In this document: positions 1-64,000 of the stretch, piece after piece
Numbering within the stretch: the stretch's first letter is position 1
Layout of the letters: each line of letters opens with the position of its first letter
Source of the DNA: Acidobacteriota bacterium
Lineage (GTDB): Bacteria; Acidobacteriota; Terriglobia; Terriglobales; Acidobacteriaceae
NCBI GenBank assembly: GCA_013285705.1
Contig: JABDHA010000002.1
Location: 842-64,841 of the forward strand
Direction of reading: 5' to 3'
DNA length: 64,000 nt
The notes under the pieces: model-generated
What the model saw: the letters and a program-made list of their open reading frames with translations, nothing else
Told to the model about the DNA's origin: nothing
The model's database searches: none
Made by a program: the position numbers and the translations under genes

Positions 1-2607
1 GAGCTTCCCCGCGGCTTGGAAAAACTGCGACGTGCCTACGAGATGGGATCGAAGGTTAAGCGAGCCCGGGCAGAGCTGGTGGAAGGCCTGCTGCGCGCCG
101 CGCGCGCCAGTCAGAGCGATCCGCCGCAGGCTCGTGTCTATCTTCAGGAGATATTGAGCCTGGACCCAGGCAACCATGCAGCGGCTGGCCTGCTGCGTTT
201 TGTTGATGACCAGACGGAATATCAGCAGGTAGACGAGGTCCTTTCGCAAGCCCGGCAGCTGCGTACCAGCAACGATCTAAGCGGAGCGATGGATCTTCTG
301 GAGCGTGCCAGCGCCGAGTATCCACGTAATGCCCGCCTGCGGCAGATGCTGCACGAAATGGACGCGAGTCGCAACGAGCTGCGTACCCGCGATCTTGAAG
401 TCGTGCGTCGAAAACGGCTGGAAGCTGACAGCTTGGTGAGTGTACCCTCCCTCAACGAGCACGTGGCTTCGGTTGAGCAAATAGCGGGCCGGTACCAGGG
501 TGACGAAGAGTTTCAGAATGAATCGCGTATGCTGCGTGCGCGTCTACATACGATTGCGGCTACATTTCCGCAACAGCCGGTACCTCCCCTCGAAACCAGG
601 AACGGCAACAAGCAAGCTTCAACCACGGAGAGCGGTAAGTTCGGGAGTAGGAAGTTGCTGTATGCCGTAGTCGGCTGCGTCGCGGCGATCCTTTTAATTG
701 CCGTCTGCGCTTTGCTGTGGCGCAGGGCGTCCGGCCATTCGCAGACAATGTCAGCCACTGCTGAAGGGCCGATGCTCAGCGCGGTCACAATTCACTCGGT
801 CCCAGCTGGCGCGCACATTCTGCACGACGGACAGGAGATGGGCGTCGCCTCGCCAACACTGACCGTGAAGATGCCCGCGGGAAAGAGTGTTCTTGAGGCA
901 CAACTGGACGGATATGAGCCTCAGTCGGAAACGATCGACGCGTCCATGGCTCATCCAGCGGAGATAAGTTTTGCGCTAGTACCTGTTAGCCAACAACTAC
1001 GTGTTGTTGGTAATGGCTCATTGAGCCTGAATGGCGCCCCGGCCACGCCACTTGTCATGGGCATGTTTTCGGGTGAGCTTCCGGCTGGAAGTCACGCGCT
1101 CCGCTGGACCGGCAAAGGCGGGTATGATGCTACCCTTCATGTCGATGTCCAGGATGGCAAACCGGCCGCCCTTGTCAGTCCGATACAGACCAGCCAGTCT
1201 GGGGCTGCGCTCCTAGTCAGCGTCGCATCAAAACAGGCACGCCTGTACACAAGCACCCCAATGCCCATCACTCTCGACGGAACCGCACGAGGCGTGGCAA
1301 ACAATAGCGGACTCGAAATCGAGCTCCCTGCAGGCTTGCATACGATCATTGCCGGAAAAGAGCCCCATGCGCTGACGAGCAAGATCGAGAGTGGCACCGG
1401 GCGCTTGCTGCTGATTACCTTCGAAAATGCTCCTGGCCTCGGCTCGCTCACAGTCTTGACCAACGTCGATGGCGTGGCCCTCAAACTGTTGCATGGCACT
1501 GCCACGGTGCGCCAGGGCACGAGCGCCGCCGGCAGGTTGGATATGGCCGATCTACCTGCTGGCAACTACACTTTGCAGGCAGCGGCGCCATCTTCCGAGC
1601 CACTCGACGCACAGTCTGTTGTGATTAAGAAAGGACAGAGTTCGACTGTAACGCTCCAGGTCACGAAAATTCCAGTGCTGCTTCCCTTGCGTGTACGAAC
1701 GCTGCCCGGCGCGAAAATTCTGGTGGATGGCAATCCGGCCGGAACCACCAATGCAGACGGATCGCTGCTGATTTCGGCGCTTCCTGCTGGAGCACACCAC
1801 ATCGAGGTACGTCGCAGCGGGAAGAGTTCCACGGTGGATGTCAACCTCACGGACGGACAAGGAAGCCCATATGTGGCCGACCTTAAACTTGATAAAGGCG
1901 CTGGCATAGTCACATTGCAACTGGACCCGGCCGATAGTGCGGTGACCGTGTATAACGCGAAGGGTGAACAGGTACCGGTGACGGGTACACACTTTGATCT
2001 GCCAGAAGGCAGATATCACTTCATCGCGCGCGCGAACGGCTATGTCGATCGCGGCGAAGCTGCAGACGTTACAGGGGACGGCACAACAACGGTCAACCTC
2101 AAGCTCTCGCCCTTCACCGTCGCCACCGCGGCGCCTACGATCGATGGATGGGAGACTTCTGATTGGACCGCCGATGCGAAGAGTCACACACTGACGCATC
2201 ACAGCACGGATATAGGTTTCTACTCTGCGCAGCCAAGTCGAGGCAAGTACATCTTTGCCGGATCATTCGGTCGAGGATTCCTGTTTGGCAAGCCAAAGGT
2301 AGAGTGGGTTGCAAACTACCGTGATCCAAATAACTATCTCCTCTACTCACTTGACCGCACCGGATTGGAGTTGTTTACGGTTAGCTCCGGAAAGAGAGTG
2401 GCAAACGGAAACAAGATAACTTTCCCACAACTCTCCAAGTATCAAATCCTGCTCCAGGTTACGCCCGGACACGTCATCACATCGTTGGACGATGGCCATG
2501 GATGGAAGCAAATCAGCGACTGGGGCGGGCTTCCTGAAAATGTCGATGCGAGCAAGTTTGGTTTTAAAGGACCAGTAACCCTCACCAGCTTCAGCTATAT
2601 ACGATAA
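1..2607 (+). CDS. TPR-like / PEGA-repeat membrane protein, 5' partial
   Basis: The frame is open from base 1 (in-frame codons precede the TTG at 16), so the true start lies upstream of the window. Visible order: about 190 residues of helical TPR-like sequence (PPQARVYLQEILSLDPGN is TPR-like), one transmembrane helix at about 213-236 (AVVGCVAAILLIAVCALLW), then several PEGA-type beta repeats (for example VTIHSVPAGAHILHDGQ and LPLRVRTLPGAKILVDG). The last 150 residues resemble a DUF1080/laminin-G-like sandwich (VEWVANYRDPNNYLLYSL). The topology suggests a cytoplasmic TPR part and an extracytoplasmic PEGA part. A gene 24 bp downstream encodes VgrG, so it is probably part of the T6SS locus. A kinase domain could lie upstream, since TPR and PEGA often follow Ser/Thr kinases in Acidobacteriota, but it cannot be seen here. 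Exact function is unknown. Confidence 0.8.
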   Translation, partial: ELPRGLEKLRRAYEMGSKVKRARAELVEGLLRAARASQSDPPQARVYLQEILSLDPGNHAAAGLLRFVDDQTEYQQVDEVLSQARQLRTSNDLSGAMDLLERASAEYPRNARLRQMLHEMDASRNELRTRDLEVVRRKRLEADSLVSVPSLNEHVASVEQIAGRYQGDEEFQNESRMLRARLHTIAATFPQQPVPPLETRNGNKQASTTESGKFGSRKLLYAVVGCVAAILLIAVCALLWRRASGHSQTMSATAEGPMLSAVTIHSVPAGAHILHDGQEMGVASPTLTVKMPAGKSVLEAQLDGYEPQSETIDASMAHPAEISFALVPVSQQLRVVGNGSLSLNGAPATPLVMGMFSGELPAGSHALRWTGKGGYDATLHVDVQDGKPAALVSPIQTSQSGAALLVSVASKQARLYTSTPMPITLDGTARGVANNSGLEIELPAGLHTIIAGKEPHALTSKIESGTGRLLLITFENAPGLGSLTVLTNVDGVALKLLHGTATVRQGTSAAGRLDMADLPAGNYTLQAAAPSSEPLDAQSVVIKKGQSSTVTLQVTKIPVLLPLRVRTLPGAKILVDGNPAGTTNADGSLLISALPAGAHHIEVRRSGKSSTVDVNLTDGQGSPYVADLKLDKGAGIVTLQLDPADSAVTVYNAKGEQVPVTGTHFDLPEGRYHFIARANGYVDRGEAADVTGDGTTTVNLKLSPFTVATAAPTIDGWETSDWTADAKSHTLTHHSTDIGFYSAQPSRGKYIFAGSFGRGFLFGKPKVEWVANYRDPNNYLLYSLDRTGLELFTVSSGKRVANGNKITFPQLSKYQILLQVTPGHVITSLDDGHGWKQISDWGGLPENVDASKFGFKGPVTLTSFSYIR

Positions 2608-2631
2608 GACGTCCGATAGGATGGAGGCTAT

Positions 2632-4206
2632 GTGTCAGCGATCGCACTGAAAATTCTGGTCGGTGGAGAACAGCTCGAATCGAGTTTGAGCAGCCGCCAG
2701 GGCACTGTCAATCGAGTTGAGGTTATAAAAGAGCTTAACCGGCATTCATGGTGTGAGATTGAGCTCACTCAAACTGCGGGCAGCCGTCCACCGATCGATC
2801 AATGGATCGGACGGCCTATCTCGCTTGAGTCGACAGCCTCTGGCGTCAAGCTCTTTGTTGGTTTTGTTTTCGATGTGAAGCTGACCTATCAGACCTCCGG
2901 CAGCTTCGGGGTCGTCATCAAAGCTTTAAGTATGAGCTATAAGCTCGACCTTGCACCCCGGTACCGGTACTATGGGCCACTCGCAGTATCCGGCGTTGCG
3001 CAGCAGATGGCCGGAGATGGCGGGATCAACATCGTAGTAAAGGGCGGCGGTGGCACAGCTCCATTGGATCTGGTGCAGTGGGGAGAGACGGACTGGCACT
3101 TTCTATGGCGGCTCTGTGATGATTTCGGAATCTACCTGGTCGCTACTGATGATGGCGTCCGTATTGACGAAGGATTCTCTGAAACTGGTCCAGACCTCTC
3201 GTGGCGCAGTGATCAGGACAACGGACTTGTCGAGTTCTCCGTTGGCGGCTCACTCGGAGCAGCCTCTATAGATGGCTGCCACTATGATTTCTCCACCTCA
3301 AAGAGTGAAGCTTTTCAGCACGTATCACAAGACCCCACGCTCAGCGGCGCGGTTGATACCTTTACAAGCGCAGTGAAACAACAGGCTAAATCTGTTCTGA
3401 AGTCTGGCTATAAATCATGGCGCAACCGGGTGAAATCAATTGGCGACTACCAGACATCCCTTCAGCAGGAAGCGGAGTGGTCTGTCGGTAGTCGGCTGGC
3501 ATGCGGAGGTGTCAGCCGTTGCGAATCTCTGTCTCCTGGGCAAAGCGTGCGGGTGAAGGGTGTCGTTGATGGCGAGGGAAAGTACAACATCGTGCGCGTC
3601 GTACATCTCTGGGGACCTGAAGGCTATACCAACCAATTCAATTGCACGCCCTGGACCAAGTACCGGTCCCATCCCCATCCTGCCCGCCCAAGCGTTGCCG
3701 GTGTCTACTCAGCGCGGGTCATTAATATCGACGACCCGCAGCGGCAGGGTCAGGTGCAGGTACAGTACTACTGGCAGGAGCAGGGGCAGACTACATGGAT
3801 TCGCCACTTGACTCCTTATGCGGGCGCAGATCGCGGCTTGTTCTTTCGCCCGGAAGTCGGCGATGAAGTGCTGGTTGCTTTTGAGGAAGGCGACCCAGAA
3901 CGGCCTGTGATTCTGGGCTCGGCATGGAATATGTCGGATGCTATTCCTAATGAGGATTTCTGGGGTGGAGAGACGCACAATAACGATGTGAAGCGAATCG
4001 TCACCAAGAGCGGTCATCGCATTTCGTTTATCGATAAACAAGGTGAGGAAACCATTGGAATAGCGACACCGACGCACGCAAAACTGGTGCTGCACGAAAA
4101 GGCTGCAGAGACGGGGCGACCAGCAGACGGCGACCTGATCTTCAATGCACCAAATGGACGCATCCACTTTCATGCCAAGTACTGGTCGCGCGAAGTGGGC
4201 GAGTAA
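2632..4206 (+). CDS. vgrG: VgrG-like T6SS spike protein (TssI)
   Basis: Baseplate/spike hub of 524 aa. Residues 1 to about 360 have the gp27/phage late control D fold pattern (YRYYGPLAVSGVAQQMA, GETDWHFLWRLCDDFGIYL). Residues about 370-450 are the gp5 OB fold (VINIDDPQRQGQVQVQYYW, then ADRGLFFRPEVGDEVLVAF and GDPERPVILGSAWN). The GTG at 2632 is chosen because GGAGG at 2623-2627 precedes it; the overlapping ATG at 2630 is in another frame. It ends about 70 residues after the OB fold (YWSREVGE) without the long beta-helical needle of classical VgrG. That part seems to be encoded by the next gene, 12 bp downstream. No C-terminal effector domain is present. The family call is strong. Confidence 0.92.
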   Translation: MSAIALKILVGGEQLESSLSSRQGTVNRVEVIKELNRHSWCEIELTQTAGSRPPIDQWIGRPISLESTASGVKLFVGFVFDVKLTYQTSGSFGVVIKALSMSYKLDLAPRYRYYGPLAVSGVAQQMAGDGGINIVVKGGGGTAPLDLVQWGETDWHFLWRLCDDFGIYLVATDDGVRIDEGFSETGPDLSWRSDQDNGLVEFSVGGSLGAASIDGCHYDFSTSKSEAFQHVSQDPTLSGAVDTFTSAVKQQAKSVLKSGYKSWRNRVKSIGDYQTSLQQEAEWSVGSRLACGGVSRCESLSPGQSVRVKGVVDGEGKYNIVRVVHLWGPEGYTNQFNCTPWTKYRSHPHPARPSVAGVYSARVINIDDPQRQGQVQVQYYWQEQGQTTWIRHLTPYAGADRGLFFRPEVGDEVLVAFEEGDPERPVILGSAWNMSDAIPNEDFWGGETHNNDVKRIVTKSGHRISFIDKQGEETIGIATPTHAKLVLHEKAAETGRPADGDLIFNAPNGRIHFHAKYWSREVGE

Positions 4207-4218
4207 CAAGGAGAAGAC

Positions 4219-5409
4219 ATGGCGGTTTTCGACGGAAGCGTAAAGACACCACGCCGAGTTGCGGATCCTTTGACTGACAAACAAGTCAGCTTGCTTGCGG
4301 ATCTTACATTGGGAGCAATCAATACTCCTGGCGCGCTGCTGTATCCCGGTACAGACGTATCAGTAGTTCATGGCGATCAGCAGTTACATGTCGATCAGAA
4401 TCGCTTCATGAAAGTTGGCATGAACCAGGATGTCACCATCGGGATGAATGAAGTCTACCTGGTGGACATGAATCGAACGATGACGGTTATAGGCAACTAC
4501 ACCAGAGATGTGAAGATGAATTCGCTCATCGATGTGACTGGCAATTACACGAAACATGTCATTTGTAACTACTTCAAGAATGTGACAGGTAATTCGACCA
4601 ATGTCATCACCGGATTCTATTCAAAGTCGGTGACGCTGGACTACACCAAAACAATTATTGGATCGTCGACGAATGCCATTACAGGAATTTACAGCAAGAC
4701 GGTCCAGTCCAATTATCTGAAACATGTGCAGGGCACTTCTTCCAATACAGTCGTTGGCGACTACTCCAAGCTGTTGAGCGCCAACTATCTGAAGGTAGTC
4801 ACAGGGAACTCGAACGTGCAAGTGACGAGCGAGTCGGTCGTGCAATACATTGGCAATCACAGCCGGACATGTGGCGCCGATCATAAGATGTATATCGCCG
4901 GTACGAACACGCATACTACTATCGGCCCGACAATCCGCACGGAAATTGACGTGACGGTATCGCAGCAGGTCGATAATCACGTGGATGCGCATCCGTCGAA
5001 TCTGAACGAGGACAAGAACAACTGGTTCACTGCCGCGGACAAGAAAGGGAGTTGGCAGAGGTATCTTAAGCTGGATTACACATCCGGCTTTTACAATTCA
5101 GGATCAATTTTTAAATTGGACGTGAATGGCGCTAATTATGGAGTGAACGGAACTACCAATGCGGTCTTTGTCGAGAAAATGGACTGCGGCTTTAATAAAA
5201 ATGAGATTGGTGTAGCAAAAGACAAATGGCATGGAGTCAGTATGGTAGGCGCCGGCGTTATAGCCAAGGCCGCCGTGAACACAAGCAAAGCCGTCGTTGC
5301 GACTGCGCATGCCGGCGGTGCCAGCGTAAAGTTTCTCGGCGGCATCCTCCAGGCTGTCCCGGCAAAGATTCAGGCCGGAGTTACCTGGGCTATCAACCAG
5401 TTCATGTAG
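4219..5409 (+). CDS. Beta-helical needle / VgrG C-terminal-like protein
   Basis: A 396-aa protein whose residues about 50-260 consist of tandem short repeats of the type GNYTKxVxxNYxKxVTGNSTN (GNYTRDV, GNYTKHV, GNSTNVI, GFYSKSV, GSSTNAI, GIYSKTV, GTSSNTV, GDYSKLL). This is the low-complexity pattern of the trimeric beta-prism needle found in VgrG and gp5 C-termini. The first 45 residues and the last about 140 residues (NWFTAADKKGSWQRYLKLDY, then a small-residue tail with AGVIAKAAVNTSKAVVATAHAG) are not recognised. RBS AAGGAG lies 9 bp before the ATG. It follows vgrG by 12 bp, so the two are co-translated. Inferred role: needle extension of the spike, possibly with an effector-like or cargo-binding tail. 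Confidence 0.7.
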   Translation: MAVFDGSVKTPRRVADPLTDKQVSLLADLTLGAINTPGALLYPGTDVSVVHGDQQLHVDQNRFMKVGMNQDVTIGMNEVYLVDMNRTMTVIGNYTRDVKMNSLIDVTGNYTKHVICNYFKNVTGNSTNVITGFYSKSVTLDYTKTIIGSSTNAITGIYSKTVQSNYLKHVQGTSSNTVVGDYSKLLSANYLKVVTGNSNVQVTSESVVQYIGNHSRTCGADHKMYIAGTNTHTTIGPTIRTEIDVTVSQQVDNHVDAHPSNLNEDKNNWFTAADKKGSWQRYLKLDYTSGFYNSGSIFKLDVNGANYGVNGTTNAVFVEKMDCGFNKNEIGVAKDKWHGVSMVGAGVIAKAAVNTSKAVVATAHAGGASVKFLGGILQAVPAKIQAGVTWAINQFM

Positions 5410-5422
5410 AGATTAGGCTAGC

Positions 5423-6415
5423 ATGCTGAAAAGCGAGGAGATCGTCAGAATAGATTCCAAAACATTACTGCCCTGGCGCTGGGCAGAGTCGATGCGCAGC
5501 TGTTCGCTTTTCTGGATTCCAGTGAACCTTGGATCTATTCCTCGCGGCCAGCGTGAGTGGCTGTTGGAGTTTTTTACCCGCCTGTCCGCTCATTTATCCG
5601 AGGCAAGCGGTCTGCAGGCAGAGCATTTCATGCAGATGCCGGTTATCGACGAAAATGAGCAACTGCGCAAGGAATTTCTGAATGCGATGATGAAGGAGTA
5701 CCCCATGCTTGGGCGGTGCTGGTGGCCACGGGGAAAACAGCCTATCGCGGCGTCGGACCAGGAAGTGGAATTGCTTGCCAGCAAAAAGAAACAATTTCGT
5801 CCGTATGATTATGCTCCGCAGCAGGCGTGGTGGTTCTTGGGCAGGGACGCTGACGCGCTGCGGGGGCGCTATTTAGGATATGGCGGACTCACAGTCTTTT
5901 TCAGGAAGCCAGATGCGGAGGAAAACATCGTAGTCGTGCCTCCCACGGCAGAAACGCAGATGATCATTCCGAAATTTCTCCGCAATCACCCGGGATTAAA
6001 AATTCTCCTCGAAGATTTCAATCCGCAGAAGCCGAATCAGATACCTGGCTTCATACGAAATCATCCCGCCATGAAGCAAGTATTTTCGGTTTTCGATGTC
6101 GATAAAGCGCAGGAGAAGAAAAAAGCTCTGATGTCGTCTTTTCGCAATCAGACGAAGGAGATATTCGGAGTCGGGATATCGCGAGACCTGGAGTACGAAG
6201 GGATACTTTTTGTGCTCCCTAAACTTGCTTCGCAAGACTTTTTTGCGCAGACTGACCAGCAGATTCGCCACTGGTTTGAGGTCTTCGACATTTACATCAA
6301 CGAAAGCCCTGAAGATCAGGGAATTATCCTGGCCTGTAAAGACAATTTGACGTCTTTGATTGCATCGAGTGTTGGAGAGATGCGCAGTAAAGGATATCGA
6401 TATTGGGAGGGCTGA
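5423..6415 (+). CDS. Unknown protein of T6SS spike operon (paralogue A)
   Basis: A 330-aa soluble protein with no family I recognise. It shares a late motif, IYINESPEDQGIILAC, with the next gene (YIRESPEDGGILIVS) and a similar layout. Both have an early segment ending in a helix that reads REWLLEFFTRLSAHL here and DLARAFLQELVSYF in the next gene. The two are therefore diverged tandem paralogues. It begins 13 bp after the needle-like gene and is clearly in the vgrG operon. Genes in this position in T6SS loci are often effector adaptors, chaperones, effectors or immunity proteins. Nothing catalytic is evident, so the role stays open. Confidence 0.7.
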   Translation: MLKSEEIVRIDSKTLLPWRWAESMRSCSLFWIPVNLGSIPRGQREWLLEFFTRLSAHLSEASGLQAEHFMQMPVIDENEQLRKEFLNAMMKEYPMLGRCWWPRGKQPIAASDQEVELLASKKKQFRPYDYAPQQAWWFLGRDADALRGRYLGYGGLTVFFRKPDAEENIVVVPPTAETQMIIPKFLRNHPGLKILLEDFNPQKPNQIPGFIRNHPAMKQVFSVFDVDKAQEKKKALMSSFRNQTKEIFGVGISRDLEYEGILFVLPKLASQDFFAQTDQQIRHWFEVFDIYINESPEDQGIILACKDNLTSLIASSVGEMRSKGYRYWEG

Positions 6416-6419
6416 GTCG

Positions 6420-7211
6420 TTGATTGTCAATCAACCATTGCTGCCGGCAAACAATACGGAGGATATTCGAATATATCTTCCCGTGAAGGAGTTAAGCCTC
6501 GAAGGGCAGGAAGGAGGCTTCGAATACTACCTCATTCCCGCGCCTCGGGGTCTACGGCCTGACTCCTATGATCTTGCGCGAGCATTTCTGCAGGAACTAG
6601 TCTCTTATTTCACGGCCCGTCTCGGCTGTGGACATGAGAGCTTTATACAGATAGGGCAGGTGCGTGAACAGGAAGCAACCCGTCTATTCGCCGACCACGC
6701 ACGTGATTGGATTCCAGAAGCTGGCCTGGGTGTGTGGCCGCATCGCCCTGCGCCCCGCATGTGGAAGATGGAAGACATGGAAAACATAGAGTCCGCTTCG
6801 GGGACAGGGCCCATGTTGCATTCTGTGTTCCGTGTGACGGCTCACGCAAATGCCAGACTCGACGCAATGACCACCATGCTGGGTACCGGTTGCGGACTGC
6901 AGCTTGTGAGTCATGTTGAAAGCGCCGTTTTGCTGCAGGACCTTAAAGGGCTCTTTCTGGGCTTCATTCAGGACCGTGTATTTCGTATCTTTCCCTGGTA
7001 CGTGCCACTGATTGAGAAAGCGGCACTCGCTGAATCGATGGCACCGTTTACCGCAAGTGTATTGCGTGGTATCTCGCTTTATATACGGGAGAGCCCGGAG
7101 GACGGCGGTATCCTGATCGTGTCGGCACAGCCGATGGCAGAGATTTTTTCACAGCTCGGCTGCAGACAAATGGAACGTGAAATGAAATCCACATGGACCG
7201 TGGCGGAGTGA
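6420..7211 (+). CDS. Unknown protein of T6SS spike operon (paralogue B)
   Basis: About 263 aa from a TTG at 6420, preferred because GGGAGG sits about 9 bp upstream (6405-6410) and this start avoids a 56-bp overlap; the frame is open back to a TTG at 6360. It shares the ESPEDxGI motif near the C-terminus with the upstream gene. No transmembrane segment or signal peptide was seen. Position in the vgrG operon points to a spike-associated job (adaptor, chaperone, effector or immunity), which is inference only. Confidence 0.65.
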   Translation: MIVNQPLLPANNTEDIRIYLPVKELSLEGQEGGFEYYLIPAPRGLRPDSYDLARAFLQELVSYFTARLGCGHESFIQIGQVREQEATRLFADHARDWIPEAGLGVWPHRPAPRMWKMEDMENIESASGTGPMLHSVFRVTAHANARLDAMTTMLGTGCGLQLVSHVESAVLLQDLKGLFLGFIQDRVFRIFPWYVPLIEKAALAESMAPFTASVLRGISLYIRESPEDGGILIVSAQPMAEIFSQLGCRQMEREMKSTWTVAE

Positions 7212-7732
7212 GCAAAGTGGCTGGATATCCAACTGACCTATACGTTGCATCACAAACTGCGCATGAAATGGTTGTCGTCGTCCCTCCTTTTAATTCCCAT
7301 TCTTTCGGGTGGATTTGGATCGTCAGCCTGTTGTGTCTGGGAATAGGTTATGCTGTGATTTTTTCTTTATGGAAAAATGTGCCCCGTCCTATTCATCCCG
7401 CCTTGCGGTTAACCTGGCTTATTCCTATTGCGATTGCAGCGCCGTTTTTGGTATTAGGCGTAATAGGGCAAGTTAAGACGCAGGTCACCCTTTCAGCGGA
7501 TTCAGGCACTTTGAGCGTACAAAAGACTCTTCTATCATTTCTCATCAGCTCAAAAGAATATCCGTTTTCAGCGGTGCGTAGCATCAAAGTCGGTGTGGCG
7601 GACATCAGCCTGTTTCTCTACGTGAGTCTTGTGAATAAACCCCCCGAAAACCTGACAGGCGCAACCGACCAGACCGGGTATAGTGAAGTAGCCGAGGCCA
7701 TGAATGCATTCCTGGATGCGAACCGGCGATGA
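7193..7732 (+). CDS. Small two-TM membrane protein, unknown
   Basis: A 179-aa protein with two hydrophobic helices, about residues 38-60 (GWIWIVSLLCLGIGYAVIFSLW) and 74-94 (LTWLIPIAIAAPFLVLGVIG). A beta-rich C-terminal part follows (QVTLSADSGTLSVQKTLLSF) that resembles small bacterial PH-like membrane proteins. The start is uncertain: the ATG at 7193 overlaps the previous gene by 19 bp, while a GTG at 7208 gives a GTGA stop/start overlap. It is the last plus-strand gene before the convergent ubiquitin-like operon. It could be an immunity protein for an effector of the spike operon, but nothing proves that. Confidence 0.65.
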   Translation: MDRGGVSKVAGYPTDLYVASQTAHEMVVVVPPFNSHSFGWIWIVSLLCLGIGYAVIFSLWKNVPRPIHPALRLTWLIPIAIAAPFLVLGVIGQVKTQVTLSADSGTLSVQKTLLSFLISSKEYPFSAVRSIKVGVADISLFLYVSLVNKPPENLTGATDQTGYSEVAEAMNAFLDANRR

Positions 7733-7739
7733 TTGCTGG

Positions 7740-8507
7740 TCAATCTCCGGATGCAAGCCGAAAGGCCAGTTCCTGCGGCAATCCTCTTGCCAGTATCTTG
7801 TCCTGAACGGTACGGATGTCATATTCGACACGGAAGAATTCAACGACTCTCGTCGCCGAGTCATAGATGCAGTATGCCGCCCGCGCGTCGCCATCGCGCG
7901 GCTGACCTACAGCACCGGGATTCAGAAGATATCTTCGATCTGGGATGATCGCCATCTGATCGGGCAGGGCATGCAGGCGAGATACTTCAAAGCTCCGCCG
8001 ATACAATTCTCCGACAAAGCCTCCTTGCACGTGCGTATGTCCAAAAAACGTGAGTTGCTCGCTTGCATAGCGTAAGCCTGCTTCTGCTTCATGTTCGTGA
8101 AACATATAGCGGTCCTCATCGTCGGGTGCGCCATGGACAAGATCGAAGTCTTCCACCAGCACCGGGCCCCGATCCAGGTTGAGCAGCCATTGCGTGTGTT
8201 CGTCAAGCAACTCCTCTCTGGTCCAACGCGAAGAGCATTGCGCCGTTGCGTTGAAAGAATCGAAAGCAGACGCTCCCGAACAGGCTTTGTCATGGTTCCC
8301 TCGAATGACCACGTCTGCATGTGCACGGACCCATGCAGTCACTTCATTCGGATTCGGACCATACCCCACAATATCGCCGAGACATAGAATCGCCTGGTGG
8401 CGCCGGCCCGCGGCGTCACGCAGAACGGCATTCAAGGCTTCCCAATTTGCGTGGATATCACTCAGTATCAGAAAACGCAAAGTTGCTCTCTTGTGCTGCC
8501 TGGTCAT
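7740..8507 (-). CDS. Calcineurin-like metallophosphoesterase
   Basis: A 255-aa enzyme with all metal-binding blocks of the calcineurin-like family in order: SDIHANW (D17, H19), LCLGDIVGYGPNP (D45), IRGNHDKA (N71, H72), LVHGAPDDE and FFGHTHVQG. The family hydrolyses phosphomono- or diesters. GDIVGYGPNP is typical of small bacterial YfcE / PP2A-like phosphoesterases. It is the last gene of the E1-RING-Ubl-E2 operon. The ATG at 8507 overlaps the E2-like gene by 50 bp; an in-frame TTG at about 8480 would shorten the overlap. Its role in the operon is unknown. It might remove phosphate from a T6SS regulator read by the nearby FHA domains, or process an adenylated intermediate. Confidence 0.88.
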   Translation of the reverse strand: MTRQHKRATLRFLILSDIHANWEALNAVLRDAAGRRHQAILCLGDIVGYGPNPNEVTAWVRAHADVVIRGNHDKACSGASAFDSFNATAQCSSRWTREELLDEHTQWLLNLDRGPVLVEDFDLVHGAPDDEDRYMFHEHEAEAGLRYASEQLTFFGHTHVQGGFVGELYRRSFEVSRLHALPDQMAIIPDRRYLLNPGAVGQPRDGDARAAYCIYDSATRVVEFFRVEYDIRTVQDKILARGLPQELAFRLASGD

Positions 8508-9030
8508 AGAACTCGGTTGAAAGACGTCGCCTGCTCTTTTGGTATGACAAAAGCGGGCAGCAGTTCGCGGGTATGGTCAGGAACGGCATCGGCAAAGCAC
8601 AGTATTCCGCAGAATCCATGAAAATATTTTGCTGCAAACGATGTGCAGCGTCCCAGTTCGCGGTCTTGCAGGCCATTATGGCGCGTGTGATCAGGATGGC
8701 GTCCACGATCGTCTGTCCTGGCCGGTAATTCTTCCAAAGACAGACAAATCCCGTCACTGGGTCAACGTTGACGTGCAAGATAGGGCGGACAAAATAGCCC
8801 TCTAACGGTAGGCAGGGATAATAGCGAGGGTATACATATCGAAGAGAGTGCTCTGTTTCGACATGCCGCCCGCTTTCTTTGCTAACCCATGCTGGAGACT
8901 CTCGCACAGCAATGCGGATTTCCTCCTGCAAGCGAACAACGGAAGCAAACACGGGTCGGTTTGCATCCACCAAGGCTTCAAGAAGCTTCCACTCTGCATC
9001 CATGCGGCGATTGCGCACGCTCATCTGCAT
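8458..9030 (-). CDS. E2-like ubiquitin-conjugating enzyme homologue
   Basis: A 190-aa protein with the signature of the UBC/E2 fold. YPRYYPCLPLEGYFVRPILH corresponds to the YPxxPP strand. HVNVDPVTGFVCLW matches the HPN...G.iCL active-site block, with H86, N88 and predicted catalytic C97. IVDAILITRAIMA is the helix after the active site. Residues 1-60 form the expected N-terminal helix and first strands. It starts 3 bp after the stop of the Ubl gene (ATG 9030; a second ATG two codons later). C97 would accept the modifier from the E1-like protein as a thioester. The C-terminal about 60 residues are less typical. E2-like is well supported; transferase activity is inferred. Confidence 0.85.
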   Translation of the reverse strand: MQMSVRNRRMDAEWKLLEALVDANRPVFASVVRLQEEIRIAVRESPAWVSKESGRHVETEHSLRYVYPRYYPCLPLEGYFVRPILHVNVDPVTGFVCLWKNYRPGQTIVDAILITRAIMACKTANWDAAHRLQQNIFMDSAEYCALPMPFLTIPANCCPLLSYQKSRRRLSTEFYDQAAQESNFAFSDTE

Positions 9031-9033
9031 ATC

Positions 9034-9294
9034 TCAACCATTCAGCACGATCGTTGACACGCGGAGAATATCGTTTGCCCGTACGCCTTGTTCCGGAAGA
9101 GGGACTGAGAAGTCGAGTGAAAGACTATTCCAGACCACCTGAGGTTGTCCCTCGCCTTTTAGATAGTCCCCTCGCTCTCTTAGCTCGAATAGTATCTCGT
9201 CAAGCGTGGTGTCTAGCGTTTCCTGTTCATCGATGTCAACGTTGAATTTTTGCTCTGCTCGAACTGTATCGAAGAGCATCTGGTATTTGGGCAT
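9034..9294 (-). CDS. Ubiquitin-like beta-grasp modifier
   Basis: An 86-aa protein that fits the YukD-like/ubiquitin beta-grasp pattern. It has an amphipathic first strand, an acidic turn and helix (TLDTTLDEILFELRERGDYL), VVWNSLSLDF as the central strand, and VPLPEQGVRANDILRVSTIV, which matches the ubiquitin-type segment L-x-x-x-G-I/V-x-x-x-D-x-L. The chain ends in ...VLNG, a single exposed glycine with no extension. It would therefore need no protease maturation before activation. A good RBS (AGGGAGAA) precedes the ATG. It sits between the RING and E2 genes of the same operon, which supports a protein-modifier role rather than a sulfur carrier. Confidence 0.82.
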   Translation of the reverse strand: MPKYQMLFDTVRAEQKFNVDIDEQETLDTTLDEILFELRERGDYLKGEGQPQVVWNSLSLDFSVPLPEQGVRANDILRVSTIVLNG

Positions 9295-9332
9295 TACGGT
9301 TCTCCCTGCTATGCAAGCGTTGCGAATAAAAC

Positions 9333-10058
9333 TTATCTGTTTAACTTTTCTGGACGCGCCCCTGCTGCGACATACTCTCTTACATCAGTAGGCAAATCTG
9401 GAATAGTCCAGCCACATCGGCTGCATTGACCATTGTTGTCATCCCAACATGCACGGCATTGGCCATGTCCGCACCCTTTGCAAGGCCAATGTGCCACATC
9501 CCAATCTGCCAGGCGTAGGCAGAGAGCACACCGGCCACCATGCGCCTGTGAGCCGAAGTTTTCCTGCCACCACGAGAAATCAAGAGGAAACAAGGCGACT
9601 TGATTTGTTTCGCACAAGGAGCATCTACCACGTTCAAAGTGCCAGCAGTTCTCACAAGCCATCAAATGACAGCGCGGGCATGAAAAAGAAAGCAACCGGC
9701 GTAACCTGACATGACAGAGCTGGCACTTGGCTCCGCGCATGCTCAGGCCGAGCGCAGGAGCTCCGGACAGAAGCCCCGCCAGCAGCGGAGCGGCCCAAGC
9801 TGCAGGCGAATAGACTACTTCCGATCCTACTTTTTCAAAAACAAGACCCAACAGGCTGGCAGCTGCTGCGACAAGAGGAAGCAGATAGATATGTTCGACA
9901 TCGAACGCAAACGCGCGCATGCCACCAAGCAGGATCGCTCCGCAAAGAAGACCCCCGGCAAGATCACCGGCAAGTCCCCATCGCGTAGCAACCAGCTGCA
10001 CGATCGCTGCGAGAACGCCAAGCGCCGTAAGCAGAACGTACGTACGCAGCCGCGTCAT
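9333..10058 (-). CDS. Membrane-anchored protein with two RING-type zinc modules
   Basis: A 241-aa protein. Residues 1-108 hold four predicted transmembrane helices (about 5-26, 31-50, 57-75, 84-105). Two Cys-rich modules follow. Module 2 (C177-C215) fits the RING-HC consensus: C-X2-C-X14-C-X1-H-X2-C-X2-C-X7-C-X2-C. Module 1 (C112-C149) has the same spacing, but the histidine is shifted (CHLMAC), so one ligand may be altered. In the same operon as E1, E2 and Ubl, a RING points to an E3-like ligase facing the cytoplasm. The ATG overlaps the E1 stop by 4 bp, so the two are translationally coupled. An alternative is a generic treble-clef/zinc-ribbon membrane protein, but operon context favours E3. 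Confidence 0.8.
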   Translation of the reverse strand: MTRLRTYVLLTALGVLAAIVQLVATRWGLAGDLAGGLLCGAILLGGMRAFAFDVEHIYLLPLVAAAASLLGLVFEKVGSEVVYSPAAWAAPLLAGLLSGAPALGLSMRGAKCQLCHVRLRRLLSFSCPRCHLMACENCWHFERGRCSLCETNQVALFPLDFSWWQENFGSQAHGGRCALCLRLADWDVAHWPCKGCGHGQCRACWDDNNGQCSRCGWTIPDLPTDVREYVAAGARPEKLNR

Positions 10059-10957
10059 GAAGCCCTCTCTACCATCTCATTACGCAAGCTATCGAGGATG
10101 ACAAGCTCACGGCCGTTGCAGAATGGGCACGCGCCCCAGCGCCGAACCCAGGCAATACGCCGGTGCGGGAAAAACTGCCTGCCGCAAGTGCTGCATTCTG
10201 CGAGCGTGCAAATTGGGAACAGTGCTCCGGACATCTCAGCATGGAGCGGACACATGACGCTACGACTATGCTGGACCGTTTGAGATAGAGGCACACCATC
10301 GAGATCTAGATGCACAGAGAAAGATTCCTTTGCATTCTCTGTTGCGGAAAGAGCAATCTCCACTTGAAGGCCCGCCACAATGGAAGCCATGGTCGCCGTA
10401 CTTGTCCAAACCGGTTGTTCATTTCGCTCGTGCGCCCAACAGGCATGCACATCTGACTCCCACATGCTGAACAGTTCGGCCCGCCGGCCGCTGGAAAGCA
10501 GGCAGGCGAAGCAGGCAGCAGAGTCAACGCCTGGAAACCACGACACACGGCCAACACGAGTGCTCACGCCGCCCAGACCGGCATCGCAGACCGGCAACCG
10601 GTAGCGCGCAGCGAGAGCAGAGATCTCTGTGCGAGCCAGATCTGTGTCGACACAGCTGAAGAGCACTTCGGCTTTCAAAAACTGTTCCGGTTCAACATCT
10701 GCGATTTCTACTGGCATCCCATTCCAGAGAGTCTGCGGAAACCACGTTTGCAGTCGATCAAGAGCATACGAAACCTTGCTTTGGCCAATCGCAGCTCCTT
10801 CTCGCAGCAGTATGGATCGCGCAGTGTTCTTCTCCTCCAGCACATCGCAATCAGCAAGAAACACCGCCCCACAGCCTATAAGTCCAAGATTCTTCACAAC
10901 CTCGGAGCCAAGCGCACCTATACCTGCAACTAGAACTTGGCGGAACACAATGCACAC
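10055..10957 (-). CDS. E1-like (ThiF/MoeB family) activating enzyme with C-terminal zinc ribbon
   Basis: A 300-aa adenylating enzyme. The Rossmann motif is at 10-22 (GIGALGSEV), followed by D-x-D-x-L-E-E-x-N-x-x-R at 36-47 (nucleotide and Mg binding). CVDTDLARTEISALAARY with PVCDAGLGG at about 102-130 is the canonical E1 core. The C149-x2-C152 pair is of the kind that binds zinc in the family, and C173 (DVHACWAH) is a candidate catalytic cysteine. The C-terminus adds C255-x2-C258 and C277-x2-C280, a zinc-ribbon extension. The GTG start at 10957 places the Rossmann strand at the very N-terminus. First gene of the operon. Predicted to adenylate the Ubl C-terminal glycine and pass it on to the E2-like protein. 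Sulfur transfer is a less likely alternative. Confidence 0.88.
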   Translation of the reverse strand: MCIVFRQVLVAGIGALGSEVVKNLGLIGCGAVFLADCDVLEEKNTARSILLREGAAIGQSKVSYALDRLQTWFPQTLWNGMPVEIADVEPEQFLKAEVLFSCVDTDLARTEISALAARYRLPVCDAGLGGVSTRVGRVSWFPGVDSAACFACLLSSGRRAELFSMWESDVHACWAHERNEQPVWTSTATMASIVAGLQVEIALSATENAKESFSVHLDLDGVPLSQTVQHSRSVMCPLHAEMSGALFPICTLAECSTCGRQFFPHRRIAWVRRWGACPFCNGRELVILDSLRNEMVERAS

Positions 10958-11229
10958 TCCGGAAGATACGTCTAAGTGAAGAGGTCTGAAGCTTCCTCAG
11001 TATACAAAGCGCAGAAATACTTTTGAGTTAGTAAGAGTCATCTATTCAACGCAAATATCTTGAATAAAATATTCCAGCTAAATTGGACAAGAAAGCGTAG
11101 GAATGGACACTTCAGGTGGCTTGCAAATGAGGACAATTCACAACAGTAATGTGAAGTGCACTTTGTGCGGCACGGAATGCCTGGAGGGTATTTCATCGCT
11201 GTGCTTTGCACGGAGTCCCCAACTTCTGC
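10958..11229. promoter_or_regulatory. Divergent intergenic region between E1-like operon and T6SS core
   Basis: An AT-rich stretch between two divergently read operons, so promoters for both are expected here. A palindromic GCAC-TTT-GTGC lies at 11158-11168; the same core recurs three times in the integrated element. A short plus-strand frame at 11103-11230 encodes KCTLCGTECLEGISSLC. This could be a tiny zinc-binding peptide or a lost N-terminal zinc ribbon of the FHA gene in another frame. No promoter hexamers can be assigned with confidence. Confidence 0.4.
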
Positions 11230-12183
11230 ATGAATATTTATCAAACGCTTTATTTTATGTCGCTCGCGGGCGGGACGGCCGGGTTGCTCGCATGGGCTTC
11301 CCAGGCACTTCTGGTTCTGCTGATACCGGCAGGCTCTCCAGCGTGGCCGTCCGCAGTCATGGCAGCCGCGCTGCTGGGCGGATTCATTGGCGGTTTTACC
11401 GTTGCATTTGATGAGAAGTGGGCAGGCAATCGGGTGCAGGCGCGATGGGTTGCAATGGGCGCTCTGATTGGCTTCGGCGCAGGCATGCTGTCAGGCGCAT
11501 TGCATCTGCCCTTGCGTACCGCGCTGCCCCGGGCGCTTCCTCTGGGCACGGTGCTTGGCTGGATGGTGAGCGGTGCCCTTATTGGGGCTGGATTAGGTGC
11601 GCGCTGGATTTCAGTGAATCGCGCCCGGATCGCGCATGGCATGGTGGGTGGAATGTGCGGAGGCTTTCTGGGCGGGATGGTCTTTGGCACTCTCAGCCAA
11701 TGGCTGCCAGGCACGTCGCAAGCAATCGCCTTCGTCCTTACTGGCGCCGGAATCAGCTTTGGAATTGCTTTTGCGCCAATCCTCCTTCGCGACGCTGTAT
11801 TACGGTTTGTGAACAGCGGTGATCCACGAGCGTCGAGTAAGCTCGGCAAGAAAGAATGGGCCATTCAAGAAGGAGATAGCTATGTGCTCGGTAGTCAAAG
11901 CGCTGATCTATCTAAGTCCACTTACGGACGGGAAGTAGATATCTATCTTCCCGATGGATCGGTCGCGCCGCGTCACGCGCGCATTTATGGTAGAGACGGG
12001 CGCTTCTATGTCACCCGTCATCCTGATGTTATGTCCGAGGCAGGTTTGCGCCGCTTCGTGCTCAAAGCACAGAACCGCTCTGTCACCTCTCCATACGAGC
12101 TGCATGACCAGACCCTGATCATCCTTGGTCGCACGACCCTCATGTTCATCGCGAAGCAGAAAGCGGGGCTTGCGCAACCATGA
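11230..12183 (+). CDS. Glycine-rich multi-TM protein with C-terminal FHA domain
   Basis: A 317-aa protein from the ATG at 11230 (the frame is open to a TTG at 11206). Residues about 5-190 form six or so hydrophobic, glycine-rich helices with GG/GxxxG motifs (GGFIGGFTVAF, GMVGGMCGGFLGGMVFG). The C-terminal about 100 residues look like a divergent FHA domain: YVLGSQSADL, PDGSVAPRHARIYGRDGRFYV, and TLIILGRTTLMF as the last strand. FHA domains bind phosphothreonine and regulate many T6SSs (Fha/TagH). It overlaps the vWA gene by 4 bp. It may supply a membrane platform in a locus without visible TssL/TssM, which is inference. Confidence 0.75.
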   Translation: MNIYQTLYFMSLAGGTAGLLAWASQALLVLLIPAGSPAWPSAVMAAALLGGFIGGFTVAFDEKWAGNRVQARWVAMGALIGFGAGMLSGALHLPLRTALPRALPLGTVLGWMVSGALIGAGLGARWISVNRARIAHGMVGGMCGGFLGGMVFGTLSQWLPGTSQAIAFVLTGAGISFGIAFAPILLRDAVLRFVNSGDPRASSKLGKKEWAIQEGDSYVLGSQSADLSKSTYGREVDIYLPDGSVAPRHARIYGRDGRFYVTRHPDVMSEAGLRRFVLKAQNRSVTSPYELHDQTLIILGRTTLMFIAKQKAGLAQP

Positions 12184-13634
12184 AAATGGTTATCCGCATC
12201 CTCGCAGTTCTTCTCGCCGCCACAGGATGGCAGCAGGTGTCTGCCCGCGGGCAATCCACCTCTCTCGACTTTCTCAGCAAGCCGATGCTGATTGAATGCG
12301 AACCCGAGGGGGCTGATGCCTGTTTTCGATTGCAGTTTGATTTCGTCGACGAAACGGGAAGCTCAGTGAATGTGCAGCTTCCACCCGCCAACCAGTTAGC
12401 GTCGCATATAGAAATTCAAGTAGACGGGCAACCTGTTAGGCCATTCCACGCAGTGACGACTGCGGGCAGCCTAAACCGGACGAGACGTCCGCAGACCACG
12501 CTTCTGCTTTTCGACGTAAGCGGCAGTATGCTGACCAACGACCTCGCAGGTCAATCCCGCTTTGAAGCTGCAAAAGGAGCGGCAGCCGAATACCTGAAGA
12601 ATTTTTCCGATGGTCAGGACCGCGTGGCTATTGTTCCATTTGCCAGCCGCGATGTCGAGAAAACCGTCGCCGCTGCACGCTTTGTGGATACGCGGGCCGC
12701 AGCGCAAACAGAACTGGACGCGCTGCCCAGACCGGAGCCTCGTAACAATACAGCCTTGTACTCGGCTGTACGCGATGCCGTGGAGACGCTTCAGCAGCAT
12801 CGTCGCTCCGATGAGGAGCAGCCACGCCTTATTCTGCTGACAGATGGGACAAACGACGTGCGGCCACAATCCGGAGATGACCAGGGGCTGCTTACCGGGC
12901 CGAGTGGACTGACTGCAGCGGCAAGCGCAGTGCAGCAGTCAGGGGTCGATGTTCTGCCCATAGGGCTCGGCAACAGACAGTCGATTGACGAGGTGGCGAT
13001 GACGCGCTTGGGAACGCGTCCACCATTAATTACTTTTGATCTCGATGCCCTGCATAAAGCATTCCAGCTGCGGCAGCTTCCACAGGACGGAACCCTGACA
13101 GTGACGCTCCAGGCGCCTGAGAGCCTTGGATCACGCACGCTCCTCGCTGGTCGAGTCGTCCGCTTCCGCGCCAAGGCCACACTGGCCGATGGGACCGTGC
13201 TTGTCGAGAATCGCCAGGCGTTGTGGGTTGCTCCGCCGGTTGCAACCCCTTCGTTTGAGGGCACGGCGACGGACGCAGAGCAGCGCGCTTTCCTGACAAA
13301 TGCGCGGCTTGATCGTGGATCGCCCCTGCTCTTCCTGCGGCCATTCCTTGTCTTTGCAGCCCTCGCTGCGCTGCTGGCCGTACTGTGGTTTGGTGTGCCT
13401 CGACTGATCTGGCCCGAACGATACGACCATCGCGCAGCACGGCCCGTCCGGCCAGAGTACTGGCCCGGTGCGGAGCCGGTGAAGCGTCGAGACAATCAGC
13501 CCGCATTTCGGCAGGCGCCACCAGGATTTGAGACGGCAGGTCGCGGTATGCGCGCGCCCATACGCAGTCCTGGCGAACATACGATCGTTCGTCCAGTCAC
13601 AGGATTTGATCCGAATAAAACGCGGTTGAGTTAA
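12180..13634 (+). CDS. vWA-domain membrane protein of T6SS locus
   Basis: A 484-aa protein with a signal peptide (MKMVIRILAVLLAATGWQQ...) and a beta-rich N-terminal domain. A von Willebrand A domain spans about 105-300, with an intact MIDAS (DVSGS, later T in NNTALY, and LLTDGTND). Another beta domain follows, then a transmembrane helix at about 380-402 (FLVFAALAALLAVLWFGV) and a cytoplasmic tail rich in Arg/Pro. The tail ends GEHTIVRPVTGFDPNKTRLS, with threonines in a context that could be phosphorylated and bound by FHA domains. It follows the FHA gene with a 4-bp overlap and precedes tssB by 13 bp. Predicted envelope component or regulator of the secretion machine. Confidence 0.8.
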   Translation: MKMVIRILAVLLAATGWQQVSARGQSTSLDFLSKPMLIECEPEGADACFRLQFDFVDETGSSVNVQLPPANQLASHIEIQVDGQPVRPFHAVTTAGSLNRTRRPQTTLLLFDVSGSMLTNDLAGQSRFEAAKGAAAEYLKNFSDGQDRVAIVPFASRDVEKTVAAARFVDTRAAAQTELDALPRPEPRNNTALYSAVRDAVETLQQHRRSDEEQPRLILLTDGTNDVRPQSGDDQGLLTGPSGLTAAASAVQQSGVDVLPIGLGNRQSIDEVAMTRLGTRPPLITFDLDALHKAFQLRQLPQDGTLTVTLQAPESLGSRTLLAGRVVRFRAKATLADGTVLVENRQALWVAPPVATPSFEGTATDAEQRAFLTNARLDRGSPLLFLRPFLVFAALAALLAVLWFGVPRLIWPERYDHRAARPVRPEYWPGAEPVKRRDNQPAFRQAPPGFETAGRGMRAPIRSPGEHTIVRPVTGFDPNKTRLS

Positions 13635-13647
13635 TGGAAGGAGATCT

Positions 13648-14148
13648 ATGCCGATCATCGATGTGAAGCGCCAGGGTGTCCGGCCCGCCGTTCGCAAGGT
13701 TCCTACAAGCACCTGCGCGGTGACAATGCCTATGACATTAGAGCAGGTAGGACGTGAGGCTCGCTCAGAGAATGAAGAGCCAGAGATGGTGGAGTCGCTC
13801 CAGCACGCCTTCGAGAAATTCAATCCGCAGATGAAGTTTAAAGGATTGGCAGGCGCGGAAGAGACCGAATTCCAGGCAGAACTGCGCTTTCGCAGCATCA
13901 AGGATTTCGAGCCCTCCAACATCATGGCTCGCCAGGAGATCCGGGCAGAAGATGGCTCGGTGACTTATCTGCGCAACGACCTTGCCGATCTGAAGAACAA
14001 CATCGACCTGATGTACCGACTGAAGGACCGCTGGAAGCTGCCTGCGGTGCGGCGGGCATGGAGCAATCCAGAGCAGCGGCGGCAGATCATCGCCGCTCTG
14101 GAGCAGCTGCGGGATGAGCTCGACAAAGTTGTTGAAGGAGAAAAGTAA
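13648..14148 (+). CDS. tssB: T6SS sheath small subunit TssB (VipA)
   Basis: 166 aa, the usual length. Family features: a low-complexity N-terminal strand, ELRFRSIKDFEPSNIMARQE, LRNDLADLKNNIDL, and a C-terminal helical part (REQ-rich, QLRDELDKVV). TssB forms the contractile sheath with TssC. RBS AAGGAG lies 8 bp before the ATG. The stop abuts the tssC start directly (TAA-ATG). Confidence 0.95.
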   Translation: MPIIDVKRQGVRPAVRKVPTSTCAVTMPMTLEQVGREARSENEEPEMVESLQHAFEKFNPQMKFKGLAGAEETEFQAELRFRSIKDFEPSNIMARQEIRAEDGSVTYLRNDLADLKNNIDLMYRLKDRWKLPAVRRAWSNPEQRRQIIAALEQLRDELDKVVEGEK

Positions 14149-15492
14149 ATGGAGACGCTTACAAAATCTACCAGCGAAATTCTGGGAGACGCACCGGCGC
14201 GTGACGTTTTGTTAGAGATCTTTGCCGATCTCCATCCTGGCTTGATCGATGAAAACCGCTCGATCACCTCCATTTTCACTCCGCAGAACGCACGCGAATT
14301 TCTTGTCCAGCTTTCTGACGTGACCTCTCTGCTGAGCGAAGAGGATAGCTTTGAAGAAACTCTGAACAAGCTGCAATCGCAGATCAACCGGGCGGAAGAG
14401 ATGCGGGATGAGCTTCTGGAGCAGGTTTTTGCGCGGCTGCGACCTATCGAGCGTAGTTATCGTGAGCTGCAAACCTTCTTCGACAACACAAAAGTCTACG
14501 ACGGCAAGCAGCGGAAGCCAGTCGAGTTATTCATCTGGAACGCAGACCCGCGTCAGATGAAAGACGTATATAGCATGACCGTTGCAGCCATAGAAAACTT
14601 TTGCAAGAAGCGCAACGATAACTTTAACTTTCGCGATGATATCTGCAATCTTGTCATTCCAGGATGGATCAACCAGTTGGTTCGGGAGCGCCTGGAAAAC
14701 ATCGCGAATCAATGGGGCATCCTGCTCATTACCGACATCGATGACGAGAAATCGTTTCAGAACGTAGAACGGAATTTCCGGCCTGGCGGCAAATACGAAT
14801 TTCTTAAGCGGCCTGAGGATCGTGCGGCAGCAGATGTCGTTGTCATGGGCTATTTACAGTTACGTCCAAGGCATTGGTTCGAGAAGACGATTGACAACGG
14901 TGATGACCTGTATGGTCCTCCGTCGCTTGCCTTCGCCGGCGCCGTGGCTCGCACGGACGATAGTGCGGGCATGGCACAGGGTCCGGTTGGCTCGCGCTTC
15001 GGCCAGGTCACCGGTCCCGAGAAGGCCAGGATCGAACCGCTCATCAGCGAGATGGAACATATCAGCATGGAGCGTCAGCTCATCCCGGTCATCCGCGATG
15101 CAGATAACAAGCTCTGCTTCTTTGGCTGCAGAACGCTCGCCGACGACCCTTACGGAGTGTATAAGTTCTTCACCTCCTATCGCATCATCCGCTACATCGA
15201 ACGATGCTGCCGACACTATCTCTTGCAGGTGGCAGGTCAGGTGCTCACACGCGAGTTCATGGACGAAGCCATCGAAAAGCCAATCGCGCGCATGTTGCAG
15301 GAGCAGGTCGAGGCGGGCACTCTAATTGACTACAAATTGGAAATCGATCGTGATGCGAATAAGCGCATGCAGGGCATCTGTGACCTTAAGCTCGAGGTTA
15401 TGCCGACGGGACCAGGTGAAAGCTTCCGCCTCAAGATCGATACCCCCGAGTTTGCTTCTGAGGGAGCAAAGCAGGAGCCGGCAGGCCGATAG
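14149..15492 (+). CDS. tssC: T6SS sheath large subunit TssC (VipB)
   Basis: 447 aa. Typical sheath motifs: ADPRQMKDVYS, DIDDEKSFQNVERNFRPGGKYEF, RPEDRAAADVVVMGYLQLRPRHWFE, and PVIRDADNKLCFFGCRTLADDP. A C-terminal domain follows with FMDEAIEKPIARMLQEQVEAGTL. The N-terminal helix, needed for ClpV recognition in other TssC proteins, is present (ILGDAPARDVLLEIFADL). It starts immediately after tssB, so the two are translationally coupled. Confidence 0.93.
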   Translation: METLTKSTSEILGDAPARDVLLEIFADLHPGLIDENRSITSIFTPQNAREFLVQLSDVTSLLSEEDSFEETLNKLQSQINRAEEMRDELLEQVFARLRPIERSYRELQTFFDNTKVYDGKQRKPVELFIWNADPRQMKDVYSMTVAAIENFCKKRNDNFNFRDDICNLVIPGWINQLVRERLENIANQWGILLITDIDDEKSFQNVERNFRPGGKYEFLKRPEDRAAADVVVMGYLQLRPRHWFEKTIDNGDDLYGPPSLAFAGAVARTDDSAGMAQGPVGSRFGQVTGPEKARIEPLISEMEHISMERQLIPVIRDADNKLCFFGCRTLADDPYGVYKFFTSYRIIRYIERCCRHYLLQVAGQVLTREFMDEAIEKPIARMLQEQVEAGTLIDYKLEIDRDANKRMQGICDLKLEVMPTGPGESFRLKIDTPEFASEGAKQEPAGR

Positions 15493-15626
15493 CGTGCATC
15501 CGCTAAACGCAGATGGGGCCGGGCATGTGGAGTGACCGCATCCTGGGCGCTCTCCGGAAGCGGCTGCACCGGCGGCCTGAAGTTCAACCCAAACCCACAG
15601 CCGAAGGAAAAGAGAGGACGACCCAC

Positions 15627-16085
15627 ATGTCAAGTCCATTGCGCAGCACAGTCACTGTAGATGGAAACAAGTTCGATGCACTGGCGAGCACAGTGCGTTT
15701 TGCCACGTTGAAGGATCGTGCAGGTATGCCGGAAATGGGCACGCTTTCTACCGCGATCAAGATCTACGTCGACTTTCACGATGATACAAACATTCCGCAC
15801 AGCACGTTGCAACAGCTCTTCAATCTTGCGAACGTCGTAACCCGCGACAAGATTGTCGATATGAAGATCGAGTATTGGAAGGATGATGCCAAAAAAGATG
15901 CCCTGTGCAGCTATAAGTTCAAGGGCTGGATCAGCCGCTTTGAGACCGGGAACCCGCTGCCGACATCGACTCCCGATGGAAATGTTGACTCGAGCAGCTT
16001 CTCGACTGTGAATCACCTGCTCACGCTCGAGCTTGAGCCAGCGATGAACCAGCAGAACTTCAAAGACATCACCATGGGGAACTAA
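15627..16085 (+). CDS. hcp: Hcp-like tube protein (TssD)
   Basis: 152 aa from the ATG at 15627, preceded by AGAGAGGA; the frame is open upstream to 15513 but those residues do not resemble the family. The pattern FKGWISRFETGNP, ETG-containing loops and alternating strands fit a small beta-barrel tube protein. The sequence resembles the divergent TssD of Bacteroidota-type systems more than proteobacterial Hcp. Its position directly after the sheath genes agrees with the tube role. Confidence 0.82.
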   Translation: MSSPLRSTVTVDGNKFDALASTVRFATLKDRAGMPEMGTLSTAIKIYVDFHDDTNIPHSTLQQLFNLANVVTRDKIVDMKIEYWKDDAKKDALCSYKFKGWISRFETGNPLPTSTPDGNVDSSSFSTVNHLLTLELEPAMNQQNFKDITMGN

Positions 16086-16152
16086 GCACGGCAATGCGTC
16101 GCGCTTTGTCCGCGGTGCTCTCATTGCATCGCGGGCATTCTTCCCCTTAGAT

Positions 16153-16629
16153 ATGCAGCACGCTTCCGTCCGTGCAGGAGTTAAGACGTTGGCCCCGACA
16201 TACATTGCAGAAAATCTTTCGGCTCCGTCGATTGCTTTTCCCTTGCGCCTATCGCGTGGCCTGTTGCAGAAGACTGATGAGCGGAACGCGTATTTGATGC
16301 TGCTTGAGATCATGGCGCGGACACCGCGAGGCTCCTGGGCTGGACACCAGTTATTCGGCTTTCGCGAATTTTTTCCAGAAGTTTCCAAAGAAGGCTTGTC
16401 GCCGGAGTCGCGGGCTCTTCTAACGGCGACTACTGCGAAAGAAATTAATGCCGTGCTTGCCGACCTTGGACTTACACGCTATCGCGTTGACTCGCTCATC
16501 CCTGAGAGAGACGAAAAAGATCTGCCAGGCGATCGTGCGCGGTGGACGGGACATGGGATGGAAAGGTGCGGTGTGACACTGATGCTGCGCGAAAGCGGCA
16601 GTGACCGCGCCGCAGGATATGCTCTATGA
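16153..16629 (+). CDS. tssE: TssE-like baseplate wedge (gp25 family)
   Basis: 158 aa. The gp25-like core is visible: SIAFPLRLSRGLLQ for the first strand/helix, ALLTATTAKEINAVLADLGLTRYRVD for the ...IxxxINxxLxxLG... segment, and a terminal strand (GVTLMLRESG). It is divergent from proteobacterial TssE, but its position directly before tssF, with a 4-bp overlap, is the expected one. Confidence 0.75.
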   Translation: MQHASVRAGVKTLAPTYIAENLSAPSIAFPLRLSRGLLQKTDERNAYLMLLEIMARTPRGSWAGHQLFGFREFFPEVSKEGLSPESRALLTATTAKEINAVLADLGLTRYRVDSLIPERDEKDLPGDRARWTGHGMERCGVTLMLRESGSDRAAGYAL

Positions 16630-18338
16630 ATTCGAGCGCGGCAGAGATTGACCTGAAACTTCGTGACGACTTTCGCCGATACCTGCGGGAGTACGGGATC
16701 GAATCTACGCTTATTGATCCCGTGCTGGCCGTGCTTTTTCGCACGCTGGCCGCGCAGATTCACGCGCTCTCGTCAGACACGGACAGGCTCAAAACCGCGC
16801 TGCTGGATGAACTCCTGGAAGGGCTGGGTTTTGAGCGCCGCTTCGCACATCCGGCGCAATTAGTGGTGCGTTACGGTTGTCAGGCTGACCCGTTGCATGT
16901 GGGAGCAGGCACCACTTTGACCGGTGAGCCGGAAAGTGGTGGACGAATGAGCTTCACCACGGATTACGGCATATCGGTCTCTTCTGCGCGCATCGCAGCG
17001 GTGTTCGTCTACCAGCGCCCACCTGAAGGTCATCGTCACCTTGGAGCAGCGCCGGTTGGGGAGCTGCGCTTGTTGAGCGGGATCGAACTTCCGGGGGAAA
17101 GCCTGCGCGCTGGTCCATCTTATGGCCCTGTTCCTGCGGCGTTGGGTGTGCATCCGGCAATCTACATCGCGATTGAAAATCTCAGTCCGTCCTATCTTTC
17201 ACGGCACGGGATCTTTCTGCAAACCAGCCCGGAGGCGACGTTGTTGAATGCCAGGCTGGAGAGTGAAAATTGGTGTCTCGCCTCGAACAACGGAAGGTTC
17301 GAAGCTCCAGGTGTGCTTCGGCCACGCAACCTGAACGCAGGCCAGCGCCAACTGCAGTGGCTTCAAAGAACAGACGAGGCAGCGTCGACTCCGGAGCACG
17401 AAGAAACACCCATGCTGCCCGGCGGCTTCTGGCAGGGTAAATGCTTTGTACTCCCAGCGATCCCCTCGGAGCGTCACTTCCGCTGCGAAGCTCCCTATGG
17501 GCTCGAGGCTCCGATCCGATCGATCTTTGAGCGTCCCGCGCTTTTCTTCAAGCCGCGCGCATGGCTGCGCATTCAACTCGATTCACGGATCGATCCCTTG
17601 CACACTGCCCTCTCGGCCGTTTATCTCAATGCACAAAGCGCCTCCAACGTTGAATGCTCGAACCAGACAGTGCACTTCGCAGAGAACGGCACAACCATTC
17701 CCATCAGCAAAGAAACAGGCGGTCGGTCGTTTCTTGTTGCTCCACTCTCCATTACCGGTGAAAGCGGTGAGACATATCTTCCCGAGTTCCAGCCATCCTT
17801 CCAGCCTGGCGTTGGGAGATATCGAATGCACCAGGGATACATGACGCTATTTCCCGGGAAGATGCCAAACGGCGAAGATGAAGCCTATGCGAATATCCGT
17901 CTCTGGATGACTACTGGGGCGGCTGGCAACCAGATGGGCGTTGCGCGATTGCAGAGCTTCGCGAAAGCACCAGTGCATGGTCTCACGGTTGAGAACATCA
18001 CAGCGGGCGCAGGCGGCTCCGATGGAGAAGGCCTGCATGCAGCACAACAACGCTTCTCTGAGGTCGTGTTGTCTCGACAGCGTCTGCTGACGCGCACCGA
18101 CCTTGAAGTCTCGATTCGCTCCTTCGATCGCCGCATCACCGGCATCGACGTGCATCCTGTACTTGCGCGCAGCACGCGCGGACTGCGCCGCCTGCATCGC
18201 ATCAAGGTGACTGCGGAGCGCGATCGATTTGCCGCTCCGGATGAAGAGGCGCGTGTCCTCGTGATGGATCTGCATGGTTTCCTCGCAGAGCGGATGCCGC
18301 TCGACGTGGAAGCAGATGTGGAGTTGGCATGGGCATGA
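16626..18338 (+). CDS. tssF: T6SS baseplate protein TssF (divergent)
   Basis: 570 aa, close to the usual about 600. The N-terminus (FRRYLREYGIE, then LLDELLEGLGFERRFAHPAQLVVRY) matches the DPxxERLLEgxA region in layout. The middle carries the long beta-rich body. The C-terminal part (GAGGSDGEGLHAAQQRFSEVVLSRQRLLTRTDLE) resembles the baseplate J-like segment shared by TssF and gp6. It overlaps tssE and tssG by a few bases. It lacks some canonical N-terminal motifs, so the family call rests partly on synteny. Confidence 0.82.
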   Translation: MNSSAAEIDLKLRDDFRRYLREYGIESTLIDPVLAVLFRTLAAQIHALSSDTDRLKTALLDELLEGLGFERRFAHPAQLVVRYGCQADPLHVGAGTTLTGEPESGGRMSFTTDYGISVSSARIAAVFVYQRPPEGHRHLGAAPVGELRLLSGIELPGESLRAGPSYGPVPAALGVHPAIYIAIENLSPSYLSRHGIFLQTSPEATLLNARLESENWCLASNNGRFEAPGVLRPRNLNAGQRQLQWLQRTDEAASTPEHEETPMLPGGFWQGKCFVLPAIPSERHFRCEAPYGLEAPIRSIFERPALFFKPRAWLRIQLDSRIDPLHTALSAVYLNAQSASNVECSNQTVHFAENGTTIPISKETGGRSFLVAPLSITGESGETYLPEFQPSFQPGVGRYRMHQGYMTLFPGKMPNGEDEAYANIRLWMTTGAAGNQMGVARLQSFAKAPVHGLTVENITAGAGGSDGEGLHAAQQRFSEVVLSRQRLLTRTDLEVSIRSFDRRITGIDVHPVLARSTRGLRRLHRIKVTAERDRFAAPDEEARVLVMDLHGFLAERMPLDVEADVELAWA

Positions 18339-19252
18339 TCTCCCCATCTCTGGAGCAGTATTCTGTGATGCCTGACTTCGCCCGCGGCACGGCTGGTTTT
18401 GCGCATACGGTAGACTCGGCCGTGCATGTGCTCGAAACGCTGGGCATAGCTGACTCGCGGCTGACACTGCGCATGGTTGGTCCGGGACACCCCGTCCTGC
18501 AGGTAGTGCGCCAGTCCCCTCCGCCTGGAACCCGGCTTTCTCCTTCTGTAGAAGTTACGCTATGGATCTCCGGTTTCGGTTTCTTTGAAGCATTGCCGCT
18601 GCCAATGCGCGAGTCTGGCGGAGAAGCCGAGATAGGTACGCGCGAACTTAGCCGGCTTTTTGATGATCCCGTGCAGAAAGCAGCGCAGTGGCTTCGCGCA
18701 GGAGCTCCCCTCTTTAAGATTGGCCCAGGTAAATATGCCGCTTGCCGTCGCTGGCTTGCGCTTTTCGGTCTGGAATCGTCAGCATGGCCAGAGGAGATGT
18801 TCTACCCGCTCGCTCTGCTTGCTCCTACGTTGGCGCGCATGGCAGGCCGGGAGATCGGGATACAACTGGCCTTTCTCTTTCTTCTTGGTCTTCCTGTTTA
18901 TCAGTTCCACTACCGTAGTGCGCATCGCTCACTCGCGTCGCAAGAGCATTCACTTCTCGGCTTCAGGGCAAGCCGTCTTGGGCGTGACTTTATCGTAGGT
19001 GATCGCCAAATTGACACGGACTCTATCACGATCCAATTAGGCCCAGTCTCGCTCGATACCTATGTCCGTTTTCAGTCTGAGCGTGGCCTCCGACTGATTC
19101 AGATGACAACAGACCTTTGCATGAGCGCCTATCAGAATCATTCCATTACATGGATTCTTGAAGACGTCAGCGAGGCACCGCACCTGGGTATCGCCTCGAA
19201 AAACAGTCGCATCGGTCTCAACTTTCACCTGGGTAGAGGAGCAAGTGCATGA
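18329..19252 (+). CDS. tssG: TssG baseplate protein with N-terminal PASTA-like domain
   Basis: 307 aa. Residues about 14-82 look like a PASTA domain: MPDFARGTAGFAHTVDSA, LETLGI, and the diagnostic VVRQSPPPGTRLSPSVEVTL (Q-x-P-x-x-G-T-x-V/L). The rest is TssG-like. An early FFEAL-type box is at about 85, and the C-terminus has LGFRASRLGRDFIVGDRQIDT followed by ITIQLGPVSLDTYVRF, the LGx...D...GPL box of TssG. PASTA domains usually occur outside the membrane on PknB-type kinases, so a baseplate protein carrying one is unexpected. It overlaps tssF by 10 bp and tssK by 4 bp. Confidence 0.82.
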   Translation: MGMISPSLEQYSVMPDFARGTAGFAHTVDSAVHVLETLGIADSRLTLRMVGPGHPVLQVVRQSPPPGTRLSPSVEVTLWISGFGFFEALPLPMRESGGEAEIGTRELSRLFDDPVQKAAQWLRAGAPLFKIGPGKYAACRRWLALFGLESSAWPEEMFYPLALLAPTLARMAGREIGIQLAFLFLLGLPVYQFHYRSAHRSLASQEHSLLGFRASRLGRDFIVGDRQIDTDSITIQLGPVSLDTYVRFQSERGLRLIQMTTDLCMSAYQNHSITWILEDVSEAPHLGIASKNSRIGLNFHLGRGASA

Positions 19253-21003
19253 ACCCGAATGACGTTCGCCACAATGCAGTCAATTGGGAATTCGGGATGC
19301 TCGTGGCGCCCGAACACTTCTTGCGTCAGGAGCGCTTCTACGAAGCGACGATGCTCTGGATGCTGCGCTATGCGCACGATGCCTTCGGGTTGATTGGCGG
19401 CGGTCCACGACTGCCGGAAAGCGAATTCGGCGCCGTACGGCATGACCCGATTGTCACACTCTCGGAGGATGAACACACGTTACGCATCACAGTGACCCAA
19501 TGCCGCGGCTTAACCATGGCCGGCACGCCGGTTGAGATTGTGCCCGATTACCCGCTTCATCAAGAGTTCAACAAGGCGGATCTCGATGGAGTCAGCGAGA
19601 CGCGTATTTATATCGTGGCGCTACCCCATACCTATACTGTGCTTGACGGCCCGCGCGATGAGCACAACCCGCAGATGCAGACAGAGCGAGTTCGCGCCTA
19701 CCGTCTCACACTGCAGCCACATGGAGAGGACACGCAGCATGCAATCGCCGTGAGTCGACTGCGCCGTTCCGAAAGCAGCATCGCATATGAAAAGGACTCG
19801 AGTTACATCCCTCCCTGCACGAACCTGACTGCCTTCAGCGAACTCAGCGTTGCATGGCGGCGTATTGTCGAACAACTCTCTTCTCTGTCCCGCCGCTTCA
19901 TCGAATTGCATCGCGCCATGCAGGAATACATAGAACTTACACGGGAGCGCGGCATTGATGTCGGCATCGACCGCGACACACTTGAGTTCGTCAAGCGGAT
20001 CATCCCAGCTATTGAGACCTGTCTTTATAGCTGCCTGAATCCTGTACAGCCTCCGTCTCAATTCTTCGGCCATCTCCGCTTATTCTCGCAGAGCGCTGCC
20101 GTGAGCCTCGACTTGAGTCCGCCCGTGCAGCAGTACTTCGACGCGTTGAAAAATGCGGGCGAAACGGAATTTGTACCTCTGGTGGAGCAACAGAAGCAAT
20201 TATTAAGAAGTTCGAGGCGCTGGCGTGTCGAAGATGACTTAGGTTTAGAGGTGCGCTTCGCGCAGCAATCGCTGCGCAACCTCCAGACGCTCGAGCGTGC
20301 TCTCGAAGGCAAGTATATTGATTTCCGCGTAAGCCCGACCCTTGACACAATGAACTTCGTCTTCGACCGGGGCGGCAGCGCACTCTACAAACTGGCGGCC
20401 AAGCCTGCGCGCTTGCAGGGCTTCGGTGACGAGATGGCATTCCACTTCGCCGGCATCCGCCTTGAGGGACGCGAGAAGTACAGGATCATTCTCACCGCCG
20501 AGTTGGAGCATGAGTATATAGCGGACACGCGAGTGCCCGTTGAAATTCGTATCAATGAAGGAAGCGGATCGCGCCGCACCCCGATCCACGGCATTGCGCA
20601 GGTACGTTTTGCTGGACAGAAAAATGTGGAGTTCGATTTTGACGCGCCAGACATTGCGTCGGTGACCGACCTGCGTGTCTCTGTGCCGGCGCAATTCAAC
20701 GTAAAGACGGCTCTCTTGTTTGTACGTCATCGCTTCTATGCTCAGGATTTGGAGAGAAGAAGCCCCGCAGGCCAGCAAATAGACACATCGCTTCGTGCGA
20801 GCCAGTTGTCGCGGCTGCACGAAGAAATGGATTCTGTCGCGGTCCGCGGTGACCAGGCGTCCGGCCCATTCAGATCGCCATTGCAGGCTCGGCCCGACGT
20901 ATCGCGAAATTCGTGGAATACTCGCGATGAGCAGGCCGCTGCTCCTGAGCCCAGACCTCTGGAAAGCCCCGTTTCCCCGCCCCGCAGACGGCGCCTTGAA
21001 TAG
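19249..21003 (+). CDS. tssK: T6SS baseplate-membrane connector TssK
   Basis: 584 aa, longer than the usual about 445. The N-terminal shell motif is conserved (VNWEFGMLVAPEHFLRQERF). A helical neck region follows (LSSLSRRFIELHRAMQEYIE) and a beta-rich C-terminal head. The last about 80 residues are extra: a low-complexity Arg/Pro tail. In other systems the TssK head docks on TssL/TssM. Since no TssL or TssM is seen here, the enlarged C-terminus may bind a different membrane partner. It overlaps tssG by 4 bp. Confidence 0.9.
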   Translation: MNPNDVRHNAVNWEFGMLVAPEHFLRQERFYEATMLWMLRYAHDAFGLIGGGPRLPESEFGAVRHDPIVTLSEDEHTLRITVTQCRGLTMAGTPVEIVPDYPLHQEFNKADLDGVSETRIYIVALPHTYTVLDGPRDEHNPQMQTERVRAYRLTLQPHGEDTQHAIAVSRLRRSESSIAYEKDSSYIPPCTNLTAFSELSVAWRRIVEQLSSLSRRFIELHRAMQEYIELTRERGIDVGIDRDTLEFVKRIIPAIETCLYSCLNPVQPPSQFFGHLRLFSQSAAVSLDLSPPVQQYFDALKNAGETEFVPLVEQQKQLLRSSRRWRVEDDLGLEVRFAQQSLRNLQTLERALEGKYIDFRVSPTLDTMNFVFDRGGSALYKLAAKPARLQGFGDEMAFHFAGIRLEGREKYRIILTAELEHEYIADTRVPVEIRINEGSGSRRTPIHGIAQVRFAGQKNVEFDFDAPDIASVTDLRVSVPAQFNVKTALLFVRHRFYAQDLERRSPAGQQIDTSLRASQLSRLHEEMDSVAVRGDQASGPFRSPLQARPDVSRNSWNTRDEQAAAPEPRPLESPVSPPRRRRLE

Positions 21004-21023
21004 AAAGACACGGAGAAAGTTGC

Positions 21024-23651
21024 ATGGCCATTCCTCTGGACAAGTTGTCTGCAGACTTTGAAAGCGCACTCGATCGTGCGCGTCTCTTTACAGAAGAACG
21101 CGGGCACGCCAGCATCGCACCCGAGCATCTGCTCTTTATTCTGCTCAATGAAGAAACGGCCATGACAGCGAGTCTTATACGGGCAGGTATTTCGATTGCG
21201 CCTGTACTCGCTGACCTTACAGTAAGACTCAACCGGCTGCCCAAGAGCACGCTTGAGCCGGGTAGACGCCCGGTAGCTTCGCGCGGACTGCGCGACCTAA
21301 TCGAGCGTTCGTTCGAAGAGATGGAAGCGCGCGGCGTAGAGACGGTCGAGCCGGTAGACTTCATACAGGCGATTGCGGAACACGGCGAGGAAATTGCGAA
21401 GGAGCTGCGCGCCGCCGGCATCACACGCAAAACCTTGACGGCAGCACAGAATCAGAGTGATTCCACCCGCGAAGTTTTGGGCAGCACGGCAGCAGCAGAT
21501 GGATCCAGCACGCGAGCTGGAGTAAACGCTCCTGGCAAGTTGCTCACGCGATTCACTCGCGACCTTACCGCGCTTGCTCGCAGCGGGGAGCTTATGCCTG
21601 TCGTGGGGCGCGATGAAGAGATTCGCCGCGTGATGCAGATACTGCTGCGCAAGACCAAGAGCAATCCGGTCTGTATTGGGGATCCTGGCACAGGCAAGAC
21701 CTCCATTGCTGAGGGGCTAGCCCTGCGCGTCGCTGCGGGCGATGTCCCCTCATCTCTGAAGAATTGCAAGGTACTCGCACTTGACCTTACGGCCATGGTG
21801 GCTGGCGCGAAGTATCGCGGAGAATTCGAAGAGCGTATTAAAGGCATTGTCGATGAGTGTAGGGCGCGCAAAGGCGAGATCATTCTTTTTCTCGATGAAC
21901 TGCACACGCTCGTGGGAGCAGGCGCGAATGAAGGAGGCATGGATGCTGCCAACATTCTGAAACCGGCTCTTGCGCGCGGCGAGCTGCGCTGCGTTGGAGC
22001 TACAACGTTTGACGAGTATCGCGAAAAGATTGAGAAGGACGGGGCACTTGCACGCCGCTTTGACGTAGTCGTCGTCAAGGAGCCGACAGACGAAGCGATG
22101 CTGGTGATCCTTCGCGGAATCCGGCCCCGTTATGAGGCCTATCATGGCATTCGTCTGGCTGATGAAGCCCTGCGCGCAGCGGTCAAGCTTTCGCGGCGTT
22201 ATTTGCCAGCGCGCTTTCTACCTGATAAAGCGATCGACATCCTGGACGAAGCTTCTGCGCGTATCCGTATGCAGAAGGAGTCGAAGCCACGAGAGATTGA
22301 CACGCTCGAGCGTCTACTTTCCGACAAGCGGCTCGAACTTGAGAGCATGTCTACAGATGCGAAGCAGTTCTCCATGCTTTCGAATGAGGTTACCGCACTC
22401 GCAGACCGCGTTGATAAGCTGACCACCCAATGGCTGGCGCAGAAGCAGACCTCCGAGCAGCTACAGAGCACCAAGCAGGCGATCGAACAACAAACTACAC
22501 TCCTTGCCGAGGCACAGGCAGCGGGTAACATCACGCGCGCCGCCGAGATTCGCTATGGCTCACTGCAGTATCTTGAAGCACAGCGCAACGATCTTGCGCG
22601 GGAGCTTGAAGAGAGCGCTGGCTACAGTCCTTCCCTGCTCGACGAAGTACGCGCTGAGCATGTTGCAGAAGTTGTTGCGGACCGCGTCGGCATTCCGATC
22701 CACCGCATGCTTGAAAGTGAACGCGAGAGACTGGTGAAGCTGGAAGACCGGCTGTCGGAGCGAGTCTTCGGTCAGCCTGAGGCAGTGCTCGCCGTCGCGG
22801 AGGCTGTCAGACGTATGCGCGCGGACCTGGAAACACAGCGCAAACCGAACTCGTTTCTCTTCGTAGGGCCTACCGGCACTGGAAAGACGGAACTAGCTAA
22901 AGCATTGGCAGATGCCCTCTTCGACGATGAGACGGCGTTGATTCGCATTGATATGGGCGAGTACAAGGAAAAGGGATCGGTCAGCGGCCTGATCGGCGCA
23001 CGGCCCGGCTTGATTGGCTCTGACGAAGGTGGCTACCTCACCGAGAGGGTGCGGCGTAGTCCCTATTCCATTGTTCTTTTTGATGAGGTTGAGAAAGCGC
23101 ATCCGGAGGTCCTGGATCTGCTTTTGAGTGTGCTCGACGAGGGTAGGCTGACCGACGCAAAGGGACGCTTCTGCGATTTTTCGAATTCCATCATTCTGTT
23201 TACTTCGAATCTGGGCGCGCGCGAAGCAATGGCCGCGAGCGAAGATTCTGAAGAGCGCCGCGCAATTCTACTGGAGGTAGTGCGCGCCACGTTGCGACCC
23301 GAGTTGTACAACCGCATCTCACAGGTTGTCCCGTTTGATGCCCTCACTTCCATCGAGCTTGAACGCATCGTTGGCCACTCTCTCGACCGCTTGCGCAAAA
23401 AACTAGCAGAGGAACGTGAAATCGAAATGCACGTCCATGAGACTGCGCTTAGGTATCTGGCGACACTCTCCTATGATCCGGAATACGGCGCAAGGCCAGT
23501 AAGCAGAACCATGCAGCAGGTTGTGCTCTCGCCGCTTGCCACAGCGTTGATTGCCGGTGAGATTGAACATGGACAGAAGCTCCACCTTCACTACACAGAA
23601 GAAACAGGACTCACCTTTGATATTTCCAAGGATGTTAAGACCACGGCATAG
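21024..23651 (+). CDS. clpV: ClpV/TssH AAA+ ATPase
   Basis: 875 aa. Clp N domain ([17 protein letters not shown]), AAA1 with Walker [10 protein letters not shown] and Walker B ILFLDELH, then the middle coiled-coil domain ([15 protein letters not shown]...). AAA2 has GPTGTGKTE and [18 protein letters not shown], and the C-terminal small domain ends the protein. ClpV unfolds and recycles contracted TssB/TssC sheath. Its place between the baseplate genes and an FHA gene in a T6SS locus, and the sheath genes upstream, favour ClpV over ClpB. Confidence 0.93.
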
Positions 23652-25761
23652 CAGGTTGTCATTTGCTGCGGCTGTCTCGCTTCTTCTCATCACGCCGAGA
23701 GCCCAGCCCCTGGTATTTGTCTCCTATTTGCCACCAGATGAGGCCGCGCAAGGCTGGATTCGCCTTTTTGATGGGACTTCACGTTTTGGCTGGACCTCCG
23801 CTAGTGGAGAATGGCAGGTAAACGCGAATGCACTCGTTTCGGACCCCACCCAGTCAGACTCGTTGCGCACCACCGCATCCTTCTCTGATTTTGATCTGAA
23901 GTTTGAGGCTCGTATAACGGGCCCTGCCATGTTGCTGCTGCGTGCCGATCCGGAAAGCAAGCCTGCGCAATCCGGTTACACGCTCTCACTGAATGACGGC
24001 ACGATCGCTGGAATAAGCGGTGCGGCTGCAAGTTCCGCATCAAGCGGCTGGAACACCTACGAGGTGCAGGCGGAAGGCACACATCTGGTCGCGAGCCTCA
24101 ACGGAAAAATTACTGCCGACGGCAAAAGCACGAAGAACTGGGTGGGGTACTTTGAATTCGCCGCGCCGCGCGGCACACGAGTGGAAGTTCGCTCGATAGC
24201 GCTCAAACCACTGGGACTCGATCCGCTTTATAACGGCTCCAATCTGGATGGCTGGAAGGCTGTGTCTGCTCCTGTGCCACAGAGCAAATCGAAGCTGCAT
24301 TTGCCAATTCCAGGACTGTCAGGCAAGCCCAAACCTCCTCAGAATGTGACGTGGTCGGGGCAAGGCACAATCCACGGAGCGGGTGGCGTAGGCCAGTTGG
24401 AATCAACCACCGCCTATGACGACTTTGTTCTACAGTTTGCGGCGAAGTCTACGGGCAGAGAGGAGGGCACCGGAATCGGAATGTTCTTTCGCGGGACGCC
24501 GAATCAGTTTGATTCCGGTTATCTGGTCGGTGTCGATAGCGCTACCGAACGGGAGTTGCAGGACAGGAAATCTTTCGGCATTGGCGGCCTAGTCAAGCTT
24601 CAGAAATCGCGTGCTGCTTCTGTGAACGCAGGGCAATATTTCACATGCACAGTTGTCGCTCGCGCACATCGCTTGTCAGTGTGGATCAACGGCGCGCTTG
24701 TAACCGACTACTATGATTCCCGTCCGGAGGGCATCTACCACGCAGCCGCCGGTCCTCTGGGCTTTCGCATTCAAAATGACAAAGCCACGCTCGACTTGCG
24801 CAATGTAAAAGTGGCCAGCCTCGCGAAGGGACCAGAAGCGCCACCACCGCCGGCGCCTGTAGTAGTGGCTGCTCCAGCACCAGCTTCGCCTCCGAGCGCC
24901 GCGCCTGTGACCGTGCCGATGATACTGCCTGGCCAATCCCCGCAGGAGAAAGCTCAACAGGAGCAGATTCGTAAGCTCACCGTGGATGCGTTAAGTGCCG
25001 CGACACCGGAGGATGCTGTACGCATTAACAAGCAGATCCTCATGATTGATCCCGGCGACATGCCGGCGCAGCAGCGTCTGGATAAGGCACAGGCAGAGAT
25101 TGATGCAACGAATGCGCAACGCGAGCAAGGCAGGCGGGAGGAACAGGCCTCTACCGCCAAACTCGAGGCAAATAGCGCACGGCGTTCTGCCCTTGTCATC
25201 GAGACACAGGACGCCCTGTTAAGAGGAAACGTCGATGAAGCGCAGGACCGTCTGAACGATGCGCAACGTCTCGGCGCCAGGGGCCCGGAAGTGGACCGTC
25301 TAAATACCTTGATACGTTCGAGGATCAGAAATCGCCTTTTGCTTCGCACCGGTCTTTGCGGAGGCGGTATTATCGCTTTTTCCGGGTTGCTGATCTTCTT
25401 CTGGCGCCGCCGTGGAAAGGCAGTGAATGCATATCTGGTTGCCCTTGACGGTGTCGACAAAGGCAAGCGTTATCTTCTAAACCAGGAAGTTACGCACATC
25501 GGCGGTGTCGCCATGGACGGCGGCAAAAAGAATGAGGTGCTGGTCCGCGATCCTGACCGGCAAGTCTCCCGCTTTCACTGCGAGGTACATAAGCGTGGCA
25601 ATAACTGTTATCTCATCGATCTCGATAGCTCGAATGGAACCTTTCTGCACAGCCGGCTGCTCCAGCCAGGAGTAGCTGCCAAGCTGCGCGACGGCGATAA
25701 ATTTACCCTCGCCCAGTCAGCTGCTTTCGAGTTGCACCTAGAACGGCGTGAAGCAAAGTAA
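23632..25761 (+). CDS. DUF1080-type / FHA-domain membrane protein
   Basis: 709 aa from the ATG at 23632; the frame is open to 23551 but the shorter start gives a clear N-terminal signal segment (RLSFAAAVSLLLITPRAQ). Two concanavalin-like DUF1080 (3-keto-disaccharide hydrolase-type) domains follow: WIRLFDGTSRFGWTS and DPLYNGSNLDGWKAV. Next come an Ala/Pro linker (about residue 400), a helical TPR-like part, a transmembrane helix (CGGGIIAFSGLLIFFWRRR) and a C-terminal cytoplasmic FHA domain with VSRFHCEV and LDSSNGTFLHS. It overlaps clpV by 20 bp. Extracytoplasmic sugar-binding sandwiches joined to a phosphothreonine reader suggest a sensor or envelope anchor for the T6SS. Confidence 0.85.
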   Translation: MLRPRHSRLSFAAAVSLLLITPRAQPLVFVSYLPPDEAAQGWIRLFDGTSRFGWTSASGEWQVNANALVSDPTQSDSLRTTASFSDFDLKFEARITGPAMLLLRADPESKPAQSGYTLSLNDGTIAGISGAAASSASSGWNTYEVQAEGTHLVASLNGKITADGKSTKNWVGYFEFAAPRGTRVEVRSIALKPLGLDPLYNGSNLDGWKAVSAPVPQSKSKLHLPIPGLSGKPKPPQNVTWSGQGTIHGAGGVGQLESTTAYDDFVLQFAAKSTGREEGTGIGMFFRGTPNQFDSGYLVGVDSATERELQDRKSFGIGGLVKLQKSRAASVNAGQYFTCTVVARAHRLSVWINGALVTDYYDSRPEGIYHAAAGPLGFRIQNDKATLDLRNVKVASLAKGPEAPPPPAPVVVAAPAPASPPSAAPVTVPMILPGQSPQEKAQQEQIRKLTVDALSAATPEDAVRINKQILMIDPGDMPAQQRLDKAQAEIDATNAQREQGRREEQASTAKLEANSARRSALVIETQDALLRGNVDEAQDRLNDAQRLGARGPEVDRLNTLIRSRIRNRLLLRTGLCGGGIIAFSGLLIFFWRRRGKAVNAYLVALDGVDKGKRYLLNQEVTHIGGVAMDGGKKNEVLVRDPDRQVSRFHCEVHKRGNNCYLIDLDSSNGTFLHSRLLQPGVAAKLRDGDKFTLAQSAAFELHLERREAK

Positions 25762-25794
25762 AACTTGGTCAGTTAAGATCTGTTAACAAACCCG

Positions 25795-26712
25795 TCAAAG
25801 TTGTGCACGATATGCGCTGGGCGGCACTCCAACCTGGCGGCGAAATATTCTGGAAAAATGCTGATGCGTTCGAAAGCCGGATGCGAGCGCGACGTCAAGA
25901 ATAGAATGGCTTGGCTTGGCCAGCAGCGATTTTGCATGTTGGATTCTGCAATGAAGCACGAATTGATGCGGTGTTCTTCCTGATGTCTTGCGGAAAAGAC
26001 TGCAAAAGTGCGAAGAACTCAATCCAACATCTTGCGCCAGTTCATTCAGCGTGATTTCTTCTTCAATGTGCGCCTGGATAAACTCCGTCACACGCTTCAT
26101 GCGGTATGGGGCCAGTCCGCCTTTGTACACCTGAGGAGTATGGCGCACAATGCCGTCATACCGGACGAGAATTGCCGCAAGAGCCTGTTCAATTCCATCT
26201 ACAAATAAACGGCCGGCCGGATATCCGTGCGATCGTTCGCGCTCAAGCGCGGATAGCAGGGACGAGAGACGCATGTCCTGAACGGCACGATCGGCTGGCT
26301 CTCCTTCCCTTGTGAGCGGAGCCGCCTCGGCCGCCTGTTCGAGCGCCGCATCGCGCAGGCGAACGCAGAGGGTTGCCGCGGATGAACTCCATCGGAATCT
26401 CTGTTCACAGGCGCGCTTCTCGATCACTGCGCTGCCTTTTGCTCTGATCAAGCAATGACTGTTATCGCCAATGCCGTCACTATATTCGACTGCACAACGT
26501 CGCAGATGTAACGTCACCACCTGTTCAGGGATGATCACAGTCTGCCATTCTGAGGAGCACACTTCATGCCTCTCTATCAGCAGTGACGGAGAAGGCGAGT
26601 GTGGCCCAAAGGGGGCAGAGTCAAACAAAGGCTTTGTTTCGCCGTTGCGGGTCGCCATAATTCGCGCCCGCGCATCGGATTGGGTCGGGGGATGATTTTC
26701 AGGCATTTTCAC
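25795..26712 (-). CDS. AraC-family transcriptional regulator
   Basis: 305 aa. The C-terminal double HTH is clear: EITLNELAQDVGLSSSHFCS for the first helix-turn-helix and the signature GRTPHQFVLHCRIQHAKSLL ... ILDVALASGFRTHQHFSRIFRR for the second. The N-terminal about 200 residues are the ligand or dimerisation part, with no recognised cupin motif. It is convergent with the FHA gene and upstream of the amine-oxidase region; its targets are not evident. Confidence 0.9.
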   Translation of the reverse strand: MKMPENHPPTQSDARARIMATRNGETKPLFDSAPFGPHSPSPSLLIERHEVCSSEWQTVIIPEQVVTLHLRRCAVEYSDGIGDNSHCLIRAKGSAVIEKRACEQRFRWSSSAATLCVRLRDAALEQAAEAAPLTREGEPADRAVQDMRLSSLLSALERERSHGYPAGRLFVDGIEQALAAILVRYDGIVRHTPQVYKGGLAPYRMKRVTEFIQAHIEEEITLNELAQDVGLSSSHFCSLFRKTSGRTPHQFVLHCRIQHAKSLLAKPSHSILDVALASGFRTHQHFSRIFRRQVGVPPSAYRAQL

Positions 26713-27138
26713 AAACAGTGCGGCTGCGTATTACGCAATGTTGGGGTGTTCAAATGACTGCTGTTACAGCGGACCTAGATAGGTCCGATCGTTCTTCCGA
26801 GCAGGATCATGATAGACCCTTTAGAAAGTGTTTTACGACGGTGATGAGACGCTCCGGTCAACAGAGGATGAAAATTCTGAGTTTTTTGATTTTGTATCAG
26901 CGTCTCTTGGCAAGATTAAAGCCGTCGGGAGATTAGAATATCGGCGCTCACATACAACCCTGGCGCGCACATCGGCATCGCGCGAAAGCTAAATGCGATG
27001 GCCGGGATGCATCGAAAATCAAAAGCATTATAACAAGCGCGCAGTTAGCCCCATATCTGGGGGCGCTCGCATTCCTGCTGCTCTATGCGACCAGAGACTG
27101 TGGCACTGCCAACAGAATCATAGACACGAGCACCCTGC
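26713..27138. other. Intergenic region, no gene seen
   Basis: The 426 bp between the AraC start and the end of the copper amine oxidase hold no convincing frame. GGACCTAGATAGGTCC at 26772-26787 is an imperfect palindrome with 7-bp arms (GGACCTA / TAGGTCC) and could be an operator of the AraC-type gene. No terminator with a U-run stands out. Confidence 0.4.
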
Positions 27139-29100
27139 TTATGGCTGACGCGGCAGCGTCAACGCGGGGTTCTTGTCGAAGAAATTGACAGGCCGGATCA
27201 GGAAGTCGTGCCACAGCGTCGGCATGATAGGCCAGTCTTCCAGACGGACAACATGGTGGAATCCCAAGGTATACCAGCCGACGATATCCGTGTTTTCGAT
27301 GGAGCGATTCGCTTTCGTCCAGGCCGGAAGTCCCTCCAGCCCCTTGCTGCTGTTGACATATGTTCCTGCAGCGTAAAGTTCGTCGGGATTATAGGGCGTC
27401 ACCCAAAACTGATGTTCGGAGAAGGCACCCAGCTTCTGCGCCGGATCCTCCGGCGACACAATCGAGATGGCCGTCGGGCCGGGCATGACCTCATAACCCG
27501 TCGGATGACCCACCGCTCCATGCTGGGTTGGGTTGATGAAGTGCCACATACCGGGATGGCGCAGGTCGATGTCGAGAATGGCGTCCTTTTCCGTTTTAGC
27601 GATCGACGACCGCGTAGCCCAGATGCTGGTGCGGGCCTTTCCGGAAATCTGCTGGGGCACAAGTCGGTCGATCATAAAACTGTTATTGGGGCCATCGACG
27701 TCCAGGTCAAGCCGGTAGGAGAAATAGTGGTCATGATTCACGGCCACCAGGTTGGGTGCAACGAGTGTCCCGTTCTCGAGCTTCGACGGGTCGTCGCCCA
27801 TCATTTGTGCCATTGTTTCTTTGACGGCCTTTGTCTCCACAATCCCCGTCGCGCCTACAGCAACCCGGATGGTTCCATCCTGTTGGAATATCCAATCCAG
27901 AAGATAATCGTAATTTCCTGCCACGGCAGCAGTCCGAAGAACCAGTTCGCGGCTGGGGCGGCCGCTGAGAAGCCCGTCTTCATCGTGTCTCCACGCGGGA
28001 CCATCCGTTGCATGTTCAAACATGCATGCGAGCTGAGGTTTCAGCACAGGAGCCCCACTGTCTGACGGCACAATGCCGGTGAAGTATTGCGCGTGTGCCG
28101 GACAGTCGTCGGGACCCACCGGCTTGATCAGACCGCCTAGCAGAAACTCGCCCGCATCGAGAAAAGCGCGCGAATTCCAGCCATCATCCGGGTCCATGTA
28201 CGGCACATACATTTCCGACAGCGAGCCTTCGTACATAACGGAGCGCAGCTTGTCGCCATCCTGATAGCGCACTAGGTTGATGACGGGCCCCACGCGCGGA
28301 TCGAGGCGGAAGCGGAAATGCCAGTTCTGCCACACGACCTCTCCGTTGTCGATCTTGTAGCCAGGGCCTAGAGGCTGTGTTACGAGCAGCGGCTTGGTGC
28401 CTTCGCGCGGAACGGCGTCCGCTTCTTCAAAGTTAATATCGCCTTTGGGCATCGGGATTGGTCCCCGGTCGATCACCTCCAGGACTTTCTCGCTCGTCAT
28501 ATCGGCCAGAATGTAAAGACCCTCAACGGCACGGCCCCAGGAATGGTACGCGCCATGAGCATCCATGCAATCGCCATAACCGATACGGTGGCTTGTCTGT
28601 TCAGGAAAAACAATAAAGGTGAGTGGAATAGGCTCGCAACGGACACTTGTCAGATCGGTAATGCCGCGCGACTTGAGCGCGGTGACCACGCGAGGGTCTT
28701 TCTTGACCACATCGCTCATGGTGTCAAGCTCGGTCTGCGTGATAGGCGCCTGAACACCGGGCATTTCCTTCCAGAATTCGATAGTTCGCCCTTCGATATC
28801 TACGCGGGCCTCAATGGTTTTGCCCTCTGATTCAAGGATCACATCGGCTTCACGGGGTATGGGATCTCCCTTTTTCCAGGCCAGGACCTTCCCTTTGACC
28901 GGCTCATGCAACAGGAGACTTGAGACCAGGGTCTTATCCGTCAGATGACCACTCGCCTGCAGCACATCGTGAACCGTCCAGTACTCGTCCGTAGTGAGAG
29001 CATCGAGTGGATGATGCGGCACTTTGTCTTGAGCACTTACAGATGCAATAAGGGCAAAGGAGGCGAACAGACTAAGCAGAAAGGCCTTCGTGGTCATCAT
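27139..29100 (-). CDS. Secreted copper amine oxidase
   Basis: 653 aa with an N-terminal signal peptide (FLLSLFASFALIASVSAQ), so periplasmic or secreted. Copper amine oxidase hallmarks: the TPQ-forming tyrosine in VAGNYDYLLDW, copper ligands HDH in VNHDHYFSYRLD, a third histidine in GFHHVVRLEDWPIMP, and the catalytic-base region in FLDAGEFLLGG. It oxidises primary amines to aldehydes, hydrogen peroxide and ammonia. The aldehyde dehydrogenase 212 bp downstream of its start region (next gene along the minus strand upstream) could use the product. The start is MMTTK; the second ATG is equally good. Confidence 0.92.
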   Translation of the reverse strand: MMTTKAFLLSLFASFALIASVSAQDKVPHHPLDALTTDEYWTVHDVLQASGHLTDKTLVSSLLLHEPVKGKVLAWKKGDPIPREADVILESEGKTIEARVDIEGRTIEFWKEMPGVQAPITQTELDTMSDVVKKDPRVVTALKSRGITDLTSVRCEPIPLTFIVFPEQTSHRIGYGDCMDAHGAYHSWGRAVEGLYILADMTSEKVLEVIDRGPIPMPKGDINFEEADAVPREGTKPLLVTQPLGPGYKIDNGEVVWQNWHFRFRLDPRVGPVINLVRYQDGDKLRSVMYEGSLSEMYVPYMDPDDGWNSRAFLDAGEFLLGGLIKPVGPDDCPAHAQYFTGIVPSDSGAPVLKPQLACMFEHATDGPAWRHDEDGLLSGRPSRELVLRTAAVAGNYDYLLDWIFQQDGTIRVAVGATGIVETKAVKETMAQMMGDDPSKLENGTLVAPNLVAVNHDHYFSYRLDLDVDGPNNSFMIDRLVPQQISGKARTSIWATRSSIAKTEKDAILDIDLRHPGMWHFINPTQHGAVGHPTGYEVMPGPTAISIVSPEDPAQKLGAFSEHQFWVTPYNPDELYAAGTYVNSSKGLEGLPAWTKANRSIENTDIVGWYTLGFHHVVRLEDWPIMPTLWHDFLIRPVNFFDKNPALTLPRQP

Positions 29101-29312
29101 TAAAATTTCATATCCTTTCGGGAATCCCGTAAAAGAGCGCTATACGGAAAAAATGGCGAGTAGCACAAATTGAAGCGCAATCCTGATCCGCCTCTTAAGC
29201 CACACATACTTCTTAACGATTCATTAATATCAACTGCTGAGTAGGTGAAACGCAAGACTTTCTTCTGAGCCCCAGATTCGCGGCCACCTGGGATGTCATC
29301 AGGAAACCTCGG

Positions 29313-30674
29313 CTAGCTCACCTCCCAGATGAGCTTGGCATTGGTAAGTTCACGAGCGCCCAACGCTCCCAGTTCACGACCAAAACCGGAGCTTTTTACT
29401 CCGCCGAAAGGCGCACGCGGGTCCGATCGCACGAAATCATTGATGAATACCGCGCCTGCTTCGAGCTGCGCCGCAACAGAGTTCGCGCGCGCAGGGTCCT
29501 GGCTCCATACGGATGCACCAAGCCCGAAATCGCTGTCGTTTGCAAGCTTGACTGCTTCGTCTTCCGTCTTGAAGGTGAAGACCAGCGCGACCGGGCCGAA
29601 AAACTCTTCCCGCGCAACCGCCGCATCGTATGGCAGACCGGCAAGCACGGTCGGGGCAAAAAAATTACCCGGCCCGGCCAGCGATTTACCACCAAGCAGC
29701 ACACGCGCCCCGGCTGCAACTGCATCCCGCACCTGACGCTCCGACGTATCGCGTAAATCTCTACGCGCCAAAGGTCCCAGCTTGGTGTCCGCAAGCAGCG
29801 GGTCGCCAACTTTCAATGCCCCAGCCTGTTCAACGAAGGCCTTAGTGAATGCATCGGCAACCGGCTCGGCGATAAGAAAACGCTTTGCCGCAATGCAGCT
29901 CTGCGCATTATTCGAGTAGCGTGAGGTCACGCCCAGCTGCACAGCTTTCGCGATATCGGCATCTTCCAGCACAATGAACGGATCGGATCCACCGAGCTCG
30001 AGCACTGTCTTCTTGCCATGAAGACCGGCCAGCTGTGCAACGGCGCGTCCGGCTCGCACACTGCCCGTTACGGTCACGGCGCGTATACGCGTATCGGCGA
30101 TAATGTCCGCTGCCACTTCACGCTGCACCGATAGATTGACATAGATCCCCTCGGGGCCGCCTGCATCCTGCACCAGTTGTTCCAGTGCCAGCGCACATCC
30201 CTGGACACTCTCGGCATGCTTCACGATGACTGTATTTCCAACCAACGCAGCAGGAATGAAGAAACGCAGGACCTGCCAAAAAGGAAGGTTCCAGGGCATC
30301 ACCGCAAAAATAGGGCCTAGGGACTGATATACGACACGGCCCGGCGTACCAGGGATGGTCTCGGGCTGAATGTAAGCCGCGCCATCCTCGGCAAAATGCC
30401 GTGCTCCCATCGCAGCCTTCTTCACCTCGCCACGCGCCTCTCCAATGGGCTTTCCCATCTCAAGCGTAATCAGCCGCGCATATTCCTCAACGCGCTCTTC
30501 CAACAGGCCGGCGAGGCGAAGGAGAAAAGCTGTTCGCTCGGAAAGCGGAGTCCGGGACCAGCGCAACCAGCCGTCCCAGGCGCGTTGAAGACGGATATCG
30601 ACCTCTCGCGCATCATGCTCCGGATATGTGCCTAACAGTTCGCCCGTAGTGGGATTGATCGACTCGAAAGACAT
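29313..30674 (-). CDS. NAD(P)-dependent aldehyde dehydrogenase (succinate-semialdehyde type)
   Basis: 453 aa. ALDH landmarks: MPWNLPFWQVLRFFIPAAL, VTVTGSVRAGRAVA, VLELGGSDPFIVLEDAD (general-base Glu), SCIAAKRF (catalytic Cys in NNAQSCIAAKR), and EEFFGPVA. Best match by eye is the GabD-like SSADH group. It follows the sugar isomerase gene by 6 bp and is the last gene of the operon starting at 33886. It may oxidise an aldehyde released by the DUF993 enzyme, or serve the amine oxidase next door. Confidence 0.9.
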   Translation of the reverse strand: MSFESINPTTGELLGTYPEHDAREVDIRLQRAWDGWLRWSRTPLSERTAFLLRLAGLLEERVEEYARLITLEMGKPIGEARGEVKKAAMGARHFAEDGAAYIQPETIPGTPGRVVYQSLGPIFAVMPWNLPFWQVLRFFIPAALVGNTVIVKHAESVQGCALALEQLVQDAGGPEGIYVNLSVQREVAADIIADTRIRAVTVTGSVRAGRAVAQLAGLHGKKTVLELGGSDPFIVLEDADIAKAVQLGVTSRYSNNAQSCIAAKRFLIAEPVADAFTKAFVEQAGALKVGDPLLADTKLGPLARRDLRDTSERQVRDAVAAGARVLLGGKSLAGPGNFFAPTVLAGLPYDAAVAREEFFGPVALVFTFKTEDEAVKLANDSDFGLGASVWSQDPARANSVAAQLEAGAVFINDFVRSDPRAPFGGVKSSGFGRELGALGARELTNAKLIWEVS

Positions 30675-30680
30675 AGTGTC

Positions 30681-31535
30681 TTATTCTCCTTTGGCAGATT
30701 TTTCCTGCAGATGACATGTCGCGAGGAAGCGTTCAGCGCAGGTGGCAAGCACTTCCTCGCCGGGGCGCTTCCACCAGTTTTCAGATGAGAAGATCTCGAC
30801 TTCCTGCGGTCCACGATATCCGGCCTTTTCCATCGCAACACGGATTGCTCTGAGATCGATGATGCCGTCACCCATCATGCCGCGGTCGAGCAAAAGATCG
30901 CGCGTGGGGACCAGCCAGTCGCAGATGTGGTGAGCAAAAATGCGTCCACTGGCTCCTGCCCGCGCGATCTGCGCATAAAGCTTCGGGTCCCACCAAACGT
31001 GGTACATATCGATCGCGACGCCGACTCCGTCTCCCAACAGGTCGCAAACATCGAGTGCCTGCTCGAGTGTATTGATACAGGCTCGATCAGCCGCATACAT
31101 AGGGTGCAAAGGCTCGATGGCAAGCGGCATACGATTTTCCCGGGCATAAGGAAGGATGGCGGCAAGACCATCGGCCACCATCTCACGCGCAGCCGGAAGA
31201 TTTTTTGATCCTTTGGGCAATCCTCCCACCACCAGAACCAGGCAATCCGCCTGGATAGCGGCCGCTTCATCGATTGCGCGCTTGTTATCGTCGATGGCAG
31301 CTGCAAGACCGGCTTTATCGGTGGCAGGAAACATGCCTCCACGGCAAAGACCGGTGACCCGCATGTTATTCGTGCGCACGATGGAAGCCGCTTCTTTCAA
31401 ACCCGTGGTTTGTACCTGATCGCGCCAGGGAGCAATTGCCGTAATTCCCTGAGCGAGACACGCATCCACCGCCTGAGCCATGGTGTACTGCGGACGCACC
31501 GTCGCCAGATTGATGGACAAGTCGCCGATGCTCAC
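30681..31535 (-). CDS. Sugar-phosphate isomerase/epimerase-like TIM barrel
   Basis: 284 aa of the xylose isomerase-like AP endonuclease 2 superfamily: ITAIAPWRDQVQTTGLKEAA, LAIEPLHPMYAADRACINT (metal-binding Glu), GVAIDMYHVWWDP (Asp, His) and HHICDWLVP. MGDGIIDLRAIR and VEIFSSENWW supply the last ligand. It overlaps the DUF993 gene by 4 bp. Predicted to isomerise or epimerise a keto-sugar made by the Gfo/Idh enzyme of the same operon. Confidence 0.85.
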   Translation of the reverse strand: MSIGDLSINLATVRPQYTMAQAVDACLAQGITAIAPWRDQVQTTGLKEAASIVRTNNMRVTGLCRGGMFPATDKAGLAAAIDDNKRAIDEAAAIQADCLVLVVGGLPKGSKNLPAAREMVADGLAAILPYARENRMPLAIEPLHPMYAADRACINTLEQALDVCDLLGDGVGVAIDMYHVWWDPKLYAQIARAGASGRIFAHHICDWLVPTRDLLLDRGMMGDGIIDLRAIRVAMEKAGYRGPQEVEIFSSENWWKRPGEEVLATCAERFLATCHLQEKSAKGE

Positions 31536-32704
31536 GCGATGCCCCCGACAGCCAGCACTTGCCGCATCCGCTGAGCGGCGAGGTCGGGATCGCGCAACAC
31601 ACGGGCGTTGTCCGCGAGGCGAAACAGTTCGGCAAGATGAACGAGTGAGCGAGCGCTCTGCTGACCACCCAGCATCATGAAATGGTCCTGCAGGCCATTG
31701 AGATATGCAAGAAAGACCACACCTGTTTTATAAAAGCGCGTAGGCGCCTTGAAGATATGCCGCGACAACGGCACGGTCGGCGCAAGTATGGAATGAAAAC
31801 CAGACTCGTTTCCCACGCCAAGCTGTGCCAGGGCGGCAGAGGCTGCGGGCGCAATCGCATCGAAGATACCTAAGAGCGCATGTGAGTGGCCCTGCTCGTC
31901 TCCTGCAATCAGCTCTGCATAGTTGAAGTCGTCTCCGGTATACATGCGAACGCCAGCAGCGAGACGGCGACGCATGATGATCTCTTTCTCTGCAGACAAA
32001 AGCGAGATCTTCACACCGTCGATTTTGTCAGCGTGGCTGTTGATGATATCGACGCTTACATCCATCGCAGCCATGTGGTCGTCTGCGCCCCAATAACCTT
32101 TTAGCGCCGGATCGAACATCTCTCCCAGCCAGTGCAGGATCACAGGCTCTTTCATTTGGCGCAAAATCCTGTCATAGACGCGCTGGTAATCTTCCGGCGA
32201 TTGCGCGGCGGCGACCAGGGCGCGGCTTGCCATCAGAATGATCCGGCCTCCAAGCTTCTCGACAACTTCCACCTGCTCCTCATAGGCACGGACGACATCA
32301 TCGACAGTAACGCTGCTGCAAACGGGCAGATGATCGGTACCAACGCCGCAGGCAATGAGGGCGTCTGGTCGAGCTCGCGCAGCTTCGAGGGAGTGCCTGA
32401 TCAGCTCTTGCGCACCGCTCCAATTCAAGCCCATTCCCCGTTGCGCTGTATCCATTGCTTCGGCCACGCCGAGGCCCATGTCCCATAAATAATTGCGAAA
32501 AGCGATGGTACGCTCCCAGTCGATGCTCTGGTCAAGCCAAGGATCGTCATCCGCTAGAGGATTCGCAACCACATGGGCTGCCGAATACGCGACACGATTG
32601 AATCGCGGCGGTGCGGAGAAATCCAGCGGCGGCAGCGGGCTGTTCGTAATGGTGTAGGCTTCCAGTTCCCCGTTGTTCGTTGGCAAATTGAGCGCCGGCA
32701 TCAT
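31532..32704 (-). CDS. DUF993 dihydrodipicolinate-synthase-like protein
   Basis: 390 aa. It resembles DUF993, a family related to DHDPS/class I aldolases: GLGVAEAMDTAQRGMGLNW near the start, the strand LIACGVGTDHLP, MASRALVAAAQSPEDYQRVY, and VILHWLGEMFDPALKGYWG. It probably cleaves or condenses a 2-keto acid or keto-sugar. It overlaps the isomerase gene and follows the Gfo/Idh gene by 3 bp, so these form one transcription unit. Confidence 0.82.
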   Translation of the reverse strand: MMPALNLPTNNGELEAYTITNSPLPPLDFSAPPRFNRVAYSAAHVVANPLADDDPWLDQSIDWERTIAFRNYLWDMGLGVAEAMDTAQRGMGLNWSGAQELIRHSLEAARARPDALIACGVGTDHLPVCSSVTVDDVVRAYEEQVEVVEKLGGRIILMASRALVAAAQSPEDYQRVYDRILRQMKEPVILHWLGEMFDPALKGYWGADDHMAAMDVSVDIINSHADKIDGVKISLLSAEKEIIMRRRLAAGVRMYTGDDFNYAELIAGDEQGHSHALLGIFDAIAPAASAALAQLGVGNESGFHSILAPTVPLSRHIFKAPTRFYKTGVVFLAYLNGLQDHFMMLGGQQSARSLVHLAELFRLADNARVLRDPDLAAQRMRQVLAVGGIA

Positions 32705-32707
32705 CGC

Positions 32708-33886
32708 CTATACCGCTCTCTCTGCCGCATCTAACGACAACGGAGGCACGTCCAGCCAACGCCGCTCAGACCAACTCTTAAGGCCAAGCTCCGCTAATTG
32801 CACGCCTTTAGCGCCTTCCAGCAGATTGAAGCGCCACGGAGTGTCCGCTGCTACGTGACGAATGAACTCCTCCCACTGGAGCTTAAAACCGTTCTCGTAG
32901 ACTTGATTGTTCGGTACCTCGTCCCATTGCTCCTCGAACTTCATCGTCTGTGGCTGGTCGGGGTTCCACACTGGGCGCGGCGTGTTCACGCGATGCTGCG
33001 TGTAACAGCGGGTCAGGCCAGCCACCGCGGAACCGTGCGTTCCGTCCACTTGGAAAGTCACGAGGTCATCGCGTTTCACGCGCACAGCCCAGGAAGAATT
33101 GATCTGTGCGATCACGCCGTCCTGCAGCTGGAAGGTCGCATAGGCCGCATCGTCGGCATCTGCCTTGTAGGCATTCCCCTGTTCATCGAAGCGATTCGCA
33201 ATATGGGTAGCGCCGACGCAACTGACTGCCTTTACCTCGCCGAACAGATTGTCCAGTACATAACGCCAGTGCGGCAGCATATCTAGAATGATGCCCCCGC
33301 CATCCGCTTTGCGGTAATTCCATGACGGACGTTGCGCCGCCTGCCAGTCGCCCTCGAAGACCCAATATCCGAACTCTCCGCGTACGGAGAGAATGCGTCC
33401 GAAGAAACCTGTGTCCTTCAGCATGCGAATCTTGCGCAAACCGGGCAGGTAAAGTTTGTCCTGCACCACACCGCTCTTTACACCATGTGCATGGGCAAGG
33501 CGTGCGAGCGACAAAGACTGTTCAAGCGTCTCAGAAAGCGGCTTTTCGCAGTAAATATGCTTTCCCGCTTCGATGGCGCGGCTCAGTAGCGCGGCACGCA
33601 TCTGCGTCGAACCGGCATCAAAAAATATTGTGTCCTCCGGGTTAGCAAGCGCCGTCTCGACATCGTTAGCAACACGAGTAATGCCGTGACGATGGGCCAG
33701 CTCCCTTACCTTTTCTACGTTGCGGCCCACGAGAATCGGGTTCGGCATCATCCGGTCCCCGTTCGGTAGCGCCACGCCTCCCTGCTCTCGTATCGCCACG
33801 ATCGAGCGAACAAGGTGCTGGTTGTAGCCCATGCGCCCGGTGACGCCATGCATAATGATGCCGATTTCCCTGGTAGACACTACCAC
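32708..33886 (-). CDS. Gfo/Idh/MocA-family oxidoreductase
   Basis: 392 aa. NAD(P)-binding N-terminus IIMHGVTGRMGYNQHL (G-x-x-G-x-x-G). The catalytic box HIYCEKPLSET gives the EKP lysine, and DGGGIILDMLPHWRYVLDN gives the Asp and His of the active site. The family oxidises or reduces sugars and polyols at a hydroxyl. First gene of the four-gene minus-strand operon with DUF993, isomerase and ALDH. Substrate unknown. Confidence 0.9.
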   Translation of the reverse strand: MVVSTREIGIIMHGVTGRMGYNQHLVRSIVAIREQGGVALPNGDRMMPNPILVGRNVEKVRELAHRHGITRVANDVETALANPEDTIFFDAGSTQMRAALLSRAIEAGKHIYCEKPLSETLEQSLSLARLAHAHGVKSGVVQDKLYLPGLRKIRMLKDTGFFGRILSVRGEFGYWVFEGDWQAAQRPSWNYRKADGGGIILDMLPHWRYVLDNLFGEVKAVSCVGATHIANRFDEQGNAYKADADDAAYATFQLQDGVIAQINSSWAVRVKRDDLVTFQVDGTHGSAVAGLTRCYTQHRVNTPRPVWNPDQPQTMKFEEQWDEVPNNQVYENGFKLQWEEFIRHVAADTPWRFNLLEGAKGVQLAELGLKSWSERRWLDVPPLSLDAAERAV

Positions 33887-34082
33887 CTCTTGTTTCTAAC
33901 GTTTGTTGCAAAAGTTTTACCGTTAATCATCCATGCTGTGCTGAGCGCCTGTCAAGCATACGTGAACATACAGCCTTCCGGACCCATCCCGGGAATCATG
34001 GGATCGCCCTATAGAGCTCTCCCACTTCGTGGATCGCAGGCCACTGATGACCCTGCCGAATGGGTAATGGCCGTGGACAGAA

Positions 34083-35327
34083 TCAAATGCGGAGAAAGAT
34101 TTTGTTGCGGTACATCCAGAACAGAATGAGCCAGTAAACCAGCATCACCGCCATGCCAAGCATTAGCGGCTCAAGCGCTGACCCAAAAATCTGAAAGACT
34201 CTGTAGCCGAGATTGATGTGAAAGCTGCTGACGATGAAGTTTTCCCATAGATGCGTAATCAGGTATGCCGCAATGGAATTCATACCGACCACAACCAGAG
34301 GAAATGCCCATCGGCGGTAATTCTTCACATCGATGATCCACGAAAATGCCACGAGGAAAAAGAAGCAGATGCCGCCACTAAAGAGCGTCCAACTGGGAGT
34401 CCACACACGTTTCACGATGGGACAGATCCCTGTGAAATGAAAAAATAAAGCAGCGGAGAACAGAATCAGTCCGGCGACGAAGAATCGCCGGAGCGGTATG
34501 CGGGGTGCTGCAGCGCGGAACCACTGACCAGCCATGAGACCGAGCAGCATTGTGCCGAGTGTAGGAATGAAGCTCAGCGTAAGATAACCACCGTCATTAA
34601 AAAGGAAGGGCGACGTACGGGGAAATAAATTCAGGAACCACACGTCGAAGGCTTGGCCGAGGTTGCTGTTCTTGTTCCAGTGTGAAGCAAAGCCAGTGAA
34701 GTTATGGTGCCAGCCCACGGGAACGCCAACTGACGCGTAGTCGAAATTCGGACCAGGCGCAGGATAGAGAGCCCAGGCCAGCCAGTATCCGAAGAGGATG
34801 ACGGCGAACGCGGTCCATTGCCATTTCGGGCGACAGAATGCCAGCAGGAAGGCGACGGTGTAGCCAAGCCCGATCTGCGTAAGCGTATCTTCAAAAGTGA
34901 AATAGGTTTGCGTGCTATGCGTGGAGCGGAGAAAGATTCCCAGTGCAATGAGCAGCAGGCTTCTCCATATCGTATGCAGGAGCAGATGGCCGAAGCTCTG
35001 CCCTTTGCGCATGCGGCTGTGAATGGAATAAGGAAGCGCCACACCCACAAGAAATGTGAATGACGGCTGGATCGTGTCATGCAGGCCGAGGCCGGCCCAT
35101 TCTACGTGTGTCTGGTTGTATGCAAGCACTCGCCAAAACAGACTGCCAGGGTAGGAGTGGGCGATAGTGGCAAAGTTCAGGACCTCGCCCATCATGAGCA
35201 GCATGACCAGTCCACGATAGGCGTCGACAGCGACATTGCGCCTGGGCGCCTGCACTGCAACGGCCTCAACTGAAGCACTTGCGACTATCGGAGGATATTC
35301 TGCGCTGACTATAGATGACATGATCAC
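34083..35327 (-). CDS. DUF5009 membrane acyltransferase (HGSNAT-like)
   Basis: 414 aa with about ten hydrophobic helices. The N-terminal VDAYRGLVMLLMMGEVLNF matches the R-G-L-x-M/V opening of DUF5009/heparan-alpha-glucosaminide N-acetyltransferase-like proteins. Later segments (GVALPYSIHSRMRKG, TLGTMLLGLMAGQWFR, VVVGMNSIAAYLITHLWE) are typical. The family moves acetyl groups across the membrane to amino sugars. It stands alone upstream of the sugar operon on the same strand and may act on the same type of glycan. Confidence 0.85.
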   Translation of the reverse strand: MIMSSIVSAEYPPIVASASVEAVAVQAPRRNVAVDAYRGLVMLLMMGEVLNFATIAHSYPGSLFWRVLAYNQTHVEWAGLGLHDTIQPSFTFLVGVALPYSIHSRMRKGQSFGHLLLHTIWRSLLLIALGIFLRSTHSTQTYFTFEDTLTQIGLGYTVAFLLAFCRPKWQWTAFAVILFGYWLAWALYPAPGPNFDYASVGVPVGWHHNFTGFASHWNKNSNLGQAFDVWFLNLFPRTSPFLFNDGGYLTLSFIPTLGTMLLGLMAGQWFRAAAPRIPLRRFFVAGLILFSAALFFHFTGICPIVKRVWTPSWTLFSGGICFFFLVAFSWIIDVKNYRRWAFPLVVVGMNSIAAYLITHLWENFIVSSFHINLGYRVFQIFGSALEPLMLGMAVMLVYWLILFWMYRNKIFLRI

Positions 35328-35840
35328 CTCTCCATGGATGAATCAGCTGACTTCGCGATGGGATAGCAGGTCTTTCGATTTCTTACGAATGCTCTGGATT
35401 TCGGATGATAGTACATAACCCGTGCGCCTTCCGCAAGAGAATCATGAAATCCTGGAAGTAAGTCACGTGATGGGAGAGGATGTCTGCAATCCTGTGTTAG
35501 ATCGGAATCTGTGGAGGACAAAGGAACTTGCAGGTGTGCGGTCTTCAGTTGACAGAGGAGAAGGCCTGCTTCTAAACCACCGGGTACTACGCGAAATCAT
35601 ACGCAATCATTCGTAACATAAGTTGTCGCGATCCAATGTAGAGGAAAATGCGATTCCGATCCACGACTGAAACAGAATTTCTCGCCGATTGACGGGTGAA
35701 CACGGAACAACGCATAGACGAAACGTCTCTCATCTCGCTCTTTTCATACCCTCAGCAACAACCTCTTCAGCTTCAACGCCTTCTATATGAACAGCAAGAT
35801 TGGACCTTACCATCCGCTCCACACGATATATTAAATATTC
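35328..35840. other. Intergenic region, divergent promoters likely
   Basis: The 513 bp between the divergently read DUF5009 gene and the alpha-oxoamine synthase. Short frames here (for example 35422-35616 and 35696-35938) have no RBS or recognisable content. ATATATTAAATATTC directly before the synthase start is AT-rich and could contain a -10 element. No RNA gene was seen. Confidence 0.4.
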
Positions 35841-37139
35841 ATGAGTGCCCGCTTACCAATAGAAGAAAGCACCTCCATAACCAGGAAAAATTTCCCCTCC
35901 TCTTCGGGACAGATGTTTCAGGACTATTTCGCCCGTGAGCGCGAAGACAGCTACAAAAAGCATGACCTCATCGATGCCCGGGCGCGAAGGCTGTTTGAGA
36001 ATACGGCACTAGCCTGTTCCCTGGATGCCTATCCGTTTCAAGCTCCATTGAGCACCAAATCAGGGCCTGAAGTGGAGATGGATGGTCACAGGATGTTGAT
36101 GCTGTCGTCCTACGATTACCTGGGACTCATCGGGGATCGCCGTGTCGATGAAGCGGCCATTGCGGCGGTACGGAAATACGGTACAGGAACAGGGGGCGTT
36201 CGCCTGTTGACGGGAACGCTGGATCTCCATCAGGAGATGGAACAAGCACTTGCTGAGTTCAAGGGGACAGATGCGGCGATCACCTTCACTTCAGGATACG
36301 CGGCCAATCTGGCGGTGATCAGCGCTCTATTGGGGCCTGCCGATCGCGTCATTGCCGATGCACTCTCACACAGAAGCTTGATGGACGCATGCCGCCTGGC
36401 CGGAGTTCAGGTCCAAAGATTCAATCACAACGATCCGGCCTCTCTCCGGTATCAGTTGGAAAACGGACCAGAGGCCAACCGCACACTCATCATTTCCGAT
36501 GGGGTGTTTTCCATGGATGGTGATATCGCCTGCCTTCCAGAACTGATTGCGCTGAAGAAAGAGTTTGACTGCTTTCTGCTGATGGATGAGTCGCATGCGA
36601 GCGGTGTGCTGGGCCGGCATGGCCGGGGAACCGACGAACACTTCAACATTCCGACAGCGGAGATTGATATCTGGACCGGTTCGCTGGCCAAGGCAATCCC
36701 TTCGAATGGCGGATTTGTAGCCGTTTCGCAACGGCTGGCGATCTTCCTGCAACATGCTTCCGCTCCTTTTATTTTTTCGGGCGCGATGGCAGCCCCGGCG
36801 GCTGCGGCGGTTTTGGAAACACTGAAGATTCTGAAAGAGGAGCCCGAGCGAGTCGCCCGGTTGCAGGCAAATGCGACGTTTCTACGCGAGGGCTTGCAAA
36901 GCCTCGGATACGACATCGGGTTATCGCAAACGTCAGTGATTCCGGTGATGCTTCATGACGATGCGAAAACGGCATTTTTTGCCCGAAAGCTGCGCGATCA
37001 CGGAGTCCTTGTCTCGCCGGTGCTCTTTCCAGCAGTCGCGCAGGGCGCAGCCCGATTGCGCCTGTGCACCACAGCGGCCCATACACAAGACCACCTCCAA
37101 TTTGCTCTGGACGTTTTTGCGAAGATGCGGAACGACTAA
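35841..37139 (+). CDS. PLP-dependent alpha-oxoamine synthase (serine palmitoyltransferase-like)
   Basis: 432 aa. Class II aminotransferase fold: LSSYDYLGLIGDRRV, GTGTGGVRLLTGTLDLHQEME, DALSHRSLMDACRLAG, DGVFSMDGDIACLPEL, LMDESHASGVLGRHGRG, and TGSLAKAIPSNGGFVA with the PLP lysine. The family condenses an amino acid with an acyl thioester (SPT, BioF, KBL). No biotin genes lie nearby. The neighbours are an NAD-dependent epimerase/reductase 3 bp downstream and a convergent KAS/ACP pair, as in bacterial ceramide clusters, so SPT is favoured over BioF. A later ATG at 35913 is an alternative start. Confidence 0.87.
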   Translation: MSARLPIEESTSITRKNFPSSSGQMFQDYFAREREDSYKKHDLIDARARRLFENTALACSLDAYPFQAPLSTKSGPEVEMDGHRMLMLSSYDYLGLIGDRRVDEAAIAAVRKYGTGTGGVRLLTGTLDLHQEMEQALAEFKGTDAAITFTSGYAANLAVISALLGPADRVIADALSHRSLMDACRLAGVQVQRFNHNDPASLRYQLENGPEANRTLIISDGVFSMDGDIACLPELIALKKEFDCFLLMDESHASGVLGRHGRGTDEHFNIPTAEIDIWTGSLAKAIPSNGGFVAVSQRLAIFLQHASAPFIFSGAMAAPAAAAVLETLKILKEEPERVARLQANATFLREGLQSLGYDIGLSQTSVIPVMLHDDAKTAFFARKLRDHGVLVSPVLFPAVAQGAARLRLCTTAAHTQDHLQFALDVFAKMRND

Positions 37140-37142
37140 TCA

Positions 37143-38135
37143 ATGCCCGTATTCGTCACCGGAGCCAGTGGATTTCTGGGTGGCCGGCTCACGGAAATGC
37201 TCGCGCTCGCAGGGGAGCAGGTAACGGTACTGGCCCGGCCTACCTCCGACCTGCGGCATCTTTCCGGGCTCGCAGGGGTTCGGGTGGTGCTTGGAGATCT
37301 CACAGAGAACGCCGCGGTCGCGGAAGCCGCGCGCGGAGCCACACACATCTTTCATTGTGCGGCAACTTCTACCGACTGGGCGCCCATGGAGGTGTTTCTC
37401 CAGAGCAATGTGACGGGGACAGAGACATTGTTGGCTGCGGCGCAGCAAGTTCCCTGCCTGGAGCGCTTCATTCATGTCAGCACGACCGATGTTTATGGAT
37501 ATCCAGCGATTCCCTGCCCCGAGACAGGAGCGCTCCTGGACGTGGGTTTGCCGTACAACCGGACAAAGATCCTGGCAGAACAGACGGTGTGGCAAAGCTC
37601 ACGGAATAGACTGCCGGTAACGGTCGTTCGACCGGCAACGATCTACGGTCCGCGCGGGAAAGCGTTTGTCAAAGATATCGCAGACCTGTTGCGGGTTCGT
37701 CAGATGGTACATATCGGGGGTGGACAGGCGAGGGGTGGCTTTCTATATGTCGATAACGCTGTGGACGCGATGATCGCGGCAGCGCGTAGTCCGCAGACTG
37801 AGGGACAGGCTTACAACCTGACAGACGGTACAGGAGTGAACTGGAAAATGTATGTAGCAGCGCTGGCCGACGGGCTGGGTTGCAAGCCGCCGTGGATCAA
37901 TCTTCCCTATCGTGCTGCGATGGCCATTGCAAGCGCAATGGAAGCTCCGTACCACTGCTTCAGGAAGCTCCCGGGGCGGCCGATGCTTACACGCCACGCA
38001 GTCTCTCTGCTGGGGCGGGATCAGGAGTTCCCCAGCGACAAGGCGCGCGTGGAATTCGGCTTTACTCCACGGGTGTCCTTCGAGGAAGGAATATCCAGGT
38101 CCCTGGCGTGGCTAAAGGGCTTGAACCCAGCTTAA
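37143..38135 (+). CDS. NAD-dependent epimerase/dehydratase (3-beta-HSD/ceramide reductase-like SDR)
   Basis: 330 aa extended SDR: VTGASGFLGGRL (NAD motif), DLTENAAVAEAARGATHIFHCAA, and active site Ser/Thr with YNRTK (Y-x-x-x-K) preceding ILAEQTV. RPATIYGPRG and a sugar- or lipid-specific C-terminal domain complete it. It starts 3 bp after the alpha-oxoamine synthase. In Caulobacter the SPT gene is accompanied by an SDR that reduces the 3-keto group of the sphingoid product. A similar role is inferred here. Confidence 0.85.
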   Translation: MPVFVTGASGFLGGRLTEMLALAGEQVTVLARPTSDLRHLSGLAGVRVVLGDLTENAAVAEAARGATHIFHCAATSTDWAPMEVFLQSNVTGTETLLAAAQQVPCLERFIHVSTTDVYGYPAIPCPETGALLDVGLPYNRTKILAEQTVWQSSRNRLPVTVVRPATIYGPRGKAFVKDIADLLRVRQMVHIGGGQARGGFLYVDNAVDAMIAAARSPQTEGQAYNLTDGTGVNWKMYVAALADGLGCKPPWINLPYRAAMAIASAMEAPYHCFRKLPGRPMLTRHAVSLLGRDQEFPSDKARVEFGFTPRVSFEEGISRSLAWLKGLNPA

Positions 38136-39343
38136 GGAAAAACCTTGAAGGCGAGCGAGGCATTCAGGCCGCCGAAGGCGAACGAGTTCGAAAGGCAAGC
38201 CTCTACCTGCGTTAATCGCGCCTGATTGGGAATAACGTCAAGGTCACAGCAAGGATCGGCGGTGAGGTAGTTTGCAGTGGGTGGCAACGCCCCATGCTTG
38301 AGGCTAAGGGTGCTGACGACGGCCTCAAGAGCACTGCTGGCGCCCAGGGCATGACCGTGCATGGATTTCGTGGAGCTGATCGCAAGCTTGTCAGCATGCG
38401 GGCCGAAGACATTACGGATGGCAGCAGTTTCGATGCGGTCGTTGGCCTCCGTCGCTGTTCCGTGGGCGTTTATATAGCCAATCTGCTCAGGCGCCAACCC
38501 GGCGTCGCTAAGAGCGAGGCGCATGGCACGACTGGGTCCGGTGGCGACAGGCTGCGTGATGTGACTTGCATCCGCGGACATGCCGAAGCCGATAATCTCA
38601 GCAAGAGGATGCGCGCCGCGGGCAAGGGCGCTATCGAGGGGTTCAAGCACGAGCATGGCGGCGCCTTCGCCCAGAATCATGCCACTGCGCTCGGCGGAAA
38701 ATGGGCGGCAGGTGTCTTTGCTGATCACTCGCATCGCCTCCCATGCCTTGAGACCGCCAATAAAAAAAGGAGCTTCGCTGCCTCCGGCAATCGCCAGCGG
38801 AGCGGCTCCGGAACGGACCATCCAGAAGGCCTGGCCAATCGCGTGGGCGGAAGAGGCGCAGGCGGTAGAAATGGTATAGGCAGGCCCTTCAATGCCGTAC
38901 TGCATACAGATATGGCTCGCACCTGCGTTCCCCATACTGAGCGGAATGGTGAGAGGATGGACCCGGTTTTTATTGTTGTGAAAGAGTTCCCAATAGCCGC
39001 TGTCTTCGACCGCCCGCCCTCCAAGGCAGGATCCGGTAATGACTGCGGTAGTTTCGCGCAGGTTCGTCGTCCACTCTATGCCCGCTTCGGTAATGGCCTG
39101 GCGAACGGCGACGACCGCGAATTGCGCAAAGCGCTCCATGAAGCCTATATCTCTGGCCTCGAAGTGCTCTTCTGGCTTGTATTCCCGTATTTCCGCAGCG
39201 TTCTTGAAGCGGACCTGCGAGGTGTCGACGCTGGTGATCTCTCGAATGGCGGAAGTGCCTGAAAGCAAAGCCTGCCAGAAGCTGGCAGTGCTGTTGCCGA
39301 GGGCGCTCACCACGCCGGTTCCGGTAATGACGACGCGGCGCAC
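38132..39343 (-). CDS. Beta-ketoacyl-ACP synthase (FabF-like)
   Basis: 403 aa from a GTG at 39343, 1 bp beyond the ACP stop (TAAcGTG), so coupled to the ACP. The frame is open upstream into the ACP gene, but VRRVVITGTGVVSALGN is the canonical N-terminus. Catalytic triad: Cys in STACASSAHAIGQAF, His in NAHGTATEANDRIE, and His in STKSMHGHALGAS. It shares its 3' end with the SDR gene (4-bp convergent overlap). Likely makes a dedicated acyl chain on the neighbouring ACP. Confidence 0.92.
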   Translation of the reverse strand: MRRVVITGTGVVSALGNSTASFWQALLSGTSAIREITSVDTSQVRFKNAAEIREYKPEEHFEARDIGFMERFAQFAVVAVRQAITEAGIEWTTNLRETTAVITGSCLGGRAVEDSGYWELFHNNKNRVHPLTIPLSMGNAGASHICMQYGIEGPAYTISTACASSAHAIGQAFWMVRSGAAPLAIAGGSEAPFFIGGLKAWEAMRVISKDTCRPFSAERSGMILGEGAAMLVLEPLDSALARGAHPLAEIIGFGMSADASHITQPVATGPSRAMRLALSDAGLAPEQIGYINAHGTATEANDRIETAAIRNVFGPHADKLAISSTKSMHGHALGASSALEAVVSTLSLKHGALPPTANYLTADPCCDLDVIPNQARLTQVEACLSNSFAFGGLNASLAFKVFP

Positions 39344-39344
39344 G

Positions 39345-39611
39345 TTATTCAGTGGGCGAAGAATCTGTCTTCGCCTGGACCAGATGGGTGACACCTTCAA
39401 TCATTTCGTGAATGTTCTGGACCTGCTTGGCTTCCTCGTCGTTGATCTCGATGTCGAACTCGCTTTCAAGGTCAAAAAGGATGTTCAAGCGATCCAGCGA
39501 ATCGATCCCGAGGGATTCAAAGCTGCTGTCGGGATGCACATTCTCTATGGGCACACGTTTCGAGGTCGCAATAACCTTCAAAACTCTATCTTCGATGGTC
39601 AGGCCGGTCAA
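39345..39611 (-). CDS. Acyl carrier protein
   Basis: 88 aa, with the phosphopantetheine attachment serine in LGIDSLDRLNILFDLESEF (G-x-D-S-L). Acidic helix II and the usual length support ACP. It is co-translated with the ketoacyl synthase and lies beside the SPT-like gene, so it is probably a specialised ACP rather than the fatty acid synthase AcpP. Confidence 0.93.
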   Translation of the reverse strand: MTGLTIEDRVLKVIATSKRVPIENVHPDSSFESLGIDSLDRLNILFDLESEFDIEINDEEAKQVQNIHEMIEGVTHLVQAKTDSSPTE

Positions 39612-39850
39612 TGTCAGGAATGGTCCTTGTACGCGATCAATACCGATCCACGTGGGTGCTTAGTCTCTCCAATTTTATCCTGATTTTCGCATCTGACTGA
39701 AATAAGACGATCCACTCCCCAAGAAATCTGACCTGCAGTCGCAAGATACAGTAAAGAGGCCGTCGGGTGTCACTCGGTAACTCTGTGTTCCAAGATGCTT
39801 CATTTAACGCCACAAATGAAAGTGACCCGCGGACGAGTACACTGTGGGCT

Positions 39851-41194
39851 ATGACTGTTCCGGCACGAACATTAGGCGCCTTGAATCTGGAGATCCGTGA
39901 ATCGCTGATTGCACGAGCGGTTCAGTTGCCTGTGCAGCAGTTCATTCACACACAGGGCGTTAGCAGCGCATTTCTTCTTGTTGCTTCGGTTGCAGCGCTC
40001 ATCTGGGCAAATTCTCCGTGGAGTGCTTCCTACTATCACATCTGGCACATCAAGTTGACCTTGTCCGGATTGCAGCTTCCCATTCACGAGTGGATCAACG
40101 ATGCCATGATGGCCCTGTTCTTTTTCCTGGTTGGCATGGAGATCAAACAGGAAATCGTCAACGGTGAGCTGTCCGACCTGCGGCGCGCCTCGCTGCCGAT
40201 TTGTGGCGGGCTCGGCGGCATGGTCGTGCCCGCTTTGATCTTTAGCGCCATCAATCGCGGCAGACCGGGTGCCCACGGATGGGGAGTGCCCATGGCGACC
40301 GACATCGCCTTTTCATTGGGGGTACTCGCGCTGGTAAAGGGGATTCCGGCAGAATTAAAGGTCTTTTTGTTATCGCTGGCTATCGCGGATGACATCGGTG
40401 CCATTACCGTCATCGCTGTTTTCTACACGGAGACGCTGTATCTTAACTACCTCTTCATTGCAGCTCTACTCCTCGCCGTTATTCTGCTTTGTCGAAAGAT
40501 CGGTTTTGGACGGCAAATTCTGTATGTCGCTCTCGGTTTCGGCTTCTGGCTGGCAATTTTGCGATCAGGCGTGCACGCCACAATTGCCGGGGTGATTCTT
40601 GGCTTCCTTGTGCCGGTCAAATCCCAGGTCTCACTTGACGACTTCGATGAACTCAGCCGGCAGACGATGGACGAGTTTCGCAAAGCCCGCGCCGCAGGCG
40701 ACACATCTCTCGCAGCCCGGCAGCTGGGCGCAATGGAGTATCTGATTGCGAATACCGAATCTCCAGCCGATCGCGTCACACGAAAGCTTCACGATTGGAT
40801 CGCCTATCTGATTCTGCCCCTCTTCGCTCTTTCGAATGCAGGCGTGACATTCTCGTCGAATATATGGCAATCCCTGATGCACAGCTCTGTTGCCTGGGGC
40901 GTGCTCCTGGGACTATTTGTCGGCAAGCCAATTGGCATCTTCGGAGTATGTTGGCTGGCAGTAAAGCTGAAAATCGCGCAGCTTCCAAAATCAGTGCGAT
41001 GGAGCCACATTGGAAGCGTGAGCATGCTCGCTGGAATCGGCTTCACCGTATCGCTGTTTATTAGCGCGCTCGCCTTTGACGACGGCGCTCAACTGGATGC
41101 AGCGAAGACAGCGGTTCTGGTCGCATCGCTTCTGGCGGGCGTATCCGGATATATGCTGTTGAAACGTGTTGCCGGAATCTCAAAACAGGCATAA
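39851..41194 (+). CDS. nhaA: Na+/H+ antiporter NhaA
   Basis: 447 aa from the ATG at 39851 (the frame is open to a GTG at 39767 but the extra residues are not family-like). NhaA motifs: FFFLVGMEIKQEIVNGEL, PMATDIAFSLGVLALV and FLLSLAIADDIGAI with the two transport aspartates in the ADD pair. FVGKPIGIFG and GIGFTVSLFIS are also present. Twelve helices are expected. It exports sodium in exchange for protons at the inner membrane. Confidence 0.93.
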   Translation: MTVPARTLGALNLEIRESLIARAVQLPVQQFIHTQGVSSAFLLVASVAALIWANSPWSASYYHIWHIKLTLSGLQLPIHEWINDAMMALFFFLVGMEIKQEIVNGELSDLRRASLPICGGLGGMVVPALIFSAINRGRPGAHGWGVPMATDIAFSLGVLALVKGIPAELKVFLLSLAIADDIGAITVIAVFYTETLYLNYLFIAALLLAVILLCRKIGFGRQILYVALGFGFWLAILRSGVHATIAGVILGFLVPVKSQVSLDDFDELSRQTMDEFRKARAAGDTSLAARQLGAMEYLIANTESPADRVTRKLHDWIAYLILPLFALSNAGVTFSSNIWQSLMHSSVAWGVLLGLFVGKPIGIFGVCWLAVKLKIAQLPKSVRWSHIGSVSMLAGIGFTVSLFISALAFDDGAQLDAAKTAVLVASLLAGVSGYMLLKRVAGISKQA

Positions 41195-41283
41195 GCAATC
41201 TCTAGTGAGTTCGCAACATATTTCACGATTCCGCTGGACAATGGTACACTAAGGCTACCGCCTAAGTCATTGATAGTAAACAT

Positions 41284-41375
41284 GGAGAGGTGGCAGAGCC
41301 CGGTTGAATGCACCTGACTCGAAATCAGGCATGGGGGTAACTCCATCGGGGGTTCGAATCCCTCCCTCTCCGCCA
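41284..41375 (+). tRNA. tRNA-Ser (CGA)
   Basis: Acceptor stem GGAGAGG (41284-41290) pairs with CCTCTCC (41365-41371), discriminator G, and an encoded CCA at 41373-41375. The anticodon stem-loop CCTGA-CTCGAAA-TCAGG places CGA, and a long variable arm (GGGGGTAACTCC type) fits class II tRNA-Ser. The T-arm GGGGGTTCGAATCCCTC is intact. Its 3' end is the attachment site of the integrated element that follows. Confidence 0.96.
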
Positions 41376-41376
41376 G
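41356..41376 (+). repeat. attL, tRNA-proximal attachment repeat
   Basis: A 21-bp sequence covering the T-arm 3' half, acceptor 3' strand, CCA and one more base of tRNA-Ser. An identical copy lies at 50311-50331. The integrase gene starts 95 bp downstream. Confidence 0.93.
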
Positions 41377-41470
41377 AATCTGGCTACCCTTTAAAGTGTT
41401 GATTCCATTACTTATTTCTGTCCTCATTTTGCCGTAGTACAGAGCAAACGGCTTTAGTACACTGAGCGGC

Positions 41471-42613
41471 ATGGAAAACCCCAGTGTCTACAAGCGGTTC
41501 ATAGAGCAAACGGTCAAACCGTCTAAGCGCCCGAAGCTGTTTTGGTACTGTCGCACTCCTGAGGGTTGGCGCTATCTCACCGATACCACTGAGAACCGTA
41601 AACACATCCAGGGCAGACATGTAATCCGGGAGAACATCTCCGTCGACGGTAAAAGCAAACGAATCTATACGCCTCTCAAAGAGAACGAGACGCCCCAGCA
41701 AGCGTTACAGAATGCGATGCTACGCGCCGTCAGCGCTGCTCGAAAGAGAGTACCCACAAAGACACATGACGGGCTTAAAAAGGCAATGAACGATTACATC
41801 GCAGACCGTGAAGCTCATGGCAAGTTAGAGGCAGCGGAACACGCGAGGCATACGCTACCGGAGTTTCGGTCTATCTGCCCTCAGGTGTCGACGGTCACCG
41901 GGGTGACTCGCCAACATCTCACCGCATTTTGTGCAGCGCTACGAAAGCGGGGGCAGAGTCCTCGAACCGTGAGCAACAAGTATGACCGCATTCGCTCATT
42001 CCTGAAGTTTGCCGGGAGCGATGTCCAGCTATCGAAAAGTGATCGCCCAAAGTTTGATAAGACGTTGCCGACAACGTACACGAAAGCGGAGACGGACGCG
42101 CTACTCGCACACGCTACCGATTACATGAAGGTCGTCATCTGCCTCGGATTGCAATTAGGTCTTCGGGATCAAGAGATGATGCACGCGGAATGGGACGATA
42201 TCGACAGAGAGCACAGAACGTTTCGAGTCAAGAGTAAGCCTGTTTATGATTTCGGAGTAAAAGATGCAGAAGAAAGGGATATCCCGATACCGGCATCCCT
42301 GTTCACAATGCTCAATAAGTGGCGTGAGAGTCGCCCTGGCACATCGCTGATACTTGGAGTGGGTGAAGAGTTCCAGAACACGAACGGGCATCTCCTGAGG
42401 ACGCTACAGCGTATGGCGAAGCGTTGCAATGTCGAGAACGCCACTCTGCACAAACTGCGCCGAACATATCTCACTCGCTTATTGCAGTCGGGAACAGACA
42501 TCCGAACCGTTCAAGCGTTCGCCGGTCACGCTGACTTGGAATCAAGTATGCGTTATCTGAGACCGGCAGGAGCCAAAGAGATGCTGTCTCACGTCGACGC
42601 TATTGATTGGTAA
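41471..42613 (+). CDS. int: Tyrosine recombinase (phage-type integrase)
   Basis: 380 aa. SAM-like N-terminal core-binding part (HARHTLPEFRSICPQVSTV, then SPRTVSNKYDRIRSFLKF). The catalytic domain has R in LQLGLRDQEMMHAEWDD, H-x-L-R in NATLHKLRRTYLTRLL, and GHADLESSMRYLRP supplying the second His and the nucleophilic Tyr. All RHRY residues are visible. It integrates the element at tRNA-Ser. Start ATG at 41471; it ends before a terminator. Confidence 0.94.
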   Translation: MENPSVYKRFIEQTVKPSKRPKLFWYCRTPEGWRYLTDTTENRKHIQGRHVIRENISVDGKSKRIYTPLKENETPQQALQNAMLRAVSAARKRVPTKTHDGLKKAMNDYIADREAHGKLEAAEHARHTLPEFRSICPQVSTVTGVTRQHLTAFCAALRKRGQSPRTVSNKYDRIRSFLKFAGSDVQLSKSDRPKFDKTLPTTYTKAETDALLAHATDYMKVVICLGLQLGLRDQEMMHAEWDDIDREHRTFRVKSKPVYDFGVKDAEERDIPIPASLFTMLNKWRESRPGTSLILGVGEEFQNTNGHLLRTLQRMAKRCNVENATLHKLRRTYLTRLLQSGTDIRTVQAFAGHADLESSMRYLRPAGAKEMLSHVDAIDW

Positions 42614-42648
42614 AAAAAAGCTGCCCTCCAGTCCGAAGACCAGAGGGC
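42612..42648 (-). terminator. Intrinsic terminator of the tape-measure transcript
   Basis: Read on the minus strand: GCCCTC / GAGGGC stem with a nested GTC/GAC pair and a UUCG-type loop (42623-42648), followed by eight T residues (42619-42612). It lies just downstream of the tape-measure exon 2 stop and converges with int. Confidence 0.85.
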
Positions 42649-42657
42649 GCAAGAGTT

Positions 42658-44065
42658 TTATCTTCTGTGACTCGGAGGAAGTCGACTGTTTTGATCTGCT
42701 TTAGCCTTTATCGCGTCCATGACAGAGCGCTGATGCGTTGCCTGTAGACCCTTAATTACCGCTGCCTTCGTCAACTCGGGGTTCGTCGAGTGGCGTGCGT
42801 CGATTGAGTAATTGTGTGTTGTTCCACCGAAACCCGATTTCGAGTTTGGAATGATCGTCCCTGCTTTTTTCGGGACGAATAATTCAGGCAATAATGTTGC
42901 GATATAACCGTGTCCGTTATATCTCTCACCGTTGCCGATGAGTTCAGGTCATCTCTTCACCCTGTTAGGGTGTCTTCCATTTCGCGAACACTGTTCGCTA
43001 CGTGCCGAAGCACTGACCGTCACACGTTCCCTTTCGGGCTTCGCTCGGTATTGTCTCCATGTGGAGAGGTTCACCGAATTAGAAAGATTATCGAATAGCA
43101 TTGCTGCTACAAGGGGCCATTGAATTAACCCTGTTCACCTACAATCGACATTTGATTTACGGGCGGTTCCCCTCCGTCCGCGAACCCTAAACCAGAAAAC
43201 AATGCAGCGCCTGCGGCCTTACCTAGCAGCCCGCTTAGACCACCAGTAAGCTTGCCAATGTGCCGCGCACAGCACCGCCTATATCGGACATACTGAAGCC
43301 ACCAAGGCCACCTTTACCGGAACCACCTAATCCGCTTAAACCGGGGATGCCACCGACAATCTTTACCGGCATCGGCTGCTTCCCAAGTCCGAACGCACCC
43401 AGTAACCCGCCCTCTGCCTTCTGTAAGCCTGCTTTCCCTATCGTTCGCAAACCATTAGCGGCAGCGTTCTTGATGTTCTTTCCAAACTGTCCGCGCTTGC
43501 TGTCGAGTAGAGCGTCGTTGAAGTCTTCAATGAATTTACCGAAGGTCTGCGTCAACACTTGAGGCATATTCACCGTAAGCATCTGTTGTAGCTGTGCGAG
43601 TGAAGTTGTCGAGCTAATGCTCTGGTTATCGCTCTGTACCTGCACCTGTCGGTTTGCCTGGACGGTAGCAATCTGCCTGCCCACGCGCTGCGATTCCGCA
43701 ACATCTCCTACACCATCGGCAGCACGTTGCTGCTGCTGAAGGTCAGAGAGGGCTTGGGTATAAACTTTTGTATTCAAAGTGGCCAAAGAGATTGCGGCAG
43801 CATGGGCCGATACCGCCCCAGTAGAGAGCTGAAACGATATCGATTGCTCTGCTAGGCTGTCCGCACCGTGCCGTTGAATGTCTGCGAGGTCGTCCTGGTA
43901 TTTAGTTAGTTCATCGGATAGCATGATTTCGCCGGATGCGGAACCATGTCCACCACCAACTAAGTAATTCCACGCTGCCACTGAATTGAGTGGAATGGAC
44001 GGTCGGTCTAGCATGTTGCGTTGTTCTGTTTTGCGTCCACTAAAGGCGCGAGTTAAAAAACTCAT
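42658..44065 (-). pseudogene. Portal/tape-measure chimera, frameshifted and split by a group I intron
   Basis: Exon 1 starts at 44065. Residues 1 to about 48 (MSFLTRAFSGRK..., AAWNYLVGGGHGSASGEIM) look like the N-terminus of an HK97-type portal. The rest resembles the C-terminal region of a tail tape-measure protein (TFGKFIEDFNDALLDSKRGQ). The frame stops at 43235, but a -1 shift near 43255 opens a frame reading IGKLTGGLSGLLGKAAGAAL...GFADGGEPPVNQMSIVGEQG up to 43128. A 239-nt intron follows. Exon 2 (42888-42658) begins PELFVPKKAGTIIPN. Joined, they give the classic tape-measure ending GFADGG...VGEQGPELFVP. The frameshift makes the full product unlikely unless it is a sequencing error. The gene starts 4 bp after the small terminase stop, so a large deletion removed TerL, capsid and tail genes. 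Confidence 0.85.
42889..43127 (-). ncRNA. Group I self-splicing intron, subgroup IA-like
   Basis: 239 nt read on the minus strand. The 5' splice site is GGGT|TAATT, as in phage T4 td, and it ends in the required G. Elements in order: P2 TAGCA-GCAA-TGCTA; P3 TCTTTC with GGAAGA; P4 TCGGT/ACCGA; P5 CTCC-ACAT-GGAG; P6 CCC-GAAA-GGG. P7 is GGTCA with TGACC, P7.1 GTGC-TTCG-GCAC and P7.2 GCGAAC-AGT-GTTCGC. P8 is CACCC-TAACA-GGGTG, P9 CTCATCG-GCAA-CGGTGAG, P9.1 GATATAAC...GTTATATC. The segments CGGTGAACCTCTCC and GTGTGACGGTCAGTGC closely follow T4 td as I recall it. No endonuclease frame is present. Excision joins GGT to CCT and restores GEQG-PELF. Confidence 0.93.
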
Positions 44066-44068
44066 CGT

Positions 44069-44728
44069 TTATGCGGTTCCTTTGTCTGGGTAGGCGAGTG
44101 CTCGCCATTGCTGCCATAGTTCGTTGGCCAATACTTCGTTGCCTTCGGCTTGCGCTTGTCGCTGCCTCTTGTAGAGGTCTTGCATTCGCTGTGTGCGGTC
44201 CTGATAGGCGATGACGTAAGCACGTCGTTCTTCTATCTCTGCCCTGAATGGTGCTTGCTCGGATTCGGTGAACCTGCTCATCATGTCGTCAAGGTCACGC
44301 TCACTCAGAGACATATCGAGACAGAACTGGATATCAGCCTGGAGTTGCTTGTCGACAACCGGTTGTAATTCTTTGGGCAGCGATTCAGGGGCCGAAGGAC
44401 GCTTCTTCTCTTTCTTGTCGATTGCTGCAAGCGTCCGCTGAAGTAACGCCAAGTCGGCGCGTGTCGCTTCTGTTTTGGGATTCCGCATCTTGGCGGTAAG
44501 CGTGGCAGCGAGTTCGACATCTAACCGGTCAGCGGCAGTGAGCCACGGTCGCGTACTCGATATTTCTGCCCATGCAGTCTTCGCACCCTGGGGAAGTCTC
44601 ACCGGTGGATCGCCAAGGGGATCGCTGGGCGCACTTTGTGCGGTCAACCGCTCCTTGTAGCGCTTCGGATTCTGTTTCAGCGTCCCTGAGAGGGACAATT
44701 CGTCTAAACTCTTGCGTTTTCGTCCCAT
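44069..44728 (-). CDS. terS: Phage small terminase subunit (P27-like)
   Basis: 219 aa. The N-terminus follows the P27/TerS pattern: MGRKRKSLDELSLSGTLKQN (basic, L-x-L-x-G-T), DPLGDPPVRLPQGAKTAWAE, and LTAADRLDVELAATLTAKMR (W...LTxxDxxxLE...). The C-terminal 90 residues are helical and charged. TerS recognises phage DNA for packaging. No TerL follows; the next gene starts at once with a portal-like N-terminus. A TerS without TerL is also typical of phage-inducible chromosomal islands. Confidence 0.78.
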   Translation of the reverse strand: MGRKRKSLDELSLSGTLKQNPKRYKERLTAQSAPSDPLGDPPVRLPQGAKTAWAEISSTRPWLTAADRLDVELAATLTAKMRNPKTEATRADLALLQRTLAAIDKKEKKRPSAPESLPKELQPVVDKQLQADIQFCLDMSLSERDLDDMMSRFTESEQAPFRAEIEERRAYVIAYQDRTQRMQDLYKRQRQAQAEGNEVLANELWQQWRALAYPDKGTA

Positions 44729-45166
44729 AGGGTCTCCAAGTTAAAGTAAACAAAGGGTATTTCACCTTATGTTACGCGTCGTAACATATTGATACCCTAT
44801 GTAGTTAGTCAACGTAACTCGTTGAAAAAACATCATTTATAAAGTTGCCAAGAAAGTTTGACTATGCCACGGTCGGCGCGGCTTGGGATTTCTGAAGATT
44901 AAAAGCACCCCTGGGGCGGGGTCTGCAATCGTTGCTCAAAGGCGAGATGTTACATGTTAGAAGTCACAGCAGACACAACGATAATCTCTCGAAAAACCGT
45001 TGTGTCCGCCAGATGAGACCGCTTGAGATCGGGTGACTTAAGTCCGACCTTGTGTCTCGCTTGCCTGAAGTCGTATGTGGAAAAGGAGAACTACCACGAC
45101 ACAACAGGCGACGATTGCAGGGGAAAGAACAGTACAAACCCTGGTCGTCCATTCCGGGAATCAGCC
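44729..45166. other. Non-coding stretch in the element
   Basis: No convincing frame in 438 bp. A perfect 9-bp inverted repeat GACACAACG / CGTTGTGTC lies at 44972-44980 and 44998-45006 (17-nt spacer), a possible operator or hairpin. The segment upstream of terS (44729-44900) is AT-rich and probably carries its promoter. Confidence 0.45.
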
Positions 45167-45499
45167 TTATCGCTGCCGGGAATCCTTTGTCAAAGTTTGA
45201 AACTTCAATGTGTAAGTGTGTCGTGCGATCTTACCGCGTGCACTTGCTTTAGATTTCTTGCCACGCGAGTACGGCATTGGTAGAACGGGGAAAATGAATC
45301 CTTTGTCTGTTAGCTCCTGGCGTGCTCGCTGAAGGAAATCAACATTGATTCCGGCATCGCGTGCGAGCTTCGTATTCGTCCAAGAGTGTGACAACATACC
45401 TTGCCGGGTATCGGGTGGCACTTTTGCGTTAACCTTGCGTATCACCTTGCGTTCAAGATGTTTTAGCAGTCTCGCTGCCTCAAGTGATAAAGGCTTCAT
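45167..45499 (-). CDS. Small basic protein, possible HTH, unknown
   Basis: 110 aa, basic. WTNTKLARDAGINVDFLQRARQELTDKGFIF has the shape of a winged-helix or replication-type HTH. It overlaps the next upstream gene by 4 bp (start 45499 against stop 45496), so they are co-transcribed. It may be a phage regulatory or replication accessory protein; no family is recognised. Confidence 0.6.
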   Translation of the reverse strand: MKPLSLEAARLLKHLERKVIRKVNAKVPPDTRQGMLSHSWTNTKLARDAGINVDFLQRARQELTDKGFIFPVLPMPYSRGKKSKASARGKIARHTYTLKFQTLTKDSRQR

Positions 45500-45894
45500 C
45501 GGATGCCTGCCGCGATACTCATCGGATGGAAGTCACGTCCGCGTTTACGACGGACAGATAGCAATACCTGAGTGAACCTGAACAGGGAATCGTCAAGCGC
45601 TGTCATAAGCACTTGGCACATGTTGTTGGGAATCGTGCCGGGAACATACCCTGTAAGCAATTCCGGGTATTCGTCTTGTAGTTCCTCAATCAATATCGCT
45701 GCGATGGCTTGTGATCGCCATAGACGGTCGTAATGGTGCTCGGCTACTTCCTGTCCATTCCTTATGCGTTCGGTATCTGCCACGAAGGTATTAAGCACTT
45801 CTGTGTAACAGGCCGCGTTTTCGTCGAACTCCAGAGTTTTTACCCACTTCAGCACATCTAAGGCGAGCAGGCGTTGACTTTCAATTGTTCTCAT
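45496..45894 (-). CDS. Small unknown protein of the element
   Basis: 132 aa, mostly helical and acidic in its first half (LDVLKWVKTLEFDENAACYT), ending in a basic tail (LSVRRKRGRDFHPM). No motif recognised. It lies in a three-gene minus-strand cassette that starts at 46140. Confidence 0.6.
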   Translation of the reverse strand: MRTIESQRLLALDVLKWVKTLEFDENAACYTEVLNTFVADTERIRNGQEVAEHHYDRLWRSQAIAAILIEELQDEYPELLTGYVPGTIPNNMCQVLMTALDDSLFRFTQVLLSVRRKRGRDFHPMSIAAGIR

Positions 45895-45924
45895 GTGTCT
45901 GCTCCTCCACAGTGCAGTTGGTAT

Positions 45925-46140
45925 TTATGCTTGTGCTGGCTTGTCGTATATAAATGCACGCATCGCTTGGCAACTTAGGCTGAACTCTTTGGCGAGTTCG
46001 GCAATCTGCCACTGTTCAGCTTCACTGAGCAGGTGCGCGTTCTCTCGGACGACCGCAAAGAATGTGGTCCAATTTGTGGTATCGGTGACGATGTCAATCA
46101 AAGTCTGTCGTAGTTCTTCGAGTTCGATGTCGTTTGTCAT
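45925..46140 (-). CDS. Small acidic protein, first gene of the element cassette
   Basis: 71 aa from the ATG at 46140 with RBS GTGAGGGAG just upstream; the RBS lies inside repeat copy 1. Acidic helical N-terminus (DIELEELRQTLIDIVTD), and WQIAELAKEFSLSCQAMRAF looks like a short HTH. Could be a small regulator. Confidence 0.6.
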   Translation of the reverse strand: MTNDIELEELRQTLIDIVTDTTNWTTFFAVVRENAHLLSEAEQWQIAELAKEFSLSCQAMRAFIYDKPAQA

Positions 46141-46144
46141 TATG

Positions 46145-46215
46145 TCTCCCTCACCTATATAGGAAAAAACGGGGGGTAAATGTCTCAAGAAGGTCAATCT
46201 TTTTTCAACTATTTT
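46145..46215 (-). repeat. 71-bp direct repeat, copy 1 (promoter/RBS module)
   Basis: Identical over 71 bp to 47036-47106. On the minus strand it contains TTGAC- and TATATA-like boxes, a C-run, and GTGAGGGAG, which serves as RBS for the gene at 46140. It therefore probably works as a leader/promoter module. Confidence 0.9.
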
Positions 46216-47035
46216 TTATCTGCCCTGTATCACCGCACAAAGTGCGTTCGATAGGGGTCGCGCCAAGGGGATCGGCCAAAGGGTCGGAGATTGTAGTCGC
46301 TGTGGTCGATGTGTACTTTTGACTGAGGATTCCCGGTTGGGTGTTTCCTCGCGCGCGGGTACGCGTAGATTACGTAATAGGACACTCGAAAACCTTACGG
46401 TTTTCTCGGTCTTTTAGTAATCGTACTTAGAGAACTAAAGAAATAAATATCTAGGCAGAAAACGTACTTAGAACACGTTTTAAGTTCAGCGTCTGAGGTA
46501 ATCTCAGCCTTATTAGGGCCAAAAAAGCATCAACACCGTCCAAGTACGCAATCCCCGTTATCTCTAACGAAAATAAACCATCTATCTACCGCTTTTGTTA
46601 GTTACGGTAGATAAGGCTTCTTGGTGGTGTTGGCTTACGGTCCTGCATGGTTTGATGGGTTGTTAGTCCACCAGCGCGTTCTCAGGTTCCGTGCGCTGTA
46701 AATCCGGAACCTAACCATGTCAGCCGCTCAGTGCGTGTATCCCTTTTATCGCAGCCAATCTGCTGCCCTCATAATCACGTACGGATACAGGGACCTATGC
46801 CCTCTGAGGTACGGTTTTATTTTCGACGGTTTGCTCCGTCAAGGGCCGCTTGCCTCTCATCGACTAAACGACTCCACGGGGATACCTGGGTCTAAGATAC
46901 GGTCGTGATCTGCAACAGTCCTGCATTCGTCCTCAATGACACGTCAGGGATCAACTTTCGATATGCACGCGGGACGATGATGCCGCCCGGCTTTGACTCC
47001 GGGACTTTTGGTGTGGTGAGAGAGTTCTAATATCT
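46216..47035. other. Structured non-coding segment between two direct repeats
   Basis: About 820 bp without a convincing gene. It holds three hairpins: GAAAACC-TTAC-GGTTTTC (46388-46405); TATCTACCG...CGGTAGATA (46583-46613, 13-nt loop); and AGGTTCCG...CGGAACCT (46684-46712, also a 13-nt loop). Two stems with the same loop length suggest paired operators or a structured RNA. A palindrome CGCAC-AAA-GTGCG lies at 46234-46246. The frame at 46717-46908 has no support. Confidence 0.6.
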
Positions 47036-47106
47036 TCTCCCTCACCTATATAGGAAAAAACGGGGGGTAAATGTCTCAAGAAGGTCAATCTTTTTTCAAC
47101 TATTTT
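47036..47106 (-). repeat. 71-bp direct repeat, copy 2
   Basis: Perfect copy of 46145-46215, located 28 bp beyond the stop of the sigma-like gene. No reading frame follows it on the minus strand, so it either drives a non-coding RNA or lost its gene. Confidence 0.9.
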
Positions 47107-47134
47107 GTAAACCCTCTGTAATCAACACGTGTGT

Positions 47135-48133
47135 CTACTGAGCGTCTTCGTCCTCCGGAGCCGTCTCGGGGACCGTAAGCGCATTTTGTGCACCTGTGGC
47201 CATCATCCTGGCACGTGTCCGTTCCCTGATCTTCAGTTGTGAGTTGTACTCAGCATCCCGTTCCGCCAGCCTTGCGTTCCTGTCCGCGTGATACTCCTCG
47301 CGTTCGGGTGCAACCTTTTTGCGTATCCGGTAAAAGATGTTTCGAACGGCTTGCTCTGACTTCCCCATTTCCCGGGCAATCTCCTTGTCGCTCAGGCCGT
47401 CCATTGTCAACTCGGCTGCCCAACGCTCGTGACCCTCAAGAGATTCCGGTATCAAATACTCACCGAAGGCGTACCCTTTGCCCACACCCATAATCATGTT
47501 GACGATTTCGGGATTGTCGCGAGTCTCAGAGTATTGGCCTTCATCATCGTCTATGTCGACATCGAACGATACGGGAACGTGTGTTGCTCTGTTCTTATTG
47601 CGGTCTCGACGAGCTTCATGAAGGCGGTTGGTGCAGATGGTGTTAACCAACATCTCGAACTCCGTGGAATCGCCCTCGAAGGTGGCCATACGTTCCCAGA
47701 CTGCGATTAAAACTTCCTGTGTCCAGTCGCACGCATCCAGCATCTGGCCGTCTGCTCCGCGCCCCTGATCCATTTCCTTATCGAACGAATAGAGGCGTTG
47801 CTTGGCGCGGTCCTCAACAGCTTTGAGTAGCTTGCTTTCGCTCCCTGAGAGGAGCCATGTGTAAAAGCCATCGCTTATGCGTTGCGAGATGGACCGCTTC
47901 TTACTTTTGGGCCGTGGTGCGTCTACGATCACGTGATCGCTGCTCAGTCCCACATCCTCAGGTGTCAGCGTGCGAACCTCACCGTGGCCGCCTGCTACAC
48001 GCTTGGCTTCGCTTCGTGCTACCCGCTTCGCTTCCTTCTCTTGCTCCTTTAGCCATTCGGCAGCTATGTCCTGCTCACGTTCTTGTTCCTCTAATTCCAA
48101 CTGCTTCTCATCTTCCGGGTTGTCAAAATACAT
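47135..48133 (-). CDS. Sigma-70-like regulator of the element
   Basis: 332 aa from the ATG at 48133, preceded by AAAGGAG with 8-nt spacing; the frame is open to 48166. The N-terminal 60 residues are a highly charged Glu/Lys coil (KQLELEEQEREQDIAAEWLKEQEKEAKR). A region-2-like part follows (WTQEVLIAVWERMATFEGDS, NTICTNRLHEARRDRNKNR), and a region-4 HTH at about 240-270 (LTMDGLSDKEIAREMGKSEQ). ECF-type spacing is stretched. Likely directs transcription of element genes. Confidence 0.75.
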   Translation of the reverse strand: MYFDNPEDEKQLELEEQEREQDIAAEWLKEQEKEAKRVARSEAKRVAGGHGEVRTLTPEDVGLSSDHVIVDAPRPKSKKRSISQRISDGFYTWLLSGSESKLLKAVEDRAKQRLYSFDKEMDQGRGADGQMLDACDWTQEVLIAVWERMATFEGDSTEFEMLVNTICTNRLHEARRDRNKNRATHVPVSFDVDIDDDEGQYSETRDNPEIVNMIMGVGKGYAFGEYLIPESLEGHERWAAELTMDGLSDKEIAREMGKSEQAVRNIFYRIRKKVAPEREEYHADRNARLAERDAEYNSQLKIRERTRARMMATGAQNALTVPETAPEDEDAQ

Positions 48134-48220
48134 GTCATGGTCTCCTTTAAATTGAATTGCGCCCATTCAAGAGCTTGTGTTTGGTTCGGTTTCATACTGC
48201 GTGATCGTCAAGCGGGCAAT

Positions 48221-48245
48221 AAAAAAGCCCACCTATAAGGTGAGC
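48221..48245 (-). terminator. Intrinsic terminator upstream of sigma-like gene
   Basis: On the minus strand GCTCACCT-TAT-AGGTGGGC is followed by TTTTTTATT. It implies a minus-strand transcript ending here, 88 bp before the sigma-like gene, either a small upstream gene or an attenuated leader. Confidence 0.75.
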
Positions 48246-49011
48246 GCGTGTCGTCATGGATAGAGGCCATCCGTTCTCGGTATATCAGGCGCTCACGTTT
48301 TCATCGGTACATCCTTTTTGGGGGTCATCTGGTTTGGAGACCAGAGACACCTGTGACTACTATTCCTAGAATATCAAACGGGCAACCCGAAGTCAAGACT
48401 TATCCTCGGATGCACCATTTCTAGGGCACAAACCGAGTCATCGCCACGTTGCCCTGTAGCGCGTCCGTTTTCGCTTACTGTGGGATTGCCTGTCCGAGAG
48501 GCTACAAGTCGAACCTGGGCCGGTCAGCGCCTTACCGTGAGCGATGCCAATATCGGTATCTGACCATAGCTGGCCATTTTCCAAAATTAGGCTCTCAAGG
48601 GAACTTGGCTTTGGAATTATATACTCTCCTACTAATATATACGGAAATATCAGGGGTAAAACCTTCGAATAAATCAACTATTTTCACTTTTTTTCAACTA
48701 TTTTCGAGGGGTCAAACCATTCAATGCGGAAAAGCTACCATTCAATGAAAAACTGTCCGAATGTGGACAAAATTGTGCAATATTACTCGTTGCAACAAAT
48801 GCCCATAAAATGGTGCAATCGTGTATTTATTACACGTATTAGTCGTTGCAACAGTTAAGCATAGCTAACCCCAAACATGTAAACCCTCTGGAATCAGTGG
48901 GACTCCTAAGTTGCTTAGGTATACGATGGCAGGGCGATAATAGGGCGCGAAGGTGGGTTTCGTCGAGAGGTCTGACCAGTTGAGCGCACTTTGTGCGCGG
49001 CTCGGAGCGTT
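48246..49011. other. AT-rich regulatory stretch of the element
   Basis: A diverged relative of the 71-bp repeat lies at about 48620-48712 (on the plus strand ATATATACGG...GGGGTAAA...TCAACTATTTT, the last block twice). TGTAAACCCTCTG-N-AATCA occurs here at about 48879 and again at about 47106. A minus-strand frame at 48438-48677 (79 aa) follows this repeat relative; its first part is hydrophobic and doubtful. The palindrome GCGCAC-TTT-GTGCGC is at 48984-48998. Likely early promoter/operator region. Confidence 0.5.
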
Positions 49012-49233
49012 TCAATCTCCCTTAGAAATCCACACACCATCTTTCTCCAATGCGTCTTCTATATCGGGCCACTTAAGCCCGGAGAATTGTCTAAGCCTCT
49101 CAGAAAGGCCGACTAGGCTTACTTCCTCGTAAGAGCGCTCCCCAAAGGAGAGTTCTCCCAAGATTGCTACATAGCGAATGTTGACCTTTTCTGCGGTCGT
49201 AGCAGCCAGCTTGTAAATACGCATCTTTACCAT
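49012..49233 (-). CDS. Small unknown protein of the element
   Basis: 73 aa (MRIYKLAATTAEKVNIRYV, ending WPDIEDALEKDGVWISKGD). The composition looks like a real small protein with mixed alpha/beta content. No family recognised. A second start, M at codon 4, is possible. Confidence 0.5.
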   Translation of the reverse strand: MVKMRIYKLAATTAEKVNIRYVAILGELSFGERSYEEVSLVGLSERLRQFSGLKWPDIEDALEKDGVWISKGD

Positions 49234-49338
49234 GCCGTCATGCTATGCCGGTGCAGCGACATGCGACACCAGATAACACCCTGCGGCGTCTATTGGGCCA
49301 ATCGATAGTAATGGGGCAGATGGGAGTCTTCTATTTGA

Positions 49339-49629
49339 CTAAATGAGTGAGTACCACGCATTGAAGAGACTGTTGCCAATATTGTTCCGCAGCATCAAGG
49401 CAGCCTTCTCTGCTATTCCTCTGTCCGGCAAAGGTGTTGGAAATTCGTAGTTGTATGATTGCCCTCCGGACGTGCATCTGAATGCAAATGTATAGGTACC
49501 AGAATCCGCCCGGATTAGGGTGATGGGGAACACTTCCGTTATCGTTGCCAGTTCTGGCGCGACGCCTGTATTGCCCCTGTAAACATCACCTGGTGTAGGA
49601 GGATGCGCAGAAAAATCACTCAGTCTCAT
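49339..49629 (-). CDS. Small unknown protein of the element
   Basis: 96 aa from the ATG at 49629, with AAGGGA about 10 bp upstream; the frame is open to 49707. Beta-rich (TITEVFPITLIRADSGTYTF). Its last part (YNYEFPTPLPDRGIAEKAAL) is not family-assignable. Confidence 0.5.
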   Translation of the reverse strand: MRLSDFSAHPPTPGDVYRGNTGVAPELATITEVFPITLIRADSGTYTFAFRCTSGGQSYNYEFPTPLPDRGIAEKAALMLRNNIGNSLFNAWYSLI

Positions 49630-49961
49630 CGTTTTAAAATCCCTTCGTGAATAACTTAGCGCATTCTCACTGGCACCAACGAAAGTAGGTGTAAAGATGC
49701 GGAACACACAAACTAAAACGGCACCTGGAAACGTTCACCAGATGCCGTGATCTTGTCGGGGTCACCAAATTTCCGAGCGACCCCCGTAGGCGCTTGCCAG
49801 AGCGACATTGAATTGTGACGCGGGATCGGGGATCGTTACAGATAATCTTTCTGCCCAGAGTCTCTAAAAAAGACTTGACACAAAAAATAAATGTGACATA
49901 TAATGCGCCGCTCATGTTATCGTGATTTCACATCCCAACTAGGGATCGAGGAAAACGAATA

Positions 49962-50192
49962 ATGGAAACTACTATCGTGAAATGCTGCGAATGCGACGAA
50001 ACCGGCACCAAAAACGATCTCACACCGTGCCACCAATGTGGCCGATACATGTGCATTCGGCACTGCTGCAAGTGCGATGTCACGATCTCTTCAGCCGAGG
50101 AGTGGAAAGAGTCTTTCGTCAACCCCGTACCCACAGACGCCACGTTTCCGATGGTGCTGTCTTTCGATGCCCTGGGTGAGTTGCTCGGTTGA
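49962..50192 (+). CDS. Cys-rich zinc-finger-like small protein
   Basis: 76 aa with C8, C9, C12, then CHQCGRYMCIRHCCKCD. The pattern C-x2-C...C-x2-C...C-x2-H-C-C-x-C suggests a zinc-binding B-box or ribbon-like fold. A GAGGA Shine-Dalgarno stands about 12 bp upstream of the ATG. It is the last gene before attR and reads opposite to most genes of the element, as cargo genes often do. Confidence 0.7.
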   Translation: METTIVKCCECDETGTKNDLTPCHQCGRYMCIRHCCKCDVTISSAEEWKESFVNPVPTDATFPMVLSFDALGELLG

Positions 50193-50310
50193 ATGGGCAG
50201 AGATAGGACATGTGTAGTACAGCGTAGTACAGTCACACTTTAGCAGAATAATTAAGCGTAACACCAATGGGAATCAACACTTTAAGGCATCTGATGGCGG
50301 AATCTATAGA

Positions 50311-50331
50311 GAATCCCTCCCTCTCCGCCAG
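50311..50331 (+). repeat. attR, distal attachment repeat
   Basis: Identical to the 21-bp 3' end of tRNA-Ser at 41356-41376; the sequence diverges immediately on both sides. Marks the right end of the integrated element. Confidence 0.92.
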
Positions 50332-50803
50332 TCCTGTATATTATATGATCTTCCACATAAAACGGACAGGCAAAAACGCGGGACTTACGGTTCGCTGAGC
50401 TTTCTGAAATCATCATGATCCGTATTCATAACCGACTACACATACATCACGAATCACCTACCTGACATCCTGAAATAATCGAGACAATCAGGCACTCCCG
50501 TTGTAAACTCCTGCCCAGCATCGAAATCCACCCAAAAAAGACCGGTGAAAATTTACCTAAAAGACTTTTTCCCTTTGAAGAAAGAACTGACTGCTTTATT
50601 GCTAGTTTTTACTACCCCCCTGCGCCTAAACAAATCAAAAGAATTTATGAAGTGTCGAGCTTGCCGCTCAGTACGCCACAAGAGTGAGATGTTTCACTCA
50701 TCCTATGGTTGGTTTTGTAATCAAGAAGAACAGGAGGAACACTGGGAAAAATACCAGTATGGCCTTTGAGCTATACCAGAAGAACGATCCGATCAACGCC
50801 GAG
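50332..50803. other. Intergenic region right of attR with a doubtful small frame
   Basis: This was the sequence downstream of tRNA-Ser before integration. A plus-strand frame at 50545-50769 contains MKCRACRSVRHKSEMFHSS...FCNQEEQ from an ATG at 50647 (40 aa, C-x2-C and one more Cys). It could be a tiny zinc protein, but the RBS is weak. Confidence 0.35.
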
Positions 50804-51814
50804 CTACCAAAATACCCGGCCATACAGCTTATACAGGTTCTTTTTGCTAATAAGATAGCGTCGCCAATTTGATGGCGAAGAAGCGATGTGCCTCAAATGG
50901 TAAACGCGGCGGAGCGCTCCATGTATTCGCCGTGCGTCCTTCATTTCAAGACAAAGTTCCGCAACCCGGTGAAATCGTACCTCTTCTGAAAACCATTTTT
51001 CCCACTCGACCCGTGCCCGCTCCCCCATCTCTTTTGCGCGAGGCTTAAGCCGATCAAGCAGCGCGGGTATGCCCGCAACCTCTTTCTCCGGAACGAACAC
51101 CGCAAATGATTCCCAGTCCACGCCTTCGTTCGGCACCCACTCGTCCGCAATGATGATGCAGGCTCTACCCGTCTTCATCGACTCATAGAGCCGGATGCTT
51201 CCAGGTCCCCGGCCGCGCGGACACAGGCTGAACAGAGCATCGCCGATCGAGTCTGCGTATCGTTTCCAGAAATATTCTTTCTCGTTGGCGGACCCATGAT
51301 AGCGAATGTTGTAGCTCTCTTTTGAACTGTCGATCACATGGATGTCGGCCCGGTTATATCGGAACAATCCGTCGCGCACGGGGTGGGTATTTGCCGATCC
51401 CACAAACGCCGCCAGGTACTTTTCATCTCCAGTAACAGGACGATAGTTGACGAGGGGGTTTTCAGGCATCAGGTAAAAACCTGTCCGTGTATGTTCAGGC
51501 GAATAGTCTTTCTTGCGCAACGATGCATACAGTCCAGGCAACACTGGACGAATATAGTCGGCCGAATCAAACAAAAAGCTCTTCTCTGGATATTTGCGAT
51601 AGAGCGGATAAGCGCGCACTCTTTCCGCAAAGTCGCCAGCTGTGCCCATGGCGACAAAGAGGATAATCTCCGCCTCGTCATGATTGTCCGTAAGCGAATG
51701 CTTCTGGAATCGATCTTTGGCCGCGCTGGCTCTCAGAGCGGCAACAGCAAAATGCTTGTTCTCGTCGTATTCGGGCAGATCATCATCGACCGATAGAAGA
51801 GAAATTCTCGCCAT
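50804..51814 (-). CDS. Exostosin/GT47-like glycosyltransferase
   Basis: 336 aa from the ATG at 51814 (MARISLL); the frame runs to 51943 but that extension reads through the mdh terminator. Exostosin-like features: SFLFDSADYIRPVLPGLYAS, LAAFVGSANTHPVRDGLF, and DALFSLCPRGRGPGSIRLYESMKTG...IIIADEWVP, the F-x-L-x-P-x-G...R-x-x-E block of the family. Nucleotide-sugar dependent. Probably acts on a surface glycan. Confidence 0.8.
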   Translation of the reverse strand: MARISLLSVDDDLPEYDENKHFAVAALRASAAKDRFQKHSLTDNHDEAEIILFVAMGTAGDFAERVRAYPLYRKYPEKSFLFDSADYIRPVLPGLYASLRKKDYSPEHTRTGFYLMPENPLVNYRPVTGDEKYLAAFVGSANTHPVRDGLFRYNRADIHVIDSSKESYNIRYHGSANEKEYFWKRYADSIGDALFSLCPRGRGPGSIRLYESMKTGRACIIIADEWVPNEGVDWESFAVFVPEKEVAGIPALLDRLKPRAKEMGERARVEWEKWFSEEVRFHRVAELCLEMKDARRIHGALRRVYHLRHIASSPSNWRRYLISKKNLYKLYGRVFW

Positions 51815-51872
51815 AAACCCAAAGTAGCATACGACGATTCCAGCAGGAGCGCATGCAAAACATCTCCATAAC

Positions 51873-51907
51873 AACAATGAGGCCCGCACGAAGCGGGCCT
51901 CATTGTT
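51873..51907 (-). terminator. Terminator downstream of mdh
   Basis: A 15-bp perfect stem (AACAATGAGGCCCGC with GCGGGCCTCATTGTT) and a 5-nt ACGAA loop lie 14 bp beyond the mdh stop. It lacks a long U-run beyond the stem, though its ends are A/T. It may act in both directions. Confidence 0.8.
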
Positions 51908-51921
51908 CGCAAACAAGCTGC

Positions 51922-52857
<936 letters not shown>

Positions 52858-52868
52858 TCATAAAACTT

Positions 52869-52934
52869 CAGATGTCATTCTGACGCCGAACGCAGTGAAG
52901 CGGAAGAATCTGCTTCACTGCGCTCCGGCATGAA
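52869..52934. repeat. Dispersed intergenic repeat between icd and mdh
   Basis: GTCATTCTGACGCCGAACGCAGTG... with GAAGAATCTGCTTCACTGCG forms an imperfect hairpin. The same consensus returns at about 54625, 55868, 58123 and 59143. Likely a REP-type element. Confidence 0.6.
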
Positions 52935-54335
52935 CTACATATTTTCGATCATCCGTGATGCGAACTCGCTGGTCTTTACCTTGGTTGCGCCCTGCATCTG
53001 GCGTTCAAAGTCATACGTCACATATTTCTGCTGAATCGTCTTCTCCATAGACGACTCAATCAGTTTCGCAGCTTCATGCCATCCAAGAAATTCAAACAGC
53101 ATCACGCCAGAGAGCATCACCGAACCCGGATTGATCACGTCCTTATCCGCATACTTCGGAGCCGTCCCGTGCGTGGCCTCAAATACCGCGTAGCCGTCGC
53201 CAATGTTTGCGCCCGGAGCAATGCCGAGTCCACCCACTTGCGCTGCGCACGCGTCAGAGATGTAGTCGCCATTCAAATTGGGGCAAGCCAGCACGCTGTA
53301 CTCATCTGGCCGGATAATCACCTGCTGAAAGATCGAATCGGCAATGCGGTCGTTGATCAGCACCTTCTTCTTCCACTGCCCGTTACCATGCGTTTTGCCA
53401 ATCGAATCGAGCACGCCCTTCACTTCCGCATACAGTTCTTTACGGAAGTCATCGGATCCGAACTCAAGACCTGGCTCAATCAGCGCCGCATTTTCTTCGA
53501 CTGTCAGCTTCGGATTCGCTTCCTGGTTGCCTAGAATCCAGCTCTCGCGCTCCGTTACAACCGCATCGCGGAACTCATCGACCGCAACCTCATAGCCCCA
53601 TTCGCGGAACGCGCCTTCGGTGAATTTCTGAATATTGCCCTTGTGCACCAGCGTCACCGACTTGCGATTGTTCTCAACGGCATGCTTGATCGCATAGCGA
53701 ACCAGTCGCTTGGTGCCGGTAATCGAGATCGGCTTGATGCCCACACCCGAGTCCTCGCGGACCTTCTTCTTGCCGCCCTTCAACATGTCGTTGTTCAGGA
53801 AGTCAATGAGCTTCTTAGCCTCGGCAGTTCCCTCTTTGAACTCAATGCCCGCATACACGTCTTCCGTATTCTCGCGAAAGATGACGACATCCAATTTTTC
53901 CGGATATTTCACCGGGCTGGGCACACCCTGGTAGTACTTCACCGGACGCACGCAGGAATAAAGATCCAGAATCTGCCGCAACGCCACGTTCAGCGAGCGA
54001 ATGCCTCCCCCCACCGGCGTCGTCAACGGACCTTTGATCGACACGCGCAGATCGCGAGCCGCATTCACCGTCTCATCCGGCAGCCATGTCTTGAATTCGC
54101 GAAATGCCTTCTCGCCCGCGTACACCTCAAACCACTTTACCGAGCGCTTCCCGCCATAAGCCTTTTCTACCGCAGCATCAAAGACCCGCTGCGATGCGCG
54201 CCAGATGTCGCGCCCTGTGCCATCGCCCTCAATAAAAGGAACGATTGGGTGATCCGGGACCTGATACTTCCCGTCTGCGTACTGAATCGGCTCGCCATCC
54301 GTGGGCAGAGCCTTCCCGTTATACGTCGTCTGCAT
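52935..54335 (-). CDS. icd: NADP-dependent isocitrate dehydrogenase
   Basis: 466 aa, slightly longer than E. coli Icd. Active-site signatures: [20 protein letters not shown] (phosphorylatable Ser region), [29 protein letters not shown], and [17 protein letters not shown] with [22 protein letters not shown]. Oxidative decarboxylation of isocitrate. Probably the same transcription unit as mdh. Confidence 0.96.
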
Positions 54336-54728
54336 GTGTCTGGATATCTCCCAGCAAGATAAGAAATGAGGACTGCAAGTGTGATTCCCCTAGAGGCTAC
54401 CATCCGGTTAAGACGGGTGGCAATTCGCCGTCCCGCTCAGTGCGCCACATGCCGAAGCATTGTCATTCCGACCAGAGGCACAATCCATAAAAAAATTTGC
54501 AATCCTCAGCAAACGCGCAGCGCGAAGTCGAAGGACCTGCAGTTTGCATCGGTCAGCACGAAAACAGGGTGCCCCATCCTTTCGCGCCGTTTGCGAAAGG
54601 ATGGGAACCACAAAGCTCAATCAGCCCTCGTCATCCTGATGTTGAACGAGATGAGCGGAGAGATCTGTTTTTCTCGCCATCCTCCCTTGAATAGTGAAAA
54701 GCAGTACAATCATCGTGGAATCGATACC
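54336..54728. other. Intergenic region with dispersed repeats
   Basis: No gene. Contains fragments of the recurring intergenic repeat (GAAGTCGAAGGACCTGC at about 54528, GGTGCCCCATCC at about 54570, GTCATCCTGATGTTGAACG at about 54628). An inverted repeat CCATCCTTTCGCGC...GCGAAAGGATGG lies at about 54574-54604. It carries the promoter of the plus-strand Gfo/Idh gene. Confidence 0.5.
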
Positions 54729-55847
54729 ATGCGACTGCTCAAATCTCTGCCCGCCCTCGTAGCTTGCCTCTTGTTCTCATCCATCAGCTTTGCGCAGACG
54801 CCATCTGCGCCTATCCGTGTAGCGATCGTCGGTCTTGAACACGGCCATATCGGCGGATTCCTCCACGAATTCCCTCGTCAGCATGAAGTGGAACTCGTCG
54901 GCATCGTCGAAACCGACAAAGCACTGGCTGCCCGGTACCAGCAGCAATTTCATCTTGATCCGGGCCTCTTCTATTCCACACTCGATGAAGTCGTCGCTGC
55001 CCATCATCCACAGGCCCTGCTTGTATACACTTCCGTCGGCAGGCACCGCCAGGTCATCGAACAGGCGGCGCAGCACGGCATCAGCGTGATGGTGGAAAAA
55101 CCACTCACGATCTCACTCGATGATGCTCTCGCGATTCGTCGCGCCGCGAACGTACACCATATTCAGGTGCTCGTAAATTACGAAACTACATGGTATGCCA
55201 GCAATCGCGCCGTCTATGACCTCATCAATGAAGGTAAGCTGGGGGATGTGCGCAGGGTCGTCGTGCATGACGGCCACGAGGGGCCTGCGGAAATTCACGT
55301 TCAGCCCGAATTTCTGAAGTGGCTCACCGACCCCGTACTGAATGGTGCCGGTGCCCTTTATGACTTCGGCTGCTACGGCGCTGACCTCATGACATGGTGG
55401 ATGCACGGAAAAGCGCCCATCAGCGTCACCGCCATTGCCCAGACTGACAAGCCCGAAACCTACGCCCGCGTGGACGACGATGCAACTATCATCCTTCAGT
55501 ATCCCGGCGCTCAGGCCGTGCTCATGCCTTCATGGGCCTGGACCTTCGCGCGTAAGGATTCTGAAATCTACGGAAGCAAGGGCTATGCCATCACTGAGAA
55601 ACTGGACCGTCTGCGGGTCCGTTATGTTGGCGACAAAGAGGAAGCCGATATCGCGGCGCAGCCGCTCGCACCGCCGCAGGATAGCTCACTCCACTATCTC
55701 GCCGCCGTCCTCAATGGGACGCTCAAGCCCGAAGGCGATCTGACATCCCTCGACACCAACATGATCGTAATGCAGATTCTGGATGCGGCGCGCGAGTCGG
55801 TCCGCACCGGACGGACCGTAAAGCTCAAGCCGCTGCCGCCTGAGTAG
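54729..55847 (+). CDS. Secreted Gfo/Idh/MocA-family oxidoreductase
   Basis: 372 aa from the ATG at 54729, giving a clear Sec signal (LLKSLPALVACLLFSSISFAQ); the open frame begins at 54366 but is not coding-like. RVAIVGLEHGHIGGFL holds the nucleotide fold (G-x-x-x-G), VMVEKPLTISL the EKP lysine and GAGALYDFGCYGADLMTWW the catalytic region. Secreted members of this family keep their NAD(P) tightly bound. Unusual GLEHGHIGG in place of the standard GxGxxG. Substrate unknown. Confidence 0.85.
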   Translation: MRLLKSLPALVACLLFSSISFAQTPSAPIRVAIVGLEHGHIGGFLHEFPRQHEVELVGIVETDKALAARYQQQFHLDPGLFYSTLDEVVAAHHPQALLVYTSVGRHRQVIEQAAQHGISVMVEKPLTISLDDALAIRRAANVHHIQVLVNYETTWYASNRAVYDLINEGKLGDVRRVVVHDGHEGPAEIHVQPEFLKWLTDPVLNGAGALYDFGCYGADLMTWWMHGKAPISVTAIAQTDKPETYARVDDDATIILQYPGAQAVLMPSWAWTFARKDSEIYGSKGYAITEKLDRLRVRYVGDKEEADIAAQPLAPPQDSSLHYLAAVLNGTLKPEGDLTSLDTNMIVMQILDAARESVRTGRTVKLKPLPPE

Positions 55848-55867
55848 GAAACAGGCAGAGGGAGACG

Positions 55868-55909
55868 TCATTCGGAGCGCAGCGAAGAATCCATGGGATG
55901 CTTCGCTGC
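55868..55909. repeat. Dispersed intergenic repeat
   Basis: GTCATTCGGAGCGCAGCGAAGAATC... followed by GATGCTTCGCTGC, an imperfect inverted repeat of the same family as at 52869 and 59143. Confidence 0.55.
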
Positions 55910-55939
55910 CATAACCATGAGCAGCGTCTCCCGCAACCT

Positions 55940-56215
55940 CTAGACGATCTGCTGTACACGCTTCGCCGCAGCGTCGTACACGTTGCCGGCGGAGTCAATC
56001 ACATCTTCTACAGCGCTTTTGCTCACTCTATAAGCTTTGCCTGCGTGGTCGCTGAGCGTGTCGGCTGTATCCTTCACGTAATCGGAAGCGTCTTCCAGCT
56101 TGCGGCGAACCTGGCGCCGTGTCTTTTCACCAGCTTGCGGTGCATATAGCAGCGCAACACCCGCTCCTGCCGCTACGCCGATCGCAAAAACTGCCCAATA
56201 TTTCACTGCGTTCAT
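55940..56215 (-). CDS. YtxH-domain small membrane protein
   Basis: 91 aa from the ATG at 56215, directly after a GGAG RBS. One N-terminal membrane helix with the YtxH glycine pattern (YWAVFAIGVAAGAGVALLYAPQAGEKTR) and a charged amphipathic helix behind it. A general stress-type membrane protein; function not defined. Confidence 0.85.
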   Translation of the reverse strand: MNAVKYWAVFAIGVAAGAGVALLYAPQAGEKTRRQVRRKLEDASDYVKDTADTLSDHAGKAYRVSKSAVEDVIDSAGNVYDAAAKRVQQIV

Positions 56216-56514
56216 ATTTTTCTCCTTACAATGATGACGCTTACCCGCAATGAGATACCCGATCCGCGCAGGAGGTTGCTGCGTAGCCTGCAATCAAATC
56301 GCTGCGTCTATTAGATAGAATAAATAGATGAGGTTGTCTTTGCTCAGACCTCTGAGAGTACATCCGTAAGTAGACGCTGAATGACGAATTGTTTTTCCTT
56401 CTTTCCTGGACTGCAATCCTTGGATTGCACGCAAATCCACTACGCGCAGAAGCCGCCGATTTTTTCTTCCGCTGCAGCAATCAGCCTGTCATGTAGACCT
56501 GCTGGAGCGCCCCA
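56216..56514. other. Intergenic region, no gene seen
   Basis: 299 bp between divergent genes. Nothing beyond weak A/T-rich promoter-like sequence (TTAGATAGAATAAATAG at about 56311) was found. Confidence 0.35.
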
Positions 56515-58083
56515 ATGAGCGACCAGAAAACAGCAGTCATCATCGGAGCTGGGCCGGCCGGGCTTACCGCCGCGCTTGAATTTCTTCGCCGTTCTGACAT
56601 CCGTCCCATTGTGCTCGAAGCCAGCGATGAGATCGGCGGCATCTCGCGCACGATACGCTACAAGGGCAACCGCATGGATATCGGCGGCCATCGCTTCTTC
56701 TCGAAGTCTGACCGGGTCATGAATTGGTGGACAGAACTGATGCCCATCAGCGCAGAGGAAAACGGTAACGGCGACCATTCCATCCGCTACCAGAATAAAG
56801 AGCGCACCGTCTCAGCCACAGACGCAGCATCCCATCCCGATCTCGTCATGCTCGTGCGCCAGCGTAAGAGCCGCATCTATTTCCTGCGCAGCTTCTTCGA
56901 TTATCCGCTCAGCCTCAGCGGAAAAACGCTGCACCAGCTCGGGGCTTGGCGCATGGTCAGGATCGGTGCCAGCTATCTCCGCGCCAGGCTCTTTCCGCGT
57001 AAGGAGGAGGTCACCCTCGAAGATTTCCTCATCAATCGTTTCGGAATTGAGTTGTATGAGACTTTCTTCAAGTCCTACACAGAAAAAGTCTGGGGGGTTT
57101 CCTGCGATAAGATCAGTGCGGCTTGGGGAGCGCAACGCATCAAGGGCCTGTCCCTGCGCACAGCCGTCGCGCATTTCCTGAAAAAAGCCTTCAGCCGCAA
57201 GAAGATGTCTGACATTTCACAAAAAGAAACAGAGACGTCCCTCATCGAGAAATTCCTCTACCCTAAATTTGGTCCAGGCCAGCTATGGGAGTACGTAGCT
57301 GAACTGGTTACAGAGAAGGGCGGCTGTGTCCAACTCGGCTGGCGCGTCAATAAGCTGCATGTCGAAAACGATCGCATTTCCATCGTCGAAGCCGTCAATG
57401 CATCCGGCGAAACGAGCCGCATTGAGGCAGACTACATCTTCTCCACCATGCCGGTGCGTGAGTTGATCAATAGCCTCGATGTACCCGTTCCTCCGGAAAT
57501 CCGCGCCATCAGCGACGGCCTTGTTTATCGCGACTTCCTCACCGTCGGCCTGCTCGTCAACAAGCTGTCCGTGACTGAACCAGACGGTTCGCCCCTCAAA
57601 GACACCTGGATCTACATCCAGGAGCCTGATGTACAGGTAGGTCGCCTGCAGATCTTCAACAACTGGAGCCCCTATCTCGTTGCCGATCCGAGCAAAGTCT
57701 GGATCGGCCTCGAGTATTTCTGCTATGACACCGATGAACTGTGGCGCATGCCGGATGAGGAGATCAAGAAATTCGCCATCGCTGAAGTGGAAAAGATCGG
57801 CATCCTCAAATCGTCCGATGTCCTCGACGCCCACGTCGTCCGCGTACCCAAAACCTACCCGGCGTACTTTGGCACCTATGACCGTTTCGACGACATCATC
57901 CGCTACATGGATCGCTTCGAGAACCTCTTTCTCGTAGGCCGCAACGGCATGCACAAGTACAACAACCAGGACCACTCCATGCTCACTGCCATGACCGCAG
58001 TCGACAACATCATCGCCGGTAACATGGACAAGAGCTGTCTATGGGAAATCAACACCGAGCAGGAATACCACGAAGAAAAATAG
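56515..58083 (+). CDS. FAD-dependent oxidoreductase (UDP-galactopyranose mutase-like / amine oxidase)
   Basis: 522 aa. Dinucleotide motif [19 protein letters not shown], then [32 protein letters not shown]. The GG motif and a C-terminal [16 protein letters not shown] block (FAD-binding end) agree with NAD(P)/FAD oxidoreductases related to UGM and protoporphyrinogen oxidase. In such genes the substrate is often a surface-glycan precursor. The start ATG at 56515 lies close after a GCGCC context without a strong RBS. Confidence 0.85.
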
Positions 58084-58122
58084 GCCGGCATTTTGTTGAA
58101 TTGCTGTGTCTTGCGGAATCAC

Positions 58123-58230
58123 CTGTCATCCTGAGCAAAGCTAAGCCGGAGTCGAAGGACCTGCTTTTGCAGCGGGTGCCACGAAAAGGGGTGCCCCATC
58201 CTGACAAAGTCAGGGTGGGCAGGTACGACC
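58123..58230. repeat. Dispersed intergenic repeat
   Basis: GTCATCCTGAGCAAAGC...GAGTCGAAGGACCTGC plus GGTGCCCCATCCTGAC...GTCAGGGTGGG, a hairpin-forming repeat also seen at 54528-54604. The 191-bp gap here holds no gene and must carry the ribosome-binding site of the SCO1 gene. Confidence 0.55.
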
Positions 58231-58274
58231 CAATCACGTCGTGCAGCATACCCCGCCGCAGCGTATCCTGTACT

Positions 58275-59123
58275 GTGAACCTGCGTCGCACTCTTCCGAC
58301 ATTCTTCCTCGCATTGGTCACTCTCTGCGGAAACGCATTTGCCCAAAACTACTCAGCAGACAAGCCCCTCGGCGCATCCGCGCAATCCACCCCTGCCTAT
58401 CTCAAAAACGCAGGCATCGACCAGAATCTGAACCATCCGCTTCCATTGACCGATCACTTTCGCGATGAGAACGGCAACGATGTAGCGTTAGGAAACTACT
58501 TCGGCCATCGCCCGGTTGTCATGGCGCTTGTCTATTTCAAATGCGGCATGCTCTGCCCGCAGGTCCTGCACGGCATGAGCTCGTCTCTCCAGCAAACCGA
58601 ACTGCATCCAGGCCACGACTATGATGTGGTTGTCGCCAGCATTGATCCAGGTGACACGCCCGCCGACTCCGTTGAAGCCAAGCAACACTTCCTCATGATG
58701 CTAAGCGATGAATCCGCAGCAAACAGCGTTCACTTCCTCACCGGGCCGCAACAGTCCATCACGGATTTGGCCCAGGCCACCGGCTTTCACTACGTCCGCG
58801 TCCCCGGCCCCGATGGCAAAATGGACCAGTTCGCCCATTCCAGTGTCATCATGATCGCGACCCCGGATGGCCGTATGTCGAAATACCTCTCCGGCGTCGA
58901 CTACCAGCCACGCGACGTCCGCCTAGCCCTGGTCGAAGCCAGCGACCACAAAATCGGCTCGTTCTCAGACCTTGTCTTGATCTACTGCTGCAATTACAGC
59001 CCTAGCCAGGGCCGTTACACCGTGGCCATAATGCGCGTCCTCGGACTCGCAGCGATGGGCTCGGTCCTCATGCTGATCATGGTCGTCTATTTGTTGGGAA
59101 AGAAACCGAAGACTGCGGTGTGA
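58275..59123 (+). CDS. SCO1/SenC-family copper chaperone
   Basis: 282 aa from a GTG at 58275, which gives a Sec signal (RRTLPTFFLALVTLCGNAFAQ); the open frame begins at 58041 inside the previous gene. Thioredoxin-like core: DENGNDVALGNYFGHRPVVM, copper ligands C-x3-C in FKCGMLCPQVLHG, DPGDTPADSV, and the third ligand His in DQFAHSSVIMI. A C-terminal transmembrane helix (RVLGLAAMGSVLMLIMVVYLL) anchors it. Inserts copper into cytochrome oxidase CuA, or serves a related redox role. Confidence 0.9.
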   Translation: MNLRRTLPTFFLALVTLCGNAFAQNYSADKPLGASAQSTPAYLKNAGIDQNLNHPLPLTDHFRDENGNDVALGNYFGHRPVVMALVYFKCGMLCPQVLHGMSSSLQQTELHPGHDYDVVVASIDPGDTPADSVEAKQHFLMMLSDESAANSVHFLTGPQQSITDLAQATGFHYVRVPGPDGKMDQFAHSSVIMIATPDGRMSKYLSGVDYQPRDVRLALVEASDHKIGSFSDLVLIYCCNYSPSQGRYTVAIMRVLGLAAMGSVLMLIMVVYLLGKKPKTAV

Positions 59124-59142
59124 GGAATTTTTAGCTCAGGAA

Positions 59143-59200
59143 TGTCATTCTGACCGTCGCGAAGAACCCATGCCATGCGGGTATTGTCGCTGCTCCGGAC
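59143..59200. repeat. Dispersed intergenic repeat
   Basis: GTCATTCTGACCGTCGCGAAGAACCC...ATGCGGG, a further member of the family seen at 52869 and 55868. Confidence 0.5.
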
Positions 59201-59213
59201 ACCAATGTGGAAT

Positions 59214-59474
59214 CTACCGTGCCGCCCGAATGGGCTTTCGCTGTCTGGGTTTGACTTCCTTCAATTCAGCCTGCGCCGTCACGCCCGACTGTTGATCCAT
59301 CCAGTCGTCCAGCCGCGACTTCTTAAACCGCCAGCGGTTCCCCAGCTTGAACGCCGGAATAAAGCTCTCCGAAGCATACTTATAGAGCGTGTCCGGGCTG
59401 ATTCCCAGGTAATCTGCCGCCTGCCGAATGTCCATCACTTCTCGAATCTCACTCCGCACCGCTGATGTCTTCAT
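59214..59474 (-). CDS. Excisionase-like HTH protein
   Basis: 86 aa from the ATG at 59474; the frame is open to 59519. MDIRQAADYLGISPDTLYKYASES with FIPAFKLGNRWRFKKSRLDDWM is a MerR/excisionase-type HTH_17 domain (A-A-x-Y-L-G-x-S...G-x-x-W-R-F). The C-terminus is basic. It stands alone, and no integrase lies near it. Likely a small transcriptional regulator. Confidence 0.82.
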   Translation of the reverse strand: MKTSAVRSEIREVMDIRQAADYLGISPDTLYKYASESFIPAFKLGNRWRFKKSRLDDWMDQQSGVTAQAELKEVKPRQRKPIRAAR

Positions 59475-59758
59475 GGCAAAGTCCTCCGAAAGACCACATA
59501 TGCGCGGGCGCAAAATCAATCACCCAGCCAAATGCTTATATCGCGTTTTCGGGTAGTAATTCAAGATATTTCCGCAAATCATTGGTTCGATTCGGGTTTC
59601 CTCGGCAAAATCTCGGGGTTTTCACTCGGAAAAGGCGCTTAGTAACGAACTAGGTTCTATTTTAGATTTGCCTCAAGCGATGCTTTTATTGATTGGAGTA
59701 AACAATTGAAGAGGCTAGACATAGTGCCTAGCCTCTTATCGTTGACCCGTTGGGTAAA
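59475..59758. other. Intergenic region ending in a terminator
   Basis: 284 bp, AT-rich (AAATTTGCCTC-like runs), no gene. The terminator of the phosphofructokinase gene lies at 59709-59737. Confidence 0.4.
59709..59737 (-). terminator. Terminator downstream of pfk
   Basis: 10-bp stem AAGAGGCTAG/CTAGCCTCTT with a 9-nt loop, followed on the minus strand by CAATTGTTT. Situated 22 bp past the gene's stop. Confidence 0.75.
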
Positions 59759-60793
59759 TTACAGCTTTGGCTTCAGACCATCCAGGATTTCAAGGAAATT
59801 GTCGTCCACGGTCCGGTTCTTCGAGATGGCTTCCGCAATCGGAATGTCTTGAATTTCCGTTCCCTTCAGAACCACCAGCCGTCCAAAATTGCCCTTGTGG
59901 ACTAAGTCAATCGCCGCCAAACCGTACCGGGTCGCCAGCATGCGGTCATAGGCCGTCGGAGTACCGCCGCGCTGCGTATGCCCCAGGTTGACCGAGCGCG
60001 TCTCATAACCGGTCTTCGCCTCGATCTCTTCGGCCAGCGCCTGCCCGATACCGCTCAACCGTGCATGCCCAAATGAATCGACCTTCGCCCCGAGCGTAGC
60101 CTGCCCGCCGGTCGAAAGCTTCGCGCCTTCAGCCACCACGACAATGCCATACTTCTTGCCCTGGTCATGGTTGTATTTGAGCAGTGCGCAAACATGTTCG
60201 AGGTCGATCGGCTTCTCCGGAACCAGAACTACATGAGCGCCGCCCGCCACGCCTGCCGTCAGAGCAATCCAACCCGCATCGCGACCCATCACCTCGCAGA
60301 CAATGACGCGGTTGTGCGCTTCCGCTGTCGTATGCAGACGGTCAACAGCTTCCGTCGCGATAGAAACAGCCGTATCAAAGCCAAAGCAGGCATCCGTGCC
60401 ATACAGGTCGTTATCAATCGTCTTCGGCACGCCCACGCCCGGTACGCCAGCCTGAATCAGCGCATTGGTCACCGACTGCGTATCATCGCCGCCAATGGCG
60501 ATCAGCGCGTCAATTTTGTTGGCCTTCAGCGTAGCCACGCACTTCTCAATGCCGCCTTCAATCTTGCGAACATTCGTGCGCGACGTGCGCAGAATCGTGC
60601 CGCCCTGGTCGAGAATGCCGTCGACGGACGCGAGCGTCAGCGGAATCGTATTGTTGTCCAGTACGCCGCGCCAGCCCTCAAGGAATCCAACAAATTCATC
60701 GCCGTAGTGAAAAATTCCCTTCTTCACAACTGCATGAATGACCGCATTCAGCCCGGGACAATCCCCGCCGCCAGTAAGCAAACCAACTCGCAT
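59759..60793 (-). CDS. 6-phosphofructokinase with PPi-type active site
   Basis: 344 aa from the ATG at 60793 (a GAGGAGAAGAGG stretch precedes it; the frame is open to 60811). GLLTGGGDCPGLNAVI, then LIAIGGDDTQSV, where ATP enzymes have GGDGS, and VPKTIDNDL, where they have PGTIDND. Both substitutions (Asp in GGDD, Lys in PKTIDND) mark pyrophosphate-dependent PFKs, as in Amycolatopsis. Substrate loop MGRDAGWIALTAGVAGGAHV is intact. So a reversible PPi-using glycolytic enzyme is the better prediction. Confidence 0.9.
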   Translation of the reverse strand: MRVGLLTGGGDCPGLNAVIHAVVKKGIFHYGDEFVGFLEGWRGVLDNNTIPLTLASVDGILDQGGTILRTSRTNVRKIEGGIEKCVATLKANKIDALIAIGGDDTQSVTNALIQAGVPGVGVPKTIDNDLYGTDACFGFDTAVSIATEAVDRLHTTAEAHNRVIVCEVMGRDAGWIALTAGVAGGAHVVLVPEKPIDLEHVCALLKYNHDQGKKYGIVVVAEGAKLSTGGQATLGAKVDSFGHARLSGIGQALAEEIEAKTGYETRSVNLGHTQRGGTPTAYDRMLATRYGLAAIDLVHKGNFGRLVVLKGTEIQDIPIAEAISKNRTVDDNFLEILDGLKPKL

Positions 60794-61098
60794 GTTCCTC
60801 TTCTCCTCCAAAAAAAAAATGGGTCGGGATAGTTATGTGTTTTGCGAAGAATCGCGTAACTGTCTCAGCAAGATCATAGCTGGCCCAAGCGACGCGTTAC
60901 AAATCGGAATGAGCATCAGGAAACTGCCTATCTGGGTGTCAGGAAGAAGGAGGAATGTTTTTGAGAAATCAAAAATATGCTAGACCATGTGAGATTTTAT
61001 CGGCTTGCCAACTCCATCGAACCAATCAACAAGTAGTCGTGCCTTCGCATCGGAAGAAGCGGGTGCCCCACGCTCCTCCCGCAATCGACTACCACAGA
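60794..61098. other. Intergenic region, no gene seen
   Basis: 305 bp. An A-rich tract (AAAAAAAAAT at about 60811) precedes pfk on the minus strand. A GGGTGCCCCA fragment of the dispersed repeat occurs at about 61060, next to the acyl-CoA ligase stop. Confidence 0.4.
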
Positions 61099-62889
61099 TT
61101 AACCCTTCGCAGTAGCCTCATCCACGTAGAACGCCGCAATCTCGTCAGCGTATTTTTGATTGATGATGCGGCGTTTCAACTTCAGGCTAGGCGTCAGCTC
61201 ACCGTCGGCAAGCGACCACTCCTCCGGCACTACGCGGAAGCGCTTCATCGTCTCAAACTGCGCCAACCCTCCATTCACCTCGTCGACAATCGACTGATAA
61301 CGGGCTACAACTTTCGCATCTGCCACCAGCTCACGCCGCGTCGGTGCACTGATTCCCTGCTGCTTCGCCCACTCTTCCAGGGCCACAAAGTTTGGAGAAA
61401 TCAGCGCGCTCAAAAACTTGTGCTTGTCCCCGACCACTGCCGCCTGTCCGACAAACAAAAACGCTTTAAGCTTATTCTCAATCGGCTGCGGAGCTACCAG
61501 CTTTCCGCCTGAAGTCTTCAGCAGTTCCTTCTTCCGGTCTGTGATGTAGAGAAAGCCATCGTCATCGATACGCCCGATATCTCCCGTGCGAAACCAGTGC
61601 TCCGCGTCGAACGTCTCAGCCGTCTCGCCCGGTTTGTGCCAGTAGCCGGGAAAGACATTCGGCCCGCGCACCAACAGCTCGCCGTCTTCGGCAATGCGGC
61701 ACTCAACGTTCGGCAGCGGCTTACCGACTGAACCAATGCGATACGCGGCCGTTGTGTTAATGGCCAGCACCGGAGATGTCTCCGTCAGCCCATAGCCTTC
61801 GAGGATGCGAATGCCCACCCCGGCAAACCAGCTCGCAGTATCCATGCCCAACGGAGCGCCGCCCGCGATGTAGTAACGCACGCGGCCGCCAAAGCCCTGC
61901 TGAATTTTGCTGAAGACCAGTTTGTTCGCCAGCTTCCAGCCCAGCCCTGTCGGCGCCTGTCCCTGCAGAATGTCTTCGCGATGCTTTTGTCCTGTCTTCA
62001 CCGCCCATCCAAAGATGCGCTTCTTTGCACCGGATAAAGATGCCTGCCGCTCCGCCTCCTGCCGTACCTTTTCAAAGACACGCGGCACAGCCACCAGCAC
62101 GGTCGGCCGAATTTCTTTAAGCGCAACCGGCAGCTTCTCAAAGCTGGGGCAATACGCCACGGTCGCTTGTTTCGTGTAGATCGCGTAGTCCAGGTGCCGT
62201 GCCGTAATGTGCGAGAGCGGTAAAAACGAGATACAAGCATCCTGCTGCGCGATATCAAACCCGGCCAGCGAGTAATTCACGTTGGAGGCAATGTTTCCAT
62301 GCGTCAGCATCACACCTTTTGGCTCACCCGTTGTGCCCGACGTATAAATCAGCGTTGCCAGGTCATTAGGCGCAACATCGTACGCGGCGCGGTCAAACGC
62401 CGCATCGCGCTCTGTGCCGCGACTGTCCGCATCCTTCAACAGTGACGACAGCAGCACCGCATCCGCCACGCCTTCATCATCCATCAGAACAATTTTCTCG
62501 ATCGCCGTCTGGCTTCGTACTGTGGCCACCTTGTCATATTGCTGTCGCGACGAAACCACGGCCACGCGTGCGCCGGAGTCGGCTAGCAGCACACCGATCT
62601 GCTCAGCCGTCAGCGTCGGGTAGATCGGCACATCTACCGCGCCAATTGCCAGCGCAGCAAAATCGGCCACGGCCCACTCCCAGCGATTCTCCCCCAGAAT
62701 CGCAATGCGGTCGCCCTTCTGGATTCCCCATCGCCCCAGCGCTTCAGCAAACGTGCGCACGCGTTGATACATCTGCATGCCGGAAAATGCCTGCCACTTC
62801 CCTGCCGCATCCATATACAACACAGCGCGCGGCTGCGAACTTGTCGCTACCAGAAAGAAAATGTCATTGATCGTCTTGAGCTGAAGCAT
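61099..62889 (-). CDS. Long-chain acyl-CoA (or acyl-ACP) synthetase
   Basis: 596 aa AMP-forming enzyme. Core motifs: LIYTSGTTGEPKGVMLTHGN (P-loop), YGLTETSPVLAIN, and FRTGDIGRIDDDGFLYITDRKKELLKTSGGKLVAPQPIE with the C-terminal lysine region. Membrane-protein-like segments are absent. Activates fatty acids. It could supply acyl chains to the lipid cluster at 35.8-39.6 kb, but the distance makes this only possible. Confidence 0.92.
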   Translation of the reverse strand: MLQLKTINDIFFLVATSSQPRAVLYMDAAGKWQAFSGMQMYQRVRTFAEALGRWGIQKGDRIAILGENRWEWAVADFAALAIGAVDVPIYPTLTAEQIGVLLADSGARVAVVSSRQQYDKVATVRSQTAIEKIVLMDDEGVADAVLLSSLLKDADSRGTERDAAFDRAAYDVAPNDLATLIYTSGTTGEPKGVMLTHGNIASNVNYSLAGFDIAQQDACISFLPLSHITARHLDYAIYTKQATVAYCPSFEKLPVALKEIRPTVLVAVPRVFEKVRQEAERQASLSGAKKRIFGWAVKTGQKHREDILQGQAPTGLGWKLANKLVFSKIQQGFGGRVRYYIAGGAPLGMDTASWFAGVGIRILEGYGLTETSPVLAINTTAAYRIGSVGKPLPNVECRIAEDGELLVRGPNVFPGYWHKPGETAETFDAEHWFRTGDIGRIDDDGFLYITDRKKELLKTSGGKLVAPQPIENKLKAFLFVGQAAVVGDKHKFLSALISPNFVALEEWAKQQGISAPTRRELVADAKVVARYQSIVDEVNGGLAQFETMKRFRVVPEEWSLADGELTPSLKLKRRIINQKYADEIAAFYVDEATAKG

Positions 62890-63024
62890 GCGGTGTGATT
62901 GGACTCCCTGGCCTTGATCAATCTATCCGAGCGGCAACCGATTGCCAAGCAGGGAGAAAACATTGCTTGCATTTCGCCAGTGCTTCCCGCACTCTGTTAC
63001 ACAACTTTCCTGTAGAGGGGCCCG

Positions 63025-63465
63025 ATGAAACAGCTTCTAGCGACGACCAACGATACAACGCTTGCCATCTGCCGTCTGGTTCTGGGAATTGTATTTTTTA
63101 TGCATGGCGCTCAATTAGCGCTGGGCTGGTTCGGCGGCTACGGTTTTGCGGCAACCATGCACTTCTTCACCGCGCAACTTGGTATTCCTGCCATCTTCGC
63201 AGCGCTTGCTATCCTCTCGCAGCTTCTCGGGGGCCTCGGTCTCATCGTCGGACTGCTGGGTCGCATCGCCGCCTTGGGCATTGCCATCACCATGCTCGTG
63301 GCCGTCCTCAAAATTCATCAGGCTTTTGGATTTTTCATGAACTGGTCTGGCACGCAGAAAGGTGAGGGTTACGAATACCATCTGCTCACCCTCGCGCTGT
63401 GCCTGCTCATTATGGTAAAAGGCTCCGGTGCTCTGTCGATCGACGGCGTCTTGAGCAAGACCTAA
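63025..63465 (+). CDS. DoxX-family membrane protein
   Basis: 146 aa with four hydrophobic helices. The pattern LAICRLVLGIVFFMHGAQL near the start and LGGLGLIVGLLGRIAALGIAITM fits DoxX. The final part, NWSGTQKGEGYEYHLLTLAL, is also typical. Family members are small integral membrane proteins linked with redox or thiosulfate metabolism. RBS: GAGGGG before the ATG at 63025. Confidence 0.88.
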   Translation: MKQLLATTNDTTLAICRLVLGIVFFMHGAQLALGWFGGYGFAATMHFFTAQLGIPAIFAALAILSQLLGGLGLIVGLLGRIAALGIAITMLVAVLKIHQAFGFFMNWSGTQKGEGYEYHLLTLALCLLIMVKGSGALSIDGVLSKT

Positions 63466-63612
63466 CTTCTAAAATGGAATTATGGGCAGTGTGCAAGAGC
63501 TGTGAGCACGTCATCCATGCGTCTTTATAAGCATTTTCTGATCTCTGAGTTGCCAACGAAAAATCGACTTGATTTCTACAGCATTCAAGAAAATATCGCA
63601 TAAAATCACCGT

Positions 63613-64000
63613 ATGGCATCGTTGCTCACCCCACGGGAAACCGCACTGCGCCTCGGCATTTCCTACCCTACGGTCAAGCAGTGGCTCTATCAGGGCAAGC
63701 TCAAGGCGGTGAAAACCCCGGGTGGACATTACCGCATCCCTGAATCCGAATTAGACGGCCTGCTGCATAAGGCCAAGCAGCCGGAGACGCCCAAACGTCA
63801 AATGATGCGCACCTTGAGCGGACGCAATCAGCTGGTGGGACGCATCGTTGAAATCAAGATTGATGGCCTGCTCGCTCAGATCAAGCTCTCTATCGGCGGA
63901 CAGATCATCAATTCCATCATCACCTCCGAAGCGGCTCGCGAGATGCAGCTTGAAGTCGGAGAAACGGTTGCCGCGCTGATCAAATCGACTGAGGTCATGG
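63613..64000 (+). CDS. HTH plus TOBE (molybdate-type) regulator, 3' partial
   Basis: The frame runs from the ATG at 63613 to the window end without a stop (129 residues visible). Residues 1-50 are a MerR/excisionase HTH (LTPRETALRLGISYPTVKQWLY, then KTPGGHYRIPESELD). From about 65 a TOBE/Mop domain begins (SGRNQLVGRIVEIKIDGLLAQIKL and later VGETVAALIKSTEVM), which binds molybdate. Single-chain HTH-TOBE proteins act as molybdate-responsive regulators or storage proteins. The C-terminal end lies beyond the window. Confidence 0.88.
   Translation, partial: MASLLTPRETALRLGISYPTVKQWLYQGKLKAVKTPGGHYRIPESELDGLLHKAKQPETPKRQMMRTLSGRNQLVGRIVEIKIDGLLAQIKLSIGGQIINSIITSEAAREMQLEVGETVAALIKSTEVM

Follow-up and report, generated by a model that had tools for sequence, protein, structure and literature searches.

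A putative ubiquitin-like conjugation gene set fixed in a divergent type VI secretion locus of acidobacteria

Genes for an E1, an E2, a RING-like protein and a ubiquitin-like modifier (Ubl) are fixed in a divergent type of acidobacterial type VI secretion system (T6SS), where their products likely act at the inner membrane to attach the Ubl, by way of its C-terminal glycine, to proteins of that T6SS, a reading to which a probability of about 55% was assigned. The genes, their motifs, predicted folds, linkage and co-occurrence were observed here.

In the window, a stretch of 64,000 nucleotides from an acidobacterial genome that is 59% complete, the T6SS locus houses five packed minus-strand genes at positions 7740 to 10957. 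They encode an E1-like enzyme of the ThiF family (10055..10957, 300 aa as listed), a membrane zinc protein (9333..10058), the Ubl (9034..9294), an E2-like enzyme (8458..9030) and a calcineurin-like phosphoesterase (7740..8507). The E1 and RING-like genes overlap by 4 bp, 38 bp separate the RING-like gene from the Ubl gene and 3 bp the Ubl gene from the E2 gene, and the E2 and metallophosphoesterase genes overlap by 50 bp; the reading frames, strand and spacings agree with those given in the first-pass annotation of this DNA. The E1 may instead begin at the following GTG (10948), as its close relatives do.

The cassette had been placed between a VgrG module and sheath and baseplate genes, and Pfam identified the T6SS genes on both sides, all on the plus strand. 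On one side lie the VgrG spike gene (2632..4206; Phage_base_V, 8.6e-25) and a module at 4219..7732 with a gp5-C-like protein gene (4219-5409; Gp5_trimer_C, 8.1e-11) and three genes beginning at 5423, 6360 and 7193 that received no good assignment. On the other side, an operon divergent from the E1 gene opens with an FHA protein with hydrophobic stretches (11206..12183; FHA, 4.5e-5) and a VWA protein with one hydrophobic stretch (12180..13634; VWA_2, 1.1e-13). These are followed by the sheath genes tssB (13648..14148; T6SS_VipA, 4.9e-6) and tssC (14149..15492; TssC, 8.4e-27), three genes without a Pfam assignment that are kept in linked loci (15513-16085, 16153-16629, and 16626-18338), the baseplate genes tssG (18329..19252; T6SS_TssG, 8.7e-7) and tssK (19249..21003; T6SS_VasE, 7.7e-7), and a ClpB-family ATPase (21024..23651; AAA_2, 5.2e-54; ClpB_D2-small, 1.6e-20), which by context is ClpV/TssH. 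The window contains T6SS parts, namely sheath, baseplate, spike, and ClpB/ClpV-type ATPase genes, and among the operon open reading frames scanned no Pfam match was found for TssJ, TssL, TssM or Hcp.

The same arrangement recurs well beyond this genome. Twenty-five regions were read, and the 19 that hold both E2 and TssC form the base of the counts out of 19; outside them are three regions with E2 and no TssC (G242, G179, and G319) and three in which E2 lies near a contig end and TssC is not on the stretch (G634, G622, and G602). E1, RING, Ubl, and E2 were present in 19/19 linked regions, and in all of them the E2 gene was divergent from tssC at a distance of 6.0 to 7.9 kb. The linkage is therefore no accident of one genome, the outcome that the first-pass annotation had named as damaging to its claim. 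Among 398 sampled genomes of the family, E2 was found in 20 and this TssC type in 21, with every E2 genome falling among the TssC genomes. The sole TssC genome without E2 (G616) is truncated at this locus, its contig of 4,270 bases beginning within the FHA gene, and one genome (G529) carries two copies each of E2 and TssC. The contig that carries TssC stops in FHA in both G602 and G622, consistent with adjacency but no proof of it. In one locus (G694), the RING and E1 genes are 1.7 kb apart. Pairwise distances correlated with those of TssC, uncorrected for kinship, at 0.70 for E1, 0.87 for RING, and 0.80 for E2. The cassette is also present in the named strain Edaphobacter modestus DSM 18101, which makes experimental testing possible.

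The first-pass identities of the two enzymes were upheld. The E1 matched Pfam ThiF at 7.3e-24, and its 20-row profile matched UBA7 (3.6e-24), MoeB, UBA5, BubCD and Cap2. The GxGxxG motif, D36, N44, K61, D104, CxxC at 149/152 and C173 were unchanged in 20/20 rows; by its sequence, the protein belongs to the adenylation domains of the E1 (ThiF/MoeB/UBA) superfamily. In MoeB, an N-terminal arginine and the arginine three residues after the asparagine bind ATP. The latter was found in 8/22 rows, the window included, and the N-terminal segment preceding the Rossmann fold is absent from the E1s of the window's clade, so by analogy ATP binding may deviate from the MoeB pattern. The E2 reached 0.0011 (19.1 bits, under the 27-bit cut-off) with UQ_con in a single-protein Pfam scan, and its family alignment matched solved E2s at best at 1.9e-6. 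H86 and N88 of the H-x-N motif and C97, followed by L98 in the window, were kept in 23/23 rows. With the UBC fold predicted for the homologous E2 half of a natural Ubl-E2 fusion in a relative (G242), the fold, the H-x-N motif and the catalytic cysteine place the protein in the UBC superfamily.

The Ubl is a single domain of 86 aa, and all Ubls found (21/21) stop exactly at Asn-Gly, in line with the glycine end first noted. A single-protein Pfam scan gave no match; among 17 members, weak matches appeared to Ubiquitin_5 in four (best 0.049) and to TmoB in two (best 0.014), and a 17-row profile against solved structures in the PDB gave nothing credible (best 0.17, an unrelated antitoxin). Since the Ubl had no credible sequence match, the G242 fusion was chosen for modeling, and its model combined a ubiquitin fold with a UBC fold, the two folds whose absence had been named as speaking against the proposal. 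In Foldseek, both UBC and ubiquitin matches were obtained, the latter with E values of 2.6e-4 to 6e-4 among the matches listed; a DNA clamp and Bqt4, which aligned along almost its full length at TM 0.22-0.30, ranked at the top but seem to be chance matches. With this predicted fold of its homologue and a free C-terminal glycine, the Ubl has the modeled features of a beta-grasp modifier.

The zinc protein had been described as a membrane RING protein, which proved real, with a RING-like second domain, except that it carries two eight-cysteine domains instead of one. Model and hydropathy gave hydrophobic helices at residues 1-107 and zinc domains at 112-149 and 177-215, and 16 cysteines were invariant in 20 rows. 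The profile of the second domain matched the RING E3s NOT4 (0.0034) and Arkadia (0.0035). Weak matches to Prok-RING_2 and Prok-RING_1 were obtained for 9/20 and 8/20 members; the window's own member matched neither and had no match in the single-protein Pfam scan. By structure, the RING assignment is weak, with a best Foldseek E value of 0.51 and none below 0.5; VIA-align matched mostly the helical anchor, and the first domain appears FYVE-like by structural alignment. The protein is likely an E3, which would act through its RING-like second domain.

All parts of a conjugation cascade had been said to be present, a claim unsupported in that form: the cassette is without the JAB protease that related cassettes have. 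Arginines that bind ATP in MoeB are missing from many of the family's E1s. No JAMM-like motif was found in any open reading frame of the 19 linked regions, and among the regions read it was seen in G242 and G179 only. Loss of JAB from the whole organism was rejected, because a JAB gene lies outside the cassette in 7/7 genomes tested; the absence is confined to the cassette. The phosphoesterase is indeed encoded in the window (Metallophos_2, 1.6e-16), but it occurs in 8/19 loci and is accessory, not a core member.

Cassettes outside the pairing differ. In the phylum sample, nine genomes had E2, three of them (G242, G179, and G319) without a TssC match; a wider E2 profile matched 12/396, adding weak matches in G025, G026, and G301, and a distant TssC genome (G201) gave no E2 match. 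Four relatives that do not have this T6SS carry a cassette with a JAB (in one case recognized by eye), and their Ubl extends beyond the glycine or is fused to E2. In G242, which has the fusion and no TssC match, FHA and VWA are still linked to the cassette, so these two genes may be cassette members instead of T6SS members.

Operons of this general kind are already known. Burroughs, Iyer and Aravind reportedly described in 2011 bacterial E1/E2/RING/Ubl/JAB operons with Prok-RING domains, and the cassettes of G242, G179, G026, and G025 belong to such a kind. The set described here likewise unites E1, E2, Ubl and a RING-like protein with weak Prok-RING_1 and Prok-RING_2 matches, and it differs in having no JAB, a Ubl that ends at glycine and a fixed place in a T6SS. 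The kind itself is represented by Pfam Prok-RING_1/_2, Bil, Bub and archaeal operons; a form without JAB and with a constant place in a T6SS locus was met in none of the papers searched. In a literature search by titles and abstract beginnings, no Ubl cascade joined to a T6SS was found, which leaves absence from print unproven.

The known systems were compared on the basis of published descriptions (Iyer 2006, PMC1779556, for related bacterial operons, and PMC3482391, PMC13373217, PMC11354881, and PMC13296761). As described there, a single Bil operon (BilABCD) also combines Ubl, E1, and E2, but BilA has two Ubl domains where the window's Ubl has one, BilD joins an inactive and an active adenylation domain where a single ThiF domain is found here, and BilC is a JAB, whereas this set has no JAB and includes a RING-like protein. 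For Bub, the E1 profile matched Citrobacter BubCD at 2.2e-18, and the passages compared link Bub to the regulators CapW, CapH/CapP, and CapK/CapS and not to a T6SS. The Caldiarchaeum operon shares E1, RING, Ubl, and a eukaryotic-type E2, whereas its RING is C3H2C3 and the one here is all-cysteine and membrane anchored, and its Rpn11-type JAB has no counterpart in the T6SS-associated cassette.

Catalysis, targets and any effect on T6SS assembly or firing are inferred. The E1 would adenylate Gly86 of the Ubl and then carry the Ubl on Cys173, from which the E2 would accept it on Cys97. The zinc protein, anchored in the membrane, would serve as E3 by way of its RING-like second domain and guide the loaded E2 toward targets close to the base of the T6SS. 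Because its gene ends directly after the glycine, the Ubl would mature without JAB, which fits a cassette lacking one. T6SS assembly elsewhere is governed by a kinase-FHA-phosphatase switch, and the locus likewise contains an FHA gene, kinase-family genes and the ClpB-family ATPase; we know of no Ubl cascade in T6SSs under such control. By analogy, the FHA neighbor, the kinase genes and, in one clade, the phosphoesterase suggest that tagging would be coupled to phosphorylation. That this T6SS branch depends on Ubl tagging of its own tail (sheath, baseplate or spike), gating assembly or firing together with phosphorylation, is a tentative extension held at less than even odds.

The cassette could instead serve in defense against phages or incoming toxins, with foreign proteins as the targets of its tag and only the locus in common with the T6SS, as Bil is antiphage and one relative (G025) has TIR, AAA, and WD40-like genes around E1/E2. 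Defense genes are expected to be more mobile, so a place fixed in 19/19 loci and an occurrence in 398 genomes only with this TssC type make this doubtful; PADLOC, at E values up to 1, had no match for Ubl, E2, or zinc protein, and its E1-E2 and BilD models matched the E1 solely through the ThiF domain. Tagging of effectors or spike proteins as cargo, with the tag selecting what is loaded or fired, would suit the eight linked loci in which the cassette adjoins VgrG and gp5-C-like genes, but in the other 11 a kinase-family gene follows E2 and most stretches showed no VgrG next to it, and this reading is improbable.

A signaling or scaffold complex, or sulfur transfer, with a degenerate E1 and no tagging is rated lower still: the E1 deviations and the Ubl-E2 fusion in G242 would agree with it, yet E2 C97, E1 C173, and the terminal glycine of the Ubl were kept in every row examined, and sulfur transfer as known to us has no place for an E2 or a RING. 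Mere shared descent within one family, with no functional tie, is hardly probable at all. The linked loci read do come from one family (6/79 genera sampled), and cassette and TssC diverge together, but gene order is kept while E2 identity to the window drops to 29% across the linked loci, flanking genes differ between two clades while the core stays constant, and the cassette tracks a T6SS that is patchy (21/398).

Bacterial Ubl conjugation is known chiefly from antiviral systems, and Bil interferes with phage assembly. A cassette that tracks one T6SS type genome by genome suggests a use in operating a nanomachine. If conjugation to the T6SS is true, it would add an extra layer of T6SS control, provide a compact set of E1, E2, RING and Ubl whose E3 sits in the membrane, and illustrate how JAB processing can become dispensable once the gene ends directly behind the glycine. 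Tagging of the T6SS tail would then be a domesticated counterpart of Bil, and since we know of no other secretion machine with a dedicated eukaryote-type conjugation cascade, this acidobacterial T6SS branch would be the first.

Five minus-strand genes at 7740-10957 overlapped or almost touched one another, and the spacings claimed in the first-pass annotation (4-bp overlap, 38 bp, 3 bp, and 50-bp overlap) were recovered by ORF reading. The first gene encodes an E1 of the ThiF family (Pfam ThiF, 7.3e-24), the start of which in close relatives is the next GTG, at 10948. It is followed by genes for a RING-like membrane zinc protein of 241 aa, in which two 8-Cys domains accompany hydrophobic helices, an 86-aa Ubl with Gly as its C-terminal residue, an E2-like protein matching Pfam UQ_con at 0.0011, below the cut-off, and, in fifth position, a calcineurin-like phosphoesterase.

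This kind of gene set is already known, and bacterial E1/E2/JAB/Ubl operons are described in Iyer 2006 (PMC1779556). Prok-RING families exist in Pfam. Later work likewise describes bacterial operons of E1, E2, JAB, and Ubl genes. No paper joining a Ubl cascade to a T6SS was found in a literature search, beyond the reach of which some key papers lay.

On one flank of the cassette, the plus strand carries genes for FHA and VWA proteins, TssB, TssC, three products without assignment, TssG, TssK, a ClpB-family ATPase, and a second FHA protein, and on the opposite flank are VgrG, a gp5-C-like protein, and three genes without assignment. Judged by sequence, this T6SS is of a divergent type; its proteins were matched by Pfam at 8.4e-27 (TssC), 4.9e-6 (TssB), 8.7e-7 (TssG), and 7.7e-7 (TssK). 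A PASTA match (2.6e-5) was located near the start of the TssG-like protein (18329-19252, plus strand). The final gene of the T6SS operon (23551-25761, plus strand) combines a 3-keto-disaccharide hydrolase domain with a C-terminal FHA domain, and beyond the operon lie an AraC-type regulator and a copper amine oxidase (25795-29100, minus strand).

The tie between cassette and T6SS was not confined to one genome: synteny with tssB/tssC, for which the first-pass annotation had proposed a survey, was found in 19 regions. Within the family sample, the E2 profile matched in 20 of 398 genomes and the TssC of the window in 21 of 398, and all 20 E2 genomes were contained in the set of 21 TssC genomes. 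The sole TssC genome without E2 was G616, whose TssC contig of 4,270 bases starts within FHA; another genome, G529, carried two E2 and two TssC genes. Among the 25 regions read, namely, the window and 24 others, E2 and TssC shared one stretch in 19, and all 19 contained E1, RING, Ubl, E2, FHA, VWA, TssB, and TssC, with E2 and TssC divergently oriented at a distance of 6.0 to 7.9 kb. The RING and E1 genes were separated by about 1.7 kb in G694. The six regions outside this count were those of G242, G179, and G319 and the contig fragments of G634, G622, and G602. Pairwise distances correlated with those of TssC at 0.70 for E1, 0.87 for RING, 0.80 for E2, and 0.97 for TssB, all uncorrected for the tree. 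In the phylum sample of 396 genomes, E2 was present in nine and TssC in seven, with both in six; G242, G179, and G319 had E2 without TssC, and G201 had a distant TssC without E2.

The two clades of the 19 linked loci differed at the position after E2. It was occupied by the phosphoesterase in eight loci, including that of the window, and in the other 11 by a gene matched by the profile of the TPR/PEGA protein of the window. There were 14 such genes, three of them on fragments, and all four that were scanned were Ser/Thr kinases. In the phosphoesterase clade, a kinase domain was seen in G061 on the large TPR/PEGA protein preceding VgrG; the corresponding gene of the window starts ahead of the window, and its front portion is absent from the contig. 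A small gene without assignment, the product of which is perhaps Hcp (15513-16085, plus strand), was present in one copy in the phosphoesterase clade and mostly in two copies in the kinase clade.

In the T6SS type, all 21 Ubl genes end directly after Asn-Gly, and a motif scan of the 19 linked regions detected no JAMM motif, whereas in four relatives without this T6SS (G242, G179, G026, and G025) the Ubl was in every case fused or extended past the glycine and a JAB was present, three by Pfam and one by eye. From this difference we infer that the T6SS version of the cassette no longer depends on JAB maturation. JAB genes were present elsewhere in the genome in all seven genomes tested, and a JAB encoded there may remove the Ubl.

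The gene order in G242, from another family of the same phylum, was PP2C - E1 - RING - Ubl::E2 (a natural fusion) - JAB - FHA - VWA; in this form outside this type of T6SS (L020:4313-9041), the JAB has a C-terminal hydrophobic stretch. G179 carried E1 - Ubl - E2 - JAB without T6SS genes beside the cassette (L025:16265-18001 and L026:1-727), and its Ubl, of 93 aa and ending in ...EGGLR, was named from position and by eye only. A YukD-type Ubl extending beyond ...VAG preceded E2 and JAB in G026. In G025, the order was RING-like - E1 - TIR-YukD - gene - Ubl::E2 - JAMM-like protein, the last lacking any Pfam match and recognised by eye from its motif. After these genes come a WD40-like protein and an AAA protein, and the locus (L119:5977-18331) is perhaps a defence island.

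Catalysis, targets, and outcome of the cascade are proposed here. In the likely mechanism, Gly86 of the Ubl would be charged by E1 and then handed to Cys97 of E2, after which the membrane zinc protein would recruit E2~Ubl to the base of the T6SS, where its targets would lie. Residues expected for ATP binding are missing from many E1s of the family, which speaks against this mechanism. The FHA and VWA proteins, which carry hydrophobic stretches and keep their linkage to the cassette in G242 as well, are therefore candidates for a recruiting or a receiving role.
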